A stretch of DNA of 59,962 bases, taken from NCBI GenBank assembly GCA_022616535.1, contig JAKEEM010000060.1:1-59962 (forward strand). The letters are read 5' to 3'. Both the position numbers and the translations under genes were made by a program. Under the pieces are notes generated by a model, which saw only the letters and a program-made list of their open reading frames with translations, ran no database searches and was not told the origin of the DNA. Each line of letters begins with the position of its first letter. Within the stretch, counting starts at the first letter, position 1. The DNA is from Chlorobiota bacterium. Lineage in GTDB: Bacteria; Bacteroidota; Ignavibacteria; Tepidaquicellales; OLB5. This document shows positions 1 to 59,962 of this stretch, in pieces.

Positions 1-389
1 GGACGGGCGATGAGCCGTTCCGCCGCCTCTAAAGGGCGGGATTTGTACAACTGGCTAAGCTTGGTCTTAAGAGTAAACTTTCCGTCAGCATTGGGGTATT
101 CCGGCGGCGGGGAAAGCTTAGGGCTCTTCAGGCGACGACTCTAAAGTATAAGACTGTGCTTCACTCACGCTTTAGCTAACGTGAGATTTTTGGAAGAACC
201 GTTGTTCGGGTTTTTACAACTGGACATGGCTCCAAAGCTTATGCTTTATTGTCCCCCGAGCAATCGGGGCGAGTCTCCAACAGTCGAGTATAGCTGCCAA
301 CCCACAAGGTACGCCCACAAAGGCAGGCAGGAGTCACAATCCCACTTTCAAAAACATTTACAAATCCACCTGGGTGGTATTTTTTAAAA
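1..389 (+). repeat. Structured repeat element, left copy (candidate ncRNA, cut by contig end)
   Basis: Positions 91-389 recur as an inverted copy at 59646-59962 with few differences. The stretch folds extensively on paper. A nested stem pairs 66-83 with 111-131. A perfect 6-bp stem CTCACG/CGTGAG pairs 164-169 with 180-185. A GCAA (GNRA-type) tetraloop sits on CCCCGA/TCGGGG at 254-269. The similarity to the other copy stops just after a terminator-like hairpin (366-377) and T-run (380-385), so that edge is the element boundary and the rest lies beyond position 1. I do not recognise the family. It is not RNase P RNA or tmRNA by their hallmark motifs. An IS-linked RNA such as a HEARO/omega-type RNA, or an intron fragment, remains possible. 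Confidence 0.7.
366..389 (+). terminator. Terminator-like hairpin at the edge of the left repeat
   Basis: CCACC-TG-GGTGG at 366-377 is followed by a T-rich run (TATTTTTT). The right copy has CCACC-AT-GGTGG in the same place with the same T-run on the other strand. It coincides with the end of the shared repeat, so it may end a transcript from the element or be an end hairpin of a mobile element. Confidence 0.55.
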
Positions 390-639
390 CAAATATCAAA
401 AATCAAATAGTAAAGAGTAAATAACAATAGTGAAAAGTTAAAAGACAAAAGGCAAAAATAAAAATGTAGTGGTGAGAGCTTGCCAGCCCACTGGCATGGT
501 CACTCGCCAAATAAAAAAATGACCCGCCAGCTGGCTGGGTCAAACGGATTTGAACCGTGATTCGGTTGATTATTGGATTACGTGATTTTGCTTTTTCAAT
601 CTGAAATCCGCAATCGCAAATCCGAAATCCGAAATCAAT
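388..639. repeat. Gene-free tract of purine-rich low complexity, palindromes and short tandem repeats
   Basis: No gene is seen between the repeat element and arsM. The stretch holds an A/G-rich tract (388-470), a palindrome TGCCAG/CTGGCA (481-496), a longer near-perfect palindrome (521-541, GACCCGCCAG/CTGGCTGGGTC) and a tract with repeated AAATCCG units (602-637). The right end of the window carries the same kinds of sequence in inverted order: a C/T-rich tract, a CCTGCCTG palindrome and a TTCGGATTGCGG tract. Both ends therefore look like the same type of repeat-rich intergenic cassette. Confidence 0.6.
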
Positions 640-1599
640 TCACGCTTTTTCGCCGTAAACGGTAATGCTGTAAATGCCGTAGCCGTTTTGTCTGTAATCT
701 GTAATTTCTTCGGGAGTAAGATAGTCCGATAATATACTTTTGGGCACCGTAATAAGCTTTTCTTTTTGGACAGCAATGTTTTTAAATCCCAAGCGGCTGA
801 TGATGTCAATATATTTTTCTTTTCTTATAGCTCCAGATACACAGCCGGCATACATTTCCGCTGCCTGTTTTATTCTATGGGGCAGCTCACCCGTAAGTAC
901 AATATCGGATATACTGAAATGTCCTCCCGGTTTCATCACACGGTAAATCTCGGAAAATGCCTTTAGTTTATCAGGTACGAGATTAATTACGCAATTGCTT
1001 ACGACAACGTCGGCAGTGTTGTTTGCAATCGGCATATCTTCAATATCGCCAAGGTAAAAATCGATGTTACTGTAACCGAGTTTTTTTGTATTCTTCTGGG
1101 CTTTTTCTATCATTGCGGGCGTCATATCAAGACCGATAACCCTGCCCTTTTCGCCGGTTTGCGCTCTTGCAACAAAGCAGTCATTTCCTGCGCCTGAGCC
1201 GAGGTCAAGCACCACGTCGCCTTCTTTGATTTTTGCAAACTGAGTCGGCAAGCCGCAGCCAAGACCTAAGTCAGCATCGGGATTGTAGCCCTCCATACCT
1301 TTGTACTGGTCGGTCATTATGGAGTAAACGTCCGAGTCGCAGCAGCCCGTCGCTCCGCAGCATGAGGATTCGTTGGTTTCTTTGCTCTGGAATGCAATTT
1401 TGGAATACTGTTCTTTAACAATCTGCTTAAGCTCTTCAGCAGTTTTTTCTTCCTGCGTTTTTTGTGGAGTTTTTTGGGCTTTGGTTTCAGTTGTGTTCTT
1501 TTGGGAATCATCCGAGCAGCACTCAGGTCCGCAGCAGGATTCGGATTTTTCTTCGCCGGTTACAACTTCGGTCAACGTGAGTTCTTCTGTGTTTTTCAT
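640..1599 (-). CDS. arsM: Arsenite S-adenosylmethionine methyltransferase
   Basis: Class I SAM methyltransferase that methylates As(III) in the cytoplasm to mono-, di- and trimethyl arsenicals. The SAM site (LDLGSGAGND) lies near residue 130. The three cysteines expected to bind arsenic are in LGLGCG (C115), SNCVINL (about 206) and YAGCVSGA (about 256). Before the enzyme core are two paired-cysteine clusters, SCCGPECC (21-28) and SSCCGATGCC (78-87). The second resembles one common in ArsM proteins; the first is an extra copy on a charged linker. It lies 31 bp downstream of arsR on the same strand and is surely cotranscribed. Length 319 residues; usual ArsM is about 260-290, and the excess is the N-terminal extension. 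Confidence 0.92.
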   Translation of the reverse strand: MKNTEELTLTEVVTGEEKSESCCGPECCSDDSQKNTTETKAQKTPQKTQEEKTAEELKQIVKEQYSKIAFQSKETNESSCCGATGCCDSDVYSIMTDQYKGMEGYNPDADLGLGCGLPTQFAKIKEGDVVLDLGSGAGNDCFVARAQTGEKGRVIGLDMTPAMIEKAQKNTKKLGYSNIDFYLGDIEDMPIANNTADVVVSNCVINLVPDKLKAFSEIYRVMKPGGHFSISDIVLTGELPHRIKQAAEMYAGCVSGAIRKEKYIDIISRLGFKNIAVQKEKLITVPKSILSDYLTPEEITDYRQNGYGIYSITVYGEKA

Positions 1600-1630
1600 T
1601 TTATTTATGGTTTATTAATTATGGTGTTGA

Positions 1631-1960
1631 TTATGTGCAGCAGTTCGAATTTTCGAGCTTGTTAAAAATAACGTCAAGCATTTCTTTAAACTTGTTCCAG
1701 TTTTCCTGGTCGATGCAGTAGCAAACTGCATTGCCTTCGATGTTGCCTTTTATCAGTCCCGCAAGCTTAAGCTCTTTAAGATGCTGGGACACGGTTGCCT
1801 GTGCAAGCGGAATGACATCGACAATATCACCGCATACGCATTTGTTTGAGCTTAACAAATACTCAATAATTGCCACCCTAGCGGGGTGACCGATTGCTTT
1901 GGCAAAATTTGCCAGTTCGTTTTGATTTTGTGAAAAATTGTCTGTTTTTGTTATACCCAT
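1631..1960 (-). CDS. arsR: ArsR/SmtB-family arsenic-responsive repressor
   Basis: 109-residue winged-helix repressor of the ArsR family. The recognition helix region reads ATVSQHLKEL. The As(III)-sensing pair lies in the preceding helix as KCVCGDIV (C41, C43), the classical ArsR alpha3 CVC motif. A further Cys pair closes the protein (NCCT), a possible third thiolate. It precedes arsM by 31 bp and has a 30-bp dyad just upstream of its start, so autorepression relieved by arsenite is the expected control. No efflux pump gene (arsB/acr3) or arsenate reductase is present here, so this is a methylation-only arsenic module. Confidence 0.92.
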   Translation of the reverse strand: MGITKTDNFSQNQNELANFAKAIGHPARVAIIEYLLSSNKCVCGDIVDVIPLAQATVSQHLKELKLAGLIKGNIEGNAVCYCIDQENWNKFKEMLDVIFNKLENSNCCT

Positions 1961-1967
1961 TGATTTG

Positions 1968-1997
1968 TTAATCGGTTTATTGCAATAATACGATAAA
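1968..1997. promoter_or_regulatory. Dyad operator upstream of arsR
   Basis: A 30-bp dyad centred between 1982 and 1983. The core TTATTGCAATAA (1977-1988) is a perfect palindrome, and flanking arms TTAATCG (1968-1974) and CGATAAA (1991-1997) match with one mismatch about the same centre. It ends 7 bp before the arsR start codon. ArsR/SmtB proteins bind such AT-rich 12-2-12-like dyads, so autoregulation is inferred. Confidence 0.65.
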
Positions 1998-2064
1998 GAT
2001 TTCCATAAGGAAAGGGAAAAATTTATGCACTAAATAGATTATAAAAATTTTTTTAAAGGGGACT

Positions 2065-3669
2065 CTATTTTACTAGAACCATTCTTTTAGTTTGTCTAAA
2101 ATCTTCTGCCAACAAAGTATAAAAATAAATGCCGGTCGAAAAATTATTTGCATCCCATTCAGCTTCATATGTCCCCGGTTTCAGTGATTCGTTAACAAGA
2201 ATTTCAACTTCTCTTCCCAGAACATCGAATATCCTCAGAGAAATATTACTATTTACTTTAGTTGGGACATCAAACTTTATTCTAGTAACCGGATTAAATG
2301 GATTCGGATAATTTTGTTCTAAAGAAAATTTTTCCGGAACCTCAGTCGATATTTGCTTAATACCAATTGTTTGAGAATATTTTATAGTTGCATAATCCTT
2401 CAGAGTTCCTGTACCATCACTGGTCCCAGTCACATATACATTGCCTAAGTTGTCAACAACTATTGAATACGCCCAATCATTATTATTTCCTGTACCATTA
2501 TATCTCTGAACCCATTGCTCAACACCAGAAGAATTGTATTTAACCGTTGCGTAGTCGTCATATATTCCAAAACTGTGCCCAGTAACATAGACATTACCCA
2601 ATTCATCAAGAACCAGATTAAAAACTCTTTCTGAGTTATTAGCTGGGCCATTATACCTTTGTACCCATTGTTGAATTCCTGAAGAATTGTACTTAATTGT
2701 CGTGTAATCATAATACGTCCCGCTTTCAAAGCCTTCACCAGTCACTAAAATATTACCCATTAAATCAACTTTTATTGAATGAGCAAAATCTGGTCCGCTC
2801 CCACTACCGTTATAAAATTGAACCCATTGTTCAGTCCCCGCTGAATTATATTTTATGGTTAAATAATCAGAATTTGAACCTCCTGTAAAGCCAGTTACAT
2901 ATACAAAGCCTGTAGGATCTATAATTATGGAATTTCCTATATCATCACTATTTGCAGGGCCGTTATATCTTTTTGCCCATTGCAATATTCCTAAAGAATT
3001 ATATTTTATAGTTAAACAATCTATATTAGCATTTACAAAACTCGAGCCAGTTACAAAAACATTACCCGAATCATCAATGTCCATAGAATGTGGGTAATCA
3101 TTACTATTTCCCTGCCAGTTAAATTTATGTACCCATTGTTGGACACCCATCGAATTATACTTTACAGTTGCATAATCATTTTCAGTTTCAAATAACCAAC
3201 TCGGACCAGTAACATAAACATTACCTTGTTGGTCAATTGAAATGGAATTTGCAACGTCATCCCCACTGTTATATCTTTGAACCCACTGCTGAACACCAAA
3301 TGTGTTGTATTTTATTGTCGCAAAATCATCAGAACTTATCCCACTACTTCTACCAGTTACAATCACATTGGAAGAATCATCAATTGCCATAGCAAATGCA
3401 TAATCAGGACCACTTACAATCAGTCCGTTATATCTTTGTACCCACTGAATAACGCCAGATGAATTGTATTTTATCGTAACATAATCAATATTCGAACCAA
3501 TCCCAAAACCATGACCGGTTACATAAACATTCCCCAATGCATCAACTTTGACTATTCGTGCCACATCATTTCCGTCTACTGGCCCATTATACCTTTGAAC
3601 CCATTCTTGAGTTACCTGAGCAACCATTAGAGCCGGCATCAAAATTAAAACGTAAAATAATTTGTTCAT
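2065..3669 (-). CDS. Secreted SBBP-type beta-propeller protein with T9SS sorting domain
   Basis: 534 residues with an N-terminal signal peptide ending near VAQ. Eight imperfect repeats of about 50-60 residues follow. Each carries a QWVQRYNG-like strand, a GNVYVTG strand and a DYATIKYNS strand, the pattern of SBBP beta-propeller repeats. The last 80 residues form a T9SS type A sorting domain (NYPNPFNPVTRIKF, then VLGREVEIL and a KRMVLVK tail). It is predicted to be exported through the outer membrane and anchored on the surface. The role is unknown; propellers of this kind usually mediate binding. It begins 10 bp after the homocysteine methyltransferase stop, so it may be read through from that operon. 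Confidence 0.85.
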   Translation of the reverse strand: MNKLFYVLILMPALMVAQVTQEWVQRYNGPVDGNDVARIVKVDALGNVYVTGHGFGIGSNIDYVTIKYNSSGVIQWVQRYNGLIVSGPDYAFAMAIDDSSNVIVTGRSSGISSDDFATIKYNTFGVQQWVQRYNSGDDVANSISIDQQGNVYVTGPSWLFETENDYATVKYNSMGVQQWVHKFNWQGNSNDYPHSMDIDDSGNVFVTGSSFVNANIDCLTIKYNSLGILQWAKRYNGPANSDDIGNSIIIDPTGFVYVTGFTGGSNSDYLTIKYNSAGTEQWVQFYNGSGSGPDFAHSIKVDLMGNILVTGEGFESGTYYDYTTIKYNSSGIQQWVQRYNGPANNSERVFNLVLDELGNVYVTGHSFGIYDDYATVKYNSSGVEQWVQRYNGTGNNNDWAYSIVVDNLGNVYVTGTSDGTGTLKDYATIKYSQTIGIKQISTEVPEKFSLEQNYPNPFNPVTRIKFDVPTKVNSNISLRIFDVLGREVEILVNESLKPGTYEAEWDANNFSTGIYFYTLLAEDFRQTKRMVLVK

Positions 3670-3679
3670 ATTAAATCGT

Positions 3680-4594
3680 TTACTTCTTCTCTGTTTTCAG
3701 CACGTTAAGTTTTCTAATGTATAAAGGACTTGTTCCGCAGCATCCGCCGATTATTCTGGCGCCTGCCTGCTTCCATTTCCTCGCGTAAGCAAGATACTCA
3801 TCAGGTGTAACGGTTGCTTTTATTTCATCGCCTTCTTTGTAATTGGGGTCGCCGATATTTGCATATGCGCCAAGCGGTTTATCTGTGAGTGTATTTAAAT
3901 GATTCAAAACCGGCTCAACAAGCGATGGATGAATGCAGTTTACCATAATTGCAGAAGGTGAATACTTATCGATAATTTTAACAGCATCTGAAATCAGTTC
4001 CCCCGATAAAAGCTCTGTCTGGTTTCTTGGATTAAAACTTATAGCATAATCAAGCTTAAACTTATGAAGCTGGTTTAGCACAGCGGAGATTTCTCTGATA
4101 TTTGTAAGAGTTTCGGCAAGCAGCATATCCGCGCCGGAATCGACGAGGTTTTTTATATGCTCATAGTGTTCGGTGCAAAGGGAATCCATATCAGGAGCTA
4201 AATCAGGTTTGTAGCTGTCCTCTAAAGGAGCAATACAGCCTGCAGCAAGCACCTCGTTTTCTTCTGCTGCTATCATTACAGCGTCTTTGGCTAAATCAAC
4301 AGACGTGGCAGTTAATTCTTTGGCAGTCTCTTCAAAGCTTAAATCATTATAATGATAATCTGCTTTTTGGAATGTTCTCTTTTGCGTTCTGAATGAATTA
4401 GTTGTAATAATATCAGCGCCGCAATCGATATTATCGATATGGATATGCCTTACAACATCAGGTCTATCAACCAATGCTCTTGCACTCCACAAGGGCAGGC
4501 TTGTATCGCAGCCCCTCGATTGCAGCTCGGTTCCCATTGCGCCATCGAGTATGATGGTTCTGCCAGTTTCAAGTAAATCTCTGAATGCGCCCAT
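3680..4594 (-). CDS. Homocysteine S-methyltransferase family protein
   Basis: Zinc-dependent (beta/alpha)8-barrel methyltransferase of the MmuM/BHMT family, 304 residues, about the usual length. The N-terminus ILDGAMGTELQSRG is a family signature. The zinc ligands are C220 (VNCIHPS) and the C285/C286 pair in GGCCGTSP. It transfers a methyl group to homocysteine to make methionine; the donor (S-methylmethionine, betaine or other) cannot be told from the sequence. Its ATG follows the DUF2905 stop with no gap, so the two are translated together. Nearness to purine nucleoside phosphorylases suggests, but does not prove, a role in methyl-cycle or nucleoside recycling. Confidence 0.85.
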   Translation of the reverse strand: MGAFRDLLETGRTIILDGAMGTELQSRGCDTSLPLWSARALVDRPDVVRHIHIDNIDCGADIITTNSFRTQKRTFQKADYHYNDLSFEETAKELTATSVDLAKDAVMIAAEENEVLAAGCIAPLEDSYKPDLAPDMDSLCTEHYEHIKNLVDSGADMLLAETLTNIREISAVLNQLHKFKLDYAISFNPRNQTELLSGELISDAVKIIDKYSPSAIMVNCIHPSLVEPVLNHLNTLTDKPLGAYANIGDPNYKEGDEIKATVTPDEYLAYARKWKQAGARIIGGCCGTSPLYIRKLNVLKTEKK

Positions 4595-4819
4595 TTACTT
4601 TCTTATAAATAAATTTATAAGCCAGAATATAAGACTCAATGCAACGCTGATTAAAATACAGGTAACAATCGGAAAGTATAAAGTAAAATTATCACGTTTT
4701 ATTTCAATATCACCGGGCAGTCTGCCAAAGAATCCGAGTTTTGGAAATAAAGTGAATACAACACCAATTATCAAAATAACAGCACCGATTATTATAAAAT
4801 ATTTACCGAGGGAATTCAT
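4595..4819 (-). CDS. DUF2905 small membrane protein
   Basis: 74 residues with two predicted membrane segments (about 7-28 and 48-70) linked by a short loop with the family hallmark GRLPGDIEIKR. The length and the GxLPGDI loop fit DUF2905, a widespread small inner-membrane family of unknown function. Its start overlaps the stop of the upstream PNP-like gene (ATGA) and its stop abuts the next start, so it is translationally coupled on both sides. Confidence 0.8.
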   Translation of the reverse strand: MNSLGKYFIIIGAVILIIGVVFTLFPKLGFFGRLPGDIEIKRDNFTLYFPIVTCILISVALSLIFWLINLFIRK

Positions 4820-5685
4820 AACTTACTCCCGCCTGCTTGTCTACTGCTAGGTAGACGTCGGGCAGGCATTGAAACTAAATCGGCAATTATTGTAGCAAAA
4901 GTTATTTCAGCTTTGATGCGGTTTTTAAGCTTATCTTCTTCGGATATTTCAGCAAGCCTGTCAGCTACAAGTTCTCGTGAAATCATACCAAAAGCAATGC
5001 AATTTATACCAGAGTGCACCGCCGCGATATTTTCAGGCACCAGCGAGTAGCCCAAAACATCGGCGCCGATATCTCCGTAAAAGCGGCACTCGGCCTGTGT
5101 TTCGGTTTCCGGTCCCGTAACACCCAAATAAACCGAAGGGTTATATTTTACTTTCTTTTCACTAAAATATTTCTCCAAATTACTATACAATTTTTCATCG
5201 TAGGGATTGCTCATATCGGGAAAGCGCGTTCCAAGTGAATCGTCATTTTCTCCTATTAACGGATTATCACCCATTAAATTTATATGGTCATAAATTAAGG
5301 CAATTTCACCTACCTCACAGCGTGGATTTAAGTGCCCTACTTCATCGACAATAACGATATTTTTTACTCCAAGTTCCTTCAATACATAAATCGGGAGGGC
5401 AACATCTCGCATTTTATTTCCGTTATAAAAATTAATATGACCATTTAATATAATAAACTTTTCCTCTCCGTTTTTAGAGGAAGCAAAGATAAATTCTCCT
5501 TTATTTTCTTTTGTGCCGTTAAACTTGGGTGGGATATCTGAATAATTTATTTTTTTAACTGCTTGAAACTGCTTTATAAATGAAGAATCGTAGTAAGTTA
5601 CAACGGCAAAATTTACCCTGCTAAAAGGTGATAGAGCTTTTAAATATGCAGCAGATTCATTAATTCTTTCTTTCTGTTCGGTCAT
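4816..5685 (-). CDS. Degenerate purine nucleoside phosphorylase paralogue
   Basis: 289 residues, clearly of the trimeric PNP fold. It keeps the DHINLMGDNPL segment, the RFPDMSNPYD segment and the GPETETQAE region with the purine-site Glu. It departs from active PNPs at most catalytic positions. The GTGLGGL phosphate loop is VVTYYDSS, GRFHYYEGY is GHINFYNGN, and NACGG is DEVGHLN. The base-recognition Asn/Asp in SIITD is also not kept. It may be a pseudoenzyme, a regulatory partner of the neighbouring PNP, or an enzyme with a different substrate. The last 15 or so residues (PARRLPSSRQAGG) are encoded by an inserted palindromic repeat. It lies 8 bp after the true PNP gene, so a tandem duplication is likely. 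Confidence 0.75.
   Translation of the reverse strand: MTEQKERINESAAYLKALSPFSRVNFAVVTYYDSSFIKQFQAVKKINYSDIPPKFNGTKENKGEFIFASSKNGEEKFIILNGHINFYNGNKMRDVALPIYVLKELGVKNIVIVDEVGHLNPRCEVGEIALIYDHINLMGDNPLIGENDDSLGTRFPDMSNPYDEKLYSNLEKYFSEKKVKYNPSVYLGVTGPETETQAECRFYGDIGADVLGYSLVPENIAAVHSGINCIAFGMISRELVADRLAEISEEDKLKNRIKAEITFATIIADLVSMPARRLPSSRQAGGSKL
4828..4867. repeat. REP-like palindrome inside the 3' end of the PNP-like gene
   Basis: CCCGCCTGC and GGCAGGC arms enclose a perfect inner hairpin GTCTAC-TGCTAG-GTAGAC (4839-4856). It resembles the palindromes at 12387-12417 and 59623-59641, which share the GCCTG/CAGGC theme. It lies in frame within the 3' end of the PNP-like gene and supplies its C-terminal residues. 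Confidence 0.7.
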
Positions 5686-5693
5686 TTGAAAAA

Positions 5694-6512
5694 TTAATTC
5701 AATCGTTCAATTATTTTTTCAGTAAGCAGTGTTAGATTAGGCTCAGCTTCAGAAGCAGCTTCAAGAATTTCCGCAATCATAGCCGGTTTTAAGGTATCAG
5801 GCAGAGCCATATCCGTAATAATCGATATGCCAAGCGTTTTGATACCAAGATTTGCCGCAAGAAGTGCTTCGGGGATTGTTGACATACCAACTGCGTCCGC
5901 GCCGAACTTTCTGAACATCCTGTATTCAGTTCTTGTTTCAAGACTTGGACCGTGCAGGGAAAGGTAAAGCCCTTTGCGTATATTAATTCGGTTTTCAAGT
6001 GCAATTTTCTCAGCCAAAGATATCAGCTCTCGGTCATAAATAGTTTTATTATATGTCTTTAATGCAAAATTTTTTAAGGGGGTATCGAAATGAAAATTTA
6101 TATGGTCCTGCATAAGCATTAAATCTGCTCGCTTAAACAGCGGATTCATCCCACCGCAGGCATTTGATACTAGCAAATAATTAACTCCCAGTCTTTTCAT
6201 AACTCTCACAGGGAAAGTAACTTCTTCGTGAGTGTAGCCTTCATAATAGTGAAACCTGCCCTGCATTATAACAACACTTTTACCTGATATTTCACCGAAA
6301 ATTAAATATCCGTGGTGAGATTCAACGGTTGGAACCGGGAAGTGAGGGATTTGCCTGTAATCAATTTTATATTTAATGCTTACGTCATTAACTAAACCTC
6401 CCAGCCCCGTGCCTAAGATTATACCGACTTTTGGTTTGAATTCCCCTATTTCTCCTGAAAGGTATTCAATCGCCTCATCATCGAATCTTGGGCTTCGGAT
6501 AGCTGTTTTCAA
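5694..6512 (-). CDS. punA: Purine-nucleoside phosphorylase
   Basis: Trimeric PNP, 272 residues, which cleaves purine (deoxy)nucleosides with phosphate to base and (deoxy)ribose 1-phosphate in salvage. All key motifs are present: GTGLGGL phosphate loop, SHHG, GRFHYYEGYTHEEVTFPVRV, SNACGGMN, SLETRTEYRMF with the purine-site Glu, and AVGMST. The base-contact position that is Asn in the mammalian enzyme is Asp here (SIITDMA). An Asp is also seen in Bacteroides PNPs and may widen use of 6-aminopurines. The gene lies between divIVA-like and the degenerate paralogue with small gaps. Confidence 0.93.
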   Translation of the reverse strand: MKTAIRSPRFDDEAIEYLSGEIGEFKPKVGIILGTGLGGLVNDVSIKYKIDYRQIPHFPVPTVESHHGYLIFGEISGKSVVIMQGRFHYYEGYTHEEVTFPVRVMKRLGVNYLLVSNACGGMNPLFKRADLMLMQDHINFHFDTPLKNFALKTYNKTIYDRELISLAEKIALENRINIRKGLYLSLHGPSLETRTEYRMFRKFGADAVGMSTIPEALLAANLGIKTLGISIITDMALPDTLKPAMIAEILEAASEAEPNLTLLTEKIIERLN

Positions 6513-6541
6513 ATCGGATTATTATAATTATTTGCCTTGAT

Positions 6542-7120
6542 TTACCCGCCGGAATCGGGCATATCAATGTTCATATTCATACCGAATGTGTTATGCGACG
6601 AATCTTCCTCCTTTTCAGTTCCGACTGCCGTTTCAAGTTTAAAGATTTTTCTGTTCCTCTGGTATTCCTCAATGGAATTAAGCTTTTCAGCAAGGTAATT
6701 TTTGATATCATCGATGATGGCTTCATTTTTCATCCTTAGCTCTTCGAGCTCCTGCCTGAGGTTAACAAATTCTTCCTGAACCTGAACCTTTGTCTTGGTT
6801 GAAAGAATTTCCGCTTCTTTAATTATAAGCTCTGCGCGTTTTTTAGCGTTCTCAAGAACTTCTTCAGCCATATCCTGCGATTTAACAATAGCCTTTTGGA
6901 AAGTTTTTTCGTTTTCCCTGTAAACCTGCACTTCTTTGCTCATTGCTTCTTTTTCGTTTTCTGCTTTTTGCAGCAGCTCTCTCAAAGATTCAATTTCCCT
7001 GTAAAGACTTTCGACCTCGTTGCCAACTGTATCAAGATAAGCTTCGACTTCACCAACATCATATCCTTTAAATGACTTTCTGAATTCCTGTTTTTTTATG
7101 TCTATCGGAGATAGTCTCAT
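6542..7120 (-). CDS. DivIVA-domain coiled-coil protein
   Basis: 192 residues. The N-terminal 60 residues match the DivIVA membrane-binding and dimerisation domain (RLSPIDIKKQEFRKSFKGYD then VEAYLD). A long coiled coil runs to about 155, and a polar, Met/Asp-rich tail follows. DivIVA-type proteins bind curved membrane at poles or septa and recruit partners; in Gram-positives divIVA lies downstream of yggS (ylmE). The same yggS-divIVA order appears here in a diderm, 51 bp apart. A role in division or polar organisation is an inference from family and synteny. Confidence 0.8.
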   Translation of the reverse strand: MRLSPIDIKKQEFRKSFKGYDVGEVEAYLDTVGNEVESLYREIESLRELLQKAENEKEAMSKEVQVYRENEKTFQKAIVKSQDMAEEVLENAKKRAELIIKEAEILSTKTKVQVQEEFVNLRQELEELRMKNEAIIDDIKNYLAEKLNSIEEYQRNRKIFKLETAVGTEKEEDSSHNTFGMNMNIDMPDSGG

Positions 7121-7171
7121 TTTCCCCCCTTTATTTCTATTGCCCTTATGGCAATTTTATATTTTTAAATC

Positions 7172-7894
7172 TTAATTTCTTTCTCCAAAAATTGCCGTTC
7201 CTATTCTTAGCATATTTGAGCCTTCTTCTATTGCTATATCGTAATCAGCAGTCATACCCATCGAGAGATATTTCATATCAACATTCGGAATATTCTTTGC
7301 CTTTATTTCATTGAACAAACCGTTCAGAACCCTGAAATTTTCTCTCGCAATTTTTCTTTCATTTTCATCTTTTTCATCATTCATCATCCTGCTGATTGTC
7401 ATTAAGCCCTTAATTTTTACATTCTCAAATCCGGCAACTTCCTTCACAAGCTTTAAAGTATGCTGAACCTCGCAGCCTGACTTCTGCTCTTCACCGCTCG
7501 TATTTACCTGAATCAAACACTTAACCACACTGTTTATTTTCGACGCCTCGGTTTGAATCTTATGTGCAAGCTTTAAGCTGTCAACAGAGTGTATCAAAAA
7601 AACAAACGGAACAACGAGCTTAACCTTATTGGTCTGCAAATGCCCGACCAGATGCCAGTGAATTATCCTGTCACTCAGCTCCTCCTGTTTCGAAACCAGC
7701 TCTTGAACCTTATTTTCACCGAAATCAAGCTGGTTGAAATCCACCGCAGATGAAATTAGCTCAGCGGGAAAAGTCTTGCTTACTGCAATCACATAAATTT
7801 CTTTATAATCTCTGCCAACCCCATCGCAAACTGACTTAATCCTTTGCTTTAACTTGAGCAGATTACTTTCAATATAGTCGTATTTTCCCGCCAA
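7172..7894 (-). CDS. yggS: YggS-family pyridoxal phosphate homeostasis protein
   Basis: PLP-binding single-domain TIM-barrel protein (PLPBP/PROSC family), 240 residues. The PLP-lysine segment is IAVSKTFP near residue 38. Other signatures are DFGENKVQE, HWHLVGHLQTNK, GLMTI, LSMGMTADYDIAI and RIGTAIFGER. It has no known catalytic activity and buffers PLP and amino-acid pools. It heads the minus-strand run yggS-divIVA-PNP-PNP-like-DUF2905-Hcy methyltransferase and faces the deiminase gene across a 150-bp divergent intergenic region. Confidence 0.92.
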   Translation of the reverse strand: MAGKYDYIESNLLKLKQRIKSVCDGVGRDYKEIYVIAVSKTFPAELISSAVDFNQLDFGENKVQELVSKQEELSDRIIHWHLVGHLQTNKVKLVVPFVFLIHSVDSLKLAHKIQTEASKINSVVKCLIQVNTSGEEQKSGCEVQHTLKLVKEVAGFENVKIKGLMTISRMMNDEKDENERKIARENFRVLNGLFNEIKAKNIPNVDMKYLSMGMTADYDIAIEEGSNMLRIGTAIFGERN

Positions 7895-8044
7895 TAAAAT
7901 CTCAAAAAATAACTCATAAAAATATGATTAACTAAGGCAATATTCAAGATATTACGCTTTATTAATGATTTCCTCAAAAATCCGTTGTAATGCTCAACAA
8001 AAATCACTATTATTGACAATAATTTACATTTAAATACAATTTTT

Positions 8045-9805
8045 ATGAAATACCTGCTTTTTCCGATTTTTATAATTCTCATTGTCATTAAAAGCCCCTC
8101 TCAGGATAACTTTCTGCCTCACTACATGACTGAAGAAGAGAAGGTTCATTTAAAATATTATTATAAAAATCCGCAAAAATATGAATCTGACGATCCTGAT
8201 CCGCCGCCGACTGTGGTTAGAACAATAGCTGAGTGGGAAGAGCTTTCAGCCGTGCAGATAACGTGGACATCTTTTCTTCCAATATTAAGACAGGTCGTAG
8301 ATTATGCACAGGAAGAATGTTTAGTTTATATAATATGCAGCGATTCAAACAGTGTTAAAAGCTATTTAACATCAGGCGGAGTTCCGCTTTATAACATTAA
8401 ATATTTAATCACAGGGTTTAATAGTATATGGTGCAGAGATTACGGCCCTTGGACAGTTTATTCAAATGTGATGGATACGCTTAGAATTATTGACTGGATA
8501 TATAACAGACCGCTCAGACCATTGGATAATGCTACCCCCATTTTTATAGCCAACTATATGGGTGTGCCTATTCATCAGACCATAAATGCGCCGAACGACT
8601 TGGTAAATACAGGCGGCAACTTTATGGTAGACGGTCATGGAACAGGTTTTGCTTCCAAATTGATATTATCCGAAAACGGACCTAACAATCCTTACGGAGT
8701 TTCAGTTAAAACCGAGGCGCAGATTAATTCAATTATGAATGCATATATGGGGATAAGCAGGTATATTAAAATGGATGTACTGCCTTATGACCAGATTCAC
8801 CATATTGACATGCATATGAAATTACTTGATGAAGAAACACTTTTGGTTGGCGAATACCCGCCGGGTATTGCAGATGGTCCGCAGATAGAGCTGAATCTTC
8901 AGTACGTTCTTAACAACTTTCAAACCTGCTTTAATAAGCAATATAAGGTGGTCAGAATTCCAATGCCTCCGCATAACGGGAACTATCCTCCAACCGGAAA
9001 CTATAGGACATACACAAATTCCATTTTTATAAATAAAACGATTATTGTGCCTACATACGAGTATCGGTATGATACAACTGGACTGAGAATTTACCGGGAG
9101 GCGCTTCCCGGATACAATGTAGTTGGCATTGATTGCAATTCCATCATTCCCTCGCTCGGGGCAATCCACTGCATAGTAAAAGAAATCGGGGTCCGTGAAC
9201 CGGTATTCATTTCACACAGTGCTTTAAGAAACACAAATAACACAACCCAGCCTTACGAAGTAAAGGCTTATATTAAAACCAAAAGCGGAGTAGCAAATGC
9301 CCGAATGTTATGGTCAATAGACACTACTCAGGCCTTTACACAGGTAAATATGACAAATACCAGTGATACCTTCCGGGCTAATATTCCACCTCAGCAGCTT
9401 GGAACAAAGGTGTATTATTATATTTCTGCCACTTCAAACAACAACAGAACTGTTACAAAGCCGTTAACTGCCCCCAGAGGAAATATTCAGTTTCTAGTTA
9501 CCAATACATCAGGTATAACTTTAACAAACAGTAATGTTCCTCAGAGATTTACGCTGTATCAGAATTATCCAAACCCGTTTAATCCGGTAACACAAATAAA
9601 ATTTGATATTCCCAAATCTTCAAGAGTTACACTTAAGATTTATGATATTACAGGCAGGGAAATAGTGCTTTTAACAGATGCTCAGCTTAACGCAGGGACT
9701 TACGGCTACGAATGGGAAGCTTCTAATTATTCAAGCGGGATTTATTTCTTTAAGCTTGAGACAAAGGATTTCTCAAGCATTAAGAAAATGATTTTAGTGA
9801 AATAA
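8045..9805 (+). CDS. Secreted peptidylarginine/agmatine deiminase-family enzyme with T9SS sorting domain
   Basis: 586 residues: signal peptide (1-20), an amidinotransferase-fold deiminase domain (about 55-390), an Ig-like segment (about 400-490) and a T9SS sorting domain with NYPNPFNPVTQIKF. The catalytic set of the Porphyromonas-type peptidylarginine deiminase is complete: D132 (WCRDYGPW), H253 and D255 (HHIDMH) and nucleophile C376 (GAIHC). Such enzymes hydrolyse guanidino groups, turning arginine (free, as agmatine or in protein) into citrulline-type products with release of ammonia. The signal peptide and sorting domain place it on the cell surface or outside, as with P. gingivalis PPAD. 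The substrate cannot be told from sequence. Confidence 0.88.
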   Translation: MKYLLFPIFIILIVIKSPSQDNFLPHYMTEEEKVHLKYYYKNPQKYESDDPDPPPTVVRTIAEWEELSAVQITWTSFLPILRQVVDYAQEECLVYIICSDSNSVKSYLTSGGVPLYNIKYLITGFNSIWCRDYGPWTVYSNVMDTLRIIDWIYNRPLRPLDNATPIFIANYMGVPIHQTINAPNDLVNTGGNFMVDGHGTGFASKLILSENGPNNPYGVSVKTEAQINSIMNAYMGISRYIKMDVLPYDQIHHIDMHMKLLDEETLLVGEYPPGIADGPQIELNLQYVLNNFQTCFNKQYKVVRIPMPPHNGNYPPTGNYRTYTNSIFINKTIIVPTYEYRYDTTGLRIYREALPGYNVVGIDCNSIIPSLGAIHCIVKEIGVREPVFISHSALRNTNNTTQPYEVKAYIKTKSGVANARMLWSIDTTQAFTQVNMTNTSDTFRANIPPQQLGTKVYYYISATSNNNRTVTKPLTAPRGNIQFLVTNTSGITLTNSNVPQRFTLYQNYPNPFNPVTQIKFDIPKSSRVTLKIYDITGREIVLLTDAQLNAGTYGYEWEASNYSSGIYFFKLETKDFSSIKKMILVK

Positions 9806-9829
9806 ATCAATCAATGTTTTCAATATTAT

Positions 9830-9851
9830 GGCAGGTCTATCCTGCCTTTTT
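9830..9851 (+). terminator. Intrinsic terminator after the deiminase gene
   Basis: GGCAGG (9830-9835), loop TCTAT, CCTGCC (9841-9846), then five T. It lies 25 bp after the stop codon. Confidence 0.75.
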
Positions 9852-9913
9852 CATTTTATTTTTAAATTGATACAGATAATTTTGAAAAACAATAAAACTT
9901 ATTAATAATTACA

Positions 9914-10279
9914 ATGAACAATACAAAAACCTGGCTTGAGGGGATAGGAAAAACAATCGATGCAAAGAATGCAAAAGCTTTTTCCGAATATATAACCGAA
10001 GACGGCTCGTTCAGATTCGGCAACCAGCCTGAAGTTGCAGGCAGGAAAGCAATTGAAGGTTATGTCGCAGAATTCTTTAAGATGCTCAAAGCTTCCCAAC
10101 ATGAAATTATTAATTGGTGGGATAATAATGACCACATAATATGGGAAGGAAGAGTTACATACACAAGACTTGATGATAAAAAGGTAGTGGTTAATTTCAC
10201 GAACGTTTTTTACATGAAGAACGGCTTAATAGATAAGTACAACATATATATCGATAACACTCCTTTATTTGCCAATTAA
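9914..10279 (+). CDS. SnoaL-like / NTF2-like superfamily protein
   Basis: 121 residues, typical of the cone-shaped alpha+beta NTF2-like fold. Features are an N-terminal helix with KTIDAKNAKAFSEYITED, a core FRFGNQPEVAGRKAIEGYV, and C-terminal strands with WEGRVTY and VNFTNVFYMKNGLIDKYNIYID. SnoaL-like proteins bind or isomerise small hydrophobic molecules, and many have no known function. No signal peptide. It stands alone between two terminators. Confidence 0.75.
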   Translation: MNNTKTWLEGIGKTIDAKNAKAFSEYITEDGSFRFGNQPEVAGRKAIEGYVAEFFKMLKASQHEIINWWDNNDHIIWEGRVTYTRLDDKKVVVNFTNVFYMKNGLIDKYNIYIDNTPLFAN

Positions 10280-10306
10280 AAAAACAAGGGGCTTCGAGCC
10301 CCTTGT
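10278..10306 (-). terminator. Intrinsic terminator for the VOC gene (minus strand)
   Basis: A perfect 10-bp stem ACAAGGGGCT/AGCCCCTTGT (10284-10293, 10297-10306) with a 3-nt loop. Read on the minus strand it is followed by seven T (complement of A at 10278-10284). It ends the VOC gene and abuts the stop codon of the SnoaL-like gene; the stem may also slow plus-strand transcription. Confidence 0.85.
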
Positions 10307-10347
10307 CCTATGAATTGATTTGGTGTCAATCATTGTTTCAAATCTTA

Positions 10348-10725
10348 TCAGCTTCTTGGCGGCGGAGTATGGAGTGCAACTTTATTTCCTTCCGTATCAA
10401 GGAAAATTGCGAAGTCACCAATTTCAGGAGTTATTGGGGTCCTCGGCACTACAACCTTACCCCCTGCTTTGGGTATTCTTACAAGAACTTCATTGATTAT
10501 ACCATCGGCATTAAGGTAAACTATGGCGCCCTTATCGCTCGGCTCATATCCCTCGCCGTGAACTAAAGCTCCGCTTACACCCTGCCCATCACTTGCAAAA
10601 AAACCCATCCTGTAGGGTCCCATCATGCTGTCTTCCATTTTAATTTCAAAAATCGTTTCATAGAATTTTTTTGCCCGCTCAAAATTCACCACAGGCAGCT
10701 CAAACCAATTAATTGTGTTTCTCAT
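10348..10725 (-). CDS. VOC-family (glyoxalase/bleomycin-resistance fold) protein
   Basis: 125 residues with two beta-alpha-beta-beta-beta units. The N-terminal unit has INWFELPVVNFERAKKFYE. The C-terminal unit has FAIFLDTEGNKVALHTPP with the usual metal-site Glu position. It belongs to the single-domain vicinal-oxygen-chelate proteins (YP_ or PhnB-like 'VOC family'); the substrate is unknown. A TAATTTTG box lies upstream (complement of 10757-10764). The AraC gene lies upstream on the same strand with a 56-bp gap, so the two may be coupled in regulation. Confidence 0.82.
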   Translation of the reverse strand: MRNTINWFELPVVNFERAKKFYETIFEIKMEDSMMGPYRMGFFASDGQGVSGALVHGEGYEPSDKGAIVYLNADGIINEVLVRIPKAGGKVVVPRTPITPEIGDFAIFLDTEGNKVALHTPPPRS

Positions 10726-10781
10726 AATTATTCCTTTCGTTAATAATTTTATATCACAAAATTATTCATAACATAAATTAC

Positions 10782-11729
10782 CTACTTCTTAATTCCTGCT
10801 AATTTTCTTTGGAACATGCTGTAAGAGGTTCGCATTGTCTCGGGCGACATCCCGTATTTCTGTTTAAGCAGCCAGCTGAACGAGCTTAAGCTGTTAAAGC
10901 CAATCTCAAAACAAACTTCGGTAATCGGCATATCGGTTCTTAGAATCAAATCGAAAGCCTTGTCTATTCTTTTTCTGGTAATATACTGATAAGGGGTTTC
11001 ATTGAAGATGTTTTTAAAAAGCCGTATAAAATGAAAAGGTGACATGCAAGCTTCTTTTGCAGCATATTCGATTTTTACCTCGGATGAAAAATTCTCATCA
11101 AGCCAGTCTTTTGCTCTGTAAATTCGTTTATAAATCTCAATTTTAGTGGATTTTTTTGCTGCCGGTATTCTTTTTATCTCTTTTCCGACCTGCCGGTGAA
11201 TTCCAAGAAAGGCTTTAAGAAGCATATAGAATTCCTCTTCGAGCCAGTTATTGTCATCATATCCTAATTTTGATGCCATACGAAATTTGAAAATAAACGG
11301 ATACAAAACCGTATCGTGAGGATATAATATTTCCATAAAGTGGACCGGCTGCTCAGGATGAGTTATCTCGTTATCAAGTATATTATCTTCGGAAGATATA
11401 AGACTGCTTAGCACTTCCTCAGCAAACTGGGGTCTGAAGAAAACGGAAATCGTTTCAACTGTCTCATTGGACTGAATTCTTGCTGAGTATTTCTGCCCGC
11501 TGTTGAAAATCAGGTAAGTTGAGGGTGTTACCCTAAAGCTTCTTTGTTTTGTTGCAAAATACTCCTCCCCCTTCAACGTAAATTTTATTGTAAGCGGACC
11601 CGTGTGAAGCGGGTAATAGGCATTTTTGGTCTTGTTGTGAATAATCATATTAGGCCACCTGTAAACAGGACAGGGAGCGTTTATGTTAAATCCGGGTTTT
11701 GTATAATCAGGATATCTGTTTAATATCAT
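10782..11729 (-). CDS. AraC-family transcriptional regulator
   Basis: 315 residues. The C-terminal 100 residues hold two helix-turn-helix motifs of the AraC/XylS type: AKEACMSPFHFIRLFKN with ETPYQYITRKRIDKA, then PITEVCFEIGFNSLSSFSWL with KYGMSP. The N-terminal part is a cupin-like sensor (about 40-130). The effector is unknown. It lies 56 bp upstream of the VOC gene on the same strand, which is its most likely local target. Confidence 0.85.
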   Translation of the reverse strand: MILNRYPDYTKPGFNINAPCPVYRWPNMIIHNKTKNAYYPLHTGPLTIKFTLKGEEYFATKQRSFRVTPSTYLIFNSGQKYSARIQSNETVETISVFFRPQFAEEVLSSLISSEDNILDNEITHPEQPVHFMEILYPHDTVLYPFIFKFRMASKLGYDDNNWLEEEFYMLLKAFLGIHRQVGKEIKRIPAAKKSTKIEIYKRIYRAKDWLDENFSSEVKIEYAAKEACMSPFHFIRLFKNIFNETPYQYITRKRIDKAFDLILRTDMPITEVCFEIGFNSLSSFSWLLKQKYGMSPETMRTSYSMFQRKLAGIKK

Positions 11730-11903
11730 TTTACGTCTGGAATACGAGGGCTTTTAAAAAGTAATGCAATCTTATCTATAATTGTAATCAAATTCAATTA
11801 AGTTATTTAGGCTATATCGTGCTCCTGACTATGATATTCTAAAAATAAATACCCCTTTTCGGTTAGTGCAATCTCTTAGCTAAAAAATAATATTTGCAGC
11901 ACA

Positions 11904-12383
11904 ATGCTCCGCCAAATACAGAAAAACATATTTATTTACAAGTTTTTAACGGGACTTACACCAGTTGGATTTACAAAGTTTACAATTAGCCATGTAACCT
12001 TCAATCCGAAGGAAAACGATATAAGCCTCGGAACAGCTGCCGGAGAAAGATTTATTGAAAAGCTTGAAGGTAAAATCGTAATTAAAGCATGGAAGGAAAT
12101 TGAGAAGAATTTTCCATATTGCGTCCTGGGTGATTACTCGCTTAAAACCAATTCATTCAGCGGAATAATTATGGTTGATAACGAGCAGGTTCTGGATAAC
12201 CCGCGGAAGTTCATTCCGAAAGCGTTAACGAGCTTTAAGAACCGCTCGACCCTTCTTCTAAACCAGTTCCACGGAACTCATGGAAGAGTTTTTTGGGCAA
12301 ATAATTACCAAGAGACTTTTATTGAAGATATTCACGATTTAAAAGAAGCGTTAAGCGAATTGAAAGTATCATACGTTGGTTAA
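11904..12383 (+). CDS. Degenerate REP-associated tyrosine transposase-like (Y1_Tnp) protein lacking HUH
   Basis: 159 residues. The layout follows bacteroidotal RAYT proteins. A segment AWKEIEKNFPYCVLGDY aligns with the EIPNHFPYVxLGxY-type stretch, then the expected MPNHVHG motif reads KTNSFSG, then GIIMVDNE. The C-terminal part SFKNRSTLLLN and FWANNYQETFIED aligns with the FKSRST and FAWQxxYYEHIIR region that carries the catalytic Tyr. Both metal-binding His are absent, so single-strand cleavage is unlikely. A REP-like palindrome begins 3 bp after the stop, as is usual beside RAYT genes. Degenerate or domesticated; the alignment is by eye. Confidence 0.6.
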   Translation: MLRQIQKNIFIYKFLTGLTPVGFTKFTISHVTFNPKENDISLGTAAGERFIEKLEGKIVIKAWKEIEKNFPYCVLGDYSLKTNSFSGIIMVDNEQVLDNPRKFIPKALTSFKNRSTLLLNQFHGTHGRVFWANNYQETFIEDIHDLKEALSELKVSYVG

Positions 12384-12386
12384 GAA

Positions 12387-12417
12387 CCCGCCTGTCTGCT
12401 ACAGGCATTAAGGCGGG
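12387..12417. repeat. REP-like palindrome beside the RAYT-like gene
   Basis: Outer arms CCCGCC (12387-12392) and GGCGGG (12412-12417) enclose an inner stem CCTGT-CTGCT-ACAGG (12391-12405). The sequence theme (CCGCCTG, CTACAGGCA) matches the palindrome at 4828-4867. Confidence 0.65.
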
Positions 12418-12441
12418 AATTTTAAAATAACACTCTAAATT

Positions 12442-12472
12442 AAAAAGGCGTTCGTACTGAACGCCTCTTTTT
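12442..12472. terminator. Bidirectional intrinsic terminator
   Basis: AGGCGTTC (12446-12453), loop GTACT, GAACGCCT (12459-12466), followed by CTTTTT on the plus strand and preceded by five A (T on the minus strand). It serves the convergent RAYT-like gene and the sensor kinase gene. Confidence 0.85.
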
Positions 12473-12485
12473 ATTTATTCCATAA

Positions 12486-13775
12486 TCAGACCGCTTTTAG
12501 CTTTAATACAACTTCGGTTCCTTCACTAACTTGGCTGTTTATAATAATCTCCCCGTTATGAGCATCCATAATTTTTTTGCATATAGAAAGTCCGAGCCCG
12601 AAGCCGCCCGTTTTTCTTGAACGTGATGGGTCTGCCCTGTAGAACGGCTCGAATATAAGCTTTAAATCCTTTTCCGAAATTCCGACTCCATTATCTTTAA
12701 ATGAAATCCAAACATCTCCCATCTGTTCCTTCGATTCAATTTTAACTAAATCATTGGAATATTTGAGCGCATTATCTATCAGATTTCTGAAAACAATCTG
12801 CAGCTTCTCAAAATCGGCGTTGAAGTAAATTTCATCCTGTTGTTTGACCAATTTCAGCCTCTCGACCACATCATACTCACTTATCGTATCCTCAAGAAGT
12901 TCGACTACGTTTACTTTTTCAATCTTGAGATTTGTAAAAGAAGTGTCATTTCGGTAGCTTTCGAGCAAACCGGAAATCATTCTTTCCATTTCATTTATAT
13001 CTTCCTCGATTTTTTCCTTTGGGGAACCAACCTCCAGTCCGAGCTTAATTCTGGTTAATGGCGAGCGAAGCTCGTGGGAAACATCAATTAAAAGCTGCTC
13101 TTTAGCTTTAATAGAGCTGCTGATTTTGCCTGACATCTCATTTATCGATTCAGCAAGCTCGCCAAGCTCGTCTTTTCTGCCTGCGGGAATTTTTACATTA
13201 TAATTTCCGTCTCCAATCTGCTCAACAGCAAGCGATAAGTCTTTCAGGGGCTTAAATAGCCTTCTTAAAAAAAGTGATAGGATTATTATTAAAATACTGA
13301 TGAACAATATCATCAATAAAATAGCTCTTTCCGGCTTAAACATATCGGGATTGAAGGGCTCTATAATAAAAACTCCGTTTGGAAATTTGAATATGGAGTA
13401 TCGTTTTTCATTGTACCTTACTATAAAGGATTCTTTTCTTAAAAACTCCTCCCTGTTCCCAGGCGGCATAAGTATATCGCCCAAAGTTGGCATTTTTTCA
13501 CTGGAAGACCACGCGCCTTCATGAGATTCAAATCTCATTTCAATATCGAGGTCTTCGCATATCTGCTTTGCCTTAACCGTATCGGGAGGAATGCCGATAT
13601 CCGTTACAATACTGTGCTCCATACGTCTCGTAAAGTCTCTCAAATATTTTCTCGGTTTGTCATCTGTGCTGAGACGGAAAACGAAAATAACAATCATATT
13701 AAGCAAAAGCCCAAAAACAAATACAGTAAGTATGAGTTTAAAAAATATAGAGAGTTTCGGGAGCTTTAATTTCAT
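12486..13775 (-). CDS. Sensor histidine kinase (CpxA/EnvZ-like architecture)
   Basis: 429 residues in the inner membrane. TM1 is at about 10-32 and a periplasmic sensor of about 115 residues follows. TM2 is at about 148-168, then HAMP (PLKDLSLAVEQIGDGNY). Next come a HisKA domain with phospho-acceptor H234 (DVSHELRSPLTR) and an HATPase domain with N-box DNALKYS, G1 DNGVGIS, F-box FEPFYR and G2 GGFGLGLSI. Its ATG overlaps the response-regulator stop (ATGA), so the pair is translationally coupled. With the Spy/CpxP-like gene upstream, it is best read as an envelope-stress system. Confidence 0.9.
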   Translation of the reverse strand: MKLKLPKLSIFFKLILTVFVFGLLLNMIVIFVFRLSTDDKPRKYLRDFTRRMEHSIVTDIGIPPDTVKAKQICEDLDIEMRFESHEGAWSSSEKMPTLGDILMPPGNREEFLRKESFIVRYNEKRYSIFKFPNGVFIIEPFNPDMFKPERAILLMILFISILIIILSLFLRRLFKPLKDLSLAVEQIGDGNYNVKIPAGRKDELGELAESINEMSGKISSSIKAKEQLLIDVSHELRSPLTRIKLGLEVGSPKEKIEEDINEMERMISGLLESYRNDTSFTNLKIEKVNVVELLEDTISEYDVVERLKLVKQQDEIYFNADFEKLQIVFRNLIDNALKYSNDLVKIESKEQMGDVWISFKDNGVGISEKDLKLIFEPFYRADPSRSRKTGGFGLGLSICKKIMDAHNGEIIINSQVSEGTEVVLKLKAV

Positions 13776-14470
13776 TTTTCAGCCTCTTCCAGGAAAAACA
13801 TATATCCGACGCTGTGTACTGTTTTAATTAATTGTTCTTTTTTACTGCCAAGCGATTTGAATTTATTCCTCAGCCGCGATACCATAACGTCAACCGAGCG
13901 GTCAAAAGACATCCACGATATTCCCCTCGTATTCTGCATTATTTCATCACGGGATAAAACTTTGCCGTTGTTTTTAACAAAAAGAAGCAGCAGTTCATAT
14001 TCGGTTGAAGTGAGCTCCATATCTTTGTTATGAAATGAGGCGGAACGCTTATTGGGGTCAACAACAAGATTTTTAAGCTTAATGAGCTCATTTTTTTTCA
14101 GCTTAAGGTCGCTTCTCCTCAGAACGGATTGAATCCTTGCAAGAAGTTCTCTTGGCTCAAAAGGCTTCGGAAGGTAATCATCTGCACCAAGCTCAAGTCC
14201 TACTACTTTATCCGTAACTTCACCCCTTGCTGTGAGCATTACAACCGGAGTCTCATAATCCTTCCTTATTTGTTTAACAGTTTCAAAACCGTCCATATCG
14301 GGAAGCATAACGTCTAAAATAATTAAATCGTAGTGGTGATTTTTAAGCTTGACCAGACCATCTTTTGGGTTTTCAACCGCGGTGGTGTTAAAGTTATTGC
14401 TTCCAAGATACTCCTGAAGCAGCTGGTTTAGCTTTACATCGTCATCTATAATTAAAATCGATTTTGACAT
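13772..14470 (-). CDS. OmpR/PhoB-family response regulator (Cpx-like)
   Basis: 232 residues. The receiver domain has the acidic trio D9-D11 (IIDDD), phospho-acceptor D53 (LDVMLPDMDG), T in LTARG and K103 (YLPKPF). The C-terminal winged-helix domain has the region TSTEYELLLLFVKNNGKVLSRDEIM and the DNA-contact helix SVDVMVSRLRNKF. It overlaps the kinase by 4 nt. The likely targets are this operon and envelope genes, inferred from the Spy/CpxP-like gene 98 bp upstream. Confidence 0.92.
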   Translation of the reverse strand: MSKSILIIDDDVKLNQLLQEYLGSNNFNTTAVENPKDGLVKLKNHHYDLIILDVMLPDMDGFETVKQIRKDYETPVVMLTARGEVTDKVVGLELGADDYLPKPFEPRELLARIQSVLRRSDLKLKKNELIKLKNLVVDPNKRSASFHNKDMELTSTEYELLLLFVKNNGKVLSRDEIMQNTRGISWMSFDRSVDVMVSRLRNKFKSLGSKKEQLIKTVHSVGYMFFLEEAEK

Positions 14471-14498
14471 TTACCTTTAATATTTATACGAGTTAAAG

Positions 14499-14522
14499 CA
14501 ATGGCGCAAATGCGCCATTGCC
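14499..14522. promoter_or_regulatory. Perfect hairpin between the CpxP-like gene and the response regulator
   Basis: An 11-bp perfect inverted repeat GCAATGGCGCA/TGCGCCATTGC with a 2-nt centre (a 4-nt loop in practice). It lacks a proper T-run, so it may reduce read-through or protect the upstream mRNA end, giving more CpxP-like protein than regulator. Alternatively it is a binding site. Confidence 0.55.
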
Positions 14523-14568
14523 TAAGTGTAAAAATAATTATACTTAATTTTAGTTACTATTCAAATCA

Positions 14569-15111
14569 TTAATGACTATCAGGTTTATCTTTGAAAAACC
14601 CGTGTCCCTTTTCTCGCTTTTCCTTTAGTTTATCGGCAACTTTATTTCTCTGCTCGGGTGTTAAAATCGCATGAAACTTTGCCATTTCATCTATAATAAA
14701 ATTGCGCATTTCTTCTCTGTCAGCCTCGCGCTGTTTTGCAAGCTCCAAAGCTTTCTGCTTATCAAATGTATCGCTTCTGAACATTTGTTCGAATTCAGAT
14801 GCATGGTCTTTTCTCTTTTGTCTTAAGGCATCCTTTTTAGCTTTAATTTCGTCCTTTATTTTATTTACTTCGGCCTGCTGCTGCTCGCTTAAATTCAAAT
14901 CTTTTGTAATTCTATCGAGCATAAAGCCCCAGGGTCCGCCCTCTCTGTATTTATCAACTATATTTTTGGTAAAGCCGGCGCCGGCTAATCCAATTAAAAT
15001 AAAAATCGCAAGAGATGAAATTAAAATAATTTTTTTCCTGCTTTTCTTCTTTGTCCCTTTCGCAAAATCTGAATTTTGCTCCGGAATTTGTGATTCGTTT
15101 ATTTCTGTCAT
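14569..15111 (-). CDS. Spy/CpxP-family LTXXQ protein, membrane-anchored
   Basis: 180 residues. A basic stretch (TKKKSRKK) precedes one hydrophobic segment (about 27-48), so it is probably an uncleaved anchor with the rest in the periplasm. The helical domain holds two LTxxQ-type motifs, LNLSEQQQAEV and LTPEQRNKV, and a highly charged middle helix, as in CpxP, Spy and zinc-resistance-associated proteins. Such proteins act as periplasmic chaperones or dampers of Cpx signalling. It heads the operon with the two-component genes. A TAATTTTG -7-like box lies upstream (complement of 15154-15161). Confidence 0.82.
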   Translation of the reverse strand: MTEINESQIPEQNSDFAKGTKKKSRKKIILISSLAIFILIGLAGAGFTKNIVDKYREGGPWGFMLDRITKDLNLSEQQQAEVNKIKDEIKAKKDALRQKRKDHASEFEQMFRSDTFDKQKALELAKQREADREEMRNFIIDEMAKFHAILTPEQRNKVADKLKEKREKGHGFFKDKPDSH

Positions 15112-15288
15112 TTTATATACTCCTTAATTATTTTAAAATGTTAGTTGGTATTGCAAAATTAGCTTTTAAACTTGCAAATATTATGATTTTATTGTAATCG
15201 AAATGTAAAAAATTGTATCACTAAAATCACATTATTAGGGTGAATTAATACAAATTTTTGATTAAGTTGAATGAAAATAGGGGGAAAT

Positions 15289-16065
15289 ATGAAAACAAGA
15301 ACAGGGTTTCTTCTCTCTTTTATAATTGTCTTTTCGCTTATCAATACAGCCTCATACTCTCAGATAAAAATCAAAAAAAAAGCACCGAAGTTTATTCTTA
15401 CAGCAGCGTTAAACTATGATTACGCTTTAAGCAAATCCTATGGCAGTGTTACGGACTATTCGCAGGTGTTCGACAGCTCGCTTGCGGGAGCGTATTTTAA
15501 CGGGATATCATACGGTATGCAGCAAGGTGGTGGGATAATGGTGATAAGCAAGCTTGCAGTAGGTAAAAAACGCAAGGTGAGATTTAATGCAAACATTGGC
15601 TATAACTTGTTTTACAACACTGCAAGCGGAGGTGAATTAAGAACAAGATGGCACGTGTTTAACGGAAGTCTGGGCATAGAATATAACTTTGCCCCGAAAT
15701 CAAAATTTCAGGCATTTTTTGGCTTTGAGGCACTGTATACTTTAATGTTCGGCGAGTGGCAAACCGACCTCATGCTTCCCAATAACACTACGACAAATGT
15801 ATACATTAAATTTAAGCCGGCAAGCAGGTTCGGCTTAGCATTGAACTCCGGAATGGAATACAGGATAAATAAACGAACTGGTTTGCTTCTTGGTTACAGG
15901 GCTGTTTGGGCGAATATTGCCCCGAAACAGAATAAGCTAAATCCAGCTGAATATGAGGCATATATTAACGATTCAAAATTAAATAATGGGATTGAGGTTG
16001 GATTTTCAAAACAGATTGTTTACCTGCAGGTTATAGGGGGCGTAAGCTTTTATTTAAAGAGATAG
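15289..16065 (+). CDS. Outer-membrane beta-barrel protein
   Basis: 258 residues from this start. I chose ATG 15289 because AGGGGG lies 4 nt before it; an upstream in-frame ATG at 15271 overlaps that site. A signal peptide ends near SYSQ. The rest is made of alternating amphipathic strands rich in Tyr, Phe, Gly and Asn (for example NIGYNLFYN, GSLGIEYNF, FGLALNSGMEY, GLLLGYRAVW), ending in VSFYLKR. The pattern fits a small outer-membrane barrel of about eight to ten strands. The function is unknown. It stands alone. Confidence 0.7.
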   Translation: MKTRTGFLLSFIIVFSLINTASYSQIKIKKKAPKFILTAALNYDYALSKSYGSVTDYSQVFDSSLAGAYFNGISYGMQQGGGIMVISKLAVGKKRKVRFNANIGYNLFYNTASGGELRTRWHVFNGSLGIEYNFAPKSKFQAFFGFEALYTLMFGEWQTDLMLPNNTTTNVYIKFKPASRFGLALNSGMEYRINKRTGLLLGYRAVWANIAPKQNKLNPAEYEAYINDSKLNNGIEVGFSKQIVYLQVIGGVSFYLKR

Positions 16066-16127
16066 TTTTTTGATTGAAAATTAATTTGAATTTTTTAGTA
16101 TTTTATTAAAATTTAACATCAATATAT

Positions 16128-17144
16128 ATGAAGAACATTTATAATTTTTTGGCCCTTTTTTTATTGTTTTGTTTTTCAGGCAAAACATTAAATGCACAAG
16201 ATACGTTTTCAATCACGGCCGTTGACCCTGTAACTGGACTGGTGGGAAGTGCGGGAGCATCGTGCATTGCAGGCTCAATCATTTTAAGCGACGTTCACCC
16301 AAACAGAGGAATAATTCATACTCAGGCATTATGGAATTCACAAAACCAAAACTATGCGCGAAATTTAATGAATATGGGCTTATCGCCTCAGCAGATTATT
16401 GATTCATTGATTGCACACGATGCTCAAAATAATCCAACAGTCAGGCAGTATGGTATAACAGATTTCGTAGGAATGGCATTCAGAACAGCCGCCTATACCG
16501 GGGTTAACTGCCAGAACTACAAAAACCATGTACTCGGGCCAACTTTCACGGTTCAGGGAAATATTCTTTTAGGACAGCAGATTCTTGACTCCATGTATGC
16601 AAGATTTGTAAACACACAAGGAACATTTGCAGATAAGCTAATGGCTTCTTTACAGGGTGCAAAAGTTGTTGGTGCAGATACGAGGTGCATAAATAGAGGC
16701 ACTTCTTCCATTTCTGCCTTCATCCGAGTTGCAAAAACTACTGACCCGCCTAACGGACCATACTGGCTGGACTTAAACGTAAACAATACACCAGTGGGAT
16801 TAGACCCAATCGATTCATTACAGGTCTTATATAATTTGTGGGTAACAACGGGAATTTCGAACAATCAGAACATTTATCCTGAAACCTATGCACTATATCA
16901 AAATTATCCAAATCCTTTTAATCCATCTACAACAATTACTTTTGATATTGCAAAGCTCTCTAATGTAAAGCTTGTTGTTTATGATGTAACAGGAAGCGAG
17001 GTCACGGTGCTTGCAGATAATATGTTTCATAGGGGCCAATATTCTGTAAATTTTGATGCATCGAACCTTGCAAGCGGGATTTATTTATATCAGCTCAGGG
17101 CAGATGATTTTATTGATACGAAGAAGATGATAGTAGTTAAGTAA
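16128..17144 (+). CDS. Secreted DUF1028 (Ntn-hydrolase-like) protein with T9SS sorting domain
   Basis: 338 residues: signal peptide (1-24, ending NAQD), a DUF1028 domain (about 25-240) and a T9SS sorting domain (NYPNPFNPSTTITF to KKMIVVK). The DUF1028 signature starts with TFSITAVDPVTGLVGSAGAS and includes RGIIHTQALWN and SLQGAKVVGAD. Structural members of this family have the N-terminal-nucleophile hydrolase fold, and the Thr of TFSI lies just after the predicted signal cleavage, where it could become N-terminal. The substrate is unknown. No partner gene is nearby. Confidence 0.85.
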   Translation: MKNIYNFLALFLLFCFSGKTLNAQDTFSITAVDPVTGLVGSAGASCIAGSIILSDVHPNRGIIHTQALWNSQNQNYARNLMNMGLSPQQIIDSLIAHDAQNNPTVRQYGITDFVGMAFRTAAYTGVNCQNYKNHVLGPTFTVQGNILLGQQILDSMYARFVNTQGTFADKLMASLQGAKVVGADTRCINRGTSSISAFIRVAKTTDPPNGPYWLDLNVNNTPVGLDPIDSLQVLYNLWVTTGISNNQNIYPETYALYQNYPNPFNPSTTITFDIAKLSNVKLVVYDVTGSEVTVLADNMFHRGQYSVNFDASNLASGIYLYQLRADDFIDTKKMIVVK

Positions 17145-17165
17145 TATTTTTAAGCTAAAAATTAC

Positions 17166-17192
17166 AGGGGAATTTGAAATTCCCCTTTTTTT
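17166..17192 (+). terminator. Intrinsic terminator after the DUF1028 gene
   Basis: AGGGGAATTT/AAATTCCCCT (17166-17186) followed by seven T. It lies 21 bp after the stop. Confidence 0.85.
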
Positions 17193-17252
17193 ATTGCCTT
17201 TTGAAATTAATTTTGTCCTTTTTACTTTTGTGATTTGCCTTAATTTTGTAAT

Positions 17253-17717
17253 ATGCCTCAAATAGTTACGAGTTATGTTGAGCTTCATATATGTCATAAA
17301 TCAACCGAAGGATATAAATTCCTTTTGCTCAAACGCTCAGATACAAACAAAATTTATCCCGGCATATGGCAAATGATAACAGGCACGATTGAATCACACG
17401 AAAACACGAAAGCCGCGCTTTTAAGAGAGCTTGCTGAGGAAACCGGTTTAAAACCTGTAAAAATTTACAGCATTCCCAGAATTAATACTTTCTACCTTGC
17501 AGTTTCGGACAGGATTTGTATGTCACCGGTTTTTTTAGCAATTGTTGATAAAACGGATGTAAAGATTTCAAGCGAACATACACAATACAAGTGGGGATCT
17601 TTCGAGGAAGCCGTGAAATTGATTCATTGGCCAAACCAGGTAGAAAGCCTTGAAACAATACGAAAATACCTCGATAATGATGAATTATTAAGTAAGCTGG
17701 TTGAAATAAAAATATGA
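17253..17717 (+). CDS. Nudix hydrolase at the head of a riboflavin operon
   Basis: 154 residues with a complete Nudix box (G-x5-E-x7-REL-x-EE-x-GL; GTIESHE...RELAEETGL). It resembles NudB-like dihydroneopterin-triphosphate pyrophosphatases in size and in the start VELHIC...FLLLKRS. Its stop overlaps the ribD start (ATGA), so it belongs to the operon. It may act on a pterin or nucleotide linked to GTP-derived pathways, or on an intermediate in riboflavin synthesis; the sequence does not decide. A -7-like TAATTTTG lies only 4 bp before the ATG (17241-17248), so the transcript may be nearly leaderless. Confidence 0.82.
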   Translation: MPQIVTSYVELHICHKSTEGYKFLLLKRSDTNKIYPGIWQMITGTIESHENTKAALLRELAEETGLKPVKIYSIPRINTFYLAVSDRICMSPVFLAIVDKTDVKISSEHTQYKWGSFEEAVKLIHWPNQVESLETIRKYLDNDELLSKLVEIKI

Positions 17718-18790
17718 CCACCAACGAAAAAATAATGTACCGCTGTTTGGAACTTGCGGGCAAGGGAGCCGGATATGTTTCACCCAACCCGCTTGTCGGA
17801 TGCGTAATTGCTAAGAATGGGAAAATTATTGCAGAAGGTTATCACAAAAAATTCGGCTCTAACCATGCCGAAATAAATGCGATAAATTCAGCAATAAAAA
17901 AAGGTGTAAATCTAAAGGGAGCTGAGTTGTATGTTAACCTTGAACCGTGCTCGCATTATGGGAAGACTCCGCCCTGCGTTGATAAAATTATTCAGCATAA
18001 AATATCAAAGGTCATAATTGGGATTAAAGACCCCAATTCCCTTATTTCAGGAAAAGGGATAAAAAAATTAAAACAAAACGGAGTTAGAGTAAAAACAGGT
18101 GTTTTAGTGAACGAGTGCAGGGAGCTAAACAGATTTTTTTTAAAATTTGTTAAAACCGGAGTTCCTTATGTAACAATTAAAACCGCACAAACATTGGACG
18201 GAAAAATTGCCGATAAAAACTATAATTCAAAATGGATAAGTTCAATTCAATCAAGAAAACTGGTTCACAGACTGCGCAGGGTTTTCGATGCTGTTCTCAT
18301 TGGTAAAAAGACATTAGAAATTGATAATCCGAGCTTAACTGTCAGGCATGTAAAAGGCAGAAATCCATACAGAATAGTTATTGACAGGAGATTAACATTA
18401 AGCTTAAACAAAAAAATATTTTCTGACATATTTAGGCATAAAACTATAGTAATAACTTCCGCAAAAGCCGGCAAAAAGAAAATAAATGATTTTGAAAAAA
18501 GAAATATTAAGGTGATAATGTGCAAAACAAAAAACAGCTTGATTGATTTAAAAGACGCCTTAAAAAAACTCGCATCTCTTGGAATAACCAGCATTTTAGT
18601 TGAAGGCGGTGCAATTACAAGCTCGGAGTTCTTAAAAAATAAACTCGCAGATGCAATGATGCTTTTTATTGCACCGAAAATAATGGGTGATGGCATTAAC
18701 GCATTTAACATAACGGTTAACTTAAGTAGATTCAGAAAAATTAATTTCCACCATTTTAAGAAGGACATTTTAATAAGTGTTAAAAAATAA
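17714..18790 (+). CDS. ribD: Bifunctional riboflavin biosynthesis deaminase/reductase
   Basis: 358 residues. The N-terminal deaminase has the zinc site H51-A-E53 and PC79SHYGKTPPC88. The C-terminal reductase domain begins near residue 145 (VPYVTIKTAQTLDGKIAD) and has the NADPH-site stretch SILVEGG. It deaminates and then reduces the pyrimidine made from GTP, giving 5-amino-6-ribitylamino-uracil 5'-phosphate. It overlaps the Nudix gene by 4 nt and lies 39 bp before riboflavin synthase. ribBA and ribH are not in this window. Confidence 0.95.
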   Translation: MTTNEKIMYRCLELAGKGAGYVSPNPLVGCVIAKNGKIIAEGYHKKFGSNHAEINAINSAIKKGVNLKGAELYVNLEPCSHYGKTPPCVDKIIQHKISKVIIGIKDPNSLISGKGIKKLKQNGVRVKTGVLVNECRELNRFFLKFVKTGVPYVTIKTAQTLDGKIADKNYNSKWISSIQSRKLVHRLRRVFDAVLIGKKTLEIDNPSLTVRHVKGRNPYRIVIDRRLTLSLNKKIFSDIFRHKTIVITSAKAGKKKINDFEKRNIKVIMCKTKNSLIDLKDALKKLASLGITSILVEGGAITSSEFLKNKLADAMMLFIAPKIMGDGINAFNITVNLSRFRKINFHHFKKDILISVKK

Positions 18791-18829
18791 TTTTAACTAG
18801 ACTTCTCGCTTTTCTCAGGGAAATAAATA

Positions 18830-19483
18830 ATGTTTACAGGTATAATAGAGGAAATAGGAAAAATAACCTTAAAGAAGAAAGTAAGCGAAGGCTACAGGTT
18901 TAGGGTTAAGTCAAAAACTGTTGCTAAAGCCCTTGCAAAATCGGACAGTGTTTGCATAAACGGAGTGTGCCATACTGTGAGCTCAAAATCAAAGAGCGAG
19001 TTTGAGTTTACATCGGTCCATGAAACACTAAAAAAAACCAATATCGGCAAGCTTAGGGCCGGAGATGAAGTGAATCTTGAAAGCTCTCTAACTCCCACCA
19101 AAAAAATGGGAGGGCATTTTGTATTTGGGCATATAGATGATACTGGCATAATATCATCAACCAAACAAATAAAAAGAAATGATTCTAAGAAATCCGATAA
19201 CTGGGAGTACAGGATTAAAATAAACAAAAAACATTATTCTTTTGTTATTTATGTCGGCTCAATAGCGGTTAACGGTGTAAGTTTAACAGTGGCAGAAGTT
19301 AAAAAGCCAAAAGGCAATTTTTTTGAAATTATGGTTGCAATAATCCCCTATACTTATAATTACACAACCTTCAGAAATCTAAAGGTAAACCAGAGTGTAA
19401 ATCTTGAATTTGACTTTCTTGGGAAGTATGTTTTAAATATTCTATCTCAAAACCCAAGGCTTAAAAAACTAATCAAACCTTAA
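18830..19483 (+). CDS. ribE: Riboflavin synthase (alpha subunit)
   Basis: 217 residues with the two lumazine-binding repeats. The first begins MFTGIIEEIG with SVCINGVCHTV. The second begins FGHIDDTGII with AVNGVSLTVAEV. It joins two 6,7-dimethyl-8-ribityllumazine molecules to give riboflavin plus the pyrimidine precursor. Unusually rich in Lys, as is ribD, in keeping with the AT-rich genome. Last gene of the Nudix-ribD-ribE operon; a convergent gene ends 62 bp beyond. Confidence 0.95.
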   Translation: MFTGIIEEIGKITLKKKVSEGYRFRVKSKTVAKALAKSDSVCINGVCHTVSSKSKSEFEFTSVHETLKKTNIGKLRAGDEVNLESSLTPTKKMGGHFVFGHIDDTGIISSTKQIKRNDSKKSDNWEYRIKINKKHYSFVIYVGSIAVNGVSLTVAEVKKPKGNFFEIMVAIIPYTYNYTTFRNLKVNQSVNLEFDFLGKYVLNILSQNPRLKKLIKP

Positions 19484-19545
19484 TAAGCCATTCCATTGAG
19501 AGAGAAATCTTCATTAATTTAATAAATTAAGGAATCAATCTAACT

Positions 19546-21092
19546 TTACTTAATCTTTGCTACATCAACTATTCTTTTTTCAAGAACAGAATTAATTACT
19601 TTCATCTCCTTTACTGCCTCAATAATTAAATCTCTGTCAATCCAACCAGTAAACCTTGACTCAATTTTTTCCTCAACGTCTCCGAAAAATTTATTGAATT
19701 GGCTGATTACATAATTATTAGTAGCAATAGTGTAAACCACACTATCCTCAATTTGGGTTCTGCCAAGATTAAAGCTAAGTAAAAAATCTTCGCTTCCGGC
19801 ATTGGCCAGCCTGGAATCATAGGAATAATTTAATCCGGAAGTAAGCAGAATTTCCGCCCTCTCACCCGACTTTTTTTTCCCAAGCGCAGCTTAATGTTAT
19901 TTTTAATCATCCGCTTTAAGGTTCTGCCCGAAACTGTAAATGTTAGGACTTCATTGCCAAAAGGGTTAATCTCCCAAATATCCCCGATTAAAATATCTCC
20001 TTTTAATAGTCTCTTTCTCAGTCCCCCGCCGTTTAAGAAAGAAATTTCGGCACCGGTCTTTTGCCTGAATGCATCGGACTCGAACTGTCCGAGATTGCTT
20101 TCTTCGCTGTATGAAGCTTTCCAGTCGCTTTCAAGCCTGCCGATTACCGTGTTCAGTTCGGGCTGATATTTTTCAATCATTTTATCAACAAGCTGTGTTG
20201 CGGTTTTATCATAAATTGTCGAATCCATAACGGTTTCAATTAAGGTCTCAAAAGAACTAATGATTGTATCATTCTCAATATCAACCATTAAATCAAGTTT
20301 ACCAAGCCATCTTCCATAGGAGCCTGCATGAACTATTGCAACACCATTCACTCGGAGTGGTTTAAATAGCGTGATATGAGAATGTCCCCCAACGATTATA
20401 TCCACATCTTTATAAAACTTTTCCGCAAATTTTTTATCGGTTTCGATTCCTGCATGTGAAAGCAATACAATAACATCAGCATTTTGATTTTTTAAGCCGG
20501 TAATCCCAGCTTGTATTACAGAATCAGTATTAAGCATTATCAAATCATTAACATTTACAGGCAGTGAGGTTTCAAATAGCTCAGGCAACGTAATACCAAT
20601 TATTCCGAATTTTACACCGTTAACTTCTTTAATTATATACGGGTTAGCAATTAACGAATTTTTTGAAACCATAAAAACATTAGCAGAAAGAACAGGAAAA
20701 TTTGCAAGCTGCAATGCAGAGTCAAGTGAATACTGACTGTAATCAAATTCGTGGTTTCCTAAAACAAATGCATCAATATCACACAAGTTCAATAATTCAA
20801 TTTGCGACTTTCCACGTGTAAAATTTGAAATTGGAGTTCCCTGAAAATCATCTCCGCCATTTAAGACGAGCGAACTTGATGTTCTGAATTTATTCAAATA
20901 GCCCAGCATAACTGATACTCCGCCGACATAATAAAAAACGCGCTTACCGGAAGCTTTATCCTTCTTCGAAATCTTGTAGGGCTGGTTACGAGCGTGAAAG
21001 TCATTCCAGTGAAGGACGGTAATTTCTTTAAGTTCCTGTCCAAATATTAAAAAGGAAAGAAATGAAAGCGATATTATCAATATTAAGCGCAA
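19546..21092 (-). pseudogene. UshA-like secreted 5'-nucleotidase/metallophosphatase, interrupted by one frameshift
   Basis: Signal peptide, then a calcineurin-like phosphoesterase domain with LHWNDFHARN, GGDDFQGT, GNHEFDY, LSHAG and GGHSHI. A 5'-nucleotidase C-terminal domain with FLNGGGLR and NPFGNEV follows. The frame runs off in an A8 tract (complement of 19871-19878). One extra A, or a -1 slip there, restores a stop-free frame to 19546 that reads on through LLTSGLNYSYDSRL and VVYTIATNNYV. The restored protein would be about 515 residues, close to the family norm. Most likely a base-calling deletion or a recent mutation; slippage expression is possible. A TATATTTG box lies upstream (complement of 21120-21127). 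It would release phosphate from extracellular nucleotides. Confidence 0.82.
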
Positions 21093-21119
21093 AAAAAAAT
21101 TATTTTAATTATAAATTTA

Positions 21120-21127
21120 CAAATATA
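21120..21127 (-). promoter_or_regulatory. Candidate -7 box for the 5'-nucleotidase gene
   Basis: CAAATATA on the plus strand reads TATATTTG on the minus strand, matching the Bacteroidota -7 consensus TANNTTTG, 28 bp upstream of the start. The -33 element is weak. Confidence 0.45.
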
Positions 21128-21210
21128 ACAAATGCTTTAAAAGCCAATCAGCAAAAATATAACTGTAATTTCTTCTTTATTTATCAATAAAACATCGTTA
21201 ATTTTACAAA

Positions 21211-22455
21211 TTGAAAAGTGTTTTCGCAAAATACATTTCAAAATTTGCCTATAGCAAATATATATTATTGATAAATGTTGCAGACAGGCTTTTTTCATTT
21301 ATTATACTGCTGCTTCTTGCAAGAAATTTTACAACGGAAATATACGGACAGGTAATTACTTTATTCAGCTTATCAATGATTTCAATAACCATTTTTGACC
21401 TTGGCCTGCCTACCTACATGCAAAGGGAAATAAGTATTAACCCTTCAAATGCTTCAATTGTATTTAGCAAAATATTTTCATCCAATTTGCTTTTTTTCAT
21501 TTTTAACTTTTTATTCGGCTTCATTGCCTGTAAATTATTATATCCTTCAATACCCTTTTTCTTATTTTTAATAATCTTTCTAATGATATACGGAGCCTCG
21601 CTGGTTACGCTGTGCAACAAAGCATTATCTGGATTAAACGAATTTAAGAGCCAGTTTGCCGCTTTTTCAATACCCAGAATACTGATTCTTACTTTTTTTA
21701 TTTTCGGACTACTCTATGCATCTTTTGAGCTAAACTTATTAATGCTAATAATGTTCTTAGGATTTTCATTAAACCTTGTTTTAGCAATCATTAACCTAAA
21801 AAGGATAAATGTAAAGTTCAACCCTGATTATTTTGCTCCAAAAGATTTATCATTAATTCTTAAACTGACTTTACCACTCGGAATTGCAGTAATATTTAAT
21901 TTTCTTTACGATAAAATCGACATAATTTTGATTTCAAAACTAAAGGATTTCTCAGAAGCCGCTTTTTACGGTATCGGATACGGATTATTTAAGGGAGCAT
22001 CGTTATCATTTTCATTTTTGCTTGTCCCCGGATTTACGAAAATATCATCTATTGGTAAGGACAAAAAGCAGGCTGGGGAATTTTTTAGAGAGTATGCCAG
22101 AATTATAGTGACTATATGCATTTTTTTGGGATTAATACTTTTCTGGGGCTCAGAATTGATTATAAAAACTTTATATACGGAAAAATTTTTTAATTCAATA
22201 ACAGTATTGAAAATCCTTGCGTTCGGACTTTTAGGACTTGGGTTAAACAACTTAACAGGAACCGTATTAAATGGTATGGGATATTTTAAAATTGTAATGT
22301 ATGTTACGATGTACGGCTTAATTGCAAACGCCGTGCTCAATATTGCTTTTATTCCAGCTTACGGCATTATTGCAGCAAGTGTAATAACAGTGATTACAGA
22401 ATATTTTATCTTTTTTACTGAACTTTATTATTTCCGGAAAATTTTGAACAAATAA
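21211..22455 (+). CDS. Wzx-type polysaccharide flippase (MATE/MOP superfamily)
   Basis: 414 residues with about 12 hydrophobic helices. The N-terminus NVADRLFSFIILLLLARNFTTEIYGQ is typical of Wzx/RfbX O-antigen flippases, as is the pattern FNFLYDKIDIILISKLKDFSEAAFYG in the seventh-eighth helix. It would flip undecaprenyl-linked oligosaccharide units across the inner membrane. The start is TTG. The stop is followed at once by the next gene's GTG. First gene of an 11-gene run that ends beyond porU. Confidence 0.87.
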   Translation: MKSVFAKYISKFAYSKYILLINVADRLFSFIILLLLARNFTTEIYGQVITLFSLSMISITIFDLGLPTYMQREISINPSNASIVFSKIFSSNLLFFIFNFLFGFIACKLLYPSIPFFLFLIIFLMIYGASLVTLCNKALSGLNEFKSQFAAFSIPRILILTFFIFGLLYASFELNLLMLIMFLGFSLNLVLAIINLKRINVKFNPDYFAPKDLSLILKLTLPLGIAVIFNFLYDKIDIILISKLKDFSEAAFYGIGYGLFKGASLSFSFLLVPGFTKISSIGKDKKQAGEFFREYARIIVTICIFLGLILFWGSELIIKTLYTEKFFNSITVLKILAFGLLGLGLNNLTGTVLNGMGYFKIVMYVTMYGLIANAVLNIAFIPAYGIIAASVITVITEYFIFFTELYYFRKILNK

Positions 22456-23121
22456 GTGGGCACTTCAAATTGGCAAAATATATCTTATAATATCGAGATA
22501 ATCAGAAAGCTTAACCCCAAAACTATACTTGATGTGGGAATTGGGTTCGGCCGGTGGGGAATTTTATTCAGAGAGTTTCTGGAGATTTGGGAAAACGAAA
22601 AATATGAGGGTGATTGGGACAGGGTAATTGACGGCGTAGAAATTTACCCCGGCTATATAAAAGATTACCATAAATATTTTTACAGCAATATCTATATTGA
22701 TAATGCCTTGAATTATCTCGAATCAACAAATAACAAATATGATTTAATTAATCTCGGTGACATTGTTGAACATTTTACAAAAGACGAAGGTGAAAAATTA
22801 ATTGAACTATCCTTCAGAAAAGGAAGATTTGTTCTCATTAACGTCCCCATTGGAAAAAATTGGGATCAAGAGGGGTTTAATGAAAATCCTTACGAAGAGC
22901 ACCAGAGTGTTTGGTACAATAATGACTTCACAAAATACAAACATAATAAAATAAAAAGCTTCAAGGATTTTACATTGAGGGATTTCAGCGTAGTGTTACT
23001 TTCCAAGGAGAAAATAAAATTCGATAAAAGATTCGGGAAATACTTCTATCTGAAAAACTTTTTAAAGCACAGGATTGGCTTAAAAAAGTTCGTTGAAAGA
23101 ATTGAAAACAGAAAAAAATAA
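22456..23121 (+). CDS. Class I SAM-dependent methyltransferase of the glycan cluster
   Basis: 221 residues. The SAM-binding motif is TILDVGIGFGRWG near residue 25, followed by an acidic second strand (VIDGVEIYPGY) and YDLINLGDIVEHF as motif post-I/II. It probably methylates a sugar or a lipid-linked glycan, or caps the chain, given its place between flippase and glycosyltransferases. GTG start with no gap after the flippase stop; its 3' end overlaps the next gene by 29 nt. Confidence 0.75.
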   Translation: MGTSNWQNISYNIEIIRKLNPKTILDVGIGFGRWGILFREFLEIWENEKYEGDWDRVIDGVEIYPGYIKDYHKYFYSNIYIDNALNYLESTNNKYDLINLGDIVEHFTKDEGEKLIELSFRKGRFVLINVPIGKNWDQEGFNENPYEEHQSVWYNNDFTKYKHNKIKSFKDFTLRDFSVVLLSKEKIKFDKRFGKYFYLKNFLKHRIGLKKFVERIENRKK

Positions 23122-24220
23122 TATAAATATTATTTACGTCGGCAGATATAATGAAGGAGAGATTCTTTCAGGTCCGGAAAAAACTGCCAAAAGGATATTC
23201 GATGAACATTCAAAAAAATCCCGATCAATTTTTATTCAATATTTTTTCGACGGAAAAAAATACAGACTAAAGCAAAAATTATTTGGGATAACCAAGAAGC
23301 AAAGTTCTGACAATTCAGTGGTTTACACTCTTGGAATATTTAAAGCTATCTATCTATTAAAGGACATAAAGCCGGAGATAATTCATATTATTACATTCGA
23401 AAGGTTTGCTATAATTTTTTTTATATACAAATTATTCAGCAAAGTGAAAATTGTTTACAACGAGCACGGGGTGGTAACCTATGAAAATTATGAATTAAAA
23501 AAATTACCCTATGTTAAAAAGTTCAAAGACAAAATTTGTGAAAAAATATTTCTGAAATATTCAGATAAAATCATTTTTACGTCTGAAAAAACAATAGATA
23601 TTGCGGAAATATATTTCAACATAAACGAATCCAAATCCGTGATACTGGCAAACGGAGTTGATGAAGTATTTTATAGTAGTAGCAAAACAAAAGTAAATGA
23701 TTCAGTACTTAAAGCTGTTTTTATATATAAAAATGAACTATATAAACCTGGATTGATTTTTTTAAAAAAATTCATTGAAAATTTTAAGGAACATCTAGAT
23801 ATTCATATTATATCAAAAGAAAGTATAGATTTAAAAAATGAGGGTAATGCGCACATTCATTTTATCAAACAAATGGAAACTGATGAACTAGCGAATTTTT
23901 ATAAAGATAAAGATATTTTCTTGTCGTTAAATAATTATGATACTTTTTCGATTTCAACAGCGGAGGCAATGGCAAGCGGATTAATTCCAATAATTACCAA
24001 AGAAACAGGGATAAGCAGATATATTGAAAACGCCCACAACGGATTTCTAGTTGATTTCGGTAACATTAATCAATTAAAAGATACGATAATGAAAGTCGCA
24101 GGAATGAATTCTGATAAAAGAACCGCAATTTTGCAAAATTCTATCAATGTATACGAATATCTCGCGTGGGACAAAATTTATGAAACCTACACCAACATTT
24201 ATAAAAGCATATTGAAATGA
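23093..24220 (+). CDS. GT4-family glycosyltransferase
   Basis: 375 residues with the GT-B fold. The N-terminal domain has IIYVGRYNEGE and IVYNEHGVV. The C-terminal domain has the GT4 donor-site pattern SISTAEAMASGLIPIITKETG (E-x7-E form, about residues 285-305). Start TTG at 23093, with a second TTG three codons on. It overlaps the methyltransferase by 29 nt and the next gene by 4. The donor sugar is unknown. The inner part is very Lys/Ile-rich, as in its neighbours. Confidence 0.82.
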   Translation: MKELKTEKNNINIIYVGRYNEGEILSGPEKTAKRIFDEHSKKSRSIFIQYFFDGKKYRLKQKLFGITKKQSSDNSVVYTLGIFKAIYLLKDIKPEIIHIITFERFAIIFFIYKLFSKVKIVYNEHGVVTYENYELKKLPYVKKFKDKICEKIFLKYSDKIIFTSEKTIDIAEIYFNINESKSVILANGVDEVFYSSSKTKVNDSVLKAVFIYKNELYKPGLIFLKKFIENFKEHLDIHIISKESIDLKNEGNAHIHFIKQMETDELANFYKDKDIFLSLNNYDTFSISTAEAMASGLIPIITKETGISRYIENAHNGFLVDFGNINQLKDTIMKVAGMNSDKRTAILQNSINVYEYLAWDKIYETYTNIYKSILK

Positions 24221-25284
24221 ATATCCTTTTAATTGTAAATGAGCTCAGATTTGCCTGCGGTGTGACAAATCATATTTTTCACTTATCAAAAGGATTATTA
24301 AAAGCAAATAAAGTAAAAATCTGGATAATATGCGGGGGTGGAAGCGGATTAGATAAATTTAAGAATTTGAATATAATATTAACCGTTGATAAAAGGTTTC
24401 TCCACACAGAAAGAAATATTGTTAATTATGTTTCAGCCATCGGCTTTCTGGTAAACTTTATCAAAAAAAACAAAATACAAATTGTTCATCCACATACTCA
24501 TTACGCTGCTAATATTTCCAGAAACGCTTCTAAGTTCATCAAAATTAAAACCATACAAACCAATCACGGACTTCTTCAAACAAAGGGAATTTTAAAACAT
24601 TTTTCAGCTGAAAAATATATTGCAATTAATGAGCATATTTATAATTATATCTTAGAAAACAAGATTGCTAAAAGCCAAAATGTAAAATTTATTAGGTGCG
24701 GAATTCCAATTCCAAAGGAATTTCCTCAAAAGGATTACTCAAAAATAAAAATTATTGCCGCTTCCAGACTTGACTTTGAAAAAGGATTGGATATTTTTAT
24801 CAACGCAGTCTCCAAGTTGAAGGATGAAGTTAAAACAAAGGCAGAGTTTTACATTGCCGGTGAGGGTGAATGTGAATCTGAGCTAAGAAAATTGAATCGT
24901 CAGAAAAATTCCGGGATTCAATTTCTTGGCATCGTTAAAGATATGTATAAACTACTTTCAGAAACGCATATATTTGTTTATCCCTCAAGGTCGAATTCCG
25001 AGGGATTTCCGGCCGTAATAACCGAAGCCGGAGCAACGGGTAACTTATTGATAAGCTCAAATTTTGGCGGCTCGGAATATGTAATTGAAAATAATAAAGA
25101 TGGTTTAATATTCAGCCAAAACAATTATACAGATCTAAAAAATGTTCTAAGCATGGTTTTAGAAAATTATAAAAAGTTTATTCCATTGTCACTAAATTTT
25201 TATAAAAAGGCAAAGAAATGGTTTGACTTAGATACTATGATAAACCAACATATCGAGCTTTACAAAGAATGCCTAAAAAAATAA
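24217..25284 (+). CDS. GT4-family glycosyltransferase
   Basis: 355 residues, GT-B fold. The N-terminus MNILLIVNELRFACGVTNHIFHLSKGL carries the acceptor-side Gly loop, and IVHPHTHYAANISR follows. The donor side has AASRLDFEKGLDIFINAVSKL, then FVYPSRSNSEGFPAVITEAGATG (the EGFP...E signature of GT4). Starts by ATGA overlap with the previous gene and overlaps the GT2 gene by 16 nt. Similar at its N-terminus to the gene at 27859 (both NxLFACG or NYACG), so the two may be paralogues. Confidence 0.88.
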   Translation: MNILLIVNELRFACGVTNHIFHLSKGLLKANKVKIWIICGGGSGLDKFKNLNIILTVDKRFLHTERNIVNYVSAIGFLVNFIKKNKIQIVHPHTHYAANISRNASKFIKIKTIQTNHGLLQTKGILKHFSAEKYIAINEHIYNYILENKIAKSQNVKFIRCGIPIPKEFPQKDYSKIKIIAASRLDFEKGLDIFINAVSKLKDEVKTKAEFYIAGEGECESELRKLNRQKNSGIQFLGIVKDMYKLLSETHIFVYPSRSNSEGFPAVITEAGATGNLLISSNFGGSEYVIENNKDGLIFSQNNYTDLKNVLSMVLENYKKFIPLSLNFYKKAKKWFDLDTMINQHIELYKECLKK

Positions 25285-26225
25285 ACGATATTACAGTCTT
25301 AATGGCTGCTTATAATTGCGCCGAGTACATAGGTCATTCAATTAAGAGTATCCTGAACCAAACTTATAAGGAATTCGAATTTATAATTATTGATGACGGC
25401 TCAATGGATAATACTGAGGAAATAGTAAGCGGCTTTAAAGATTCCAGAATAATTTACAAGAAAACAAATAATAAAGGAACTTCAGCTGCATTGAATTATG
25501 GCTTAAAGCTCGCAAGCGGTGAGTGGATAGCAAGGATAGACGCAGATGATTTAAATATCCCATCAAGACTTGAGATGCAGACGAATTTTCTAAATGGAAA
25601 CCCTGAATATGATTTTGTCTCAAGCTGGTCAGTTTACTTTAAATCACCTAGCAAAATTTTATTTCTTTTAAGAGAACCCATAACCCACAGCCAAATTTAT
25701 AAATACTTGAACTTGCATAATCCCTTGAATCAATCCGGAATAATGTACAGGAAGAAAATCATAAAAAAAGAAGGATATAACGAATCGTTTAGAAATAATG
25801 AAGACTTTGAGCTATTTTACAGAATAAGGGACAAAGTAAGGTTTTATAATATACCTGAGTTTTTGGTTTATACAAGGGTAAGACCTGAATCGAAATCCAA
25901 TTTAAATGAAAACAGCAATGTCTATGAAATGCTGTTTAACCCCGCATTCAAAAATTTGATTGAGGCTAAATCAAAAGGTGAACATTTTTACTGGGCAAGT
26001 ACATTAGCGTGGATTAATTTTTTTTACGGCAATAGAAAAGATGCAAGGGGCTATTTAAAAAAATCAGGTTCCTTAAAAAACTGGGTAGCTTATCTTGCAA
26101 CATTTCTTCCAGATAAATATTTTTACAAGCTAATTGATTTAAGATTAAGATACAGGTTGCAAAATATTTTCAGAAGTAAAAAGTATTATAAAAATGAATT
26201 ACGAATACTTTTAACATCAAAGTGA
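25269..26225 (+). CDS. GT2-family glycosyltransferase
   Basis: 318 residues. GT-A fold with VLMAAYNCAEYIGHSIKSIL at the start, FIIIDDGSMDNTEEI (nucleotide-binding Asp), and GEWIARIDADDLNIPSRL, the DxD motif of GT2. A later NNEDFELFYRI gives the catalytic ED. It probably transfers a sugar from a nucleotide donor on the cytoplasmic face. Overlaps both neighbours (16 nt and 4 nt). Confidence 0.92.
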   Translation: MPKKINDITVLMAAYNCAEYIGHSIKSILNQTYKEFEFIIIDDGSMDNTEEIVSGFKDSRIIYKKTNNKGTSAALNYGLKLASGEWIARIDADDLNIPSRLEMQTNFLNGNPEYDFVSSWSVYFKSPSKILFLLREPITHSQIYKYLNLHNPLNQSGIMYRKKIIKKEGYNESFRNNEDFELFYRIRDKVRFYNIPEFLVYTRVRPESKSNLNENSNVYEMLFNPAFKNLIEAKSKGEHFYWASTLAWINFFYGNRKDARGYLKKSGSLKNWVAYLATFLPDKYFYKLIDLRLRYRLQNIFRSKKYYKNELRILLTSK

Positions 26226-27862
26226 AAGATAACAAGAAATTTACAATTTATGTTTTTATAATTTATTTAATCTTTGCAGTAGCATTATACTTTATAGGTT
26301 ATTTTAAAATCGGGTTACTTTCCGATGACTATCTGAACTTTTATGATGCTTTAAATTCAAACTTAAATCAAAAAATAACCGGGCAGCTGCCCTTTACAAA
26401 TACTTTCCACACGAGGCCATTTTATTATTTATCGCTCGAAAAAAGTGTTTGGTTACATGATTTACTGGGATTCGGTTATGATGATTTCATTTGGTACAGA
26501 GTTCAAAATCTTGTTCTGTTATTATTAATCTCATATATAGCCGGACGGATTGTTTTGCTGATAACAAATAAATTATCCATTTCACTGATTGCAGCATTAA
26601 CAATTATAATTTTTCCAAATAACTTAAATAATATCTGCTGGACCGCAGGCAGGGTTGACTTGCTGTGTGCTCTATTTTATGCAATAGCAATCTACTTGTT
26701 ATATCTATACTTAAACCGTAAACACTTACTTCTTTTATCTGGGATAATCGTGTTCTTTCTACTGGCACTGATGACGAAAGAACTTGCAATAACATTGCCT
26801 GCTGTTCTTGTTTTAATGGCTTATTTTACAAATGGAAAAGAGGCGCTTCGCAACAATAAATCTGTTTTTATTTCTTTATTTGGCATATTGGGTTTATATA
26901 TTATATTTAAGGTGTTTCTGCTCAGTAATGATTTGCTTGAAATCGCCACACTATACCAGTCTGGCCCCTTATCAAATGCTCCCGGCGTTTTCTCAAGGGG
27001 AATCATTTCCCTAACCATCCCTTTGGACTACCTAACATTAAATTTATACTTACAAACCCACAACAAAATAGTTTTTTTATATTTGCTTTCTTTATATGGA
27101 GCTTTATTTTATTTGGTATGGATTTTAATGAAAACTGAAGACTATAAATATATATTTCAGATTATCTTACTTACTTTATTTATGCTTGCCCCATATGCAT
27201 TAATAGGCTACATAAGACCACAGATGATAATGCTTCCTTTTATAATAATTACTATACATTTATTGTGGGTTTATAGCCTCAAAGGAAAAGACAAACTGAA
27301 TTTTAATAAACACATATTTAAAGTTTTATATTTTATTGCATTGATATTCTGGGTTTATTGGAGTTATCTGGTTATCAGCGATTGGAAAACATCTTACGAA
27401 AAAGGGAAAGCCATAGCTGATAATCTGCTTAAACTTAATATAGAATCCGCCAGGCATACAATAATAATAGGCAACCCTGGAAGATTCAAACAAACTTTTA
27501 TGTTCGATAAGCTCACGGGGTCATACAACTTCTGGAAGGAAAAAACCTTTACAATAAAAGATACTATCAATGATGTAGTTCAAACTGGTGCATTAGAAGA
27601 AAATTCAATTGGAGCAAAATTTGACCTGAAAAAAATTAAGACTAACGAATTCGAAATAAGAACAATATCCGGTTACCAATTTTTTTACATTGAAGGCCTA
27701 ACAGGAGATAAATTAAGCAGAGGATTTAAAAATCAGGACATGGATGTAGAATTTACCGAATTCGACAACATGAATAAACCCATAAAAATGAAACTTAAAT
27801 TACTATCTGAAAACGTTGATTGCTACCTTGCCGACAATTTAAGTTTTATCAAGATTTATTGA
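26222..27862 (+). CDS. Multi-pass membrane protein, GT-C-like glycosyltransferase
   Basis: 546 residues with about ten or eleven transmembrane helices and a C-terminal soluble part of about 130 residues. The first loop reads LLSDDYLNFYDAL and then TNTFHTRPFYYLSLE; an acidic pair in the first extracytoplasmic loop is the mark of GT-C enzymes that use lipid-linked sugars (PMT/ArnT/GT39-like). CWTAGRVDLLCALFYA follows in the next loop. GTG start in a GTGA overlap with the GT2 gene. It may modify the lipid-linked glycan, or transfer it, in the periplasm. The assignment rests on topology and motifs. Confidence 0.6.
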   Translation: MKDNKKFTIYVFIIYLIFAVALYFIGYFKIGLLSDDYLNFYDALNSNLNQKITGQLPFTNTFHTRPFYYLSLEKSVWLHDLLGFGYDDFIWYRVQNLVLLLLISYIAGRIVLLITNKLSISLIAALTIIIFPNNLNNICWTAGRVDLLCALFYAIAIYLLYLYLNRKHLLLLSGIIVFFLLALMTKELAITLPAVLVLMAYFTNGKEALRNNKSVFISLFGILGLYIIFKVFLLSNDLLEIATLYQSGPLSNAPGVFSRGIISLTIPLDYLTLNLYLQTHNKIVFLYLLSLYGALFYLVWILMKTEDYKYIFQIILLTLFMLAPYALIGYIRPQMIMLPFIIITIHLLWVYSLKGKDKLNFNKHIFKVLYFIALIFWVYWSYLVISDWKTSYEKGKAIADNLLKLNIESARHTIIIGNPGRFKQTFMFDKLTGSYNFWKEKTFTIKDTINDVVQTGALEENSIGAKFDLKKIKTNEFEIRTISGYQFFYIEGLTGDKLSRGFKNQDMDVEFTEFDNMNKPIKMKLKLLSENVDCYLADNLSFIKIY

Positions 27863-28929
27863 GTTTAAACATACTTCACATAACGCCGGATTTCAATTAT
27901 GCCTGCGGGCGCTCTTATTATGTTTACCAGATTATAAAACATTTTAACAAAAAAAACAATGTTTTCCTGATAACAAACGGCGGTGACTCCCTTGAGCGGC
28001 TGGAAAAACTTAATATAAACTACGAAATCATAAAAAGCCTTAAATCAAAAAATCCGATATTACTTGCTAAAAATATAAGGAAAATAAAGAATTTTATTGA
28101 TTCTTACAAAATTGATATCATCCATACCCACCATAGGTATTGCGAGCTAATAGCGATTCAAGCTGCTAAGCTGATAAAGCATAATAAAACAAATACAGTA
28201 TTAACAGCCCTAAGCCTGGTAAAGAGAAAATATAATGTCGAATATAAGTCTGATAAAATAATAGCAGTTAGCAATTGTGTAAAAAAAATGCTGATAAAGA
28301 AATTTAAAGTCGATGAAAATAAAATTTTATTAATTCCGAATTTTACAGATACAGACGAACTCCGAAAAACCAATAAACGTGTCCCTTTAAAAAAAGGAAA
28401 GTTTTACAATATTTTAGCCGTGGGCAGATTCCACGCTGAAAAAAATTTCGAGCTTCTTCTAAAGGCTTTGAATATTCTGCAGGACAAAAAAATCCAGCTG
28501 ATTCTAATCGGTGAAGGAGAGAACCTTTTTGTATACAAGAAATACATAAACAGCTATAAATTAAATGCTGAAATAATCCCGCCTCAAAAAAGCCTTACGC
28601 AGTTCTTTTCAATTGCAGATTTATGCGTTCTTCCCTCTATAAGAGATCCCTTCCCTAATTTTATGCTTCAAAGCGGATTGCATAAAAAACCGTTCATTGG
28701 GTCAAATGTTGATGGAATTGCTGAACTAATTAAAAGCAAAAAAAACGGACTTATATTTGAAAGTCAAAATGAAAAAGACCTTGCCGAAAAAATAAAATTT
28801 ATGATGAGAAACAGAAATCTAGCTAAAAAATATGCCGTGAAACTCCATTATGATGTCATTAAAAACTATACACAAAAAAACGTTATCCCAAAAATCAGTA
28901 GAATATATAATGAGCTTGTAAAATCCTAA
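27859..28929 (+). CDS. GT4-family glycosyltransferase
   Basis: About 356 residues from the TTG at 27859, which overlaps the previous stop as TTGA. This start matches the family N-terminus LNILHITPDFNYACGRSYY. The frame stays open upstream to 27820 but that part is shadow sequence. The donor side has AVGRFHAEKNFELLLKAL and LPSIRDPFPNFMLQSG, in place of the usual EGFP...E; the first Glu is Asp here. The donor sugar is unknown. Next gene 26 bp on. Confidence 0.82.
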   Translation: MSLNILHITPDFNYACGRSYYVYQIIKHFNKKNNVFLITNGGDSLERLEKLNINYEIIKSLKSKNPILLAKNIRKIKNFIDSYKIDIIHTHHRYCELIAIQAAKLIKHNKTNTVLTALSLVKRKYNVEYKSDKIIAVSNCVKKMLIKKFKVDENKILLIPNFTDTDELRKTNKRVPLKKGKFYNILAVGRFHAEKNFELLLKALNILQDKKIQLILIGEGENLFVYKKYINSYKLNAEIIPPQKSLTQFFSIADLCVLPSIRDPFPNFMLQSGLHKKPFIGSNVDGIAELIKSKKNGLIFESQNEKDLAEKIKFMMRNRNLAKKYAVKLHYDVIKNYTQKNVIPKISRIYNELVKS

Positions 28930-28955
28930 ACTATGGAAGGAGCCAATTTAAGAAA

Positions 28956-29678
28956 TTGGAGATATTTGGCGTCAAATTTAATAATATTACTTATAATGAA
29001 TTATCGGATGCAATCTGCGCTTCAATCGAAGGAAATAGTAAAATTTTGATAACTTACGCAAATGCCCATACCTTAAATAAATCATATGCGAATAAAACTC
29101 TAATAAACACCGTCAACTCTTTCGATATTGTTCACCCTGATGGCATTGGGATTTATTTAGCATCAAAAATTCTTTATAAAAAGAATTGTCTGAATAAAAG
29201 GTTCACTGGCTCGGACTTCTACCCAATTTTCGCAGAAGAAGCTATTAAGAACAAATGGAAGGTGTTTTTCTTCGGCCATGATAATGAGACTCTGAACAAA
29301 ATTAAATTGAACTATCCGGACTTAATAATTTCTGGGTTAAAAGAAGGGTACCAATTCAATGATAATGAAGTAATTAACTCTGTTAATAGCTCAGAAACTG
29401 ATGTATTAATTATAGGTTTCGGTTTTCCGAAACAGGAACAATGGATTTACGAAAATAAGGATAGGCTTAAATGTAAAGTAATCTTGGCAGTCGGTGAAGG
29501 AATTAAAGTTTTTGCGGGCACTAAAATCAGAGGTCCCGGATTTATAAGAGCTTTGGGCTTGGAATGGCTTGTTAGGTTTTTTGCAAATCCTATCAAATTT
29601 TTTAGCAGGTATATCACTGGAAACCCGATATTTTTATGCAGGATTATTATCTTAAAAATGCGTAATTTTGGCAGATGA
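28956..29678 (+). CDS. WecG/TagA/CpsF-family glycosyltransferase (GT26)
   Basis: 240 residues. Signatures are ILITYANAHTLNKSY, DIVHPDGIGIYLASKI (the catalytic Asp region), RFTGSDFYPIFAEEA, FFFGHDNETLNKI, IIGFGFPKQEQWI and RALGLEWLVRFFANP. Members add N-acetylmannosamine-type or similar sugars to lipid-linked GlcNAc and are peripheral membrane enzymes. The start is TTG, with GGAAGGAG (28935-28942) as a ribosome site 13 nt before it. Its stop overlaps the porU start (ATGA), so the last glycan gene and the T9SS sortase are translationally coupled. Confidence 0.9.
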   Translation: MEIFGVKFNNITYNELSDAICASIEGNSKILITYANAHTLNKSYANKTLINTVNSFDIVHPDGIGIYLASKILYKKNCLNKRFTGSDFYPIFAEEAIKNKWKVFFFGHDNETLNKIKLNYPDLIISGLKEGYQFNDNEVINSVNSSETDVLIIGFGFPKQEQWIYENKDRLKCKVILAVGEGIKVFAGTKIRGPGFIRALGLEWLVRFFANPIKFFSRYITGNPIFLCRIIILKMRNFGR

Positions 29679-32600
29679 TTTTAAAAAAATTGTCGCTCAG
29701 AATCGCAATTTTCACCATCCTTGCATCAGTTACTTATTCCCAAAATTATAACTGGATTATTCCAAATAAAACTTATTTAAAGCTGTTCGTCAACGAAGAT
29801 GCAGTTTATAGAATTACACGGACAGAATTCACACAGGCGGGGATTAACACAAATAATATCGACCCCCGCACAGTGAAGGTTTATTATAAAGGGCAAGAGA
29901 TACCTATTTATTTTGAAGGTGAACAAGACGGAACATTTGATGCCAACGACTTTATCGATTTTTATGGTGAAAGAAATCACGGCGGAATAACAAATACTTA
30001 TTTAGCAAGCTTCGGACCAACAACTTTGCATTATACAACGGATGAATATTATAATTCATATTCCGATACGAACGTTTATTGGGTCGGTTGGGACGGAACA
30101 AACGGACTGAGGTTCAATATTTCAACTTACTTCGTTCAAAATGAATATTCACAAAATTTTTCATTTGAAAAGCTTCATTTTGAAAAAGATTCATTGTACT
30201 CTCCCGGCGAAACTGTAAATCCAAATGCGGATTTCAGGTATTTCAACAATGAAAAAATCTCCGGAGAAGGGTGGTATTGGAGAAATTTAACTTCGCAGCA
30301 CGGTTATTCCGTAAGCTCTGCTTTTACAATTCCACTCTTATTCTCGCTGCCTCAATTATGTACTTTCAGAATTTTTGCATACCCTAATTCCAAAGATACT
30401 GTTTTTAATGAACACAGGCTTGTCCTAAGGATAAATTCAACTATTATTGCAACAATTTCTAAAAATGATTATGAGCGGTTTGATACAACTGTAACTTTTT
30501 CAAGTTCGCTTTTAACTTCATCAACCAATAACGTTAGTGTTACTTATTCACCCATAATCGGAAATCCTAATATTACTCCAAGCTTATACTTTGATTTAAT
30601 TGAGCTTACCTATCCTAAAATTTTTAAATTTCAAAATGGCAGTTGTAAAATAACTTTATCAGGGTCCGACTCTTCTTCGACGTTATTCAAAATAACCGGA
30701 TTTAGCGCAGCAAATCCCGTTTCTATATATGATAAAAAGAATAATATCAAGATTACAAATATAAGCTCAAATTTCGATACTCTATTTTTTACAGGCAAAA
30801 AAAACGGTGAGTTTGAAGTTGTAAATCAGAACATAACCAAAAGACCTTTTAGAATCGAGCCAAGGCAAGTTCCAAACCTCGTATCGAGCACAAATGGAGC
30901 TGATTATCTTGTAATCTATAACAGGCTGTTTGAATCACATGCAGAACAGCTTCGCTCACACAGGCAATCAAGAGACAATTTTCGTTCAGTTAAAGCTTCA
31001 GTTGATGATATTATTGATATTTTCAATTACGGACTTACTGACCCTGTAGCAATAAGGCGGTTTGTAAAGCATGTTTATGATAATTGGCAGGCTCCAAAAG
31101 TAAGGTTTGTATGTCTCTTCGGAAGGGGTTCGCTTGACCCTAAAAATAACCGCATCCAGCAAAGTTTTTATAAGAATCTTATTCCTGTTTACGGCTATCC
31201 TCTCACTGACGGGTATTTTGTAAACTTTAACTTAAACGGATTTACTTATGATAAACAGGTCTCCGTCGGGAGGATACCAGCATACACACAGCTGGAAGCG
31301 CAGGATATAGTTAATAAAATAATCAATTATGATAACGAGCCACTTGATAACTGGATAAAAGCATTTTTAATGATTACGGGCGGTCCGAACAGAAATGAGC
31401 AATTGCAGTTTCAGGCACAGTCTAATTTATTGATTAACAGTTATATAAATCCCCCGCCGATTTCCGGAGACGCACACAAAATTTATAGGAATGATTCTGC
31501 AGGAGGGATTACTTTCAACTACGCTGACTCAATAAAAAGAGAAATCAACAGGGGGGGATTAATAATTAACTTCATTGGGCACGCTGCAAGCCAGGATTGG
31601 GAACTTGGACTTGAAGACCCGCTGACTCTCTCAAATGGGAACAGACTTCCGCTGGTTCTGAGCATGACCTGTTTTACAGGGAGAAATTCCGAACCGAACT
31701 TCAGGGGATTCGGAGAGAAATTTATTTACGCTCAAAACAGGGGTGCTGTCGGATTTTTGGGAAGTACTGGCTGGAGCTTTGCCAGCGCAGGAAATGACCT
31801 GAACAAATACATATTTCAGGGATTTGCTCAGGATACACTTAGGCGAATTGGTGAGTTAGTCAAGTATGCATCAAACAGGCTTGCACCTGATTCGGCAAAT
31901 TTCCAGGTAAGAAATATGATTAATTGCTATGACTTGCTCGGAGACCCTGCTTCCAAGCTTATACTGCCATCTACTCCTGAGTTTGTTATTGGTCAAACCG
32001 ATTACAGAATTTCCAATCCTTATCCAATTACTGGTGAACAGGTAAACCTGACGATTTATCCCAAAAATCTCGGAACATTTGCAAAAGACTGCTTAATCAG
32101 GTTTGAAATTCTAAAAAACGGCGGACCCTATAGACATAAAGATACCCTAATTGCAAACTTTGCGTATTCGGATACCGCCTCATATATCTTCAGCATCGAC
32201 ACAATCGGAAATTATTCACTAAAGGTAACTCTGGATTATGACGACAGATATCCGCAGGAGATACCGACAAATAATATTTTGATTCTTCCTTTGCCGCTCA
32301 GAAATATCTCATATACTCCGCTAAAGCCAATTAGAAACTCAGTTATCAGGAATGATACGGTAGAATTCGTTGGTCTGAACCCTCAAATTGACCCAACAAG
32401 AAACAGCATAAAAATAATATTGCAGGTCGATACCTCAAGAACATTCCCAAATCCATTGCTGACTTATACTAATACCAGTGTTTCCGGAGTTGCAACCAAA
32501 GTCAAATACAGGATTCCCGTTCCTGACTCAAACATTGTTTATTTCTGGAGAACAAATTCAATAATAAATAATGACAGCACAGGCTGGAGTGAAACAATGA

Positions 32601-34543
32601 GATTTGTTTATAATCCCTTGGTAAGTTCTGAATTTTCACGTTCGTTTTTTAATGATTCGGTTGTAACCATATATACAAAATTAAGAAACCAATATGATAA
32701 TATGGATATTTCTAACCTTGTCTATAGCGGAACCGGTTTTGAGTTAACCAATTATTCCGGGCAACTGCAGGTTAAATCATTCGGGAGCAACGGAAGTGAA
32801 GCATCTTATTTTATTATAAATAATTTTACTTTATACGCTGACGGCGGACAAAATACAGGATTAAACATTGTAAAAGTAAGAAGATTGACTGGTAATGTTT
32901 TAGAGTTTAAAAATTTCCGAATGTCAACACCCACTTCGTCCGATTCAGTTCTCAATTTTTTAAATACTTTTGACACCACTCATTTTGTAATGATAGGAAT
33001 AGCTACCCACGTTTCTCCTTCAGACAGCCTTCGACAAACGGCTAAAAATAAAATTAAACAGTTTGGCAGTGTATATGCTGATTCCATCAAGAGATTCGAC
33101 TCCTTCGATTCATGGGCATTTATTGGCTACCTTGGGGCTTTGTCTCAAAATGCTCCTGAACAGTTTCACAGGTATTCTTCCAACAATACATGGACCCCTT
33201 CATTTGCTTCATTAAATCCGACTTTTATCAGCACATTCGGAACAATTAACTTCTCAATAGGTCCTGCGCACAGGTGGAAATATTTTTCATGGGACAGGTT
33301 ATTAAATCCCAATTCTTACGTAAACTATGATGTAATTGGTATCAATACAACAGATGATTCCACTATATTTTATTCAAATTTAACCTTTAACACGTTTGTA
33401 AATTTAGATACTCTTAACAGCTTTCAATATCCTAATTTAAGATTAATAGCAAAACTTACAATAGATACACTCGGCGGGCTGTTATCGCCGCTTTTTAAAT
33501 CAATGTTTCTTAAATACACTCCTCCCGCTGAAATAATACCAGACAATTACTCCATTGTTAAAAGTGATTCCATAGTGCAGGAAGGCGCTCAGGTCACTTT
33601 CTCTGTAAAAACATACAATGTCGGCTATGTGCCGGCAGGAACGGTAATTTATAAATGGACTGCTAATGCTCCAAGCGGACTTGTTGTTTTGAAATCCGAT
33701 ACAGTTTATTCCCCCCTTGATATTGATAGCGTTAGGGTATCAACAGTAACATTCAGCACGCAGGGTTTAAGAAATCAGAACTTAACTGTTGACACGGTTG
33801 AAATTAATTTCGAGGTTTCAATGCTTGGAAATCAAAACGATTATTATCCTTTCAACAATTTTGCATTTAGTAATATAATTGTCACAGGTGATTCTACAGG
33901 TCCTTCAATAGAAGTAACATACGATGGAGAGAAAATTTTAAACGGAGACCTAATTCCATCCAAGCCCGAAATTGTATTTAAATTTTTTGACGACGGCAAG
34001 CTTGATTATACAATTGATGACACTTCGAGCATTTTTATTAAGCTTGACGGAAGAAGGTTATACTACAACTCAGGCGGACAGCCGAACCCTGAGTTAAACT
34101 TTGATGCTGTGAATAGCGGAAACCTTAAAACCATTGTAACTTATAAACCAATTCTTAGCGAAGGCAGCCACCAGTTACAGTATATAGGAGGCGACAAGGA
34201 CGGAAACAGGGATACTGTGATAAATGATGTATACGTAAGCTATGCTTTTACTGTGAAGAACTTGTTTAATTATCCAAATCCAATGAGAAGCGATACATAT
34301 TTTACGTTTAATTTATTTTCGTCTAAAGCTCCCCAAAGCTGCAAAATCAAAATTTTTACGGTTGCAGGGAGACTTATAAAAGATATCAGCGCTCCCGCAA
34401 AGGTTGGCTTTAACCATATATATTGGGACGGAAAAGATAATGACGGCGAAAATATGGCAAACGGTATTTATCTTTACAAATTAATTCTTGAAGATGAAGG
34501 GAAAATTGAAACTTCAATTCAAAAATTAGCTATATTAAGATAA
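29675..34543 (+). CDS. porU: Type IX secretion system sortase PorU (C25 gingipain-like protease)
   Basis: 1622 residues with signal peptide (1-22). The N-terminal region has PNKTYLKLFVNEDAVYRITR. The C25 domain (about 400-770) has catalytic H636 (NFIGHAAS) and C666 (LSMTCFTG), followed by RGAVGFLGSTGWS. Long beta-rich domains follow, and a FlgD-like Ig/sorting-type domain closes it (NYPNPMRSDTYFTF, with YLYKLILEDEG). PorU removes the C-terminal sorting domain of T9SS cargo and joins cargo to a surface glycan in Porphyromonas. It is longer than the roughly 1150-residue P. gingivalis protein. ATGA overlap with the GT26 gene; the next gene starts directly after the stop. Confidence 0.82.
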   Translation: MILKKLSLRIAIFTILASVTYSQNYNWIIPNKTYLKLFVNEDAVYRITRTEFTQAGINTNNIDPRTVKVYYKGQEIPIYFEGEQDGTFDANDFIDFYGERNHGGITNTYLASFGPTTLHYTTDEYYNSYSDTNVYWVGWDGTNGLRFNISTYFVQNEYSQNFSFEKLHFEKDSLYSPGETVNPNADFRYFNNEKISGEGWYWRNLTSQHGYSVSSAFTIPLLFSLPQLCTFRIFAYPNSKDTVFNEHRLVLRINSTIIATISKNDYERFDTTVTFSSSLLTSSTNNVSVTYSPIIGNPNITPSLYFDLIELTYPKIFKFQNGSCKITLSGSDSSSTLFKITGFSAANPVSIYDKKNNIKITNISSNFDTLFFTGKKNGEFEVVNQNITKRPFRIEPRQVPNLVSSTNGADYLVIYNRLFESHAEQLRSHRQSRDNFRSVKASVDDIIDIFNYGLTDPVAIRRFVKHVYDNWQAPKVRFVCLFGRGSLDPKNNRIQQSFYKNLIPVYGYPLTDGYFVNFNLNGFTYDKQVSVGRIPAYTQLEAQDIVNKIINYDNEPLDNWIKAFLMITGGPNRNEQLQFQAQSNLLINSYINPPPISGDAHKIYRNDSAGGITFNYADSIKREINRGGLIINFIGHAASQDWELGLEDPLTLSNGNRLPLVLSMTCFTGRNSEPNFRGFGEKFIYAQNRGAVGFLGSTGWSFASAGNDLNKYIFQGFAQDTLRRIGELVKYASNRLAPDSANFQVRNMINCYDLLGDPASKLILPSTPEFVIGQTDYRISNPYPITGEQVNLTIYPKNLGTFAKDCLIRFEILKNGGPYRHKDTLIANFAYSDTASYIFSIDTIGNYSLKVTLDYDDRYPQEIPTNNILILPLPLRNISYTPLKPIRNSVIRNDTVEFVGLNPQIDPTRNSIKIILQVDTSRTFPNPLLTYTNTSVSGVATKVKYRIPVPDSNIVYFWRTNSIINNDSTGWSETMRFVYNPLVSSEFSRSFFNDSVVTIYTKLRNQYDNMDISNLVYSGTGFELTNYSGQLQVKSFGSNGSEASYFIINNFTLYADGGQNTGLNIVKVRRLTGNVLEFKNFRMSTPTSSDSVLNFLNTFDTTHFVMIGIATHVSPSDSLRQTAKNKIKQFGSVYADSIKRFDSFDSWAFIGYLGALSQNAPEQFHRYSSNNTWTPSFASLNPTFISTFGTINFSIGPAHRWKYFSWDRLLNPNSYVNYDVIGINTTDDSTIFYSNLTFNTFVNLDTLNSFQYPNLRLIAKLTIDTLGGLLSPLFKSMFLKYTPPAEIIPDNYSIVKSDSIVQEGAQVTFSVKTYNVGYVPAGTVIYKWTANAPSGLVVLKSDTVYSPLDIDSVRVSTVTFSTQGLRNQNLTVDTVEINFEVSMLGNQNDYYPFNNFAFSNIIVTGDSTGPSIEVTYDGEKILNGDLIPSKPEIVFKFFDDGKLDYTIDDTSSIFIKLDGRRLYYNSGGQPNPELNFDAVNSGNLKTIVTYKPILSEGSHQLQYIGGDKDGNRDTVINDVYVSYAFTVKNLFNYPNPMRSDTYFTFNLFSSKAPQSCKIKIFTVAGRLIKDISAPAKVGFNHIYWDGKDNDGENMANGIYLYKLILEDEGKIETSIQKLAILR

Positions 34544-37222
34544 GTGAAAAAAATTTTTTTAATTATAATTGTTTTATACACACCCATTCTATCACAATGG
34601 ATACAGCAATCCAGCGGAACTTCGACGGTTTTATACAAAGTCTCATTTCCAAGCTCTAATACGGGTAATACCGTTGGACTCAGCGGAACAATCAGAAGAA
34701 CAACCAACGGAGGGGAAAACTGGACGGTGCAGCAGAGTCTCCCCAATGAAGATCTTTTTGCTGTTTACTTTTTAAATGATCTGACCGGTTATTTGGCGGG
34801 TGACGGCTCTAAAGTTGCAAAAACAACAAATGGCGGGCTGAACTGGATTAACTTGGTTCCTATACCCCAGCTGTATTTCGGAATTAATTTTTTAAACGAG
34901 AATACCGGCTTTATGTGCGGCAACGGCGGGTACATTATCAGGACTACCAATGGAGGGGCAAATTGGGAACAGCTTTCAACAGGGGTAACAGCAGCATTGA
35001 ATGATATTTCGTTTGTAAACTCTTCTGAAGGATTTGCAGTAGGCTCCGGTGGGACAATTATAAAAACCTCTAACGGCGGAAACAACTGGAGCACTCTTGC
35101 AAGCGGAACGAACAACTTGCTTACATCGATATCAATAATTTCAGCAGAAACAGCTTTTGCAGCAGGACAGGGTGGATTAATATTAAAAACCACAAACGGA
35201 GGTTTAAACTGGGCAAGCATAAATTCCGGGACAGTTAGCAGAATTACAGATTTATTTTTCGTCAACCAAAATACAGGAACAGCCGTGGGTCTGGGTAATA
35301 CAATTCTGAGAACAACCAATGGCGGCTTAAACTGGATTTCACAAAACAGCGGAGTATCGGGGCAGGATTTTCACGGTGTATGTTTCACTTCCGCAAATAA
35401 TGGATTCGTCGTTGGTTCAGGCGGGCATATTTTGCATACTACTACAGGAGGATTTCCCATACCACCGTCTCCAAATCTTGTTTCACCTCCAAATAACGCA
35501 ACCGGAGTATCAGTTACCCCGCTTCTTGATTGGGATTCCGTTTCATCAGCGACCTTTTATCAGGTTCAGCTTTCAGCGGATTCAAATTTTGCTTCGAACA
35601 TAATCGATTCATCTCAAATTTTCTTAACGAGTCTTCAGGTCAGTTCCGGGCTTTTGACAAACAACTTTTTGTATTTCTGGAGAGCTCGGGGGATAAATTC
35701 GGGAAGTAACGGTCTCTGGTCAGCTGTATACAGATTCAGAACTATTGTAGCTTTACCAAGCGCTCCAAACCTGCTATTGCCGACAAACGGAGCAATGAAC
35801 GTTTCCTTAACCCCAAATTTTGACTGGGACAGCACTTCCCCAGCAGATTTTTACCGACTCCAGGCTGCACTTGATACAGGATTTGTTTCAATCAGACTAA
35901 ACATTACCGGCATAACACAATCTCAATACAGTTTGGTTAGTCCGCCTCTTCAAAATAATTTCAGGTATTACTGGCGCGTAAACGCTACTAATCAGGCAGG
36001 AACAGGACCTTGGTCTAACGTTTTTAATTTTACGACTGTTATCGGATTTCCCCCTCCTCCAGTATTAATAACACCTCCCCACAATTCAAATAATATCAGC
36101 TTAACTCCAACACTTGACTGGGCGGATGATATTACTGTAATTACCTACCAGCTTCAGCTGTCGGACGATTCAACTTTTACAGGCACTTTGACTGATTCAA
36201 CGGGCTTTAATGTTTCACAACTAGTTGTAAGCGCAGGCATATTGATAAACATTACCGCTTATTTTTGGAGAGTGAGAACTACAAATAGCTTGGGAACAGG
36301 ACCTTGGTCGGAAGTATGGAAATTCACTACAATACTTGCTCCGCCTGCAGCACCGATTTTGATTAATCCGCCAAACGGGGCAACAAATGTTTCAACGACC
36401 CCCACGCTTGACTGGAACGATGTCCCTTTTGCCGAAACATACCGGATTCAAATTTCCACAGATTCATTATTCGGAACTTTTTTAACTAATATTGGGGGAT
36501 TAACATTTTCGCAATACAATGTTCCGGGCGGTTTACTTCAAAATAATACGACCTACTTTTGGAGGGTAAATGCAACAAACTCTGCGGGCACAGGTCCTTT
36601 TTCGCAGGTGTGGCGATTCAGAACTGCAGTGTCTCCGCCCGTGGCAGCACCGGATTTAATTAGTCCCCCAAATGGGGCTAACAATCTTTCATTGACGCCC
36701 ACTTTAGACTGGAACGACGTTTTTGGTGCTAACGGATACAGGGTTAATGTTTCCGACGACTCCCTGTTTAACACAACGATAATTGATACAACACTGACAC
36801 CGTCACAATATACTGTATTAGCTGGCAGACTTGCTGGAGGCGTTACATACTATTGGAGGGTTCGTGCCTTCAACACTGGCGGGTCCGGACCGTGGTCAGT
36901 TACGTGGCGCTTCACGACATTTCCAATAGGGATTAAAATATTAAGTTCCGAAATACCCAAAGAATTTAAGTTATATAATAACTACCCGAATCCGTTTAAT
37001 CCAGTTACATTTATAAAGTTCGATATACCAAAAAATTCATTCATAAAAATTGAGATATACGACATCCTGGGTAGAAAAATTGAATCTCTGGTTAATCAAT
37101 TCGTGCAAGAAGGTTACTATATTGCAAGCTGGGATGCATCCGGCGTATCTAGCGGAGTTTATTTCTATAGATTAGTTTCAGAAGATTTTACGGACATAAA
37201 GAAAATGATTGTTGTAAAATAA
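34544..37222 (+). CDS. Large T9SS cargo: YCF48-type propeller, five FN3-like repeats, sorting domain
   Basis: 892 residues, GTG start directly after the porU stop. Signal peptide (1-18), then seven propeller blades each marked TTNGGxNW (about 30-300). Five FN3-like repeats start near residues 305, 403, 502, 598 and 698, each with PPNGATNVSxTPTLDW at the start and YFWRVxATNxxGTGPWS at the end. The T9SS sorting domain comes last (NYPNPFNPVTFIKF, KKMIVVK). It is predicted to be exported and anchored; likely adhesin or matrix protein. The repeats are also alike at DNA level, so copy number could vary. Confidence 0.88.
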   Translation: MKKIFLIIIVLYTPILSQWIQQSSGTSTVLYKVSFPSSNTGNTVGLSGTIRRTTNGGENWTVQQSLPNEDLFAVYFLNDLTGYLAGDGSKVAKTTNGGLNWINLVPIPQLYFGINFLNENTGFMCGNGGYIIRTTNGGANWEQLSTGVTAALNDISFVNSSEGFAVGSGGTIIKTSNGGNNWSTLASGTNNLLTSISIISAETAFAAGQGGLILKTTNGGLNWASINSGTVSRITDLFFVNQNTGTAVGLGNTILRTTNGGLNWISQNSGVSGQDFHGVCFTSANNGFVVGSGGHILHTTTGGFPIPPSPNLVSPPNNATGVSVTPLLDWDSVSSATFYQVQLSADSNFASNIIDSSQIFLTSLQVSSGLLTNNFLYFWRARGINSGSNGLWSAVYRFRTIVALPSAPNLLLPTNGAMNVSLTPNFDWDSTSPADFYRLQAALDTGFVSIRLNITGITQSQYSLVSPPLQNNFRYYWRVNATNQAGTGPWSNVFNFTTVIGFPPPPVLITPPHNSNNISLTPTLDWADDITVITYQLQLSDDSTFTGTLTDSTGFNVSQLVVSAGILINITAYFWRVRTTNSLGTGPWSEVWKFTTILAPPAAPILINPPNGATNVSTTPTLDWNDVPFAETYRIQISTDSLFGTFLTNIGGLTFSQYNVPGGLLQNNTTYFWRVNATNSAGTGPFSQVWRFRTAVSPPVAAPDLISPPNGANNLSLTPTLDWNDVFGANGYRVNVSDDSLFNTTIIDTTLTPSQYTVLAGRLAGGVTYYWRVRAFNTGGSGPWSVTWRFTTFPIGIKILSSEIPKEFKLYNNYPNPFNPVTFIKFDIPKNSFIKIEIYDILGRKIESLVNQFVQEGYYIASWDASGVSSGVYFYRLVSEDFTDIKKMIVVK

Positions 37223-37255
37223 ACTTTTCATTTTGCACCTCCAATCCAACACAAA

Positions 37256-37912
37256 ATGAAATTTCTTAGAAAATTTGCTGATAATACAAATCGAAACTCA
37301 ATTGTTAACAAATGGCGAAAGAAAAGATTTAAAATTTTTAAGGAAATGCTCGATGGAATCCCAAAACCGGTTAAAATTCTTGATATCGGCGGGACTGAAA
37401 ATTTCTGGATTCAGATGGATTTTGTAAACTTTCCTGATGTGACTATAACAATCTTAAATAGTCAAGAAATTAACATAACTTTGCCATATTTCAAGTTTGT
37501 AAAAGGAGATGCAAAAGATATGAATATGTTCGCAGATAATGAATTTGATATAGCGTTTTCAAATTCAGTAATTGAGCATGTTGGAAATTACAATGACCAA
37601 AAAAAAACGGCAAATGAAATTAAACGCGTTGCAAAAAGGTATTTTGTTCAAACGCCAAATTATTATTTCCCTATGGAGCCCCATTTTTTGTTCCCTTTTT
37701 TTCAGTTTCTCCCTTTAAAAATAAAGATTTTTTTGCTTATGAACTTCAAAATGGGATGGTATGAAAAATGCAATTCATATGAAGAAGTATTAAAATTAAT
37801 CAATTCCATTCGATTACTTAAGAAACGGGAACTAGAAATATTTTTCCCTTTTTGTAGAATTAACAGGGAAAAGCTGTTTGGTTTAACAAAATCATTTATT
37901 ATAACCAATTAA
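37256..37912 (+). CDS. Class I SAM-dependent methyltransferase
   Basis: 218 residues. Motif I is VKILDIGGTENFW, and the Methyltransf_11 pattern follows (FVKGDAKDMNMF, then NEFDIAFSNSVIEHVG). The C-terminal half (QTPNYYFPMEPHFLFPFFQFLP) resembles methyltransferases found in surface-polysaccharide clusters. It lies 33 bp after the T9SS cargo gene and closes the glycan-porU run. The substrate is presumably a sugar of the same glycan; that is an inference from place. Confidence 0.75.
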   Translation: MKFLRKFADNTNRNSIVNKWRKKRFKIFKEMLDGIPKPVKILDIGGTENFWIQMDFVNFPDVTITILNSQEINITLPYFKFVKGDAKDMNMFADNEFDIAFSNSVIEHVGNYNDQKKTANEIKRVAKRYFVQTPNYYFPMEPHFLFPFFQFLPLKIKIFLLMNFKMGWYEKCNSYEEVLKLINSIRLLKKRELEIFFPFCRINREKLFGLTKSFIITN

Positions 37913-38152
37913 CGTGATACTTAAAATGAACAGATTTACTCAAAAATAATTAGAAATTCAAATCGAGTCTTTCATGTCAGTTAAATTAACGATTTCGGTT
38001 ATTGATTGCGTATGCTTAGATAGCTAACTTTGAAATGTTCTAATTGACCCTATGTTGTAATTTCACATTTTTTGTTCTTTGAATGTAAAGCAAATATTTT
38101 TAAAAAAACCTTTATTAACTAATTAATTTAACCTTTATGGGAGGCGTTAAAA
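37913..38152. other. Intergenic region upstream of a T9SS cargo gene
   Basis: 240 bp of AT-rich sequence between the methyltransferase and the next cargo gene. No hairpin terminator is clear. GGGAGG (38139-38144) is a good ribosome site for ATG 38153. Confidence 0.5.
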
Positions 38153-39418
38153 ATGTCAGAAACTACTAGATTTATTCTAGCCTTATTCTTTATTTTAGTA
38201 TTAAACATACTTCTTTTCGCGCAGCAACCAGTAGTAAACGAACACAGCATCAAGTTCAATGTGTCTAACTCCACAGAAGCTTCATTAGTCGGAGAAGACG
38301 GACTATTTATGAAAACTACCGATGAAGGGGTATCATGGACTGAATACACTACAAACATAACAAATGTGTTATACAGCCACAGCTATATAACCGGTTCCGC
38401 AATCATTACTGTTGGTGAAAATGGCGTTATTCTTAAATCCACCGACAATGGTGAAAACTGGTCTTTAAACACATCAGTCACAACAATTAACTTAAATGAT
38501 GTGGAAAGTTTTGCAGCACAGAATGTTCTAATTTGCGGTGATAGTGGCACCGTTTATTTAAGCACAAATGAAGGTGAAAGTTGGTCACAGATAACATCTG
38601 GAACAAATGAAAATTTAAATGATGTAAAGTTCATAACACAAACAATTGGCTTTATTGCAGGGGATAATTCTACGTTGCTAAAAACAACCGACGGCGGATT
38701 AACTTGGAATTCAAATAACCTGACATTCGGAACATTTAACTTAAATGCAGTTTTTGCAATAAACGAGGACACATTAACAGTTGTGGGAGAGGAGGGAAGA
38801 ATATACTCAACTGTTGACGGAGGTGAATATTGGTTCGCGCCTAATGGAATGTCACTTAATTCAAACATTAATGACGTTTTGTTCTTTAATGATTCGCAGG
38901 GAATCCTTGCAGGCGATAATGCCCTTGTTTTAAAAACTACCGACGGAGGAGCAACATGGCAGGAAGTCTACATTAACGCTCCAAATTCATTAACGGATTT
39001 TAAATCGGTCTCTTTCTCGTCTCTGACAAACGGAATAATAGTGGGCAAAGACGGAGCAGAAATTTACACAACTGACGGAGGTGAAAGCTGGCACGAAATA
39101 TTTCCGGCTTTAATGGGTTCAAGGCAAATGGCACAAGATAAAGTAACAATAAAAAATTTGAATAATTATCCTAACCCATTTAATCCTTCAACATCAATAA
39201 CCTATCATATAACAAACGACGCTAAAGTAAGCCTTAAGGTTTATGATTTAACGGGCAGAGAAGTCAGCAATATATTTAACGGGGATCAAAAAGCCGGAAC
39301 TTATGACTTTAAGTTCAAAGCTTCAAACCTTTCGAGCGGAATATATTTTTATGTTTTAAGAGTTAATACAGGTCTTAATGAAACAAGCAAAACTATGAAG
39401 ATGATTCTGACTAAGTAA
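38153..39418 (+). CDS. Secreted YCF48-type beta-propeller protein with T9SS sorting domain
   Basis: 421 residues: signal peptide to about residue 24 (LLFAQQP), seven propeller blades marked by KTTDGGxTW-type turns (for example KSTDNGENWS, KTTDGGATWQ), then a T9SS sorting domain (NYPNPFNPSTSITYHI to KMILTK). It is a clear paralogue of the protein at 41425, sharing NEHxIKF, VGxDGLxM and ITNVLY near the N-terminus. Predicted surface-anchored; function unknown. A terminator follows. Confidence 0.87.
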   Translation: MSETTRFILALFFILVLNILLFAQQPVVNEHSIKFNVSNSTEASLVGEDGLFMKTTDEGVSWTEYTTNITNVLYSHSYITGSAIITVGENGVILKSTDNGENWSLNTSVTTINLNDVESFAAQNVLICGDSGTVYLSTNEGESWSQITSGTNENLNDVKFITQTIGFIAGDNSTLLKTTDGGLTWNSNNLTFGTFNLNAVFAINEDTLTVVGEEGRIYSTVDGGEYWFAPNGMSLNSNINDVLFFNDSQGILAGDNALVLKTTDGGATWQEVYINAPNSLTDFKSVSFSSLTNGIIVGKDGAEIYTTDGGESWHEIFPALMGSRQMAQDKVTIKNLNNYPNPFNPSTSITYHITNDAKVSLKVYDLTGREVSNIFNGDQKAGTYDFKFKASNLSSGIYFYVLRVNTGLNETSKTMKMILTK

Positions 39419-39441
39419 CTGATTTAACTCCTCCATTCAAC

Positions 39442-39470
39442 AAAAACGCCGTAAAAAACGGCGTTTTTTA
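39442..39470 (+). terminator. Intrinsic terminator
   Basis: AAACGCCGT (39444-39452), loop of A, ACGGCGTTT (39458-39466) running on into T. Ends the cargo gene at 38153. Confidence 0.85.
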
Positions 39471-39603
39471 TTTTAGTTTCCAATAATATGATTTCTATAC
39501 TCTCATTGCTAACTAAAAATACTACTGTTTTAGGTTAGGATTTAGGGTTTTAAGGTACTGTCTTAACGATATAGCCCTATTGATATTGATATCGGTACCC
39601 TGT

Positions 39604-39611
39604 TATATTTG
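39604..39611 (+). promoter_or_regulatory. Candidate -7 box for the cargo gene at 39684
   Basis: TATATTTG matches TANNTTTG. TTG triplets lie 15 and 21 bp upstream as possible -33 elements. It would give a leader of about 65 nt before ATG 39684. Confidence 0.5.
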
Positions 39612-39683
39612 TAAACACAATCAGTTAGTAGGGTAATAGCAGAAAAGGTTTAAAATAAAGAAATCTTTTCTAACTATTAAAAA

Positions 39684-41156
39684 ATGAGAATTTTTACCAC
39701 TTTAGCTGTTACTCTAATAGTTACCTTTTCAGCATTTTCCCAGACCACGTATCAATGGAACGGCTCTGTTAATTCGAATTTCAGTACAGCCGGCAACTGG
39801 ACACCATTCAGACAGGTTGGCTTAGCTAACGATATTTTGATTTTTGAAAGCGGAACGAATCTAAACGTTACCAATGTTAATCAGGTAACTGTCGGGCAAT
39901 TAGTCGTAAGAAGCAATACTTATCTAACCCTTTCGCCTTCAACCGGAAATACCAAAGTTTTAAGAATAAATGGCGGGGACGGTGAGGACCTCGTAATTGA
40001 GCAGGGTTCAAGTCTGACCATTAGCGGTAACGACCCGCAGCTGAACATTTTTTTGAATCCTAATGCAACAGCTTCAATTTACGGAAATCTGAGTTTTACG
40101 GGTAACATCGGGCATAATTTAAACGCCCAAAATACCCTATCGATTAAATTCAAAAACGGTTCGGTATTTAAGCAGCTTTGCCCGGGAAACATATTTACAG
40201 CTTCTGGAACCGAAAATGTTACCGTTTTCGAAGAAGGATCGACATTCATAACCGACTGTCAAGGTGCGCTGAATCCCTTTGGTCTGCAGGCGCCAGAGTC
40301 CAAAGTTAAATTTGAGGCCGGCAGTACATATATAATTGCAAATTCAAATGCAGAGGCTTTAAAACTCAGCGGAAGAATATATTCAAACTTAACAATTAAG
40401 CAAAATGCACAGCTTAATCTTAATGAAAGTTTAACCTCAAATTGTTCAATTAATAATTTGACAGTTGAAAATGACGGGATTTTAAGCGTATTCAATTCAA
40501 ACCCTCAGACAGTAAATAATTTTAATATTAAAGGCTCAATTAATATTAGCGGAACTTTCGGTTTTGCAAATAACACAAATGAAGTTAATTTATGCCTTAA
40601 CGGAATCCAAACCCAGTCGATTTCAGGTAACGGCAATATATCATTTCCGGAAAATCTCGGTTTTGTTTTCATATCAAACGATATATTGCTCGAAAGAAAT
40701 TTAGTTATTGATTGTTCAGTTAATCACACCCAGGGGAATATTATTACTAACAATCATACTTTGTATATTGCAGGAAGATATTTGACATTGAACGGTTCAA
40801 AATCTACACAAGGAATAACTCTCGGGACCCCAAGACAAACAAATAATAACGAGGATAATTTAATTAACACCAATTTGCCCGGGGAGTTTTCAATAAGTCA
40901 GAATTATCCTAACCCTTTTAACCCCATAACAAAAATAGATTATGTTCTGCCAAAAAACTCAAAAGTTACATTAAAAATTTTTGATATCAACGGCCGAGAA
41001 ATTACCACGCTTGTAAACTCTGAACGAGAGGCAGGAAACTATAGCATCATCTTTGAGGCAGCTAATCTTTCAAGCGGGATATATTTTTATCATTTCATTG
41101 CGGATAACGGGGAATCAAAATTCACCAAAACTTTAAAAATGATTTTATCAAAATAA
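39684..41156 (+). CDS. Secreted beta-helix-like protein with T9SS sorting domain
   Basis: 490 residues with a signal peptide ending FSQT. The body opens with YQWNGSVNSNFSTAGNWTPF, the start seen in many surface proteins with G8-like or autotransporter-like beta-solenoid repeats. It continues as short strands rich in Asn, Ser and Val (LRINGGDGEDLVIEQGSSLTI, NNLTVENDGIL). The sorting domain is at the end (NYPNPFNPITKIDYVL, KMILSK). No catalytic motif is seen. Likely a surface structural protein. Confidence 0.8.
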   Translation: MRIFTTLAVTLIVTFSAFSQTTYQWNGSVNSNFSTAGNWTPFRQVGLANDILIFESGTNLNVTNVNQVTVGQLVVRSNTYLTLSPSTGNTKVLRINGGDGEDLVIEQGSSLTISGNDPQLNIFLNPNATASIYGNLSFTGNIGHNLNAQNTLSIKFKNGSVFKQLCPGNIFTASGTENVTVFEEGSTFITDCQGALNPFGLQAPESKVKFEAGSTYIIANSNAEALKLSGRIYSNLTIKQNAQLNLNESLTSNCSINNLTVENDGILSVFNSNPQTVNNFNIKGSINISGTFGFANNTNEVNLCLNGIQTQSISGNGNISFPENLGFVFISNDILLERNLVIDCSVNHTQGNIITNNHTLYIAGRYLTLNGSKSTQGITLGTPRQTNNNEDNLINTNLPGEFSISQNYPNPFNPITKIDYVLPKNSKVTLKIFDINGREITTLVNSEREAGNYSIIFEAANLSSGIYFYHFIADNGESKFTKTLKMILSK

Positions 41157-41424
41157 TGCTTTAAAAGGTAGCTAATCAAGCATTTTTCAGCTCTGCATAA
41201 AACCTCCCTCTACTCTAATAAATTTAACTGAAATCGTTATTGTTACTATAGCGTAATATAACTATTTTTGAAAGTTATTGATTTAAGAAACTCTTGCAAG
41301 AATTCTTATAACTTTAAAATTGTATAAAAGTCGATGTCTTTTTAACTTTGTCATTTCTGACAACATTGAATCGTTTTATTTAATTAACAAAATACTTAAA
41401 CTAACCTTTATAAAAGAAAGAAAT
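41157..41424. other. Intergenic region between two T9SS cargo genes
   Basis: 268 bp, AT-rich. The frame of the next gene stays open back to 41320, but that 35-codon extension precedes a normal signal peptide and reads as non-coding. Nothing else is recognised. Confidence 0.4.
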
Positions 41425-42693
41425 ATGAAAACGAAAAAAAACTCCCTTATTATTGTTACATCGCTTCTTTTCATCCTGACATTTGTCAAAGTCTATGCAC
41501 AATCCGGCCCAAATGAACACGGCATTAAGTTTGAAAATGAACAAACAGCCGTGCTTGTCGGTCAAGACGGGCTTATTATGAGAACTGTAGACGGCGGGCT
41601 TAACTGGACGACCCAGACTTCAAACGTTACCAATGTGCTTTACGGAACAAATTCAATTATGGATTATGATGAACAAGACCCCTACAGAATCCAGTTAGCA
41701 GTTGGCGAAAACGGCGTTATGCTGAAATCAATTGACAACGGGCTAACATGGATTTTAAAAGATATTGGAATTACTCAGACTTTAAAAGGAATTGATATGA
41801 TTACCAACTCACTCTATGTAGCAGCAGGTGATGAAGGAATTATAATCATGTCCAACGATAAAGGTGAAACTTGGTCAAGCGTAAGTTCCGGAGTTACCGA
41901 AAACCTTAACGACATAATGTTTGTGCTTTACCCGTATCAGGTAATTTCAGCTTCAAGAGGAATAGTGGTTGGCAACAACGGAACCATATTAATTTCTGAT
42001 GATAACGGACTCACCTGGTCGCAAGTAACAAGCAATACATCTGAAACCCTGAATACAATTTACTTTGCATACGAAAACTTAATTTTCGCTGCAGGAAACA
42101 ACGGGATTATGCTAAAGTCAAATGATTTAGGAAACACCTGGACAATTGTTGAAACCGGTGTATCAGAGCATATTTACGATATTAAACTAATCAGCGAATC
42201 CGTTTGTTTAGCCACAGGTGAAAATGGGTTAATTCTTAGGTCAGAAAACGCCGGAAGCACTTGGACAGAAATAACATCCGGAGTTACAACCGATTTATTT
42301 ACTGTAAACTTCGGAAGCTCAAGCTTTGCAATGACAGCAGGTGAAAACGGCACAGAACTTTACACAACCGACGGTGGATTGACATGGGTAAACAGAGAAG
42401 TTGATAATCCTGTTTCCGGAAAAACAACCAATGATATCATTCTTTCCCAAAACTTTCCTAATCCGTTTAATCCAGCTACGATTATAAGTTATGAGCTTCC
42501 TTTTAATGCTAACGTTTCAGTAAAAGTATATGATATGCTAGGAAAAGAAGTTAGAACTCTTGCAAATAGCTATCAAATTGCCGGAAGCTACAGCGTTGCC
42601 TTTGACGGTTCGAATTTATCAAGCGGTATTTATTTCTATACAGTAAGCGCCGGCAGTTTTGTTAAAACAATGAAAATGATTTTAACAAAATAA
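41425..42693 (+). CDS. Secreted YCF48-type beta-propeller protein with T9SS sorting domain
   Basis: 422 residues from ATG 41425. This start is chosen because AAAGAAAG lies just before it and a normal signal peptide (MKTKKNSLIIVTSLLF to VYAQ) follows. Seven blades are marked by RTVDGGLNW, KSIDNGLTW, MSNDKGETW, ISDDNGLTW, KSNDLGNTW, RSENAGSTW and TTDGGLTW. The sorting domain is NFPNPFNPATIISYEL to KMILTK. Paralogue of the protein at 38153. Function unknown. Confidence 0.87.
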   Translation: MKTKKNSLIIVTSLLFILTFVKVYAQSGPNEHGIKFENEQTAVLVGQDGLIMRTVDGGLNWTTQTSNVTNVLYGTNSIMDYDEQDPYRIQLAVGENGVMLKSIDNGLTWILKDIGITQTLKGIDMITNSLYVAAGDEGIIIMSNDKGETWSSVSSGVTENLNDIMFVLYPYQVISASRGIVVGNNGTILISDDNGLTWSQVTSNTSETLNTIYFAYENLIFAAGNNGIMLKSNDLGNTWTIVETGVSEHIYDIKLISESVCLATGENGLILRSENAGSTWTEITSGVTTDLFTVNFGSSSFAMTAGENGTELYTTDGGLTWVNREVDNPVSGKTTNDIILSQNFPNPFNPATIISYELPFNANVSVKVYDMLGKEVRTLANSYQIAGSYSVAFDGSNLSSGIYFYTVSAGSFVKTMKMILTK

Positions 42694-42719
42694 ACTTTTT
42701 AAGTTAAATTAACACACGA

Positions 42720-42745
42720 AGGGCGGGCTAATTCCGCCCTTTTTT
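42720..42745 (+). terminator. Intrinsic terminator
   Basis: AGGGCGG (42720-42726), 7-nt loop, CCGCCCT (42734-42740), then T-run. Confidence 0.85.
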
Positions 42746-42922
42746 AATTAATGTAGATACCGTAAATGGGTGATAAATAATTATTAAATTTGCTAATAAT
42801 TGGCTATAATTCAAATATTATTAAAATACTCTGAATATATCACCACTATGGGGTATTGAACTGACTACCGTAAAACCCTAATTTTGAATCATTAAAAATT
42901 AGTAGTAATCGCTACGATTAAT

Positions 42923-43057
42923 ATGAAAGCAATAAATTTAATAATATCAACATTTCAAGTTACAGCAGCGATTATTTATATCCTATTCTATAATGTCCAG
43001 TATTTTTGGTCATTATACGGAACAGTTCAAAATCTGATACAGCTTGTAGTTAAGTAA
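42923..43057 (+). CDS. Possible 44-residue hydrophobic peptide
   Basis: ATG to TAA, 44 codons, with one hydrophobic stretch (INLIISTFQVTAAIIYILFY) long enough to span a membrane. A -7-like TAATTTTG lies about 36 bp upstream (42879-42886). No clear ribosome site. It sits in a 414-bp gap that otherwise holds only the terminator above. Coding status is uncertain. Confidence 0.25.
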   Translation: MKAINLIISTFQVTAAIIYILFYNVQYFWSLYGTVQNLIQLVVK

Positions 43058-43107
43058 ACTAAGCGCGGCTTCCTTACAAAATATTTCAGCTTTTCAAATT
43101 CAAAAAA

Positions 43108-45420
43108 TCATAATCTGAACAGATATTGAAATTTCGTAAATATCTGTCGTGTAGTTTCTATAAACCTTGAGTGATCTTTGCCTGAGCCGTAATCATTAAT
43201 GTTATGAGTTGAGCCGATATAAAAAATTGTAAAAGGATTCCACTTATAGCTGAAAAGAGGGTCGATGTTCAAAGTTCTGGTGAATGAATCATATTGGGTG
43301 ACAAGTCTAAGAAAAAAATGCCTTGTAAACTGGAATGAAGTTTTGTTCCTTAAAATATATCCGCTGTATAGTTTTTCTCCCCCAGCTTCTTTTGAAAGCT
43401 CCGAATAATTATAGGTATTTTCTATTGAAAGTCTATCAATTGGCTTAAGCGTAAGCCAGGCTTCAGTATTAAAACCAAATCCTATGTAAGAAGGATTAAC
43501 AAAGCGGACAATATATTTCCCTATCTCGAAAAAAATCCCTCCTCTTGCAGCGTTAAATGTATTTATATTGATATTAATTAACCCTCTGTGAACATTTTTG
43601 TGATAGACATTCTGGTATTCCTCATTATTTACCGCCCAAAAGCTGATTTGACAATTCGTTTGTGCTTTTCCCTGAAAATAAATACTTGGAAACAGCCACT
43701 GTTCCCTGATTCTGCCTGAATAATCGTATCTCAAGCCACCCTCCATGTAGGGATAAAGCCTTAGGAAAAAACCTTTTTTCAAATAAACTGTTAATTCATT
43801 CCATAAAAAAAGATACATATGGTTATTCTTTTCGATAAATCCAACATCTCTTCTTGCTTCAGGTGGAGCAAAACCGGATTCAAGTCCGAAACTCCAAATA
43901 TCGGCGCTGCGGCGAAACTGGGCAAGACCTCCAAAACCTGAAAATTTTTCACCGTCAAAGCTCAATGTTTTTTCCCTATTCTTGCCAAAGTGAGTGCTTG
44001 ATTTAAAAAGATTCGTATCGTTTATTTCTTTTGTATCATATCTCAAAACCTGAAAATTAAAGTAGTAATTTCTCCAAAAATTTAAAGAGCCGTCAAAGCT
44101 GATTACCCTGTTATAACCGTCTTTGACTTCTCTATCTGTAGCAATGAATCCAATGTATGACTCACCCTTCAGACTTTTCCTTATCCTTAAAACATTTATT
44201 AAAGATTTCACAGAATCCGTAAATATGATTCTACTTCCGTAATCAAAAGGAAGAATGAATTGCGTTTTGCGGTCATAAGCACCAATATAGCCGATATCGA
44301 AATCGCCGATTTTACCCGTTAGCTTCGCTGCAAATAGAGGGTCATTTATCATTCGGGTATAAACTACATTGATATAAGAATTAAAAATACTGCTGCCTTC
44401 AAGAAAGAACGGACGCTTTTCGGGGTAAAACAGCGCAGAAGGCGAGTTTATGTCAACCTGTGCAGCATCAGATTCTACCTGCGAGAAATCCGGGTTATAA
44501 ACAAGCTCGCCGGTTAAATTTGAGGTGAAACCGTATTTTAACCCCACACCAAAATCACCTTTTAAAACAGAATCAGCAATAAATTTTGAATTCGGGTTAT
44601 TAGGGTCACTTTTATAACCTGTAATACCACCAATAACGTAAGGTAATATTTCCAGGCTCTTGCTTCCTTTTAATCCTTTAAAACCCCGCACAATTCCCGC
44701 CTGACCCATAAACGATGGTTCATCTCTCGGCAATACCGCCCATGACATTTGAGTTCTGTCTCTGCGAGGCCAGGTTCGAATAAAGTGAAATTTCCATTTC
44801 TGATTGTTCTTGTCTGGGAAGCGGAGACTTTTAAAAGGGATTGACATTTCAGCTATCCACTTATCTTTATAAATCTTGCATTCGGAGCTGAAAATCATAT
44901 CATAACTGTCATCCTCACCCGTTAAGGGATTTCTAATTAAATCACCCTGGATACTGTATGGATTAACGAAAACTTCATACGCCTGCTTATCATCGCTGTA
45001 CGTATCAAATACAACCCCAACATAATCGTCATTCCAAATATTATCTCTGTCGCTAAGGTTTGCCCTTAATTTTGAAATATCCGGGTCATAGCAAATATAT
45101 GCCATATAAAGATTTTCTTCGTCATAAGCCAATAACACCTCAGTTTCAACAGGCGGCTTTGTATTATCCCCTGGGTATATTTCAACAAAGTTTTTAGCTA
45201 AAGGAACATTTTTCCATCCTTCATCGTCCAATTTGCCGTCAATAATTATTGATGAATTACTGCATTTTGAAATTGTTATTGTTGGCTTTATGTTGGTAAT
45301 AAACGAAGCTGTAGAATCCGATGGCTCTGTTGTACTTCCCTGAGATAATGCTTTATTTTGAAAAAAGTCAAAAAAGAAAAAAACAAGTATGATAACTTTA
45401 ATCCTCAACACTCGTTTCAT
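43108..45420 (-). CDS. DUF5916 protein: CBM9-like domain plus outer-membrane barrel
   Basis: 770 residues with signal peptide. The N-terminal domain (about 45-260) is CBM9-like: IDGKLDDEGWKNVPLAKNF, VLLAYDEENLYMAYICYD, DYVGVVFDTYSDDKQAYEVFVNP. Then comes the DUF5916 region with NPDFSQVESDAAQVDIN and FYPEKRPFFLEGSSIF, and a C-terminal barrel-like part of alternating strands. Such proteins are outer-membrane proteins of Bacteroidota, often beside peptidases or TonB systems; the ligand is unknown. It is divergent from the BamA-like gene. Confidence 0.85.
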   Translation of the reverse strand: MKRVLRIKVIILVFFFFDFFQNKALSQGSTTEPSDSTASFITNIKPTITISKCSNSSIIIDGKLDDEGWKNVPLAKNFVEIYPGDNTKPPVETEVLLAYDEENLYMAYICYDPDISKLRANLSDRDNIWNDDYVGVVFDTYSDDKQAYEVFVNPYSIQGDLIRNPLTGEDDSYDMIFSSECKIYKDKWIAEMSIPFKSLRFPDKNNQKWKFHFIRTWPRRDRTQMSWAVLPRDEPSFMGQAGIVRGFKGLKGSKSLEILPYVIGGITGYKSDPNNPNSKFIADSVLKGDFGVGLKYGFTSNLTGELVYNPDFSQVESDAAQVDINSPSALFYPEKRPFFLEGSSIFNSYINVVYTRMINDPLFAAKLTGKIGDFDIGYIGAYDRKTQFILPFDYGSRIIFTDSVKSLINVLRIRKSLKGESYIGFIATDREVKDGYNRVISFDGSLNFWRNYYFNFQVLRYDTKEINDTNLFKSSTHFGKNREKTLSFDGEKFSGFGGLAQFRRSADIWSFGLESGFAPPEARRDVGFIEKNNHMYLFLWNELTVYLKKGFFLRLYPYMEGGLRYDYSGRIREQWLFPSIYFQGKAQTNCQISFWAVNNEEYQNVYHKNVHRGLINININTFNAARGGIFFEIGKYIVRFVNPSYIGFGFNTEAWLTLKPIDRLSIENTYNYSELSKEAGGEKLYSGYILRNKTSFQFTRHFFLRLVTQYDSFTRTLNIDPLFSYKWNPFTIFYIGSTHNINDYGSGKDHSRFIETTRQIFTKFQYLFRL

Positions 45421-45548
45421 ATATTTATTGACTTAACAGGTTATTAACAGGTTTCATATTTCAATAAGTAAGATGAGAAAATTAAATAAATGGTTTATTA
45501 ATGACTTGAATATACTAAGCAATGATTAAATATTAGACACATAGTTGT

Positions 45549-47330
45549 ATGCATAAAGCAAAAAAACACTTAAATTTTCTATATTTATTGATTTTTTTAG
45601 CCTTTTTCAACATACTCTCAAATGCACAAACTTCAGCAAAAGTAGAAAGAATTGAATTTGAGGGCAATAAGTTCTACAGTCAAAACGAGCTGTTAAAAAT
45701 GATGGCAACCAAAGCAGAAAGCCCATTTTCAGAAATACAATTTGAGCTTGACTTAAAAAATATTATTAAAAATTACCAAAATTCAGGTTATATAAATTGT
45801 TCAATAGAGAATGTTGAGAAAAATTACAACTTCGATTCAAGTTCAATAAACCTATCAATAAAAATTAACGAAGGAAAGCAAACATTTATTGGAGAAATTT
45901 TATTTGAAGGCAATAAAGTTTTTCAAACAAAATTCCTGATGAACTTAATGGACTCTAAAGCGGGAGAAGTTTTAGATGCATTTAAGCTGAACAGAGATAT
46001 AACCGATATACTCAATCTCTATGAGCAAAAAGGATATACCTTTGCCTCGATAAGCATAAAAAATATCGAAGAATATTCGGAAAACGGAACGGATAAAATC
46101 AGAATAACTATAAAAATTGATGAAAATGAAAAAATTAAAATAGATAAAATCTCAATCGAAGGCAATACTACGACAAAAGATAATGTAATTGTCAGAGAAA
46201 TCTCGCTTGAAGATATCAAATCACTAACCAAAGAAAACCTGCTTGAAATAAAGCAGCGGCTTGATAATACCGGCTATTTTGAAAGCGTTGAAATGCCCAA
46301 AATATATAAATACAAAAATTCTACCGTTTTGCAAATAAATGTCAAAGAGGGCAATACAAATACATTCGACGGGATCTTAGGATATGTTCCCCCAGCCCAA
46401 AACGAGGAAAGCGGGTATTTCACGGGGCTTGTAAATCTTTCGCTCAGAAATCTTTTCGGAACCGGAAGAAGGATTGATGCAAGGTTCCACAAAGAGCAGA
46501 GGGAAACACAGGAGCTGGAGATTCGGTATCTTGAACCGTGGGTGCTCGGTTTGCCTGTAAACATTAGCGGCGGATTTTTGCAGAGGATAGAAGACTCTTC
46601 TTACATAAAAAGAGATGTAAGCTTAAAAACAGAGACCTTACTTTCAAGAAAATTTTCTGTCTCAGTTTTATTTAATGCAGAAAGAGTAATACCAACGCTT
46701 GAAAATAATCAGATTTACTCAATTTTTGACAGCAGGCTTCTCGCTACCGGTGTCGAGATAAAATTCGATAGCAGGGACTATGTTTATAATCCATTTTCCG
46801 GAATTCTTTATAGAACAAGCTACTCGGTCGGGCAAAAAAAAGTATACAATGCTTCATCGTTTCCTAATCAGGATATTCCCGGCGACTTTACAATTCAAAA
46901 AGGGACAGTTGATTTGGACTTTTATCATTCATTTTTTAAAAGGCAAAGTCTGCTATTAAGTGTTCACGGCGTAGAAATCCGCTCACCCAGATTTGAAACG
47001 GCTGATTTATTCAGATTGGGTGGAAATCGCTCCGTGAGAGGCTATCGTGAAAGCCAATTCCTCGCTTCCCGCGTAGGATGGAGCAATGTTGAGCTGCGCT
47101 ACTCGCTCACTCGCAAAAGCTTCGGGGCAGTATTCTATGATTTTGGGTACTATTTAAGACCCGCAGACGAAATTGCCCAAATTCCCTCGCAGGAGGCCTT
47201 TATTTTCGGCTATGGGCTGGGGATAAGGATTGAAACGGCTTTGGGAATGTTCGGAGTAAGCTATGCGCTTGGCAGGGGGGATTCGATTTTAGAAGGCAAA
47301 GTGCATTTTGGCTTGGTGAATGATTTTTAG
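45549..47330 (+). CDS. BamA/TamA-family (Omp85) outer-membrane protein
   Basis: 593 residues. Signal peptide (1-26), then three POTRA-like domains (about 30-105, 106-185, 190-265; FEGNKFYSQNELL, FEGNKVFQTKFLM, IEGNTTTKDNVIV). The barrel has the conserved loop-6 motif RLGGNRSVRGYRESQF near residue 485. Shorter than BamA (five POTRA, about 800 residues), so more likely a TamA-like or lineage-specific Omp85 that inserts or exports outer-membrane proteins. Convergent with DUF2851, overlapping by 4 nt at the stops. Confidence 0.88.
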   Translation: MHKAKKHLNFLYLLIFLAFFNILSNAQTSAKVERIEFEGNKFYSQNELLKMMATKAESPFSEIQFELDLKNIIKNYQNSGYINCSIENVEKNYNFDSSSINLSIKINEGKQTFIGEILFEGNKVFQTKFLMNLMDSKAGEVLDAFKLNRDITDILNLYEQKGYTFASISIKNIEEYSENGTDKIRITIKIDENEKIKIDKISIEGNTTTKDNVIVREISLEDIKSLTKENLLEIKQRLDNTGYFESVEMPKIYKYKNSTVLQINVKEGNTNTFDGILGYVPPAQNEESGYFTGLVNLSLRNLFGTGRRIDARFHKEQRETQELEIRYLEPWVLGLPVNISGGFLQRIEDSSYIKRDVSLKTETLLSRKFSVSVLFNAERVIPTLENNQIYSIFDSRLLATGVEIKFDSRDYVYNPFSGILYRTSYSVGQKKVYNASSFPNQDIPGDFTIQKGTVDLDFYHSFFKRQSLLLSVHGVEIRSPRFETADLFRLGGNRSVRGYRESQFLASRVGWSNVELRYSLTRKSFGAVFYDFGYYLRPADEIAQIPSQEAFIFGYGLGIRIETALGMFGVSYALGRGDSILEGKVHFGLVNDF

Positions 47331-48775
47331 TAAAAAATTATCTTATACTCATATCCTGAATCTTTAAAAACTCTTTTTCCGATTTCACATTCACTGCATC
47401 TTTCTCTAACGCAGTAAAAATTATAAAGCTGAATCAGTGCCTGCTCGATTGCGGGGGTATTAATTTTAATCCCTCTGTTTTTTATTACCTGCTTACTCAA
47501 CAAATTTATTATTGAATTATCGGGTTTAACTTCCAATTTATTATATAATTCAAGAACGTTCTCTTTTATCAAAGCATCCTTAAAAATAATTGAATAAAAA
47601 TAAACAATTGGTATTATTACATTAATTATTATGTCATTTATTCTTTGCTTACCCAAGAGCTTGAACCCAATTTTTGATTCCTTCCCGAAATCATAGTGTT
47701 TGAACCAGTATGAATCTTCGGCCGGTTTAAGTGAATTAACCAAAACCTTACATGACTTTTTTAAAATAAAATCTTCAATCTGAAAACAATTTATAATGTT
47801 TTTAAATAAATCTTCATTTATAATTTTGATTACAAGCTGGGAGCCGTAAGCAATCCTTAGAGTAGGAAAGTTTTGCGGTCTTAACCTGAAAAAATTCCAT
47901 TCTGATTTGTTTAATCTTGGAGAAGTTATTTTGTAATCAATTTCTCTCCAGATTTCCTTAAGCTTACTTATATATGCATCTTTGAGCCTTAAATCAAACA
48001 GCAAACCCGCAGAACCAAATAAAGCAGATTGAATTAAATCAATATCACCAAAGTTTTTGATTAATTTTGAAATAAATTCTAATTTAAGACTTTTGGAAAG
48101 CTTTAACATCTGTTTTTTATTTTTCGAAAATCCAAGCGCTTCAAATACAAATTCATACAAAACCTGCTCCCAAATGGTTTTCTTTTCCAAATATTCACTA
48201 TTGCGAACATATATATCCTTCTCTTTGCCCAACTCCTCAATCCTGTCTTTAATCCGCTCTGTTTTTAACTTTAACCTTTCAACTGAAAGTTTATTGAGCC
48301 AATCATTTACTACATCGTCATCAACATCCTTGTTTAGACTGTAACACGGAAGCTTAAATTTATCTGAAGGTTTACTAATTATATCCTGCCAGATTTCATG
48401 AATTGATGAATTAAGATGTTTAGAGAGAACTACTGTAGAGAGATTTCGCTTTATTCTAAGTTTTGGCGAGGTTTTATTTTCCGAATCCCACAATACCACC
48501 TGAAGAATTACTGAATTGTACCTTCTCTCTTTTGGATGGCTGTGTTCTGCCCAGCTTTTAAAATCCCTGTGAATTTCAATATCACCGGTAAAGATTTTAC
48601 CGTCTATTTTAACCTTTGCATCCTTGTAATCGGGACCTGAATCATAATTTCTGCTTCCGTAACTTATTATTTCAACTTCTTCACCGCTGTCTGTCTTTAA
48701 ATTTGAATAATAATTATCCCCGCCCTCCCATATTTTACATATGAAAGATTCATTTATATTAAGTCTTTGCTTCAT
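47327..48775 (-). CDS. DUF2851 family protein
   Basis: 482 residues. The N-terminal hallmark of the family is ESFICKIWEGG, then YGSRNYDSGPDYKDAKVKIDG and GDIEIHRDFKSWAEHSH. The C-terminus has four cysteines (YCVRERCSECEIG) that could bind metal. Function unknown; widespread in Bacteroidota and Ignavibacteria. Last gene of the mre operon, 17 bp after pyrF. Confidence 0.85.
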   Translation of the reverse strand: MKQRLNINESFICKIWEGGDNYYSNLKTDSGEEVEIISYGSRNYDSGPDYKDAKVKIDGKIFTGDIEIHRDFKSWAEHSHPKERRYNSVILQVVLWDSENKTSPKLRIKRNLSTVVLSKHLNSSIHEIWQDIISKPSDKFKLPCYSLNKDVDDDVVNDWLNKLSVERLKLKTERIKDRIEELGKEKDIYVRNSEYLEKKTIWEQVLYEFVFEALGFSKNKKQMLKLSKSLKLEFISKLIKNFGDIDLIQSALFGSAGLLFDLRLKDAYISKLKEIWREIDYKITSPRLNKSEWNFFRLRPQNFPTLRIAYGSQLVIKIINEDLFKNIINCFQIEDFILKKSCKVLVNSLKPAEDSYWFKHYDFGKESKIGFKLLGKQRINDIIINVIIPIVYFYSIIFKDALIKENVLELYNKLEVKPDNSIINLLSKQVIKNRGIKINTPAIEQALIQLYNFYCVRERCSECEIGKRVFKDSGYEYKIIFY

Positions 48776-48792
48776 TTTGATTACCGTAAGAG

Positions 48793-49617
48793 TTACTTTT
48801 TCTTTTTTACTACTAAAAGCATATTAATTTCATCTCTGGCTTTCATTGCATTTTCGCTTAAAATCTCGCAAAACTCCGTTTCGTTTTGCGCCTTTGGGGC
48901 AGAATAAATAATCGAGCGGCTTTGGTTAATTACAAATAAATTGTGGCTTAATGATGCAACGGTTTTCTCAAGTGAGTTTTTTTGTATACCTATGCCCGGC
49001 ACAAGGATTGGGGTGTCAGGGTAAGCTTTAGTTATTTTTTTCAGCTCATTTGTGTGGTTTGCACCTACAACAAATCCGATTTTATGGTCATTCCACGTTA
49101 TTGCCTTTTCCGTAACTACTTCCCAAAGCGGCTTTTTGTTAATTTTCAGAAACTGAAAATCCTTTGCCCCGTAATTTGAGGTCAATGCCAGAAGCCACAC
49201 AAACTTATTCTTACGCCGTAAAAAGGGTCTGGCTGAATCCTGCCCCATATACGGCTGCACGGTAATGGAATCAAATCCAAAGCCATCCAGGAATGCCTGC
49301 GCATAAAGCTCAGTTGTATTTTCAATATCGCCGCGCTTTGCATCAGCAATCGTAATTAAGTTTTGAGGAATATTAGCTATCGTGGATGTAATCGCTGCCC
49401 AGCCAAGCTCGGTTTCCTTTTCATAGAATGCTATGTTAAGCTTGTAGCCGCAAACGTAATCCTTTGTTGCTGATATAACCGAATTATTGAAATCAGCAAT
49501 GGGGTTTGGAGCAGATTTAAAAAACTGAGGAATTTTGGTTACATCGGTATCAAGCCCAACAATTAAATGTGAGTTTGTTTCACGAAGCGCCTGCTTAAGT
49601 TTTTTAACGAAGTGCAT
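48793..49617 (-). CDS. pyrF: Orotidine 5'-phosphate decarboxylase (type 2)
   Basis: 274 residues, the longer type-2 PyrF. Key segments are LIVGLDTD, YKLNIAFYE, the catalytic IADAKRGDIENT (Asp-Lys-Asp), SITVQPYMGQDSARPFL and LVPGIG. It makes UMP from OMP. Its ATG overlaps the rodA stop by one base (TAATG), so it is translated with the rod-shape operon. That is an unusual place for a pyrimidine gene. Confidence 0.93.
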   Translation of the reverse strand: MHFVKKLKQALRETNSHLIVGLDTDVTKIPQFFKSAPNPIADFNNSVISATKDYVCGYKLNIAFYEKETELGWAAITSTIANIPQNLITIADAKRGDIENTTELYAQAFLDGFGFDSITVQPYMGQDSARPFLRRKNKFVWLLALTSNYGAKDFQFLKINKKPLWEVVTEKAITWNDHKIGFVVGANHTNELKKITKAYPDTPILVPGIGIQKNSLEKTVASLSHNLFVINQSRSIIYSAPKAQNETEFCEILSENAMKARDEINMLLVVKKKK

Positions 49618-50846
49618 TAAACGTATTCCTTACGGTTCCTATAAGCGTTCAATATTATTCCAAGCATAATTAGATTTGAAAGAAGGAATGATACGCCGTA
49701 GCTCATAAACGGAAGAGGAATTCCGATTACAGGCATTATACCCATAATCATTCCGAGATTAATTAAAATATGGAACGAAAATATCGTTGCAAAACCAATA
49801 CAACAAATGCTCAAAAACTGGTTTTTGCATAAATATGCAATGTGAATTGTCTGCCATATAAGAATTAAGAACAGCAGAACAACAATTATCGAACCAACAA
49901 AACCAAATTCCTCACCTACCATACAGAAAATAAAATCAGTCCATTGTTCTGGTATATACTTTAACTGCGTCTGTGTACCCTGCAAAAATCCTTTGCCCGT
50001 AAGGCCGCCCGAGCCGATTGCAATTTTAGACTGAATGACGTTATACCCCGCACCAAGCGGGTCTGATTCGGGGTTGAACATTGACATTATTCTTCTTTGC
50101 TGGTAGGGCTGGAGCTTATTATAAACCATATTTACAGAAAAACCCGCTGTTATTGCAATGCTTAACACAATTCCCGAAACCAGAATATTTCGTTTTAAGA
50201 CAACCATTATTATAACAATAAAAACAATTGCCGAAACAAAATACCATGTCCCCAAAAATGCGCAAATAGCTGTAAGTATTGGCGCCACAATAAAAAATAA
50301 CATATAGTTCGGCATGCCCGCCCAGTAAAGGACCGGAAGCAGCAAAACCAAAAAAACTAAAGACGTACCCATATCCGGCTGAAGCATTATTAACGCAACA
50401 GGAGCAAGACAGATTCCGACTGCGGTAAAGAATCCCCTTGGTTTTGTTATATCTGCTTCCTTATTCCTGTTTGAAAGGAAAAATGCAAGAGCCAGAACAG
50501 TTGCAACCTTTGCGAATTCAGACGGCTGGATTCCAAATCCTGCTATGTTAAACCAGCTTGTCTGCCCTTTAATTTTTTTCCCTATAACAAGCACTGCAAA
50601 CAGCATAATAAGCGAAAGCGCGTAAACTAAGTAAGCCGTCATTGAAATATATTTGGCGGGCATATACATTATCGCAAGAACAATAACAATTCCTATGCAC
50701 GCCGAAACAAGCTGTTTTGTAAAATTTGCCGAGACAAGCTCATTACCGTAGGTTGCGCTGTAAATTGCCACCAGACCTATGGCAATCAAGCCAAAGCCCG
50801 AAACAAATACAAAAATATTAAACCGTTCAAAAATTCCGCTTTGCAT
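49617..50846 (-). CDS. rodA: RodA, SEDS peptidoglycan glycosyltransferase
   Basis: 409 residues, ten predicted membrane helices. SEDS marks: GFGIQPSEFAKVA, LQPDMGTSLVF, the catalytic-region IAIGSGGLTGKGFLQGTQTQLKYIPE, WTDFIFCMVGEEFGF and MPVIGIPLPFMSYG. It polymerises lipid II together with PBP2 for side-wall growth. Lies 8 bp after mrdA. Confidence 0.95.
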   Translation of the reverse strand: MQSGIFERFNIFVFVSGFGLIAIGLVAIYSATYGNELVSANFTKQLVSACIGIVIVLAIMYMPAKYISMTAYLVYALSLIMLFAVLVIGKKIKGQTSWFNIAGFGIQPSEFAKVATVLALAFFLSNRNKEADITKPRGFFTAVGICLAPVALIMLQPDMGTSLVFLVLLLPVLYWAGMPNYMLFFIVAPILTAICAFLGTWYFVSAIVFIVIIMVVLKRNILVSGIVLSIAITAGFSVNMVYNKLQPYQQRRIMSMFNPESDPLGAGYNVIQSKIAIGSGGLTGKGFLQGTQTQLKYIPEQWTDFIFCMVGEEFGFVGSIIVVLLFLILIWQTIHIAYLCKNQFLSICCIGFATIFSFHILINLGMIMGIMPVIGIPLPFMSYGVSFLLSNLIMLGIILNAYRNRKEYV

Positions 50847-50854
50847 AATAATTT

Positions 50855-52642
50855 CTAATCCGGAAAGTTTCCTTTAATCTCGATTATTTCGGAATCATCC
50901 GTTTGCCCGAGCAAATACCTTAAAATAATTCTTTGAGCAATTGGAGCTGCAACTGCTGCGCCGAACCCCGCATTTTCAACCATAACGCATATTGCAATTT
51001 TGGGGTCATCGTAGGGGGCGTAAGCAATAAACCATGAGTGGTCTCTCCCATGGGGATTTTGAGCAGTTCCGGTTTTACCGGCTATCTCAACATCAGCATT
51101 TCTTATTGACCTTCCCGTTCCGTTGCCGTTTACTACAAGATACATACCTTTTTGAATAATTTTAAAAAACTCTTTGTTTATTTCAAGCTCACGCTTTTTA
51201 AAGCTAACAGGAATCAGCTCCCCGCTGTTTGGATTTTTTAAGAATCTAACAAGATGCGGCTGAACAAAAGTACCTGTATTAGCAAGTATCGAAGTGTATT
51301 CTGCCATTTGAAGCGGTGAAACGCCCAACTCACCCTGTCCAATGCCCAGACTCACTACGTATCCTTGAGTCCAACCTTTCGGTCCGTAAACTTTATTGAA
51401 GTAATCCGGTGAGGGAAGAAGACCTTTTGTTTCCTCCGGAATATCGATTCCAGTTTTCTCGCCGAAGCCAAGCATCTTTCCATACTTTGTCCAGTTATCA
51501 AACCCTATCTTTAAAACAAGCTTGTAATAAAATACGTTTACGGAATGCTCCACAGATGTTACAAATCCGATTGAACCGTAAGTGCCATGGTCTTTAAATA
51601 CTTTGTCACCGAACTTGAAGCTGCCTTCGCAAACAATAGTTGAGTTGGGCTTCATAATGCCTTCCTGAAGCGATGCGAGAGCAGATACCATTTTAAAAGT
51701 TGAGCCCGGCGGGTAACGAGTTTGCGTTGCCCTGTTGAAAAGCGGCTTATCAGGGTTAGTATTTAAAGCCGTCCATACCTGTGGTGAAAGCTTACCGCTG
51801 AAATAGTTTAAATCATAATCCGGCTTGCTGATAAGGCATATTATTTCACCGCTCGAGGGGTCCATAGCCACAATTGCGCCTTTTCGCCCTTCAAGGAGCT
51901 TTTCCGCATATGTTTGAACGTCTGCATCTATGCTTAATATCAAATCATAACCGCTTACTGACTGAACGTCATTTTTGCCTTCATTAAGCGGTCCTACCTC
52001 CCGTCCTTTAGAGTCCTGCAGAATAAATTCATAACCCTTTTCACCGCGCAAATAATTTTCATAGCCGGCTTCAAGCCCGGTTGTGCCGATTAAATCACCC
52101 TGCCTGTAATAATCCCCTTCCTGCTTTTGCAGCATTGATTTGGATATTTCCTTTGAATATCCGATAATATGCGAAGCTTTAAACTCCGTTGGGTATAACC
52201 TGATTGGTTCTATTGTGTAATCGACTCCTCCAATCAAGTCACGATTCTCCTCAATAAAAGAAATTACTCTGAAATCAACATCGCGCATCACCCTTGTCGG
52301 AATGAACCTGTTAGTTCCTTCAATATCTTTAAGCATGGTTCGAAGCTCGTCGGGAGAAATGTTTATCAGTGCCGATACAAGGGGAATGTTATTTGTATCG
52401 AACTCTTTTTTTGTAATTACAACGCTGTATGAGGGCTTATTGTCAACAAGAAGCTTATTGTTTCTGTCAAAAATAAGCCCTCTTGCGGGAGTGGTGATAA
52501 TGGTTTTTACGGAGTTCTTTTCCGACTCCCTGTCAAAACGCTCGGGATTAATCAGCTGAAGCTGAACCAAACGGAACGCAATTACAAAACAAATTGCAAA
52601 TGAAAACAGATAATATATATTTTTCCTTTTGTTTAAATCCAA
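50855..52642 (-). CDS. mrdA: Penicillin-binding protein 2 (elongasome transpeptidase)
   Basis: 595 residues. One N-terminal membrane helix, a PBP dimer domain (TPARGLIFDRN), then the transpeptidase domain with the SxxK motif PPGSTFKM (S314), SxN in HSVNVF and KTG in AGKTGTAQ (K523). It cross-links peptidoglycan in the elongasome with RodA and MreBCD. It lies 1 bp after mreD. Confidence 0.95.
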   Translation of the reverse strand: MDLNKRKNIYYLFSFAICFVIAFRLVQLQLINPERFDRESEKNSVKTIITTPARGLIFDRNNKLLVDNKPSYSVVITKKEFDTNNIPLVSALINISPDELRTMLKDIEGTNRFIPTRVMRDVDFRVISFIEENRDLIGGVDYTIEPIRLYPTEFKASHIIGYSKEISKSMLQKQEGDYYRQGDLIGTTGLEAGYENYLRGEKGYEFILQDSKGREVGPLNEGKNDVQSVSGYDLILSIDADVQTYAEKLLEGRKGAIVAMDPSSGEIICLISKPDYDLNYFSGKLSPQVWTALNTNPDKPLFNRATQTRYPPGSTFKMVSALASLQEGIMKPNSTIVCEGSFKFGDKVFKDHGTYGSIGFVTSVEHSVNVFYYKLVLKIGFDNWTKYGKMLGFGEKTGIDIPEETKGLLPSPDYFNKVYGPKGWTQGYVVSLGIGQGELGVSPLQMAEYTSILANTGTFVQPHLVRFLKNPNSGELIPVSFKKRELEINKEFFKIIQKGMYLVVNGNGTGRSIRNADVEIAGKTGTAQNPHGRDHSWFIAYAPYDDPKIAICVMVENAGFGAAVAAPIAQRIILRYLLGQTDDSEIIEIKGNFPD

Positions 52643-52643
52643 C

Positions 52644-53138
52644 TTACAGTCGCCTTATTTTTTTTCTTGCAAAAATAACAGGAATTATGCTAATAATTGA
52701 CGTATAAACAGCTGTCGGCAAAATGTATCTCAGCAAAACATCGGAGAAAACAAGGTTTGTTCCCTGAAAATATATAGTGAAATAAAAAATATTATTTACT
52801 ATAGAACAAAAAAAAACAATTAAAACAAACCCGTAGCTTGATAAGTATCTTTCAATTTTGTTTTCATTATTAAAGAACCCCGATAAAAAGCCGGCGGCTG
52901 ATTTTGACAAAGCCATTAAACCAATAAAAGAGAAGCTGAATAAATCCAAAAGCAGCCCAGATAAAAATCCAGCAATGCTGCCGTCAATTTTTCCGCGCTT
53001 TATTCCAACATAAGCAAGTCCTACCAGAACAATATCCGGAGTAACCTCATAGCTTGTTACAGCTATAAGCCAAACGAGAGTCTTCTGAACAATCACTAAA
53101 ACCAAAAGCAAAGCAGCGTATTTCAGGTTTTCCGCCAT
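52644..53138 (-). CDS. mreD: Rod-shape protein MreD
   Basis: 164 residues, about five membrane helices (for example YAALLLVLVIVQKTLVWLI), the MreD topology, with GSIAGFLSGLLLDLFS as the conserved segment. Between mreC and mrdA with gaps of 5 and 1 bp. Scaffold of the elongasome. Confidence 0.9.
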   Translation of the reverse strand: MAENLKYAALLLVLVIVQKTLVWLIAVTSYEVTPDIVLVGLAYVGIKRGKIDGSIAGFLSGLLLDLFSFSFIGLMALSKSAAGFLSGFFNNENKIERYLSSYGFVLIVFFCSIVNNIFYFTIYFQGTNLVFSDVLLRYILPTAVYTSIISIIPVIFARKKIRRL

Positions 53139-53143
53139 TTGGT

Positions 53144-53974
53144 TTATTTTGATTTCTCGTTAAAGTTCTTCTCAAGATTTTTTCGCTCCTCATGGGACAA
53201 AAACTTTAAAACGAACGCCTCCTCGAGCGTTTCAAAATTTACAAATGACTCTACCTCGATTTCTTTAAACAGATTATCAACAGTTCCGACTGATGTTACA
53301 AAGCCAATCGGCAGACCCGCAGGGAAATGATTGCTGTACTCCGATGTTATAATTACATCGCCTGGGATAACATCGGAGCTTTTGGAAACATTTTTCATCA
53401 TCAGTTTGCCCTCGCCGTCCCACGAAATAATTCCGTCGACCCTGCTTCTCTGGTCTTTAGCGCTGACTTTCAATTCCTTATTAAAAAGTATTTGAGCAAT
53501 GCTGAAATTACTGCTTGTTGCAACTATTTTTCCAACCAGCCCTCGTTCAGTAATAACAGGCATACCCATTCTTACCGAATCTTTTTCCCCGATACTCAAA
53601 GTTATATTATTTCTTGTTTGGATAAGGGTTTTGCCTATTATTTTGCCTGTAACAATTCCGTAGCTAACTCTTTGCTTAAACTCAAGCATCTGCTTCAGGC
53701 GTAAATTTTCAAGCCTAAACTCTTTTAACTGGCTTAACTCTTTGGAAAGGTTAATGTTTGTTTCGCGGAGGTATTTATTTTCCTTCTCAAGCTCAAAAAC
53801 ATTTGGGATTATGGAAAAACCGCTCTGAACAACTCCGATTACATTAACAGCAATTGCCCTGATATAGCGGATTTGAAGATTATCATTTTGAAAAATCAGT
53901 ATAAGGCTTATAATAATTAAAACTGAAAATATTATATACTCTTTTAGATTTCCTAAATAAGAAAGAATTTTCAT
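53144..53974 (-). CDS. mreC: Rod-shape protein MreC
   Basis: 276 residues. One N-terminal helix, a coiled coil (about 60-100: ENKYLRETNINLSKELSQL), then two beta-barrel domains with GKIIGKTLIQTRNNITLSIG, PVITERGLVGKIV and DVIITSEYSNHFPAGLPIGFV, the MreC core. It binds PBP2 in the periplasm and activates synthesis. Lies 45 bp after mreB. Confidence 0.93.
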   Translation of the reverse strand: MKILSYLGNLKEYIIFSVLIIISLILIFQNDNLQIRYIRAIAVNVIGVVQSGFSIIPNVFELEKENKYLRETNINLSKELSQLKEFRLENLRLKQMLEFKQRVSYGIVTGKIIGKTLIQTRNNITLSIGEKDSVRMGMPVITERGLVGKIVATSSNFSIAQILFNKELKVSAKDQRSRVDGIISWDGEGKLMMKNVSKSSDVIPGDVIITSEYSNHFPAGLPIGFVTSVGTVDNLFKEIEVESFVNFETLEEAFVLKFLSHEERKNLEKNFNEKSK

Positions 53975-54019
53975 TTAAACGAGCTTGTAGTAAATAAAAG
54001 TTAATTCCTTTAAACGGAA

Positions 54020-55045
54020 TTAATATTTTTTGCTCTTAATCAGAACTTTGGAATACTTCTGCAAATCTTCCATAACCTTGCCTGCCCCGCGTACAACAGC
54101 AGTTAAGGGGTCTTCTGCAACGTGGACGGGCAGATTGGTTTCAAGCCTTATTCTTTCATCAAGTCCTTTGATTAAGGCGCCCCCGCCGCTGAGCATTATG
54201 CCCCTGTCCAAAATATCGGATGCAAGCTCGGGAGGAGTGCTCTCAAGGGCCACTTTTACTGCTCTTATTACCTGATTAACCGGCTCGCTGAGCGCTTCTC
54301 GGATTTCAATCGAGCTTACCTCCGTCATCTTAGGCAATCCCGAAACAAGGTCGCGTCCTTTAACTTCGATGATAACTTCTTCTTTTAAGGGCATAACGGA
54401 GCCCACCTGGCACTTAATTTCTTCTGCTGTTCGTTCGCCGATTAAAATGTTGTAATTCTTCCGGAAATATTCAACTATTGCAATATTCAATTCATCACCG
54501 GCAACACGAATCGAAGCGCCGTTTGCAATTCCGGAAAGGGAAATAACCGCAATTTCCGTTGTGCCTCCGCCGATATCTATTATCATATTTCCAACCGGTG
54601 ATGATACATCAAGTCCCACGCCTATTGCAGCCGCCATCGGTTCGGCAAGCAGGTAAACTTCTTTTGCTCCTGCATGTTCGGCTGAATCTCTCACTGCTCG
54701 TTTTTCAACTTCGGTTATTCCGCTTGGAACGCAAATTACAATTCTTGTGCTCGGGAAAATGCTTGAATGAACCTTTTTGATAAAATTGCGAAGCATTCCC
54801 TCCGCAATTTCGAAATCAGCTATAACACCGTCACCCATCGGGCGGATTGTTTTAATCCCCTTATGGGTTTTCTCGTGCATTTGCTTTGCTTCATGCCCGA
54901 CTGCAATGATTTTTTTCGTTGTTTCGTCAAAAGCAACTATAGAGGGTTCATTGAGTATTATTCCTTTGCCCTTTATGTATATAAGAGTGTTAGCAGTTCC
55001 TAAGTCGATTGCTATATCAGCAGAAAGAAAACCAAATAATGACAT
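54020..55045 (-). CDS. mreB: Rod-shape-determining actin homologue MreB
   Basis: 341 residues. Actin-fold ATPase: phosphate-1 ADIAIDLGTANTL, IVICVPSGITEVEKRAV, phosphate-2 IIDIGGGTTEIAVIS, adenosine GIMLSGGGALIKG. It makes membrane filaments that guide the elongasome. First gene of mreB-mreC-mreD-mrdA-rodA-pyrF-DUF2851. Confidence 0.97.
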   Translation of the reverse strand: MSLFGFLSADIAIDLGTANTLIYIKGKGIILNEPSIVAFDETTKKIIAVGHEAKQMHEKTHKGIKTIRPMGDGVIADFEIAEGMLRNFIKKVHSSIFPSTRIVICVPSGITEVEKRAVRDSAEHAGAKEVYLLAEPMAAAIGVGLDVSSPVGNMIIDIGGGTTEIAVISLSGIANGASIRVAGDELNIAIVEYFRKNYNILIGERTAEEIKCQVGSVMPLKEEVIIEVKGRDLVSGLPKMTEVSSIEIREALSEPVNQVIRAVKVALESTPPELASDILDRGIMLSGGGALIKGLDERIRLETNLPVHVAEDPLTAVVRGAGKVMEDLQKYSKVLIKSKKY

Positions 55046-55107
55046 TTACCTGTGAGTCCTATAAGATATATTTAACATAAAAATGAAAAATTCAAAAAAC
55101 TAATCGG

Positions 55108-55115
55108 CAAATATA
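55108..55115 (-). promoter_or_regulatory. Candidate -7 box for the mre operon
   Basis: CAAATATA on the plus strand reads TATATTTG on the minus strand, 62 bp before the mreB start. No clear -33 element at the usual spacing. Confidence 0.4.
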
Positions 55116-55146
55116 CAGTTTAATTTCAATTAAATAAGTAAACTTT

Positions 55147-56664
55147 TTAGTGCTTAAAATGCCTTATGCCTGTGAAGACCATAGTAAGTCCGTTCTCATT
55201 GGCGGCTTTGATGACTTCATCGTCTTTAACGGAACCACCGGGCTGGATTACTGCTTTAGCTCCCGCTTTGGCAGCCTCGATTACTCCGTCAGGGAAGGGG
55301 AAAAAAGCATCGGATGCAACGGAGCTGCCCTGTAAATCCATACCGAATCTTTTTGCCTTTTGCACAGCAAGTATTGAAGAATCAACCCTTGAGGGCTGAC
55401 CCCCGCCTATTCCCACTGTTTGCAGGTTTTTAGCATACACAACCGAATTTGACTTGGTATGCTTGCAGACTTTCATCGCAAAAATCATATCACGAATTTC
55501 ATCGTCAGTGGGTTTTCTTTGGGTAACGACTTTAAGTTCGGATTCATTTACAACAATATCATCCCAGGTCTGCATAAGCATTCCGCCGGTGACGGTTTTT
55601 AATTCATTAACAGTTAAACCTTTCAAAAGGATGCATTTGATAAGCTGTCTGTTTTTCTTCTTCAGTAAAAAATTAAAAGCATCGTCGCTGTATTTCGGAG
55701 CTATTACAATATCGGTTTTGATTTTATCAATCTCCTGTGCAGTCTTCAAATCCATTTCATTATTAATTATTATTATTCCGCCAAATCTTGATACATTATC
55801 ACATGCTAAAGCTTTTAAATATGCTTTTGTAATATTATCGTCACATGCAACACCGCTTGGATTTGTATGCTTTATAATTGCGCAAGCCGGCTGGTCAAAC
55901 TCATTAATAAGATTATAAGCAGCGTCGATATCAAGAATGTTGATATATGATAATTCCCTGCCGTGGAGCTTCTCAAAAACTTTATCGAATCCTTCTTCAC
56001 CAATGTTATAAAGAACCGCTTTCTGGTGGGGATTTTCTCCGTATCTTAATTCATTATAGCCGGTGTAGTAAATATCGAATATTCCGCTTTTCTGTCCGGA
56101 AATTTTTCTGAAATAATTTGCAATGCTTATGTCATAAGATGCGATGAATTCAAATGCATCGGCGGCTAAGAGTTGATTTATATTCTTATTTTTTTCCAGT
56201 GCATCAATATATATTTTATACTGCAAGGGATGGACTATAACTCCGACATCAGCGAAATTTTTTGCCGCCGCACGGATTAGCGAAACCCCGCCGATATCAA
56301 TCTGCTCAATTGCTTCCTGAGCTGTGCAATCGGGATTGCTGATGGTTTCCTTGAAAGGATAAAGATTTACGCACACCAAATCGAACGGCTTAAAGCCGTA
56401 TTTTTCGGCTTCTTTCAAATGGCTTGGATTGCTTTTATCGGCTAAAATTCCCGCAAAAATCATATGCTGAAGCGTTTTAACCCTGCCGCCGAGGACTTCT
56501 GGTGAGCCGGTAATTTCCTCAATTGTGGTGAGCTTTATGCCGTTTTCACGCAGGAGCTTTGCCGTTCCGCTTGTGGATACAATTTCAAATCCTTTACTTA
56601 CAAGCTCTTTAGCAAACTCAGCAACTGCTGATTTATCATATACGCTTATTAATGCTCTTTTCAT
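55147..56664 (-). CDS. purH: Bifunctional AICAR transformylase/IMP cyclohydrolase
   Basis: 505 residues. An N-terminal MGS-like IMP cyclohydrolase domain ([27 protein letters not shown]) precedes the AICAR formyltransferase domain with [35 protein letters not shown] and [12 protein letters not shown]. It carries out the last two steps of IMP synthesis. Lies 13 bp after purN. Confidence 0.96.
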
Positions 56665-56677
56665 CTTGTTCTTTTTT

Positions 56678-57327
56678 TCATTTAAAGTAAACTCTTTTCC
56701 CCTTTACAACCGCTTTTTTCGATTCAAACAATTTTATTGCCTCCGGATACAGCCTGTGTTCGGTTTTCAAAACTCTTTTTTGCAGTTCTTCTGGCGTGTC
56801 ATCGTCTTCAACCTTAACTGCTTTTTGTATAACAATGGGACCGCTATCATACTTGTCATCAACAATGTGGACGGTTGCACCCGTAACTTTTGCGTCTGAT
56901 TCCAAAACCGCTTCGTGTACATAAATTCCGTACATCCCTTTCCCACCGAATGAAGGAAGCAGTGCGGGGTGAATATTTATAATTTTGTTTTTGAATTTTC
57001 TAATTATAACCGGATTGATTTTTTCATATAGCCGGCAAGGACAATCAAACCAATATTAAACTCTTTAAGCAAGGAAAGAAATTTTTTTACGAACTCCGCT
57101 TCTGAGCTGAATAATTTCTGCGATAAATGATAAGCTGGAATACCGTTTCGTTTTGCGGTTAGTAACGCGCCTGAAGCCGAATTATTGCTGATTACTAAAA
57201 CAACTTTGGAGGAAATTTTGCCTGTTTTCTGCGCTTTAATAATTGCCTTTAAGTTCGAGCCTTTGCCTGAAGCCAAAACGCATAAATTCAAACCCAACTT
57301 GTACGGAAATTTAATGATTTTAAGCAA
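56678..57327 (-). pseudogene. purN: Phosphoribosylglycinamide formyltransferase, interrupted by one frameshift
   Basis: The first part has the PurN N-terminus LASGKGSNLKAI and LIVLAGYMKK. The frame then fails in ATGAAAAAATCAATCC. One extra A (seven rather than six) restores NPVIIRKFKNKIINIHPALL and leads without a stop into the second part MYGIYVHEAVLESDAKVTG, with the catalytic Asn-x-His (NIH) and Asp (DDKYDSGPIV) present. The restored protein, about 200 residues, is the normal size. Start unsure: TTG 57327 or TTG 57291. The gene is needed for purine synthesis and sits in a purN-purH operon, so a base-calling deletion is more likely than real decay. Confidence 0.87.
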
Positions 57328-57363
57328 AATTAACCAAAATTGTTTAAATAATCAATTAATTTA

Positions 57364-57394
57364 TTGAATAAAACGAGCAAAATTTGTATATTTG
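57364..57394 (+). promoter_or_regulatory. Bacteroidota-type promoter of rpmE
   Basis: TTG (57364-57366, in TTATTG) lies 20 bp before TATATTTG (57387-57394), an excellent fit to the Bacteroidota -33 TTTG / -7 TANNTTTG promoter. The L31 ATG is 33 bp beyond. Confidence 0.65.
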
Positions 57395-57427
57395 TAATCT
57401 CTAAAAGTCAAAAAAGGACATTATATA

Positions 57428-57676
57428 ATGAAAAAGGGACTGCACCCTAAGTATATGAAATGCGACGTAATCTGCAATTGCGGTGAAAACCGCGGGGTTT
57501 TGTTCACAACCCGCTCCACTGTGCCGCAAATTAAGGTCGAAATTTGCTCGTTCTGCCATCCGTATTTTACCGGTAAGCAGAAATTAGTCGATAGCGCGGG
57601 GCGCGTTGAAAAGTTCAACAGAAAATATAAGAAGAAAGCTAAAACCGAGGAAAAAACTCAGGAAGCTGCGACTTAA
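57428..57676 (+). CDS. rpmE: Ribosomal protein L31 (zinc-binding type)
   Basis: 82 residues. MKKGLHPKY start, zinc-type cysteines C16, C18, C40 and C43, and core [19 protein letters not shown] and [25 protein letters not shown] 50S subunit protein. A Lys/Glu-rich tail of about 14 residues is longer than in most. Single gene with its own promoter. Confidence 0.95.
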
Positions 57677-57764
57677 AACATCACATTTGAAAAGCATAAG
57701 CTTTTTAGCGTAAGCTTTTGAATACCAAATACAATTTTAAAATCCTCATTATACTATTTTAATT

Positions 57765-58985
57765 ATGAACATATGTATATTTGAGGATTTTTTAATTTCC
57801 AATCTGGCCCCTCTTAATTATTTAAGACATACTTCAAAACTCATCTGCGGAGTCTATACTTTGCAGGAAAAAATTTTAAATTACTTCCCTGCGAAGACAA
57901 AACTAACCCTGCATTCAAGAAAGTATCTTGCTGAATACCTGAGGGAAAAATTTCCGAAAGCTTGTGTGAATGAACTCCGCGAAAGTGATTACATTTTTTT
58001 AAACTCAAGGGTTTTATTCAGCAAACATGATTTAAAAAATATTGTTAAGCTGTTTAAGAAAGAAAAAAACTCCGCACTATTACAAAGTAAAAATATAATT
58101 GCATTCAATACCTCAGCGGATAACACCGAAAAGTTTAAGGAAATAATAAATCCGGACACAGATAATTTAATTGCATTTTCGGATATTGAGTGGCTTGGCT
58201 TAAATAAAATTGAAACAAACGATTTTAAAGTCATTAATTACCCGAGTGATTTAATTCTGTATAATGAAGACGAGTTAAATTACGATTTAAAAAACCCCGC
58301 AAAAAAGAAGCTCTACATATCAGCAAAAGCAAAAGTAAGCAAACAGGTTTCCTTCGATACTTCAAAAGGAAATATTTACATTGATAAAAATGCTGTAATT
58401 GAACCCTTTACTTACATTAAAGGTCCCGTTTATATTGGCGAAGGAACTCTGCTCCGCTCAGGCACAAAGCTCTACGGTCCGGTCAGAATCGGCGGCTTGT
58501 GCAAAGTCTCAGGCGAAATCACTAATTCCATTTTACACTGGTATGTTAACAAACAGCACCTTGGATTCTTAGGTCATTCATATTTGTGCGAGTGGGTCAA
58601 CTTAGGCGCGGGAACAACCACTAGCAATTTGAAGAACAATTATTCAAACATTTCACTCAATATTAACGGGGATGAAGTCAACACTAATTCGATTTTTCTC
58701 GGCAGCATAATCGGCGACCACACCAAAACAGGGATACAGACAATGCTCAATACAGGAACGATAATCGGTATCTCGTCCAATCTCTACGGCGCGGGGTTCC
58801 ATAATAAGCTCGTAAAATCATTTTCGTGGACTGATGCTTCAGCTAATCAAACTAAAGTTTATGAGCTTTCCAAAGCTCTCAGCACAGCAAAAATTTCTAT
58901 GACGAGGCGTGAGGCTGAAATGACAAAATCATACGAAGATATGTTTACCTGCGTTTTCAATAACAAAGATGAGCTGTTTGTTTAA
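57765..58985 (+). CDS. GlmU-family putative sugar nucleotidyltransferase/acyltransferase
   Basis: 406 residues of the bacteroidotal 'GlmU family' form. The N-terminal domain (about 1-180) lacks the GxGTRM nucleotide loop of true GlmU. A left-handed beta-helix with hexapeptide turns follows (about 190-370; IDKNAVIEPFTYIKGPVYIGEG, NLGAGTTTSNLKNNYSNI with the acetyl-CoA-site pattern). It may act on UDP-sugar or another hexose 1-phosphate; the reaction is not shown by sequence. Lies 88 bp after rpmE. Confidence 0.82.
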   Translation: MNICIFEDFLISNLAPLNYLRHTSKLICGVYTLQEKILNYFPAKTKLTLHSRKYLAEYLREKFPKACVNELRESDYIFLNSRVLFSKHDLKNIVKLFKKEKNSALLQSKNIIAFNTSADNTEKFKEIINPDTDNLIAFSDIEWLGLNKIETNDFKVINYPSDLILYNEDELNYDLKNPAKKKLYISAKAKVSKQVSFDTSKGNIYIDKNAVIEPFTYIKGPVYIGEGTLLRSGTKLYGPVRIGGLCKVSGEITNSILHWYVNKQHLGFLGHSYLCEWVNLGAGTTTSNLKNNYSNISLNINGDEVNTNSIFLGSIIGDHTKTGIQTMLNTGTIIGISSNLYGAGFHNKLVKSFSWTDASANQTKVYELSKALSTAKISMTRREAEMTKSYEDMFTCVFNNKDELFV

Positions 58986-59012
58986 TTTTGTTTAATTTGT
59001 TAGTTTTGTTTA

Positions 59013-59465
59013 ATGAAGATTTCCAAAAAAACTAAAGAGCTGATTGAAGAGCTTAATGAGTATTCCGGAGCAAAATTAAAAAACCCCGTTGAGCTTTCAT
59101 ACCTGGTTGAAATCGCATCGCTCTCGGAAAAAGATAAATTGTTTTACGATATACAGTTCATCGCAAAATACTTAAACGGACTCACGAAAATTCTACAAAC
59201 CAATGTAGACTTATCCTCCCAAAAAAACGGCGATAAGGTCTCAAACGAGGAAGCTAGGGAAAAAATTATGGGCGAGTTTAAAGCTAATATGGTCAAGCTC
59301 ACAAATTACCTAAAGGATTTGCTTCTTGAAGCCAATGAAAACGTGAAATCCGAACTTGAGAAAAAATATCTCTCGCTTAGCCGGGAATCAATGCAGAACC
59401 TCACAGCCCTTATTTATGATTTAAGCTGGCTGAAAAAGCTTAATAACACAAAACGCAGCAATTAA
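59013..59465 (+). CDS. Hypothetical all-helical protein
   Basis: 150 residues, no signal or membrane segment, predicted to be nearly all helix, Lys/Glu/Leu-rich (SKKTKELIEELNEYSGAKL, KANMVKLTNYLKDLLLEANENV). I do not recognise a family. Lies 27 bp after the GlmU-like gene on the same strand and probably shares its transcript. Confidence 0.65.
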   Translation: MKISKKTKELIEELNEYSGAKLKNPVELSYLVEIASLSEKDKLFYDIQFIAKYLNGLTKILQTNVDLSSQKNGDKVSNEEAREKIMGEFKANMVKLTNYLKDLLLEANENVKSELEKKYLSLSRESMQNLTALIYDLSWLKKLNNTKRSN

Positions 59466-59645
59466 TGATTAGTAATTAATAATTAGTAATTAATAATAAT
59501 TTCGGATTGCGGATTTGTTATTTCGGCAAACTTTTTTTGCCTTTTTCTTTTTTACTTTTGCTTTTTTACTTTTTAATATTCGATTTTTGATTTTTAATTT
59601 GTCATTTGAGCTTTGAAATTTGCCTGCCTGCAGCAGGCAGGACAT
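59463..59645. repeat. Repeat-rich gene-free tract at the right end
   Basis: Holds two direct copies of a 14-bp unit (TTAGTAATTAATAA-like, 59470-59497), a TTCGGATTGCGGATTT tract (59501-59516), a C/T-rich low-complexity run (59530-59610) and a perfect palindrome CCTGCCTG-CAG-CAGGCAGG (59623-59641). It mirrors the left end (388-639) in content and order. Confidence 0.6.
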
Positions 59646-59962
59646 TTAAAAAATACCACCATGGTGGATTTAATCCCGCACGTAAATTATGTACGGGACA
59701 AGTTTTGAAAGTGGGATTGTGACTCCTGCCTGCCTTGTGGGCTTACCTCGTGAGTTGGCAGCTATACTCGACTGTTGGAGACTCGCCCCGATTGCTCGGG
59801 GGACAATAAAGCATAAGCTTTGGAGCCATGTCCGGTAAAAATCACTGAACAACGGTTCTTCCAAAAATCTCACGTTAGCTTAGCGTGAGTGAAGCACAGT
59901 CTTATACTTTAGAGTCGTCGCCTTAAGAGCCCTAAGCTTTCCCCGCCGCCGGAATACCCCAA
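59646..59962 (-). repeat. Structured repeat element, right copy (inverted; candidate ncRNA, cut by contig end)
   Basis: Reverse complement of 91-389 with scattered differences. The CTCACG/CGTGAG stem and the CCCCGA-GCAA-TCGGGG tetraloop hairpin are unchanged. It has an insertion of about 30 nt that holds its own inverted repeat (about 59674-59696), and its terminator-like stem reads CCACC-AT-GGTGG (59656-59667). Loop sequences differ more than stems (for example CTTTAGCTAA against CTAAGCTAA). The contig ends inside the element. Confidence 0.7.

Follow-up and report, generated by a model that had tools for sequence, protein, structure and literature searches.

What does a peptidase-family gene do at the end of a glycan-synthesis run? 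In Porphyromonas gingivalis the anchor-glycan genes are located apart from the sortase gene, and, to our knowledge, there is only one system in which the choice of glycan by a sortase is understood. The question is raised here by a stretch of 59,962 nucleotides (the window), which forms contig C9 in an Ignavibacteria genome of 2.9 Mb. A first-pass annotation had named its C25 peptidase gene porU, ascribed synthesis of the anchor glycan to the adjoining cluster and read the whole as a self-contained system of glycan, sortase and cargo.

A C25 gene closes a run of glycan genes

Open reading frames and family searches place on the plus strand, between 21211 and 34543, a flippase gene, a methyltransferase-like gene, six genes of glycosyltransferase (GT) type and a gene for a 1622-aa C25 peptidase. 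The six GT-type genes encode three GT4 enzymes, one GT2 enzyme, one multi-spanning membrane protein and a WecG-type GT26 enzyme. The features are as follows.

21211..22455, + strand: Wzx-type flippase (PF01943/MatE; Pfam 41.3 bits, cut-off 28.2), the cluster's first gene in relatives
22456..23121, + strand: methyltransferase-like protein (SAM motif by inspection; family copies in the same place, 60-71% identical)
23093..24220, + strand: GT4 glycosyltransferase a (PF00534, 66 bits)
24217..25284, + strand: GT4 glycosyltransferase b (PF00534, 100 bits)
25269..26225, + strand: GT2 glycosyltransferase (PF00535, 115 bits)
26222..27862, + strand: multi-spanning membrane protein, probably of GT-C type (by inspection; same place in relatives)
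27820..28929, + strand: GT4 glycosyltransferase c (PF00534, 96 bits)
28956..29678, + strand: GT26 WecG/TagA/CpsF glycosyltransferase (PF03808, 144 bits; TIGR00696, 93 bits, cut-off 69)
29675..34543, + strand: PorU-family C25 paralogue, 1622 aa (NF052324 377 bits, NF033707 357 bits, both below cut-off; signal peptide by inspection)
30905..31960, + strand: C25 peptidase domain (PF01364, 226.8 bits, cut-off 23)
31580-31582 and 31670-31672, + strand: catalytic His636 and Cys666, within the C25 peptidase domain
32858..33139, + strand: ILEI/FAM3/POMGnT1-stem-like domain (PF15711, 48.1 bits, cut-off 27)
34271..34492, + strand: T9SS type-A/FlgD-like C-terminal domain of the C25 paralogue (TIGR04183, 23.1 bits; PF13860, 37 bits)
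34544..37222, + strand: T9SS cargo-type protein (PF14870, 104 bits; PF00041; PF18962, 41 bits; tail 49 bits)
37256..37912, + strand: class I methyltransferase, second gene downstream of C25 (PF08241, 37 bits), kept in the family

Neither 22456-23121 nor 26222-27862 gave a Pfam or NCBIfam match; the methyltransferase assignment of the first is taken from the motif only, and the GT-C-like assignment of the second from inspection. The TTG start of the flippase gene is uncertain. From flippase to C25 the gaps at successive junctions are 0, -29, -4, -16, -4, -43, +26 and -4 bases; the last corresponds to an ATGA at 29675-29678 that the WecG and C25 genes have in common. The gap between the C25 gene and the cargo gene is 0, the start of the latter abutting the TAA at 34541-34543. 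The first-pass annotation had thus correctly described the order, strand and close spacing (-43 to +26) of the genes from flippase to C25, the GT26 identity of the gene that overlaps C25 (PF03808) and the presence of a T9SS cargo gene, recognised by its sorting tail, directly downstream. A flippase and several glycosyltransferases lie here in a single run, as in a Wzx/GT oligosaccharide cluster. Consensus promoter-like matches were somewhat more numerous than expected from shuffled sequence, and terminator-like matches were fewer; neither count is informative.

The C25 gene is a PorU paralogue

The genome holds two C25 genes above the Pfam cut-off. One, on contig C2, scores 939 bits against the NCBIfam PorU model NF033707 and adjoins PorV (PorV family, 319 bits) and a T9SS-dependent M6-like gene, so that it is the canonical PorU. 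The other, in the window, reaches 357 bits with the same model, below the curated cut-off of 420, and 377-380 bits with its best NCBIfam match, the PorU2 model NF052324, below the cut-off of 450. A tree of catalytic domains separates ten canonical PorUs, including that of Parabacteroides, from all paralogues by a branch with 100% support, and PorV-linked PorU2-type genes of Bacteroidia nest inside the 125-row paralogue clade. No PorV-family gene was found near the window paralogue, the genome's PorV being the one that adjoins the C2 copy, and the protein exceeds the canonical copies compared by about 250 aa. The name porU therefore does not apply: scores, tree and the separate gene beside PorV all reject it, and we class the gene as a paralogue of PorU. 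Because canonical PorU is separately present, the window gene represents an additional function.

Is the product an active enzyme? The catalytic His and Cys are present in all 63 paralogues and all nine canonical PorUs aligned, and this invariance indicates that the window protein is probably active. Its sole match in the PDB by sequence search is PorU (6za2, E=1.8e-14), which makes it PorU-like rather than gingipain-like. Like PorU of P. gingivalis (NF033707; 6za2), it combines an N-terminal region, a C25 domain with the His/Cys dyad and a C-terminal FlgD/type-A-like domain. Unlike PorU, it carries an extra ILEI domain, is longer, scores below the cut-off, falls in a separate clade and is encoded among glycan genes, away from PorV. 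With PorU2 (NF052324, putative T9SS sortase PorU2) it shares the paralogue clade, whereas the PorU2-type genes of Cytophagales and other Bacteroidia often lie by PorV, have no WecG upstream and lack a clear ILEI domain.

The cluster is not self-contained

Within the cluster there was no match to an initiating transferase, a polymerase or a ligase; genes for glycan initiators (PF02397) and O-antigen ligase-like proteins (PF04932) are found on other contigs. PorV-family genes and PorZ are also located away from the cluster. VimA-like and WbpS-like genes are on contig C5, where their neighbours are another flippase, a GT-like gene and two genes of the PorV/PorQ family. In P. gingivalis, genes of the VimA/WbpS type serve the linking sugar (PMC7468200), and the location of their counterparts on C5 weakens the case for the window cluster making a general anchor glycan. 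In addition, no enzyme supplying an amine nucleophile, comparable to the seryl-sugar of P. gingivalis, was found in the window cluster. With these functions encoded elsewhere and at least 150 T9SS sorting tails in the genome, the notion of a self-contained unit of glycan, sortase and cargo falls.

The same results bear on a further reading of the locus, in which the gene is canonical PorU and the cluster supplies the anchor glycan for the T9SS at large. Membership of the same C25 family and the adjacent glycan genes speak for it, but the 939-bit PorU next to PorV on C2, the fully supported separation in the tree and the VimA/WbpS-like genes elsewhere oppose it, and the model scores already refute the gene identity on which it depends; we regard it as very improbable.

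The paralogue is tied to glycan genes across lineages

Eight relatives of the same family that hold the whole cluster keep the same order with near-zero spacing: flippase, methyltransferase, GT4, GT4, GT2, membrane protein, GT4, WecG, C25, cargo and second methyltransferase. Three further relatives of the family, whose contigs are cut, keep this order in part. In the sister family, Ignavibacteriales, Melioribacteraceae, KSB1 and Chlorobi-labelled genomes the genes inside the run are not constant; the paralogue is usually still terminal, most often right after WecG. A glycan-linked paralogue also occurs in the cultured Stygiobacter electus (L138, contig JARGDL010000004).

We quantified this association in a deduplicated set of 85 ILEI-type paralogues whose contigs extend far enough upstream. 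Within 6 kb upstream, 76 of the 85 had at least one GT gene and 66 had two or more, by in-house profiles whose coverage leaves out some GT families; WecG was upstream in 62 and directly adjoining in 51. Canonical PorUs had a GT gene in the same interval in 1/8 cases, two or more in 0/8 and WecG in 0/8. For paralogues without the ILEI domain the corresponding values were 5/21 with a GT and 1/21 with two or more, seven having PorV instead. Seen from the other side, among the 62 WecG genes that 59 relatives contain, 39 had a C25 paralogue within 4 kb downstream on the same strand. One gene next to a canonical PorU (L053:13456-14598) resembles a heptosyltransferase on visual inspection. Solitary paralogues without GT genes also exist (L065, L068, L071, L075, L078 and L085).

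Other cluster types end in the same way. In a second type, tandem C25 paralogues come after four or five tandem GT2 genes, one of which encodes a protein of 1954-2602 aa that contains multiple GT2 domains (L067, L070, L073, L079, L083, L087 and L091). A third comprises Wzz, GT4 and an O-antigen ligase/polymerase-like (Wzy) gene and then C25 (L095, L096 and L151).

We predicted beforehand that most fresh genomes of the class would have at least two GT genes within 6 kb upstream. Three of 20 loci were repeats and were removed, and 16 loci were scored with the profiles frozen: 14 had at least one GT gene and 12 had two or more, against 4/139 and 0/139 for control ORFs of at least 300 aa picked at arbitrary positions in those genomes or their relatives (Fisher P about 1e-14, the loci being related and so not fully independent). 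Conservation, controls and fresh loci reject chance adjacency of C25 and glycan genes. The lineage-wide genomic tie of the paralogue to glycan clusters is near certain, and the expectation that the C25 gene would lie beside flippase and GT genes in relatives holds for the paralogue, within the family and beyond. Of the earlier claim that the cluster makes the anchor glycan, the part that stands is this tie, which we read as functional and which is kept across orders despite GT turnover; the part that gives way is the link to PorU, given the identity of the gene and the VimA/WbpS-like genes on C5.

Might co-expression of envelope genes alone explain the linkage, the paralogue being chemically unrelated to the glycan? 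Operon membership by itself is no proof of shared chemistry, and the solitary copies fit such a scenario. However, the pairing survives deep divergence, GT turnover, differing cluster types and fresh genomes, and canonical PorU and the PorV-linked paralogues are without WecG, which makes this explanation improbable.

Most paralogues carry an ILEI domain

The ILEI (FAM3/POMGnT1-stem) domain spans residues 1062-1155 of the window paralogue. Pfam detects it in 23 of 27 paralogues versus none of nine canonical PorUs. Across the class it is matched in 87 of 149 genomes, and the open frames with a match are mostly similar in length to the window paralogue, at about 1600-2000 aa. The ILEI profile matches FAM3 and POMGnT1 chains with E values of 1e-13 to 1e-18 and cell-surface hyaluronidase (TMEM2) with 3.5e-8. 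The best match of the predicted structure (pLDDT 90) is the POMGnT1 stem, with a TM score of 0.70-0.75 and a Foldseek E value of 3.4e-8.

The POMGnT1 stem binds GlcNAc via Arg129, Asp179 and Arg207 (PMC9802357). In our alignment the whole Arg-Asp-Arg triad is kept in one distant relative, L128, and the Asp and second Arg in most Ignavibacteriales examined; all three are lost across the window's order, including the window protein. L128 adjoins a KSB1 genome in the catalytic-domain tree. GlcNAc binding of the POMGnT1 type by the window domain is therefore rejected, and its ligand, if any, differs from that of POMGnT1. Fold and sequence profile are nevertheless shared with the POMGnT1 stem and FAM3 (ILEI), and on the modelled structure a glycan-binding role for the domain is plausible.

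T9SS-tailed genes recur downstream of C25

The product of 34544-37222 combines a type-A sorting tail with FnIII repeats and propeller repeats of the Ycf48 kind, and such a tailed propeller/FnIII gene directly follows C25 throughout the window's family. In several Ignavibacteriales an unrelated tailed protein of 218-230 aa occupies the same place, often with a -4 overlap. Overall, the next gene was T9SS-tailed in 19 of 50 same-strand cases where it was not itself a C25 gene, against a background of 5.5% of sampled genes, many of the 19 reflecting one ancestral event. Partner genes differ between lineages, and many loci have no tail-bearing neighbour. The tail of the window protein is an ordinary type A, one of the 150 or more in the genome, and a special tail on this cargo was accordingly rejected. 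Adjacency to a cargo gene, taken by itself, is weak as a sign of anything special when tails are this common. In P. gingivalis, PorZ, which has propellers and a tail, delivers A-LPS to PorU (PMC8545088); by analogy, the window's tailed partner could be a PorZ-like adaptor rather than cargo, which we offer as a lead.

A possible glycan-dedicated sortase

We propose, with a probability of about 0.5, that this locus specifies a second T9SS sortase, one dedicated to the glycan made by its own operon. Judging from their families, the products of 21211-29678, together with an initiating transferase encoded elsewhere, would build and flip a lipid-linked oligosaccharide. The C25 paralogue, which keeps a PorU-like tail, would be exported by the T9SS. 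Its ILEI domain, going by the fold, might recognise the operon's own glycan or its carrier, performing in cis the role that PorZ has for PorU in P. gingivalis. If the enzyme behaves as the PorU family does, the His636/Cys666 centre would remove the sorting tail from a subset of T9SS cargo, the product of 34544-37222 being the presumptive first substrate, and the new C-terminus would be coupled to the operon's glycan. The acceptor would then be the lipid-linked oligosaccharide, the recognition module the ILEI domain and the donor some T9SS cargo. That the genomic tie means covalent attachment of protein to glycan seems, from the sequences, about an even bet. In favour of a dedicated sortase we counted the separate canonical PorU, the intact His/Cys, the sole PDB match to PorU, the ILEI domain with its fold match, the terminal position after flippase, GTs and WecG with overlaps of the ATGA kind, the similar ends of other cluster types, the recurrent tailed genes downstream and the fresh loci; against it, the absence of a nucleophile enzyme from the cluster, the lost triad, the ordinary cargo tail, the solitary paralogues and the lack of a nearby PorV.

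The main rival is a glycan-docked surface protease that matures envelope proteins of glycan export or assembly without transpeptidation, the ILEI domain serving only to dock it. The C25 family includes plain proteases, an ILEI domain would suit docking, the cluster has no nucleophile-supplying enzyme and the coupling to glycan export genes is close, Wzm/Wzt lying directly downstream of the paralogue in several relatives. We nevertheless consider it unlikely, since the closest solved relative is PorU and not the gingipains, the PorU-like tail is retained and T9SS-tailed genes recur directly downstream. Alternatively, the paralogue might build a surface coat by attaching to the glycan its own chain or a small number of structural proteins, rather than acting on many cargo proteins. 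The conserved propeller/FnIII partner in the family and the tandem C25 pairs found in many relatives would agree with a coat, but partners vary by lineage and are often missing, and we judge it quite improbable.

Relation to known systems

What is already known is the putative PorU2 of NCBIfam and the chemistry by which PorU joins proteins to a glycan. The dedicated sortase proposed here would share with the PorU-PorV-PorQ-PorZ complex and A-LPS a logic of sortase, glycan-recognition module and glycan acceptor, the acceptor in P. gingivalis being an oligosaccharide linker on LPS (PMC8545088, PMC7468200, PMC13086638). It differs in that the glycan-binding PorZ of P. gingivalis is a separate protein and that the Vim/WbpS linking-sugar pathway was not found in the window cluster. 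Exosortase/PEP-CTERM loci offer another parallel, since they encode a sorting transpeptidase inside exopolysaccharide loci (PMC7468200, PMC10936215), an activity that is putative for the C25 paralogue; exosortases, however, are unrelated inner-membrane enzymes, whereas the window paralogue belongs to the C25 enzymes of the T9SS and would be expected on the cell surface. Our search, confined to open-access journal papers, found no account of PorU2, or of PorU paralogues that carry an ILEI domain or end glycan clusters.

The co-inheritance of sortase, candidate glycan-recognition domain and glycan genes across many lineages may make the pairing of sortase and glycan readable from genomes. It also calls for caution with C25 genes of these phyla that received the name PorU automatically, since their product may be another enzyme. 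More tentatively, T9SS sortases could have a second, widespread branch to which these genes belong, every member bearing a lectin-like domain and being bound to one particular O-antigen-like cluster. A genome with several cluster types would then carry several such enzymes, and through them a single cell might mark secreted proteins with more than one kind of surface glycan, depending on the protein. Two cluster types and a solitary copy of the paralogue occur together in G024 and G021, for example.

Candidate linking-sugar locus and sorting tails

Type-A T9SS sorting tails number 150 or more across all contigs of the 2.9-Mb window genome (150/226 candidates scored). On its contig C5, two consecutive PorV/PorQ-family genes are accompanied by a flippase, a FemAB gene resembling VimA and an amidotransferase resembling WbpS (the latter two of the kinds used for the P. 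gingivalis linking sugar). The group is a candidate for the locus that supplies this genome's general T9SS linking sugar:

2511-3482, 3499-4404, 4427-5395, 6344-8173, 9565-11025, gene group (L236)

Neighbours of C25 genes in other genomes

Giant proteins with several GT2 domains (1954-2602 aa) are encoded at L067 (11459-17323), L070, L073, L079, L083 and L091, where the surrounding GT2 gene rows terminate in tandem PorU-family paralogues. In two other families, a 447-455-aa gene replaces the glycosyltransferases immediately 5' of the C25 paralogue; a Pfam scan of two of these genes gave no match:

L050:9144-10487
L097:10589-11956
L212 and L213, 447/448-aa genes

In Ignavibacteriales, the C25 gene, or its small T9SS-tailed neighbour, is followed by a conserved ~447-aa protein without Pfam match but with a weak match to ImpL63; a signal peptide was recognized by eye, and the protein is perhaps outer-membrane:

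L133:14714-16057
L135:15459-16805
L144:14668-16014

Finally, contig C4 of genome G025 holds two canonical-size C25 genes ~4.5 kb apart, possibly a duplicated canonical PorU:

105104-106249
109580-110728
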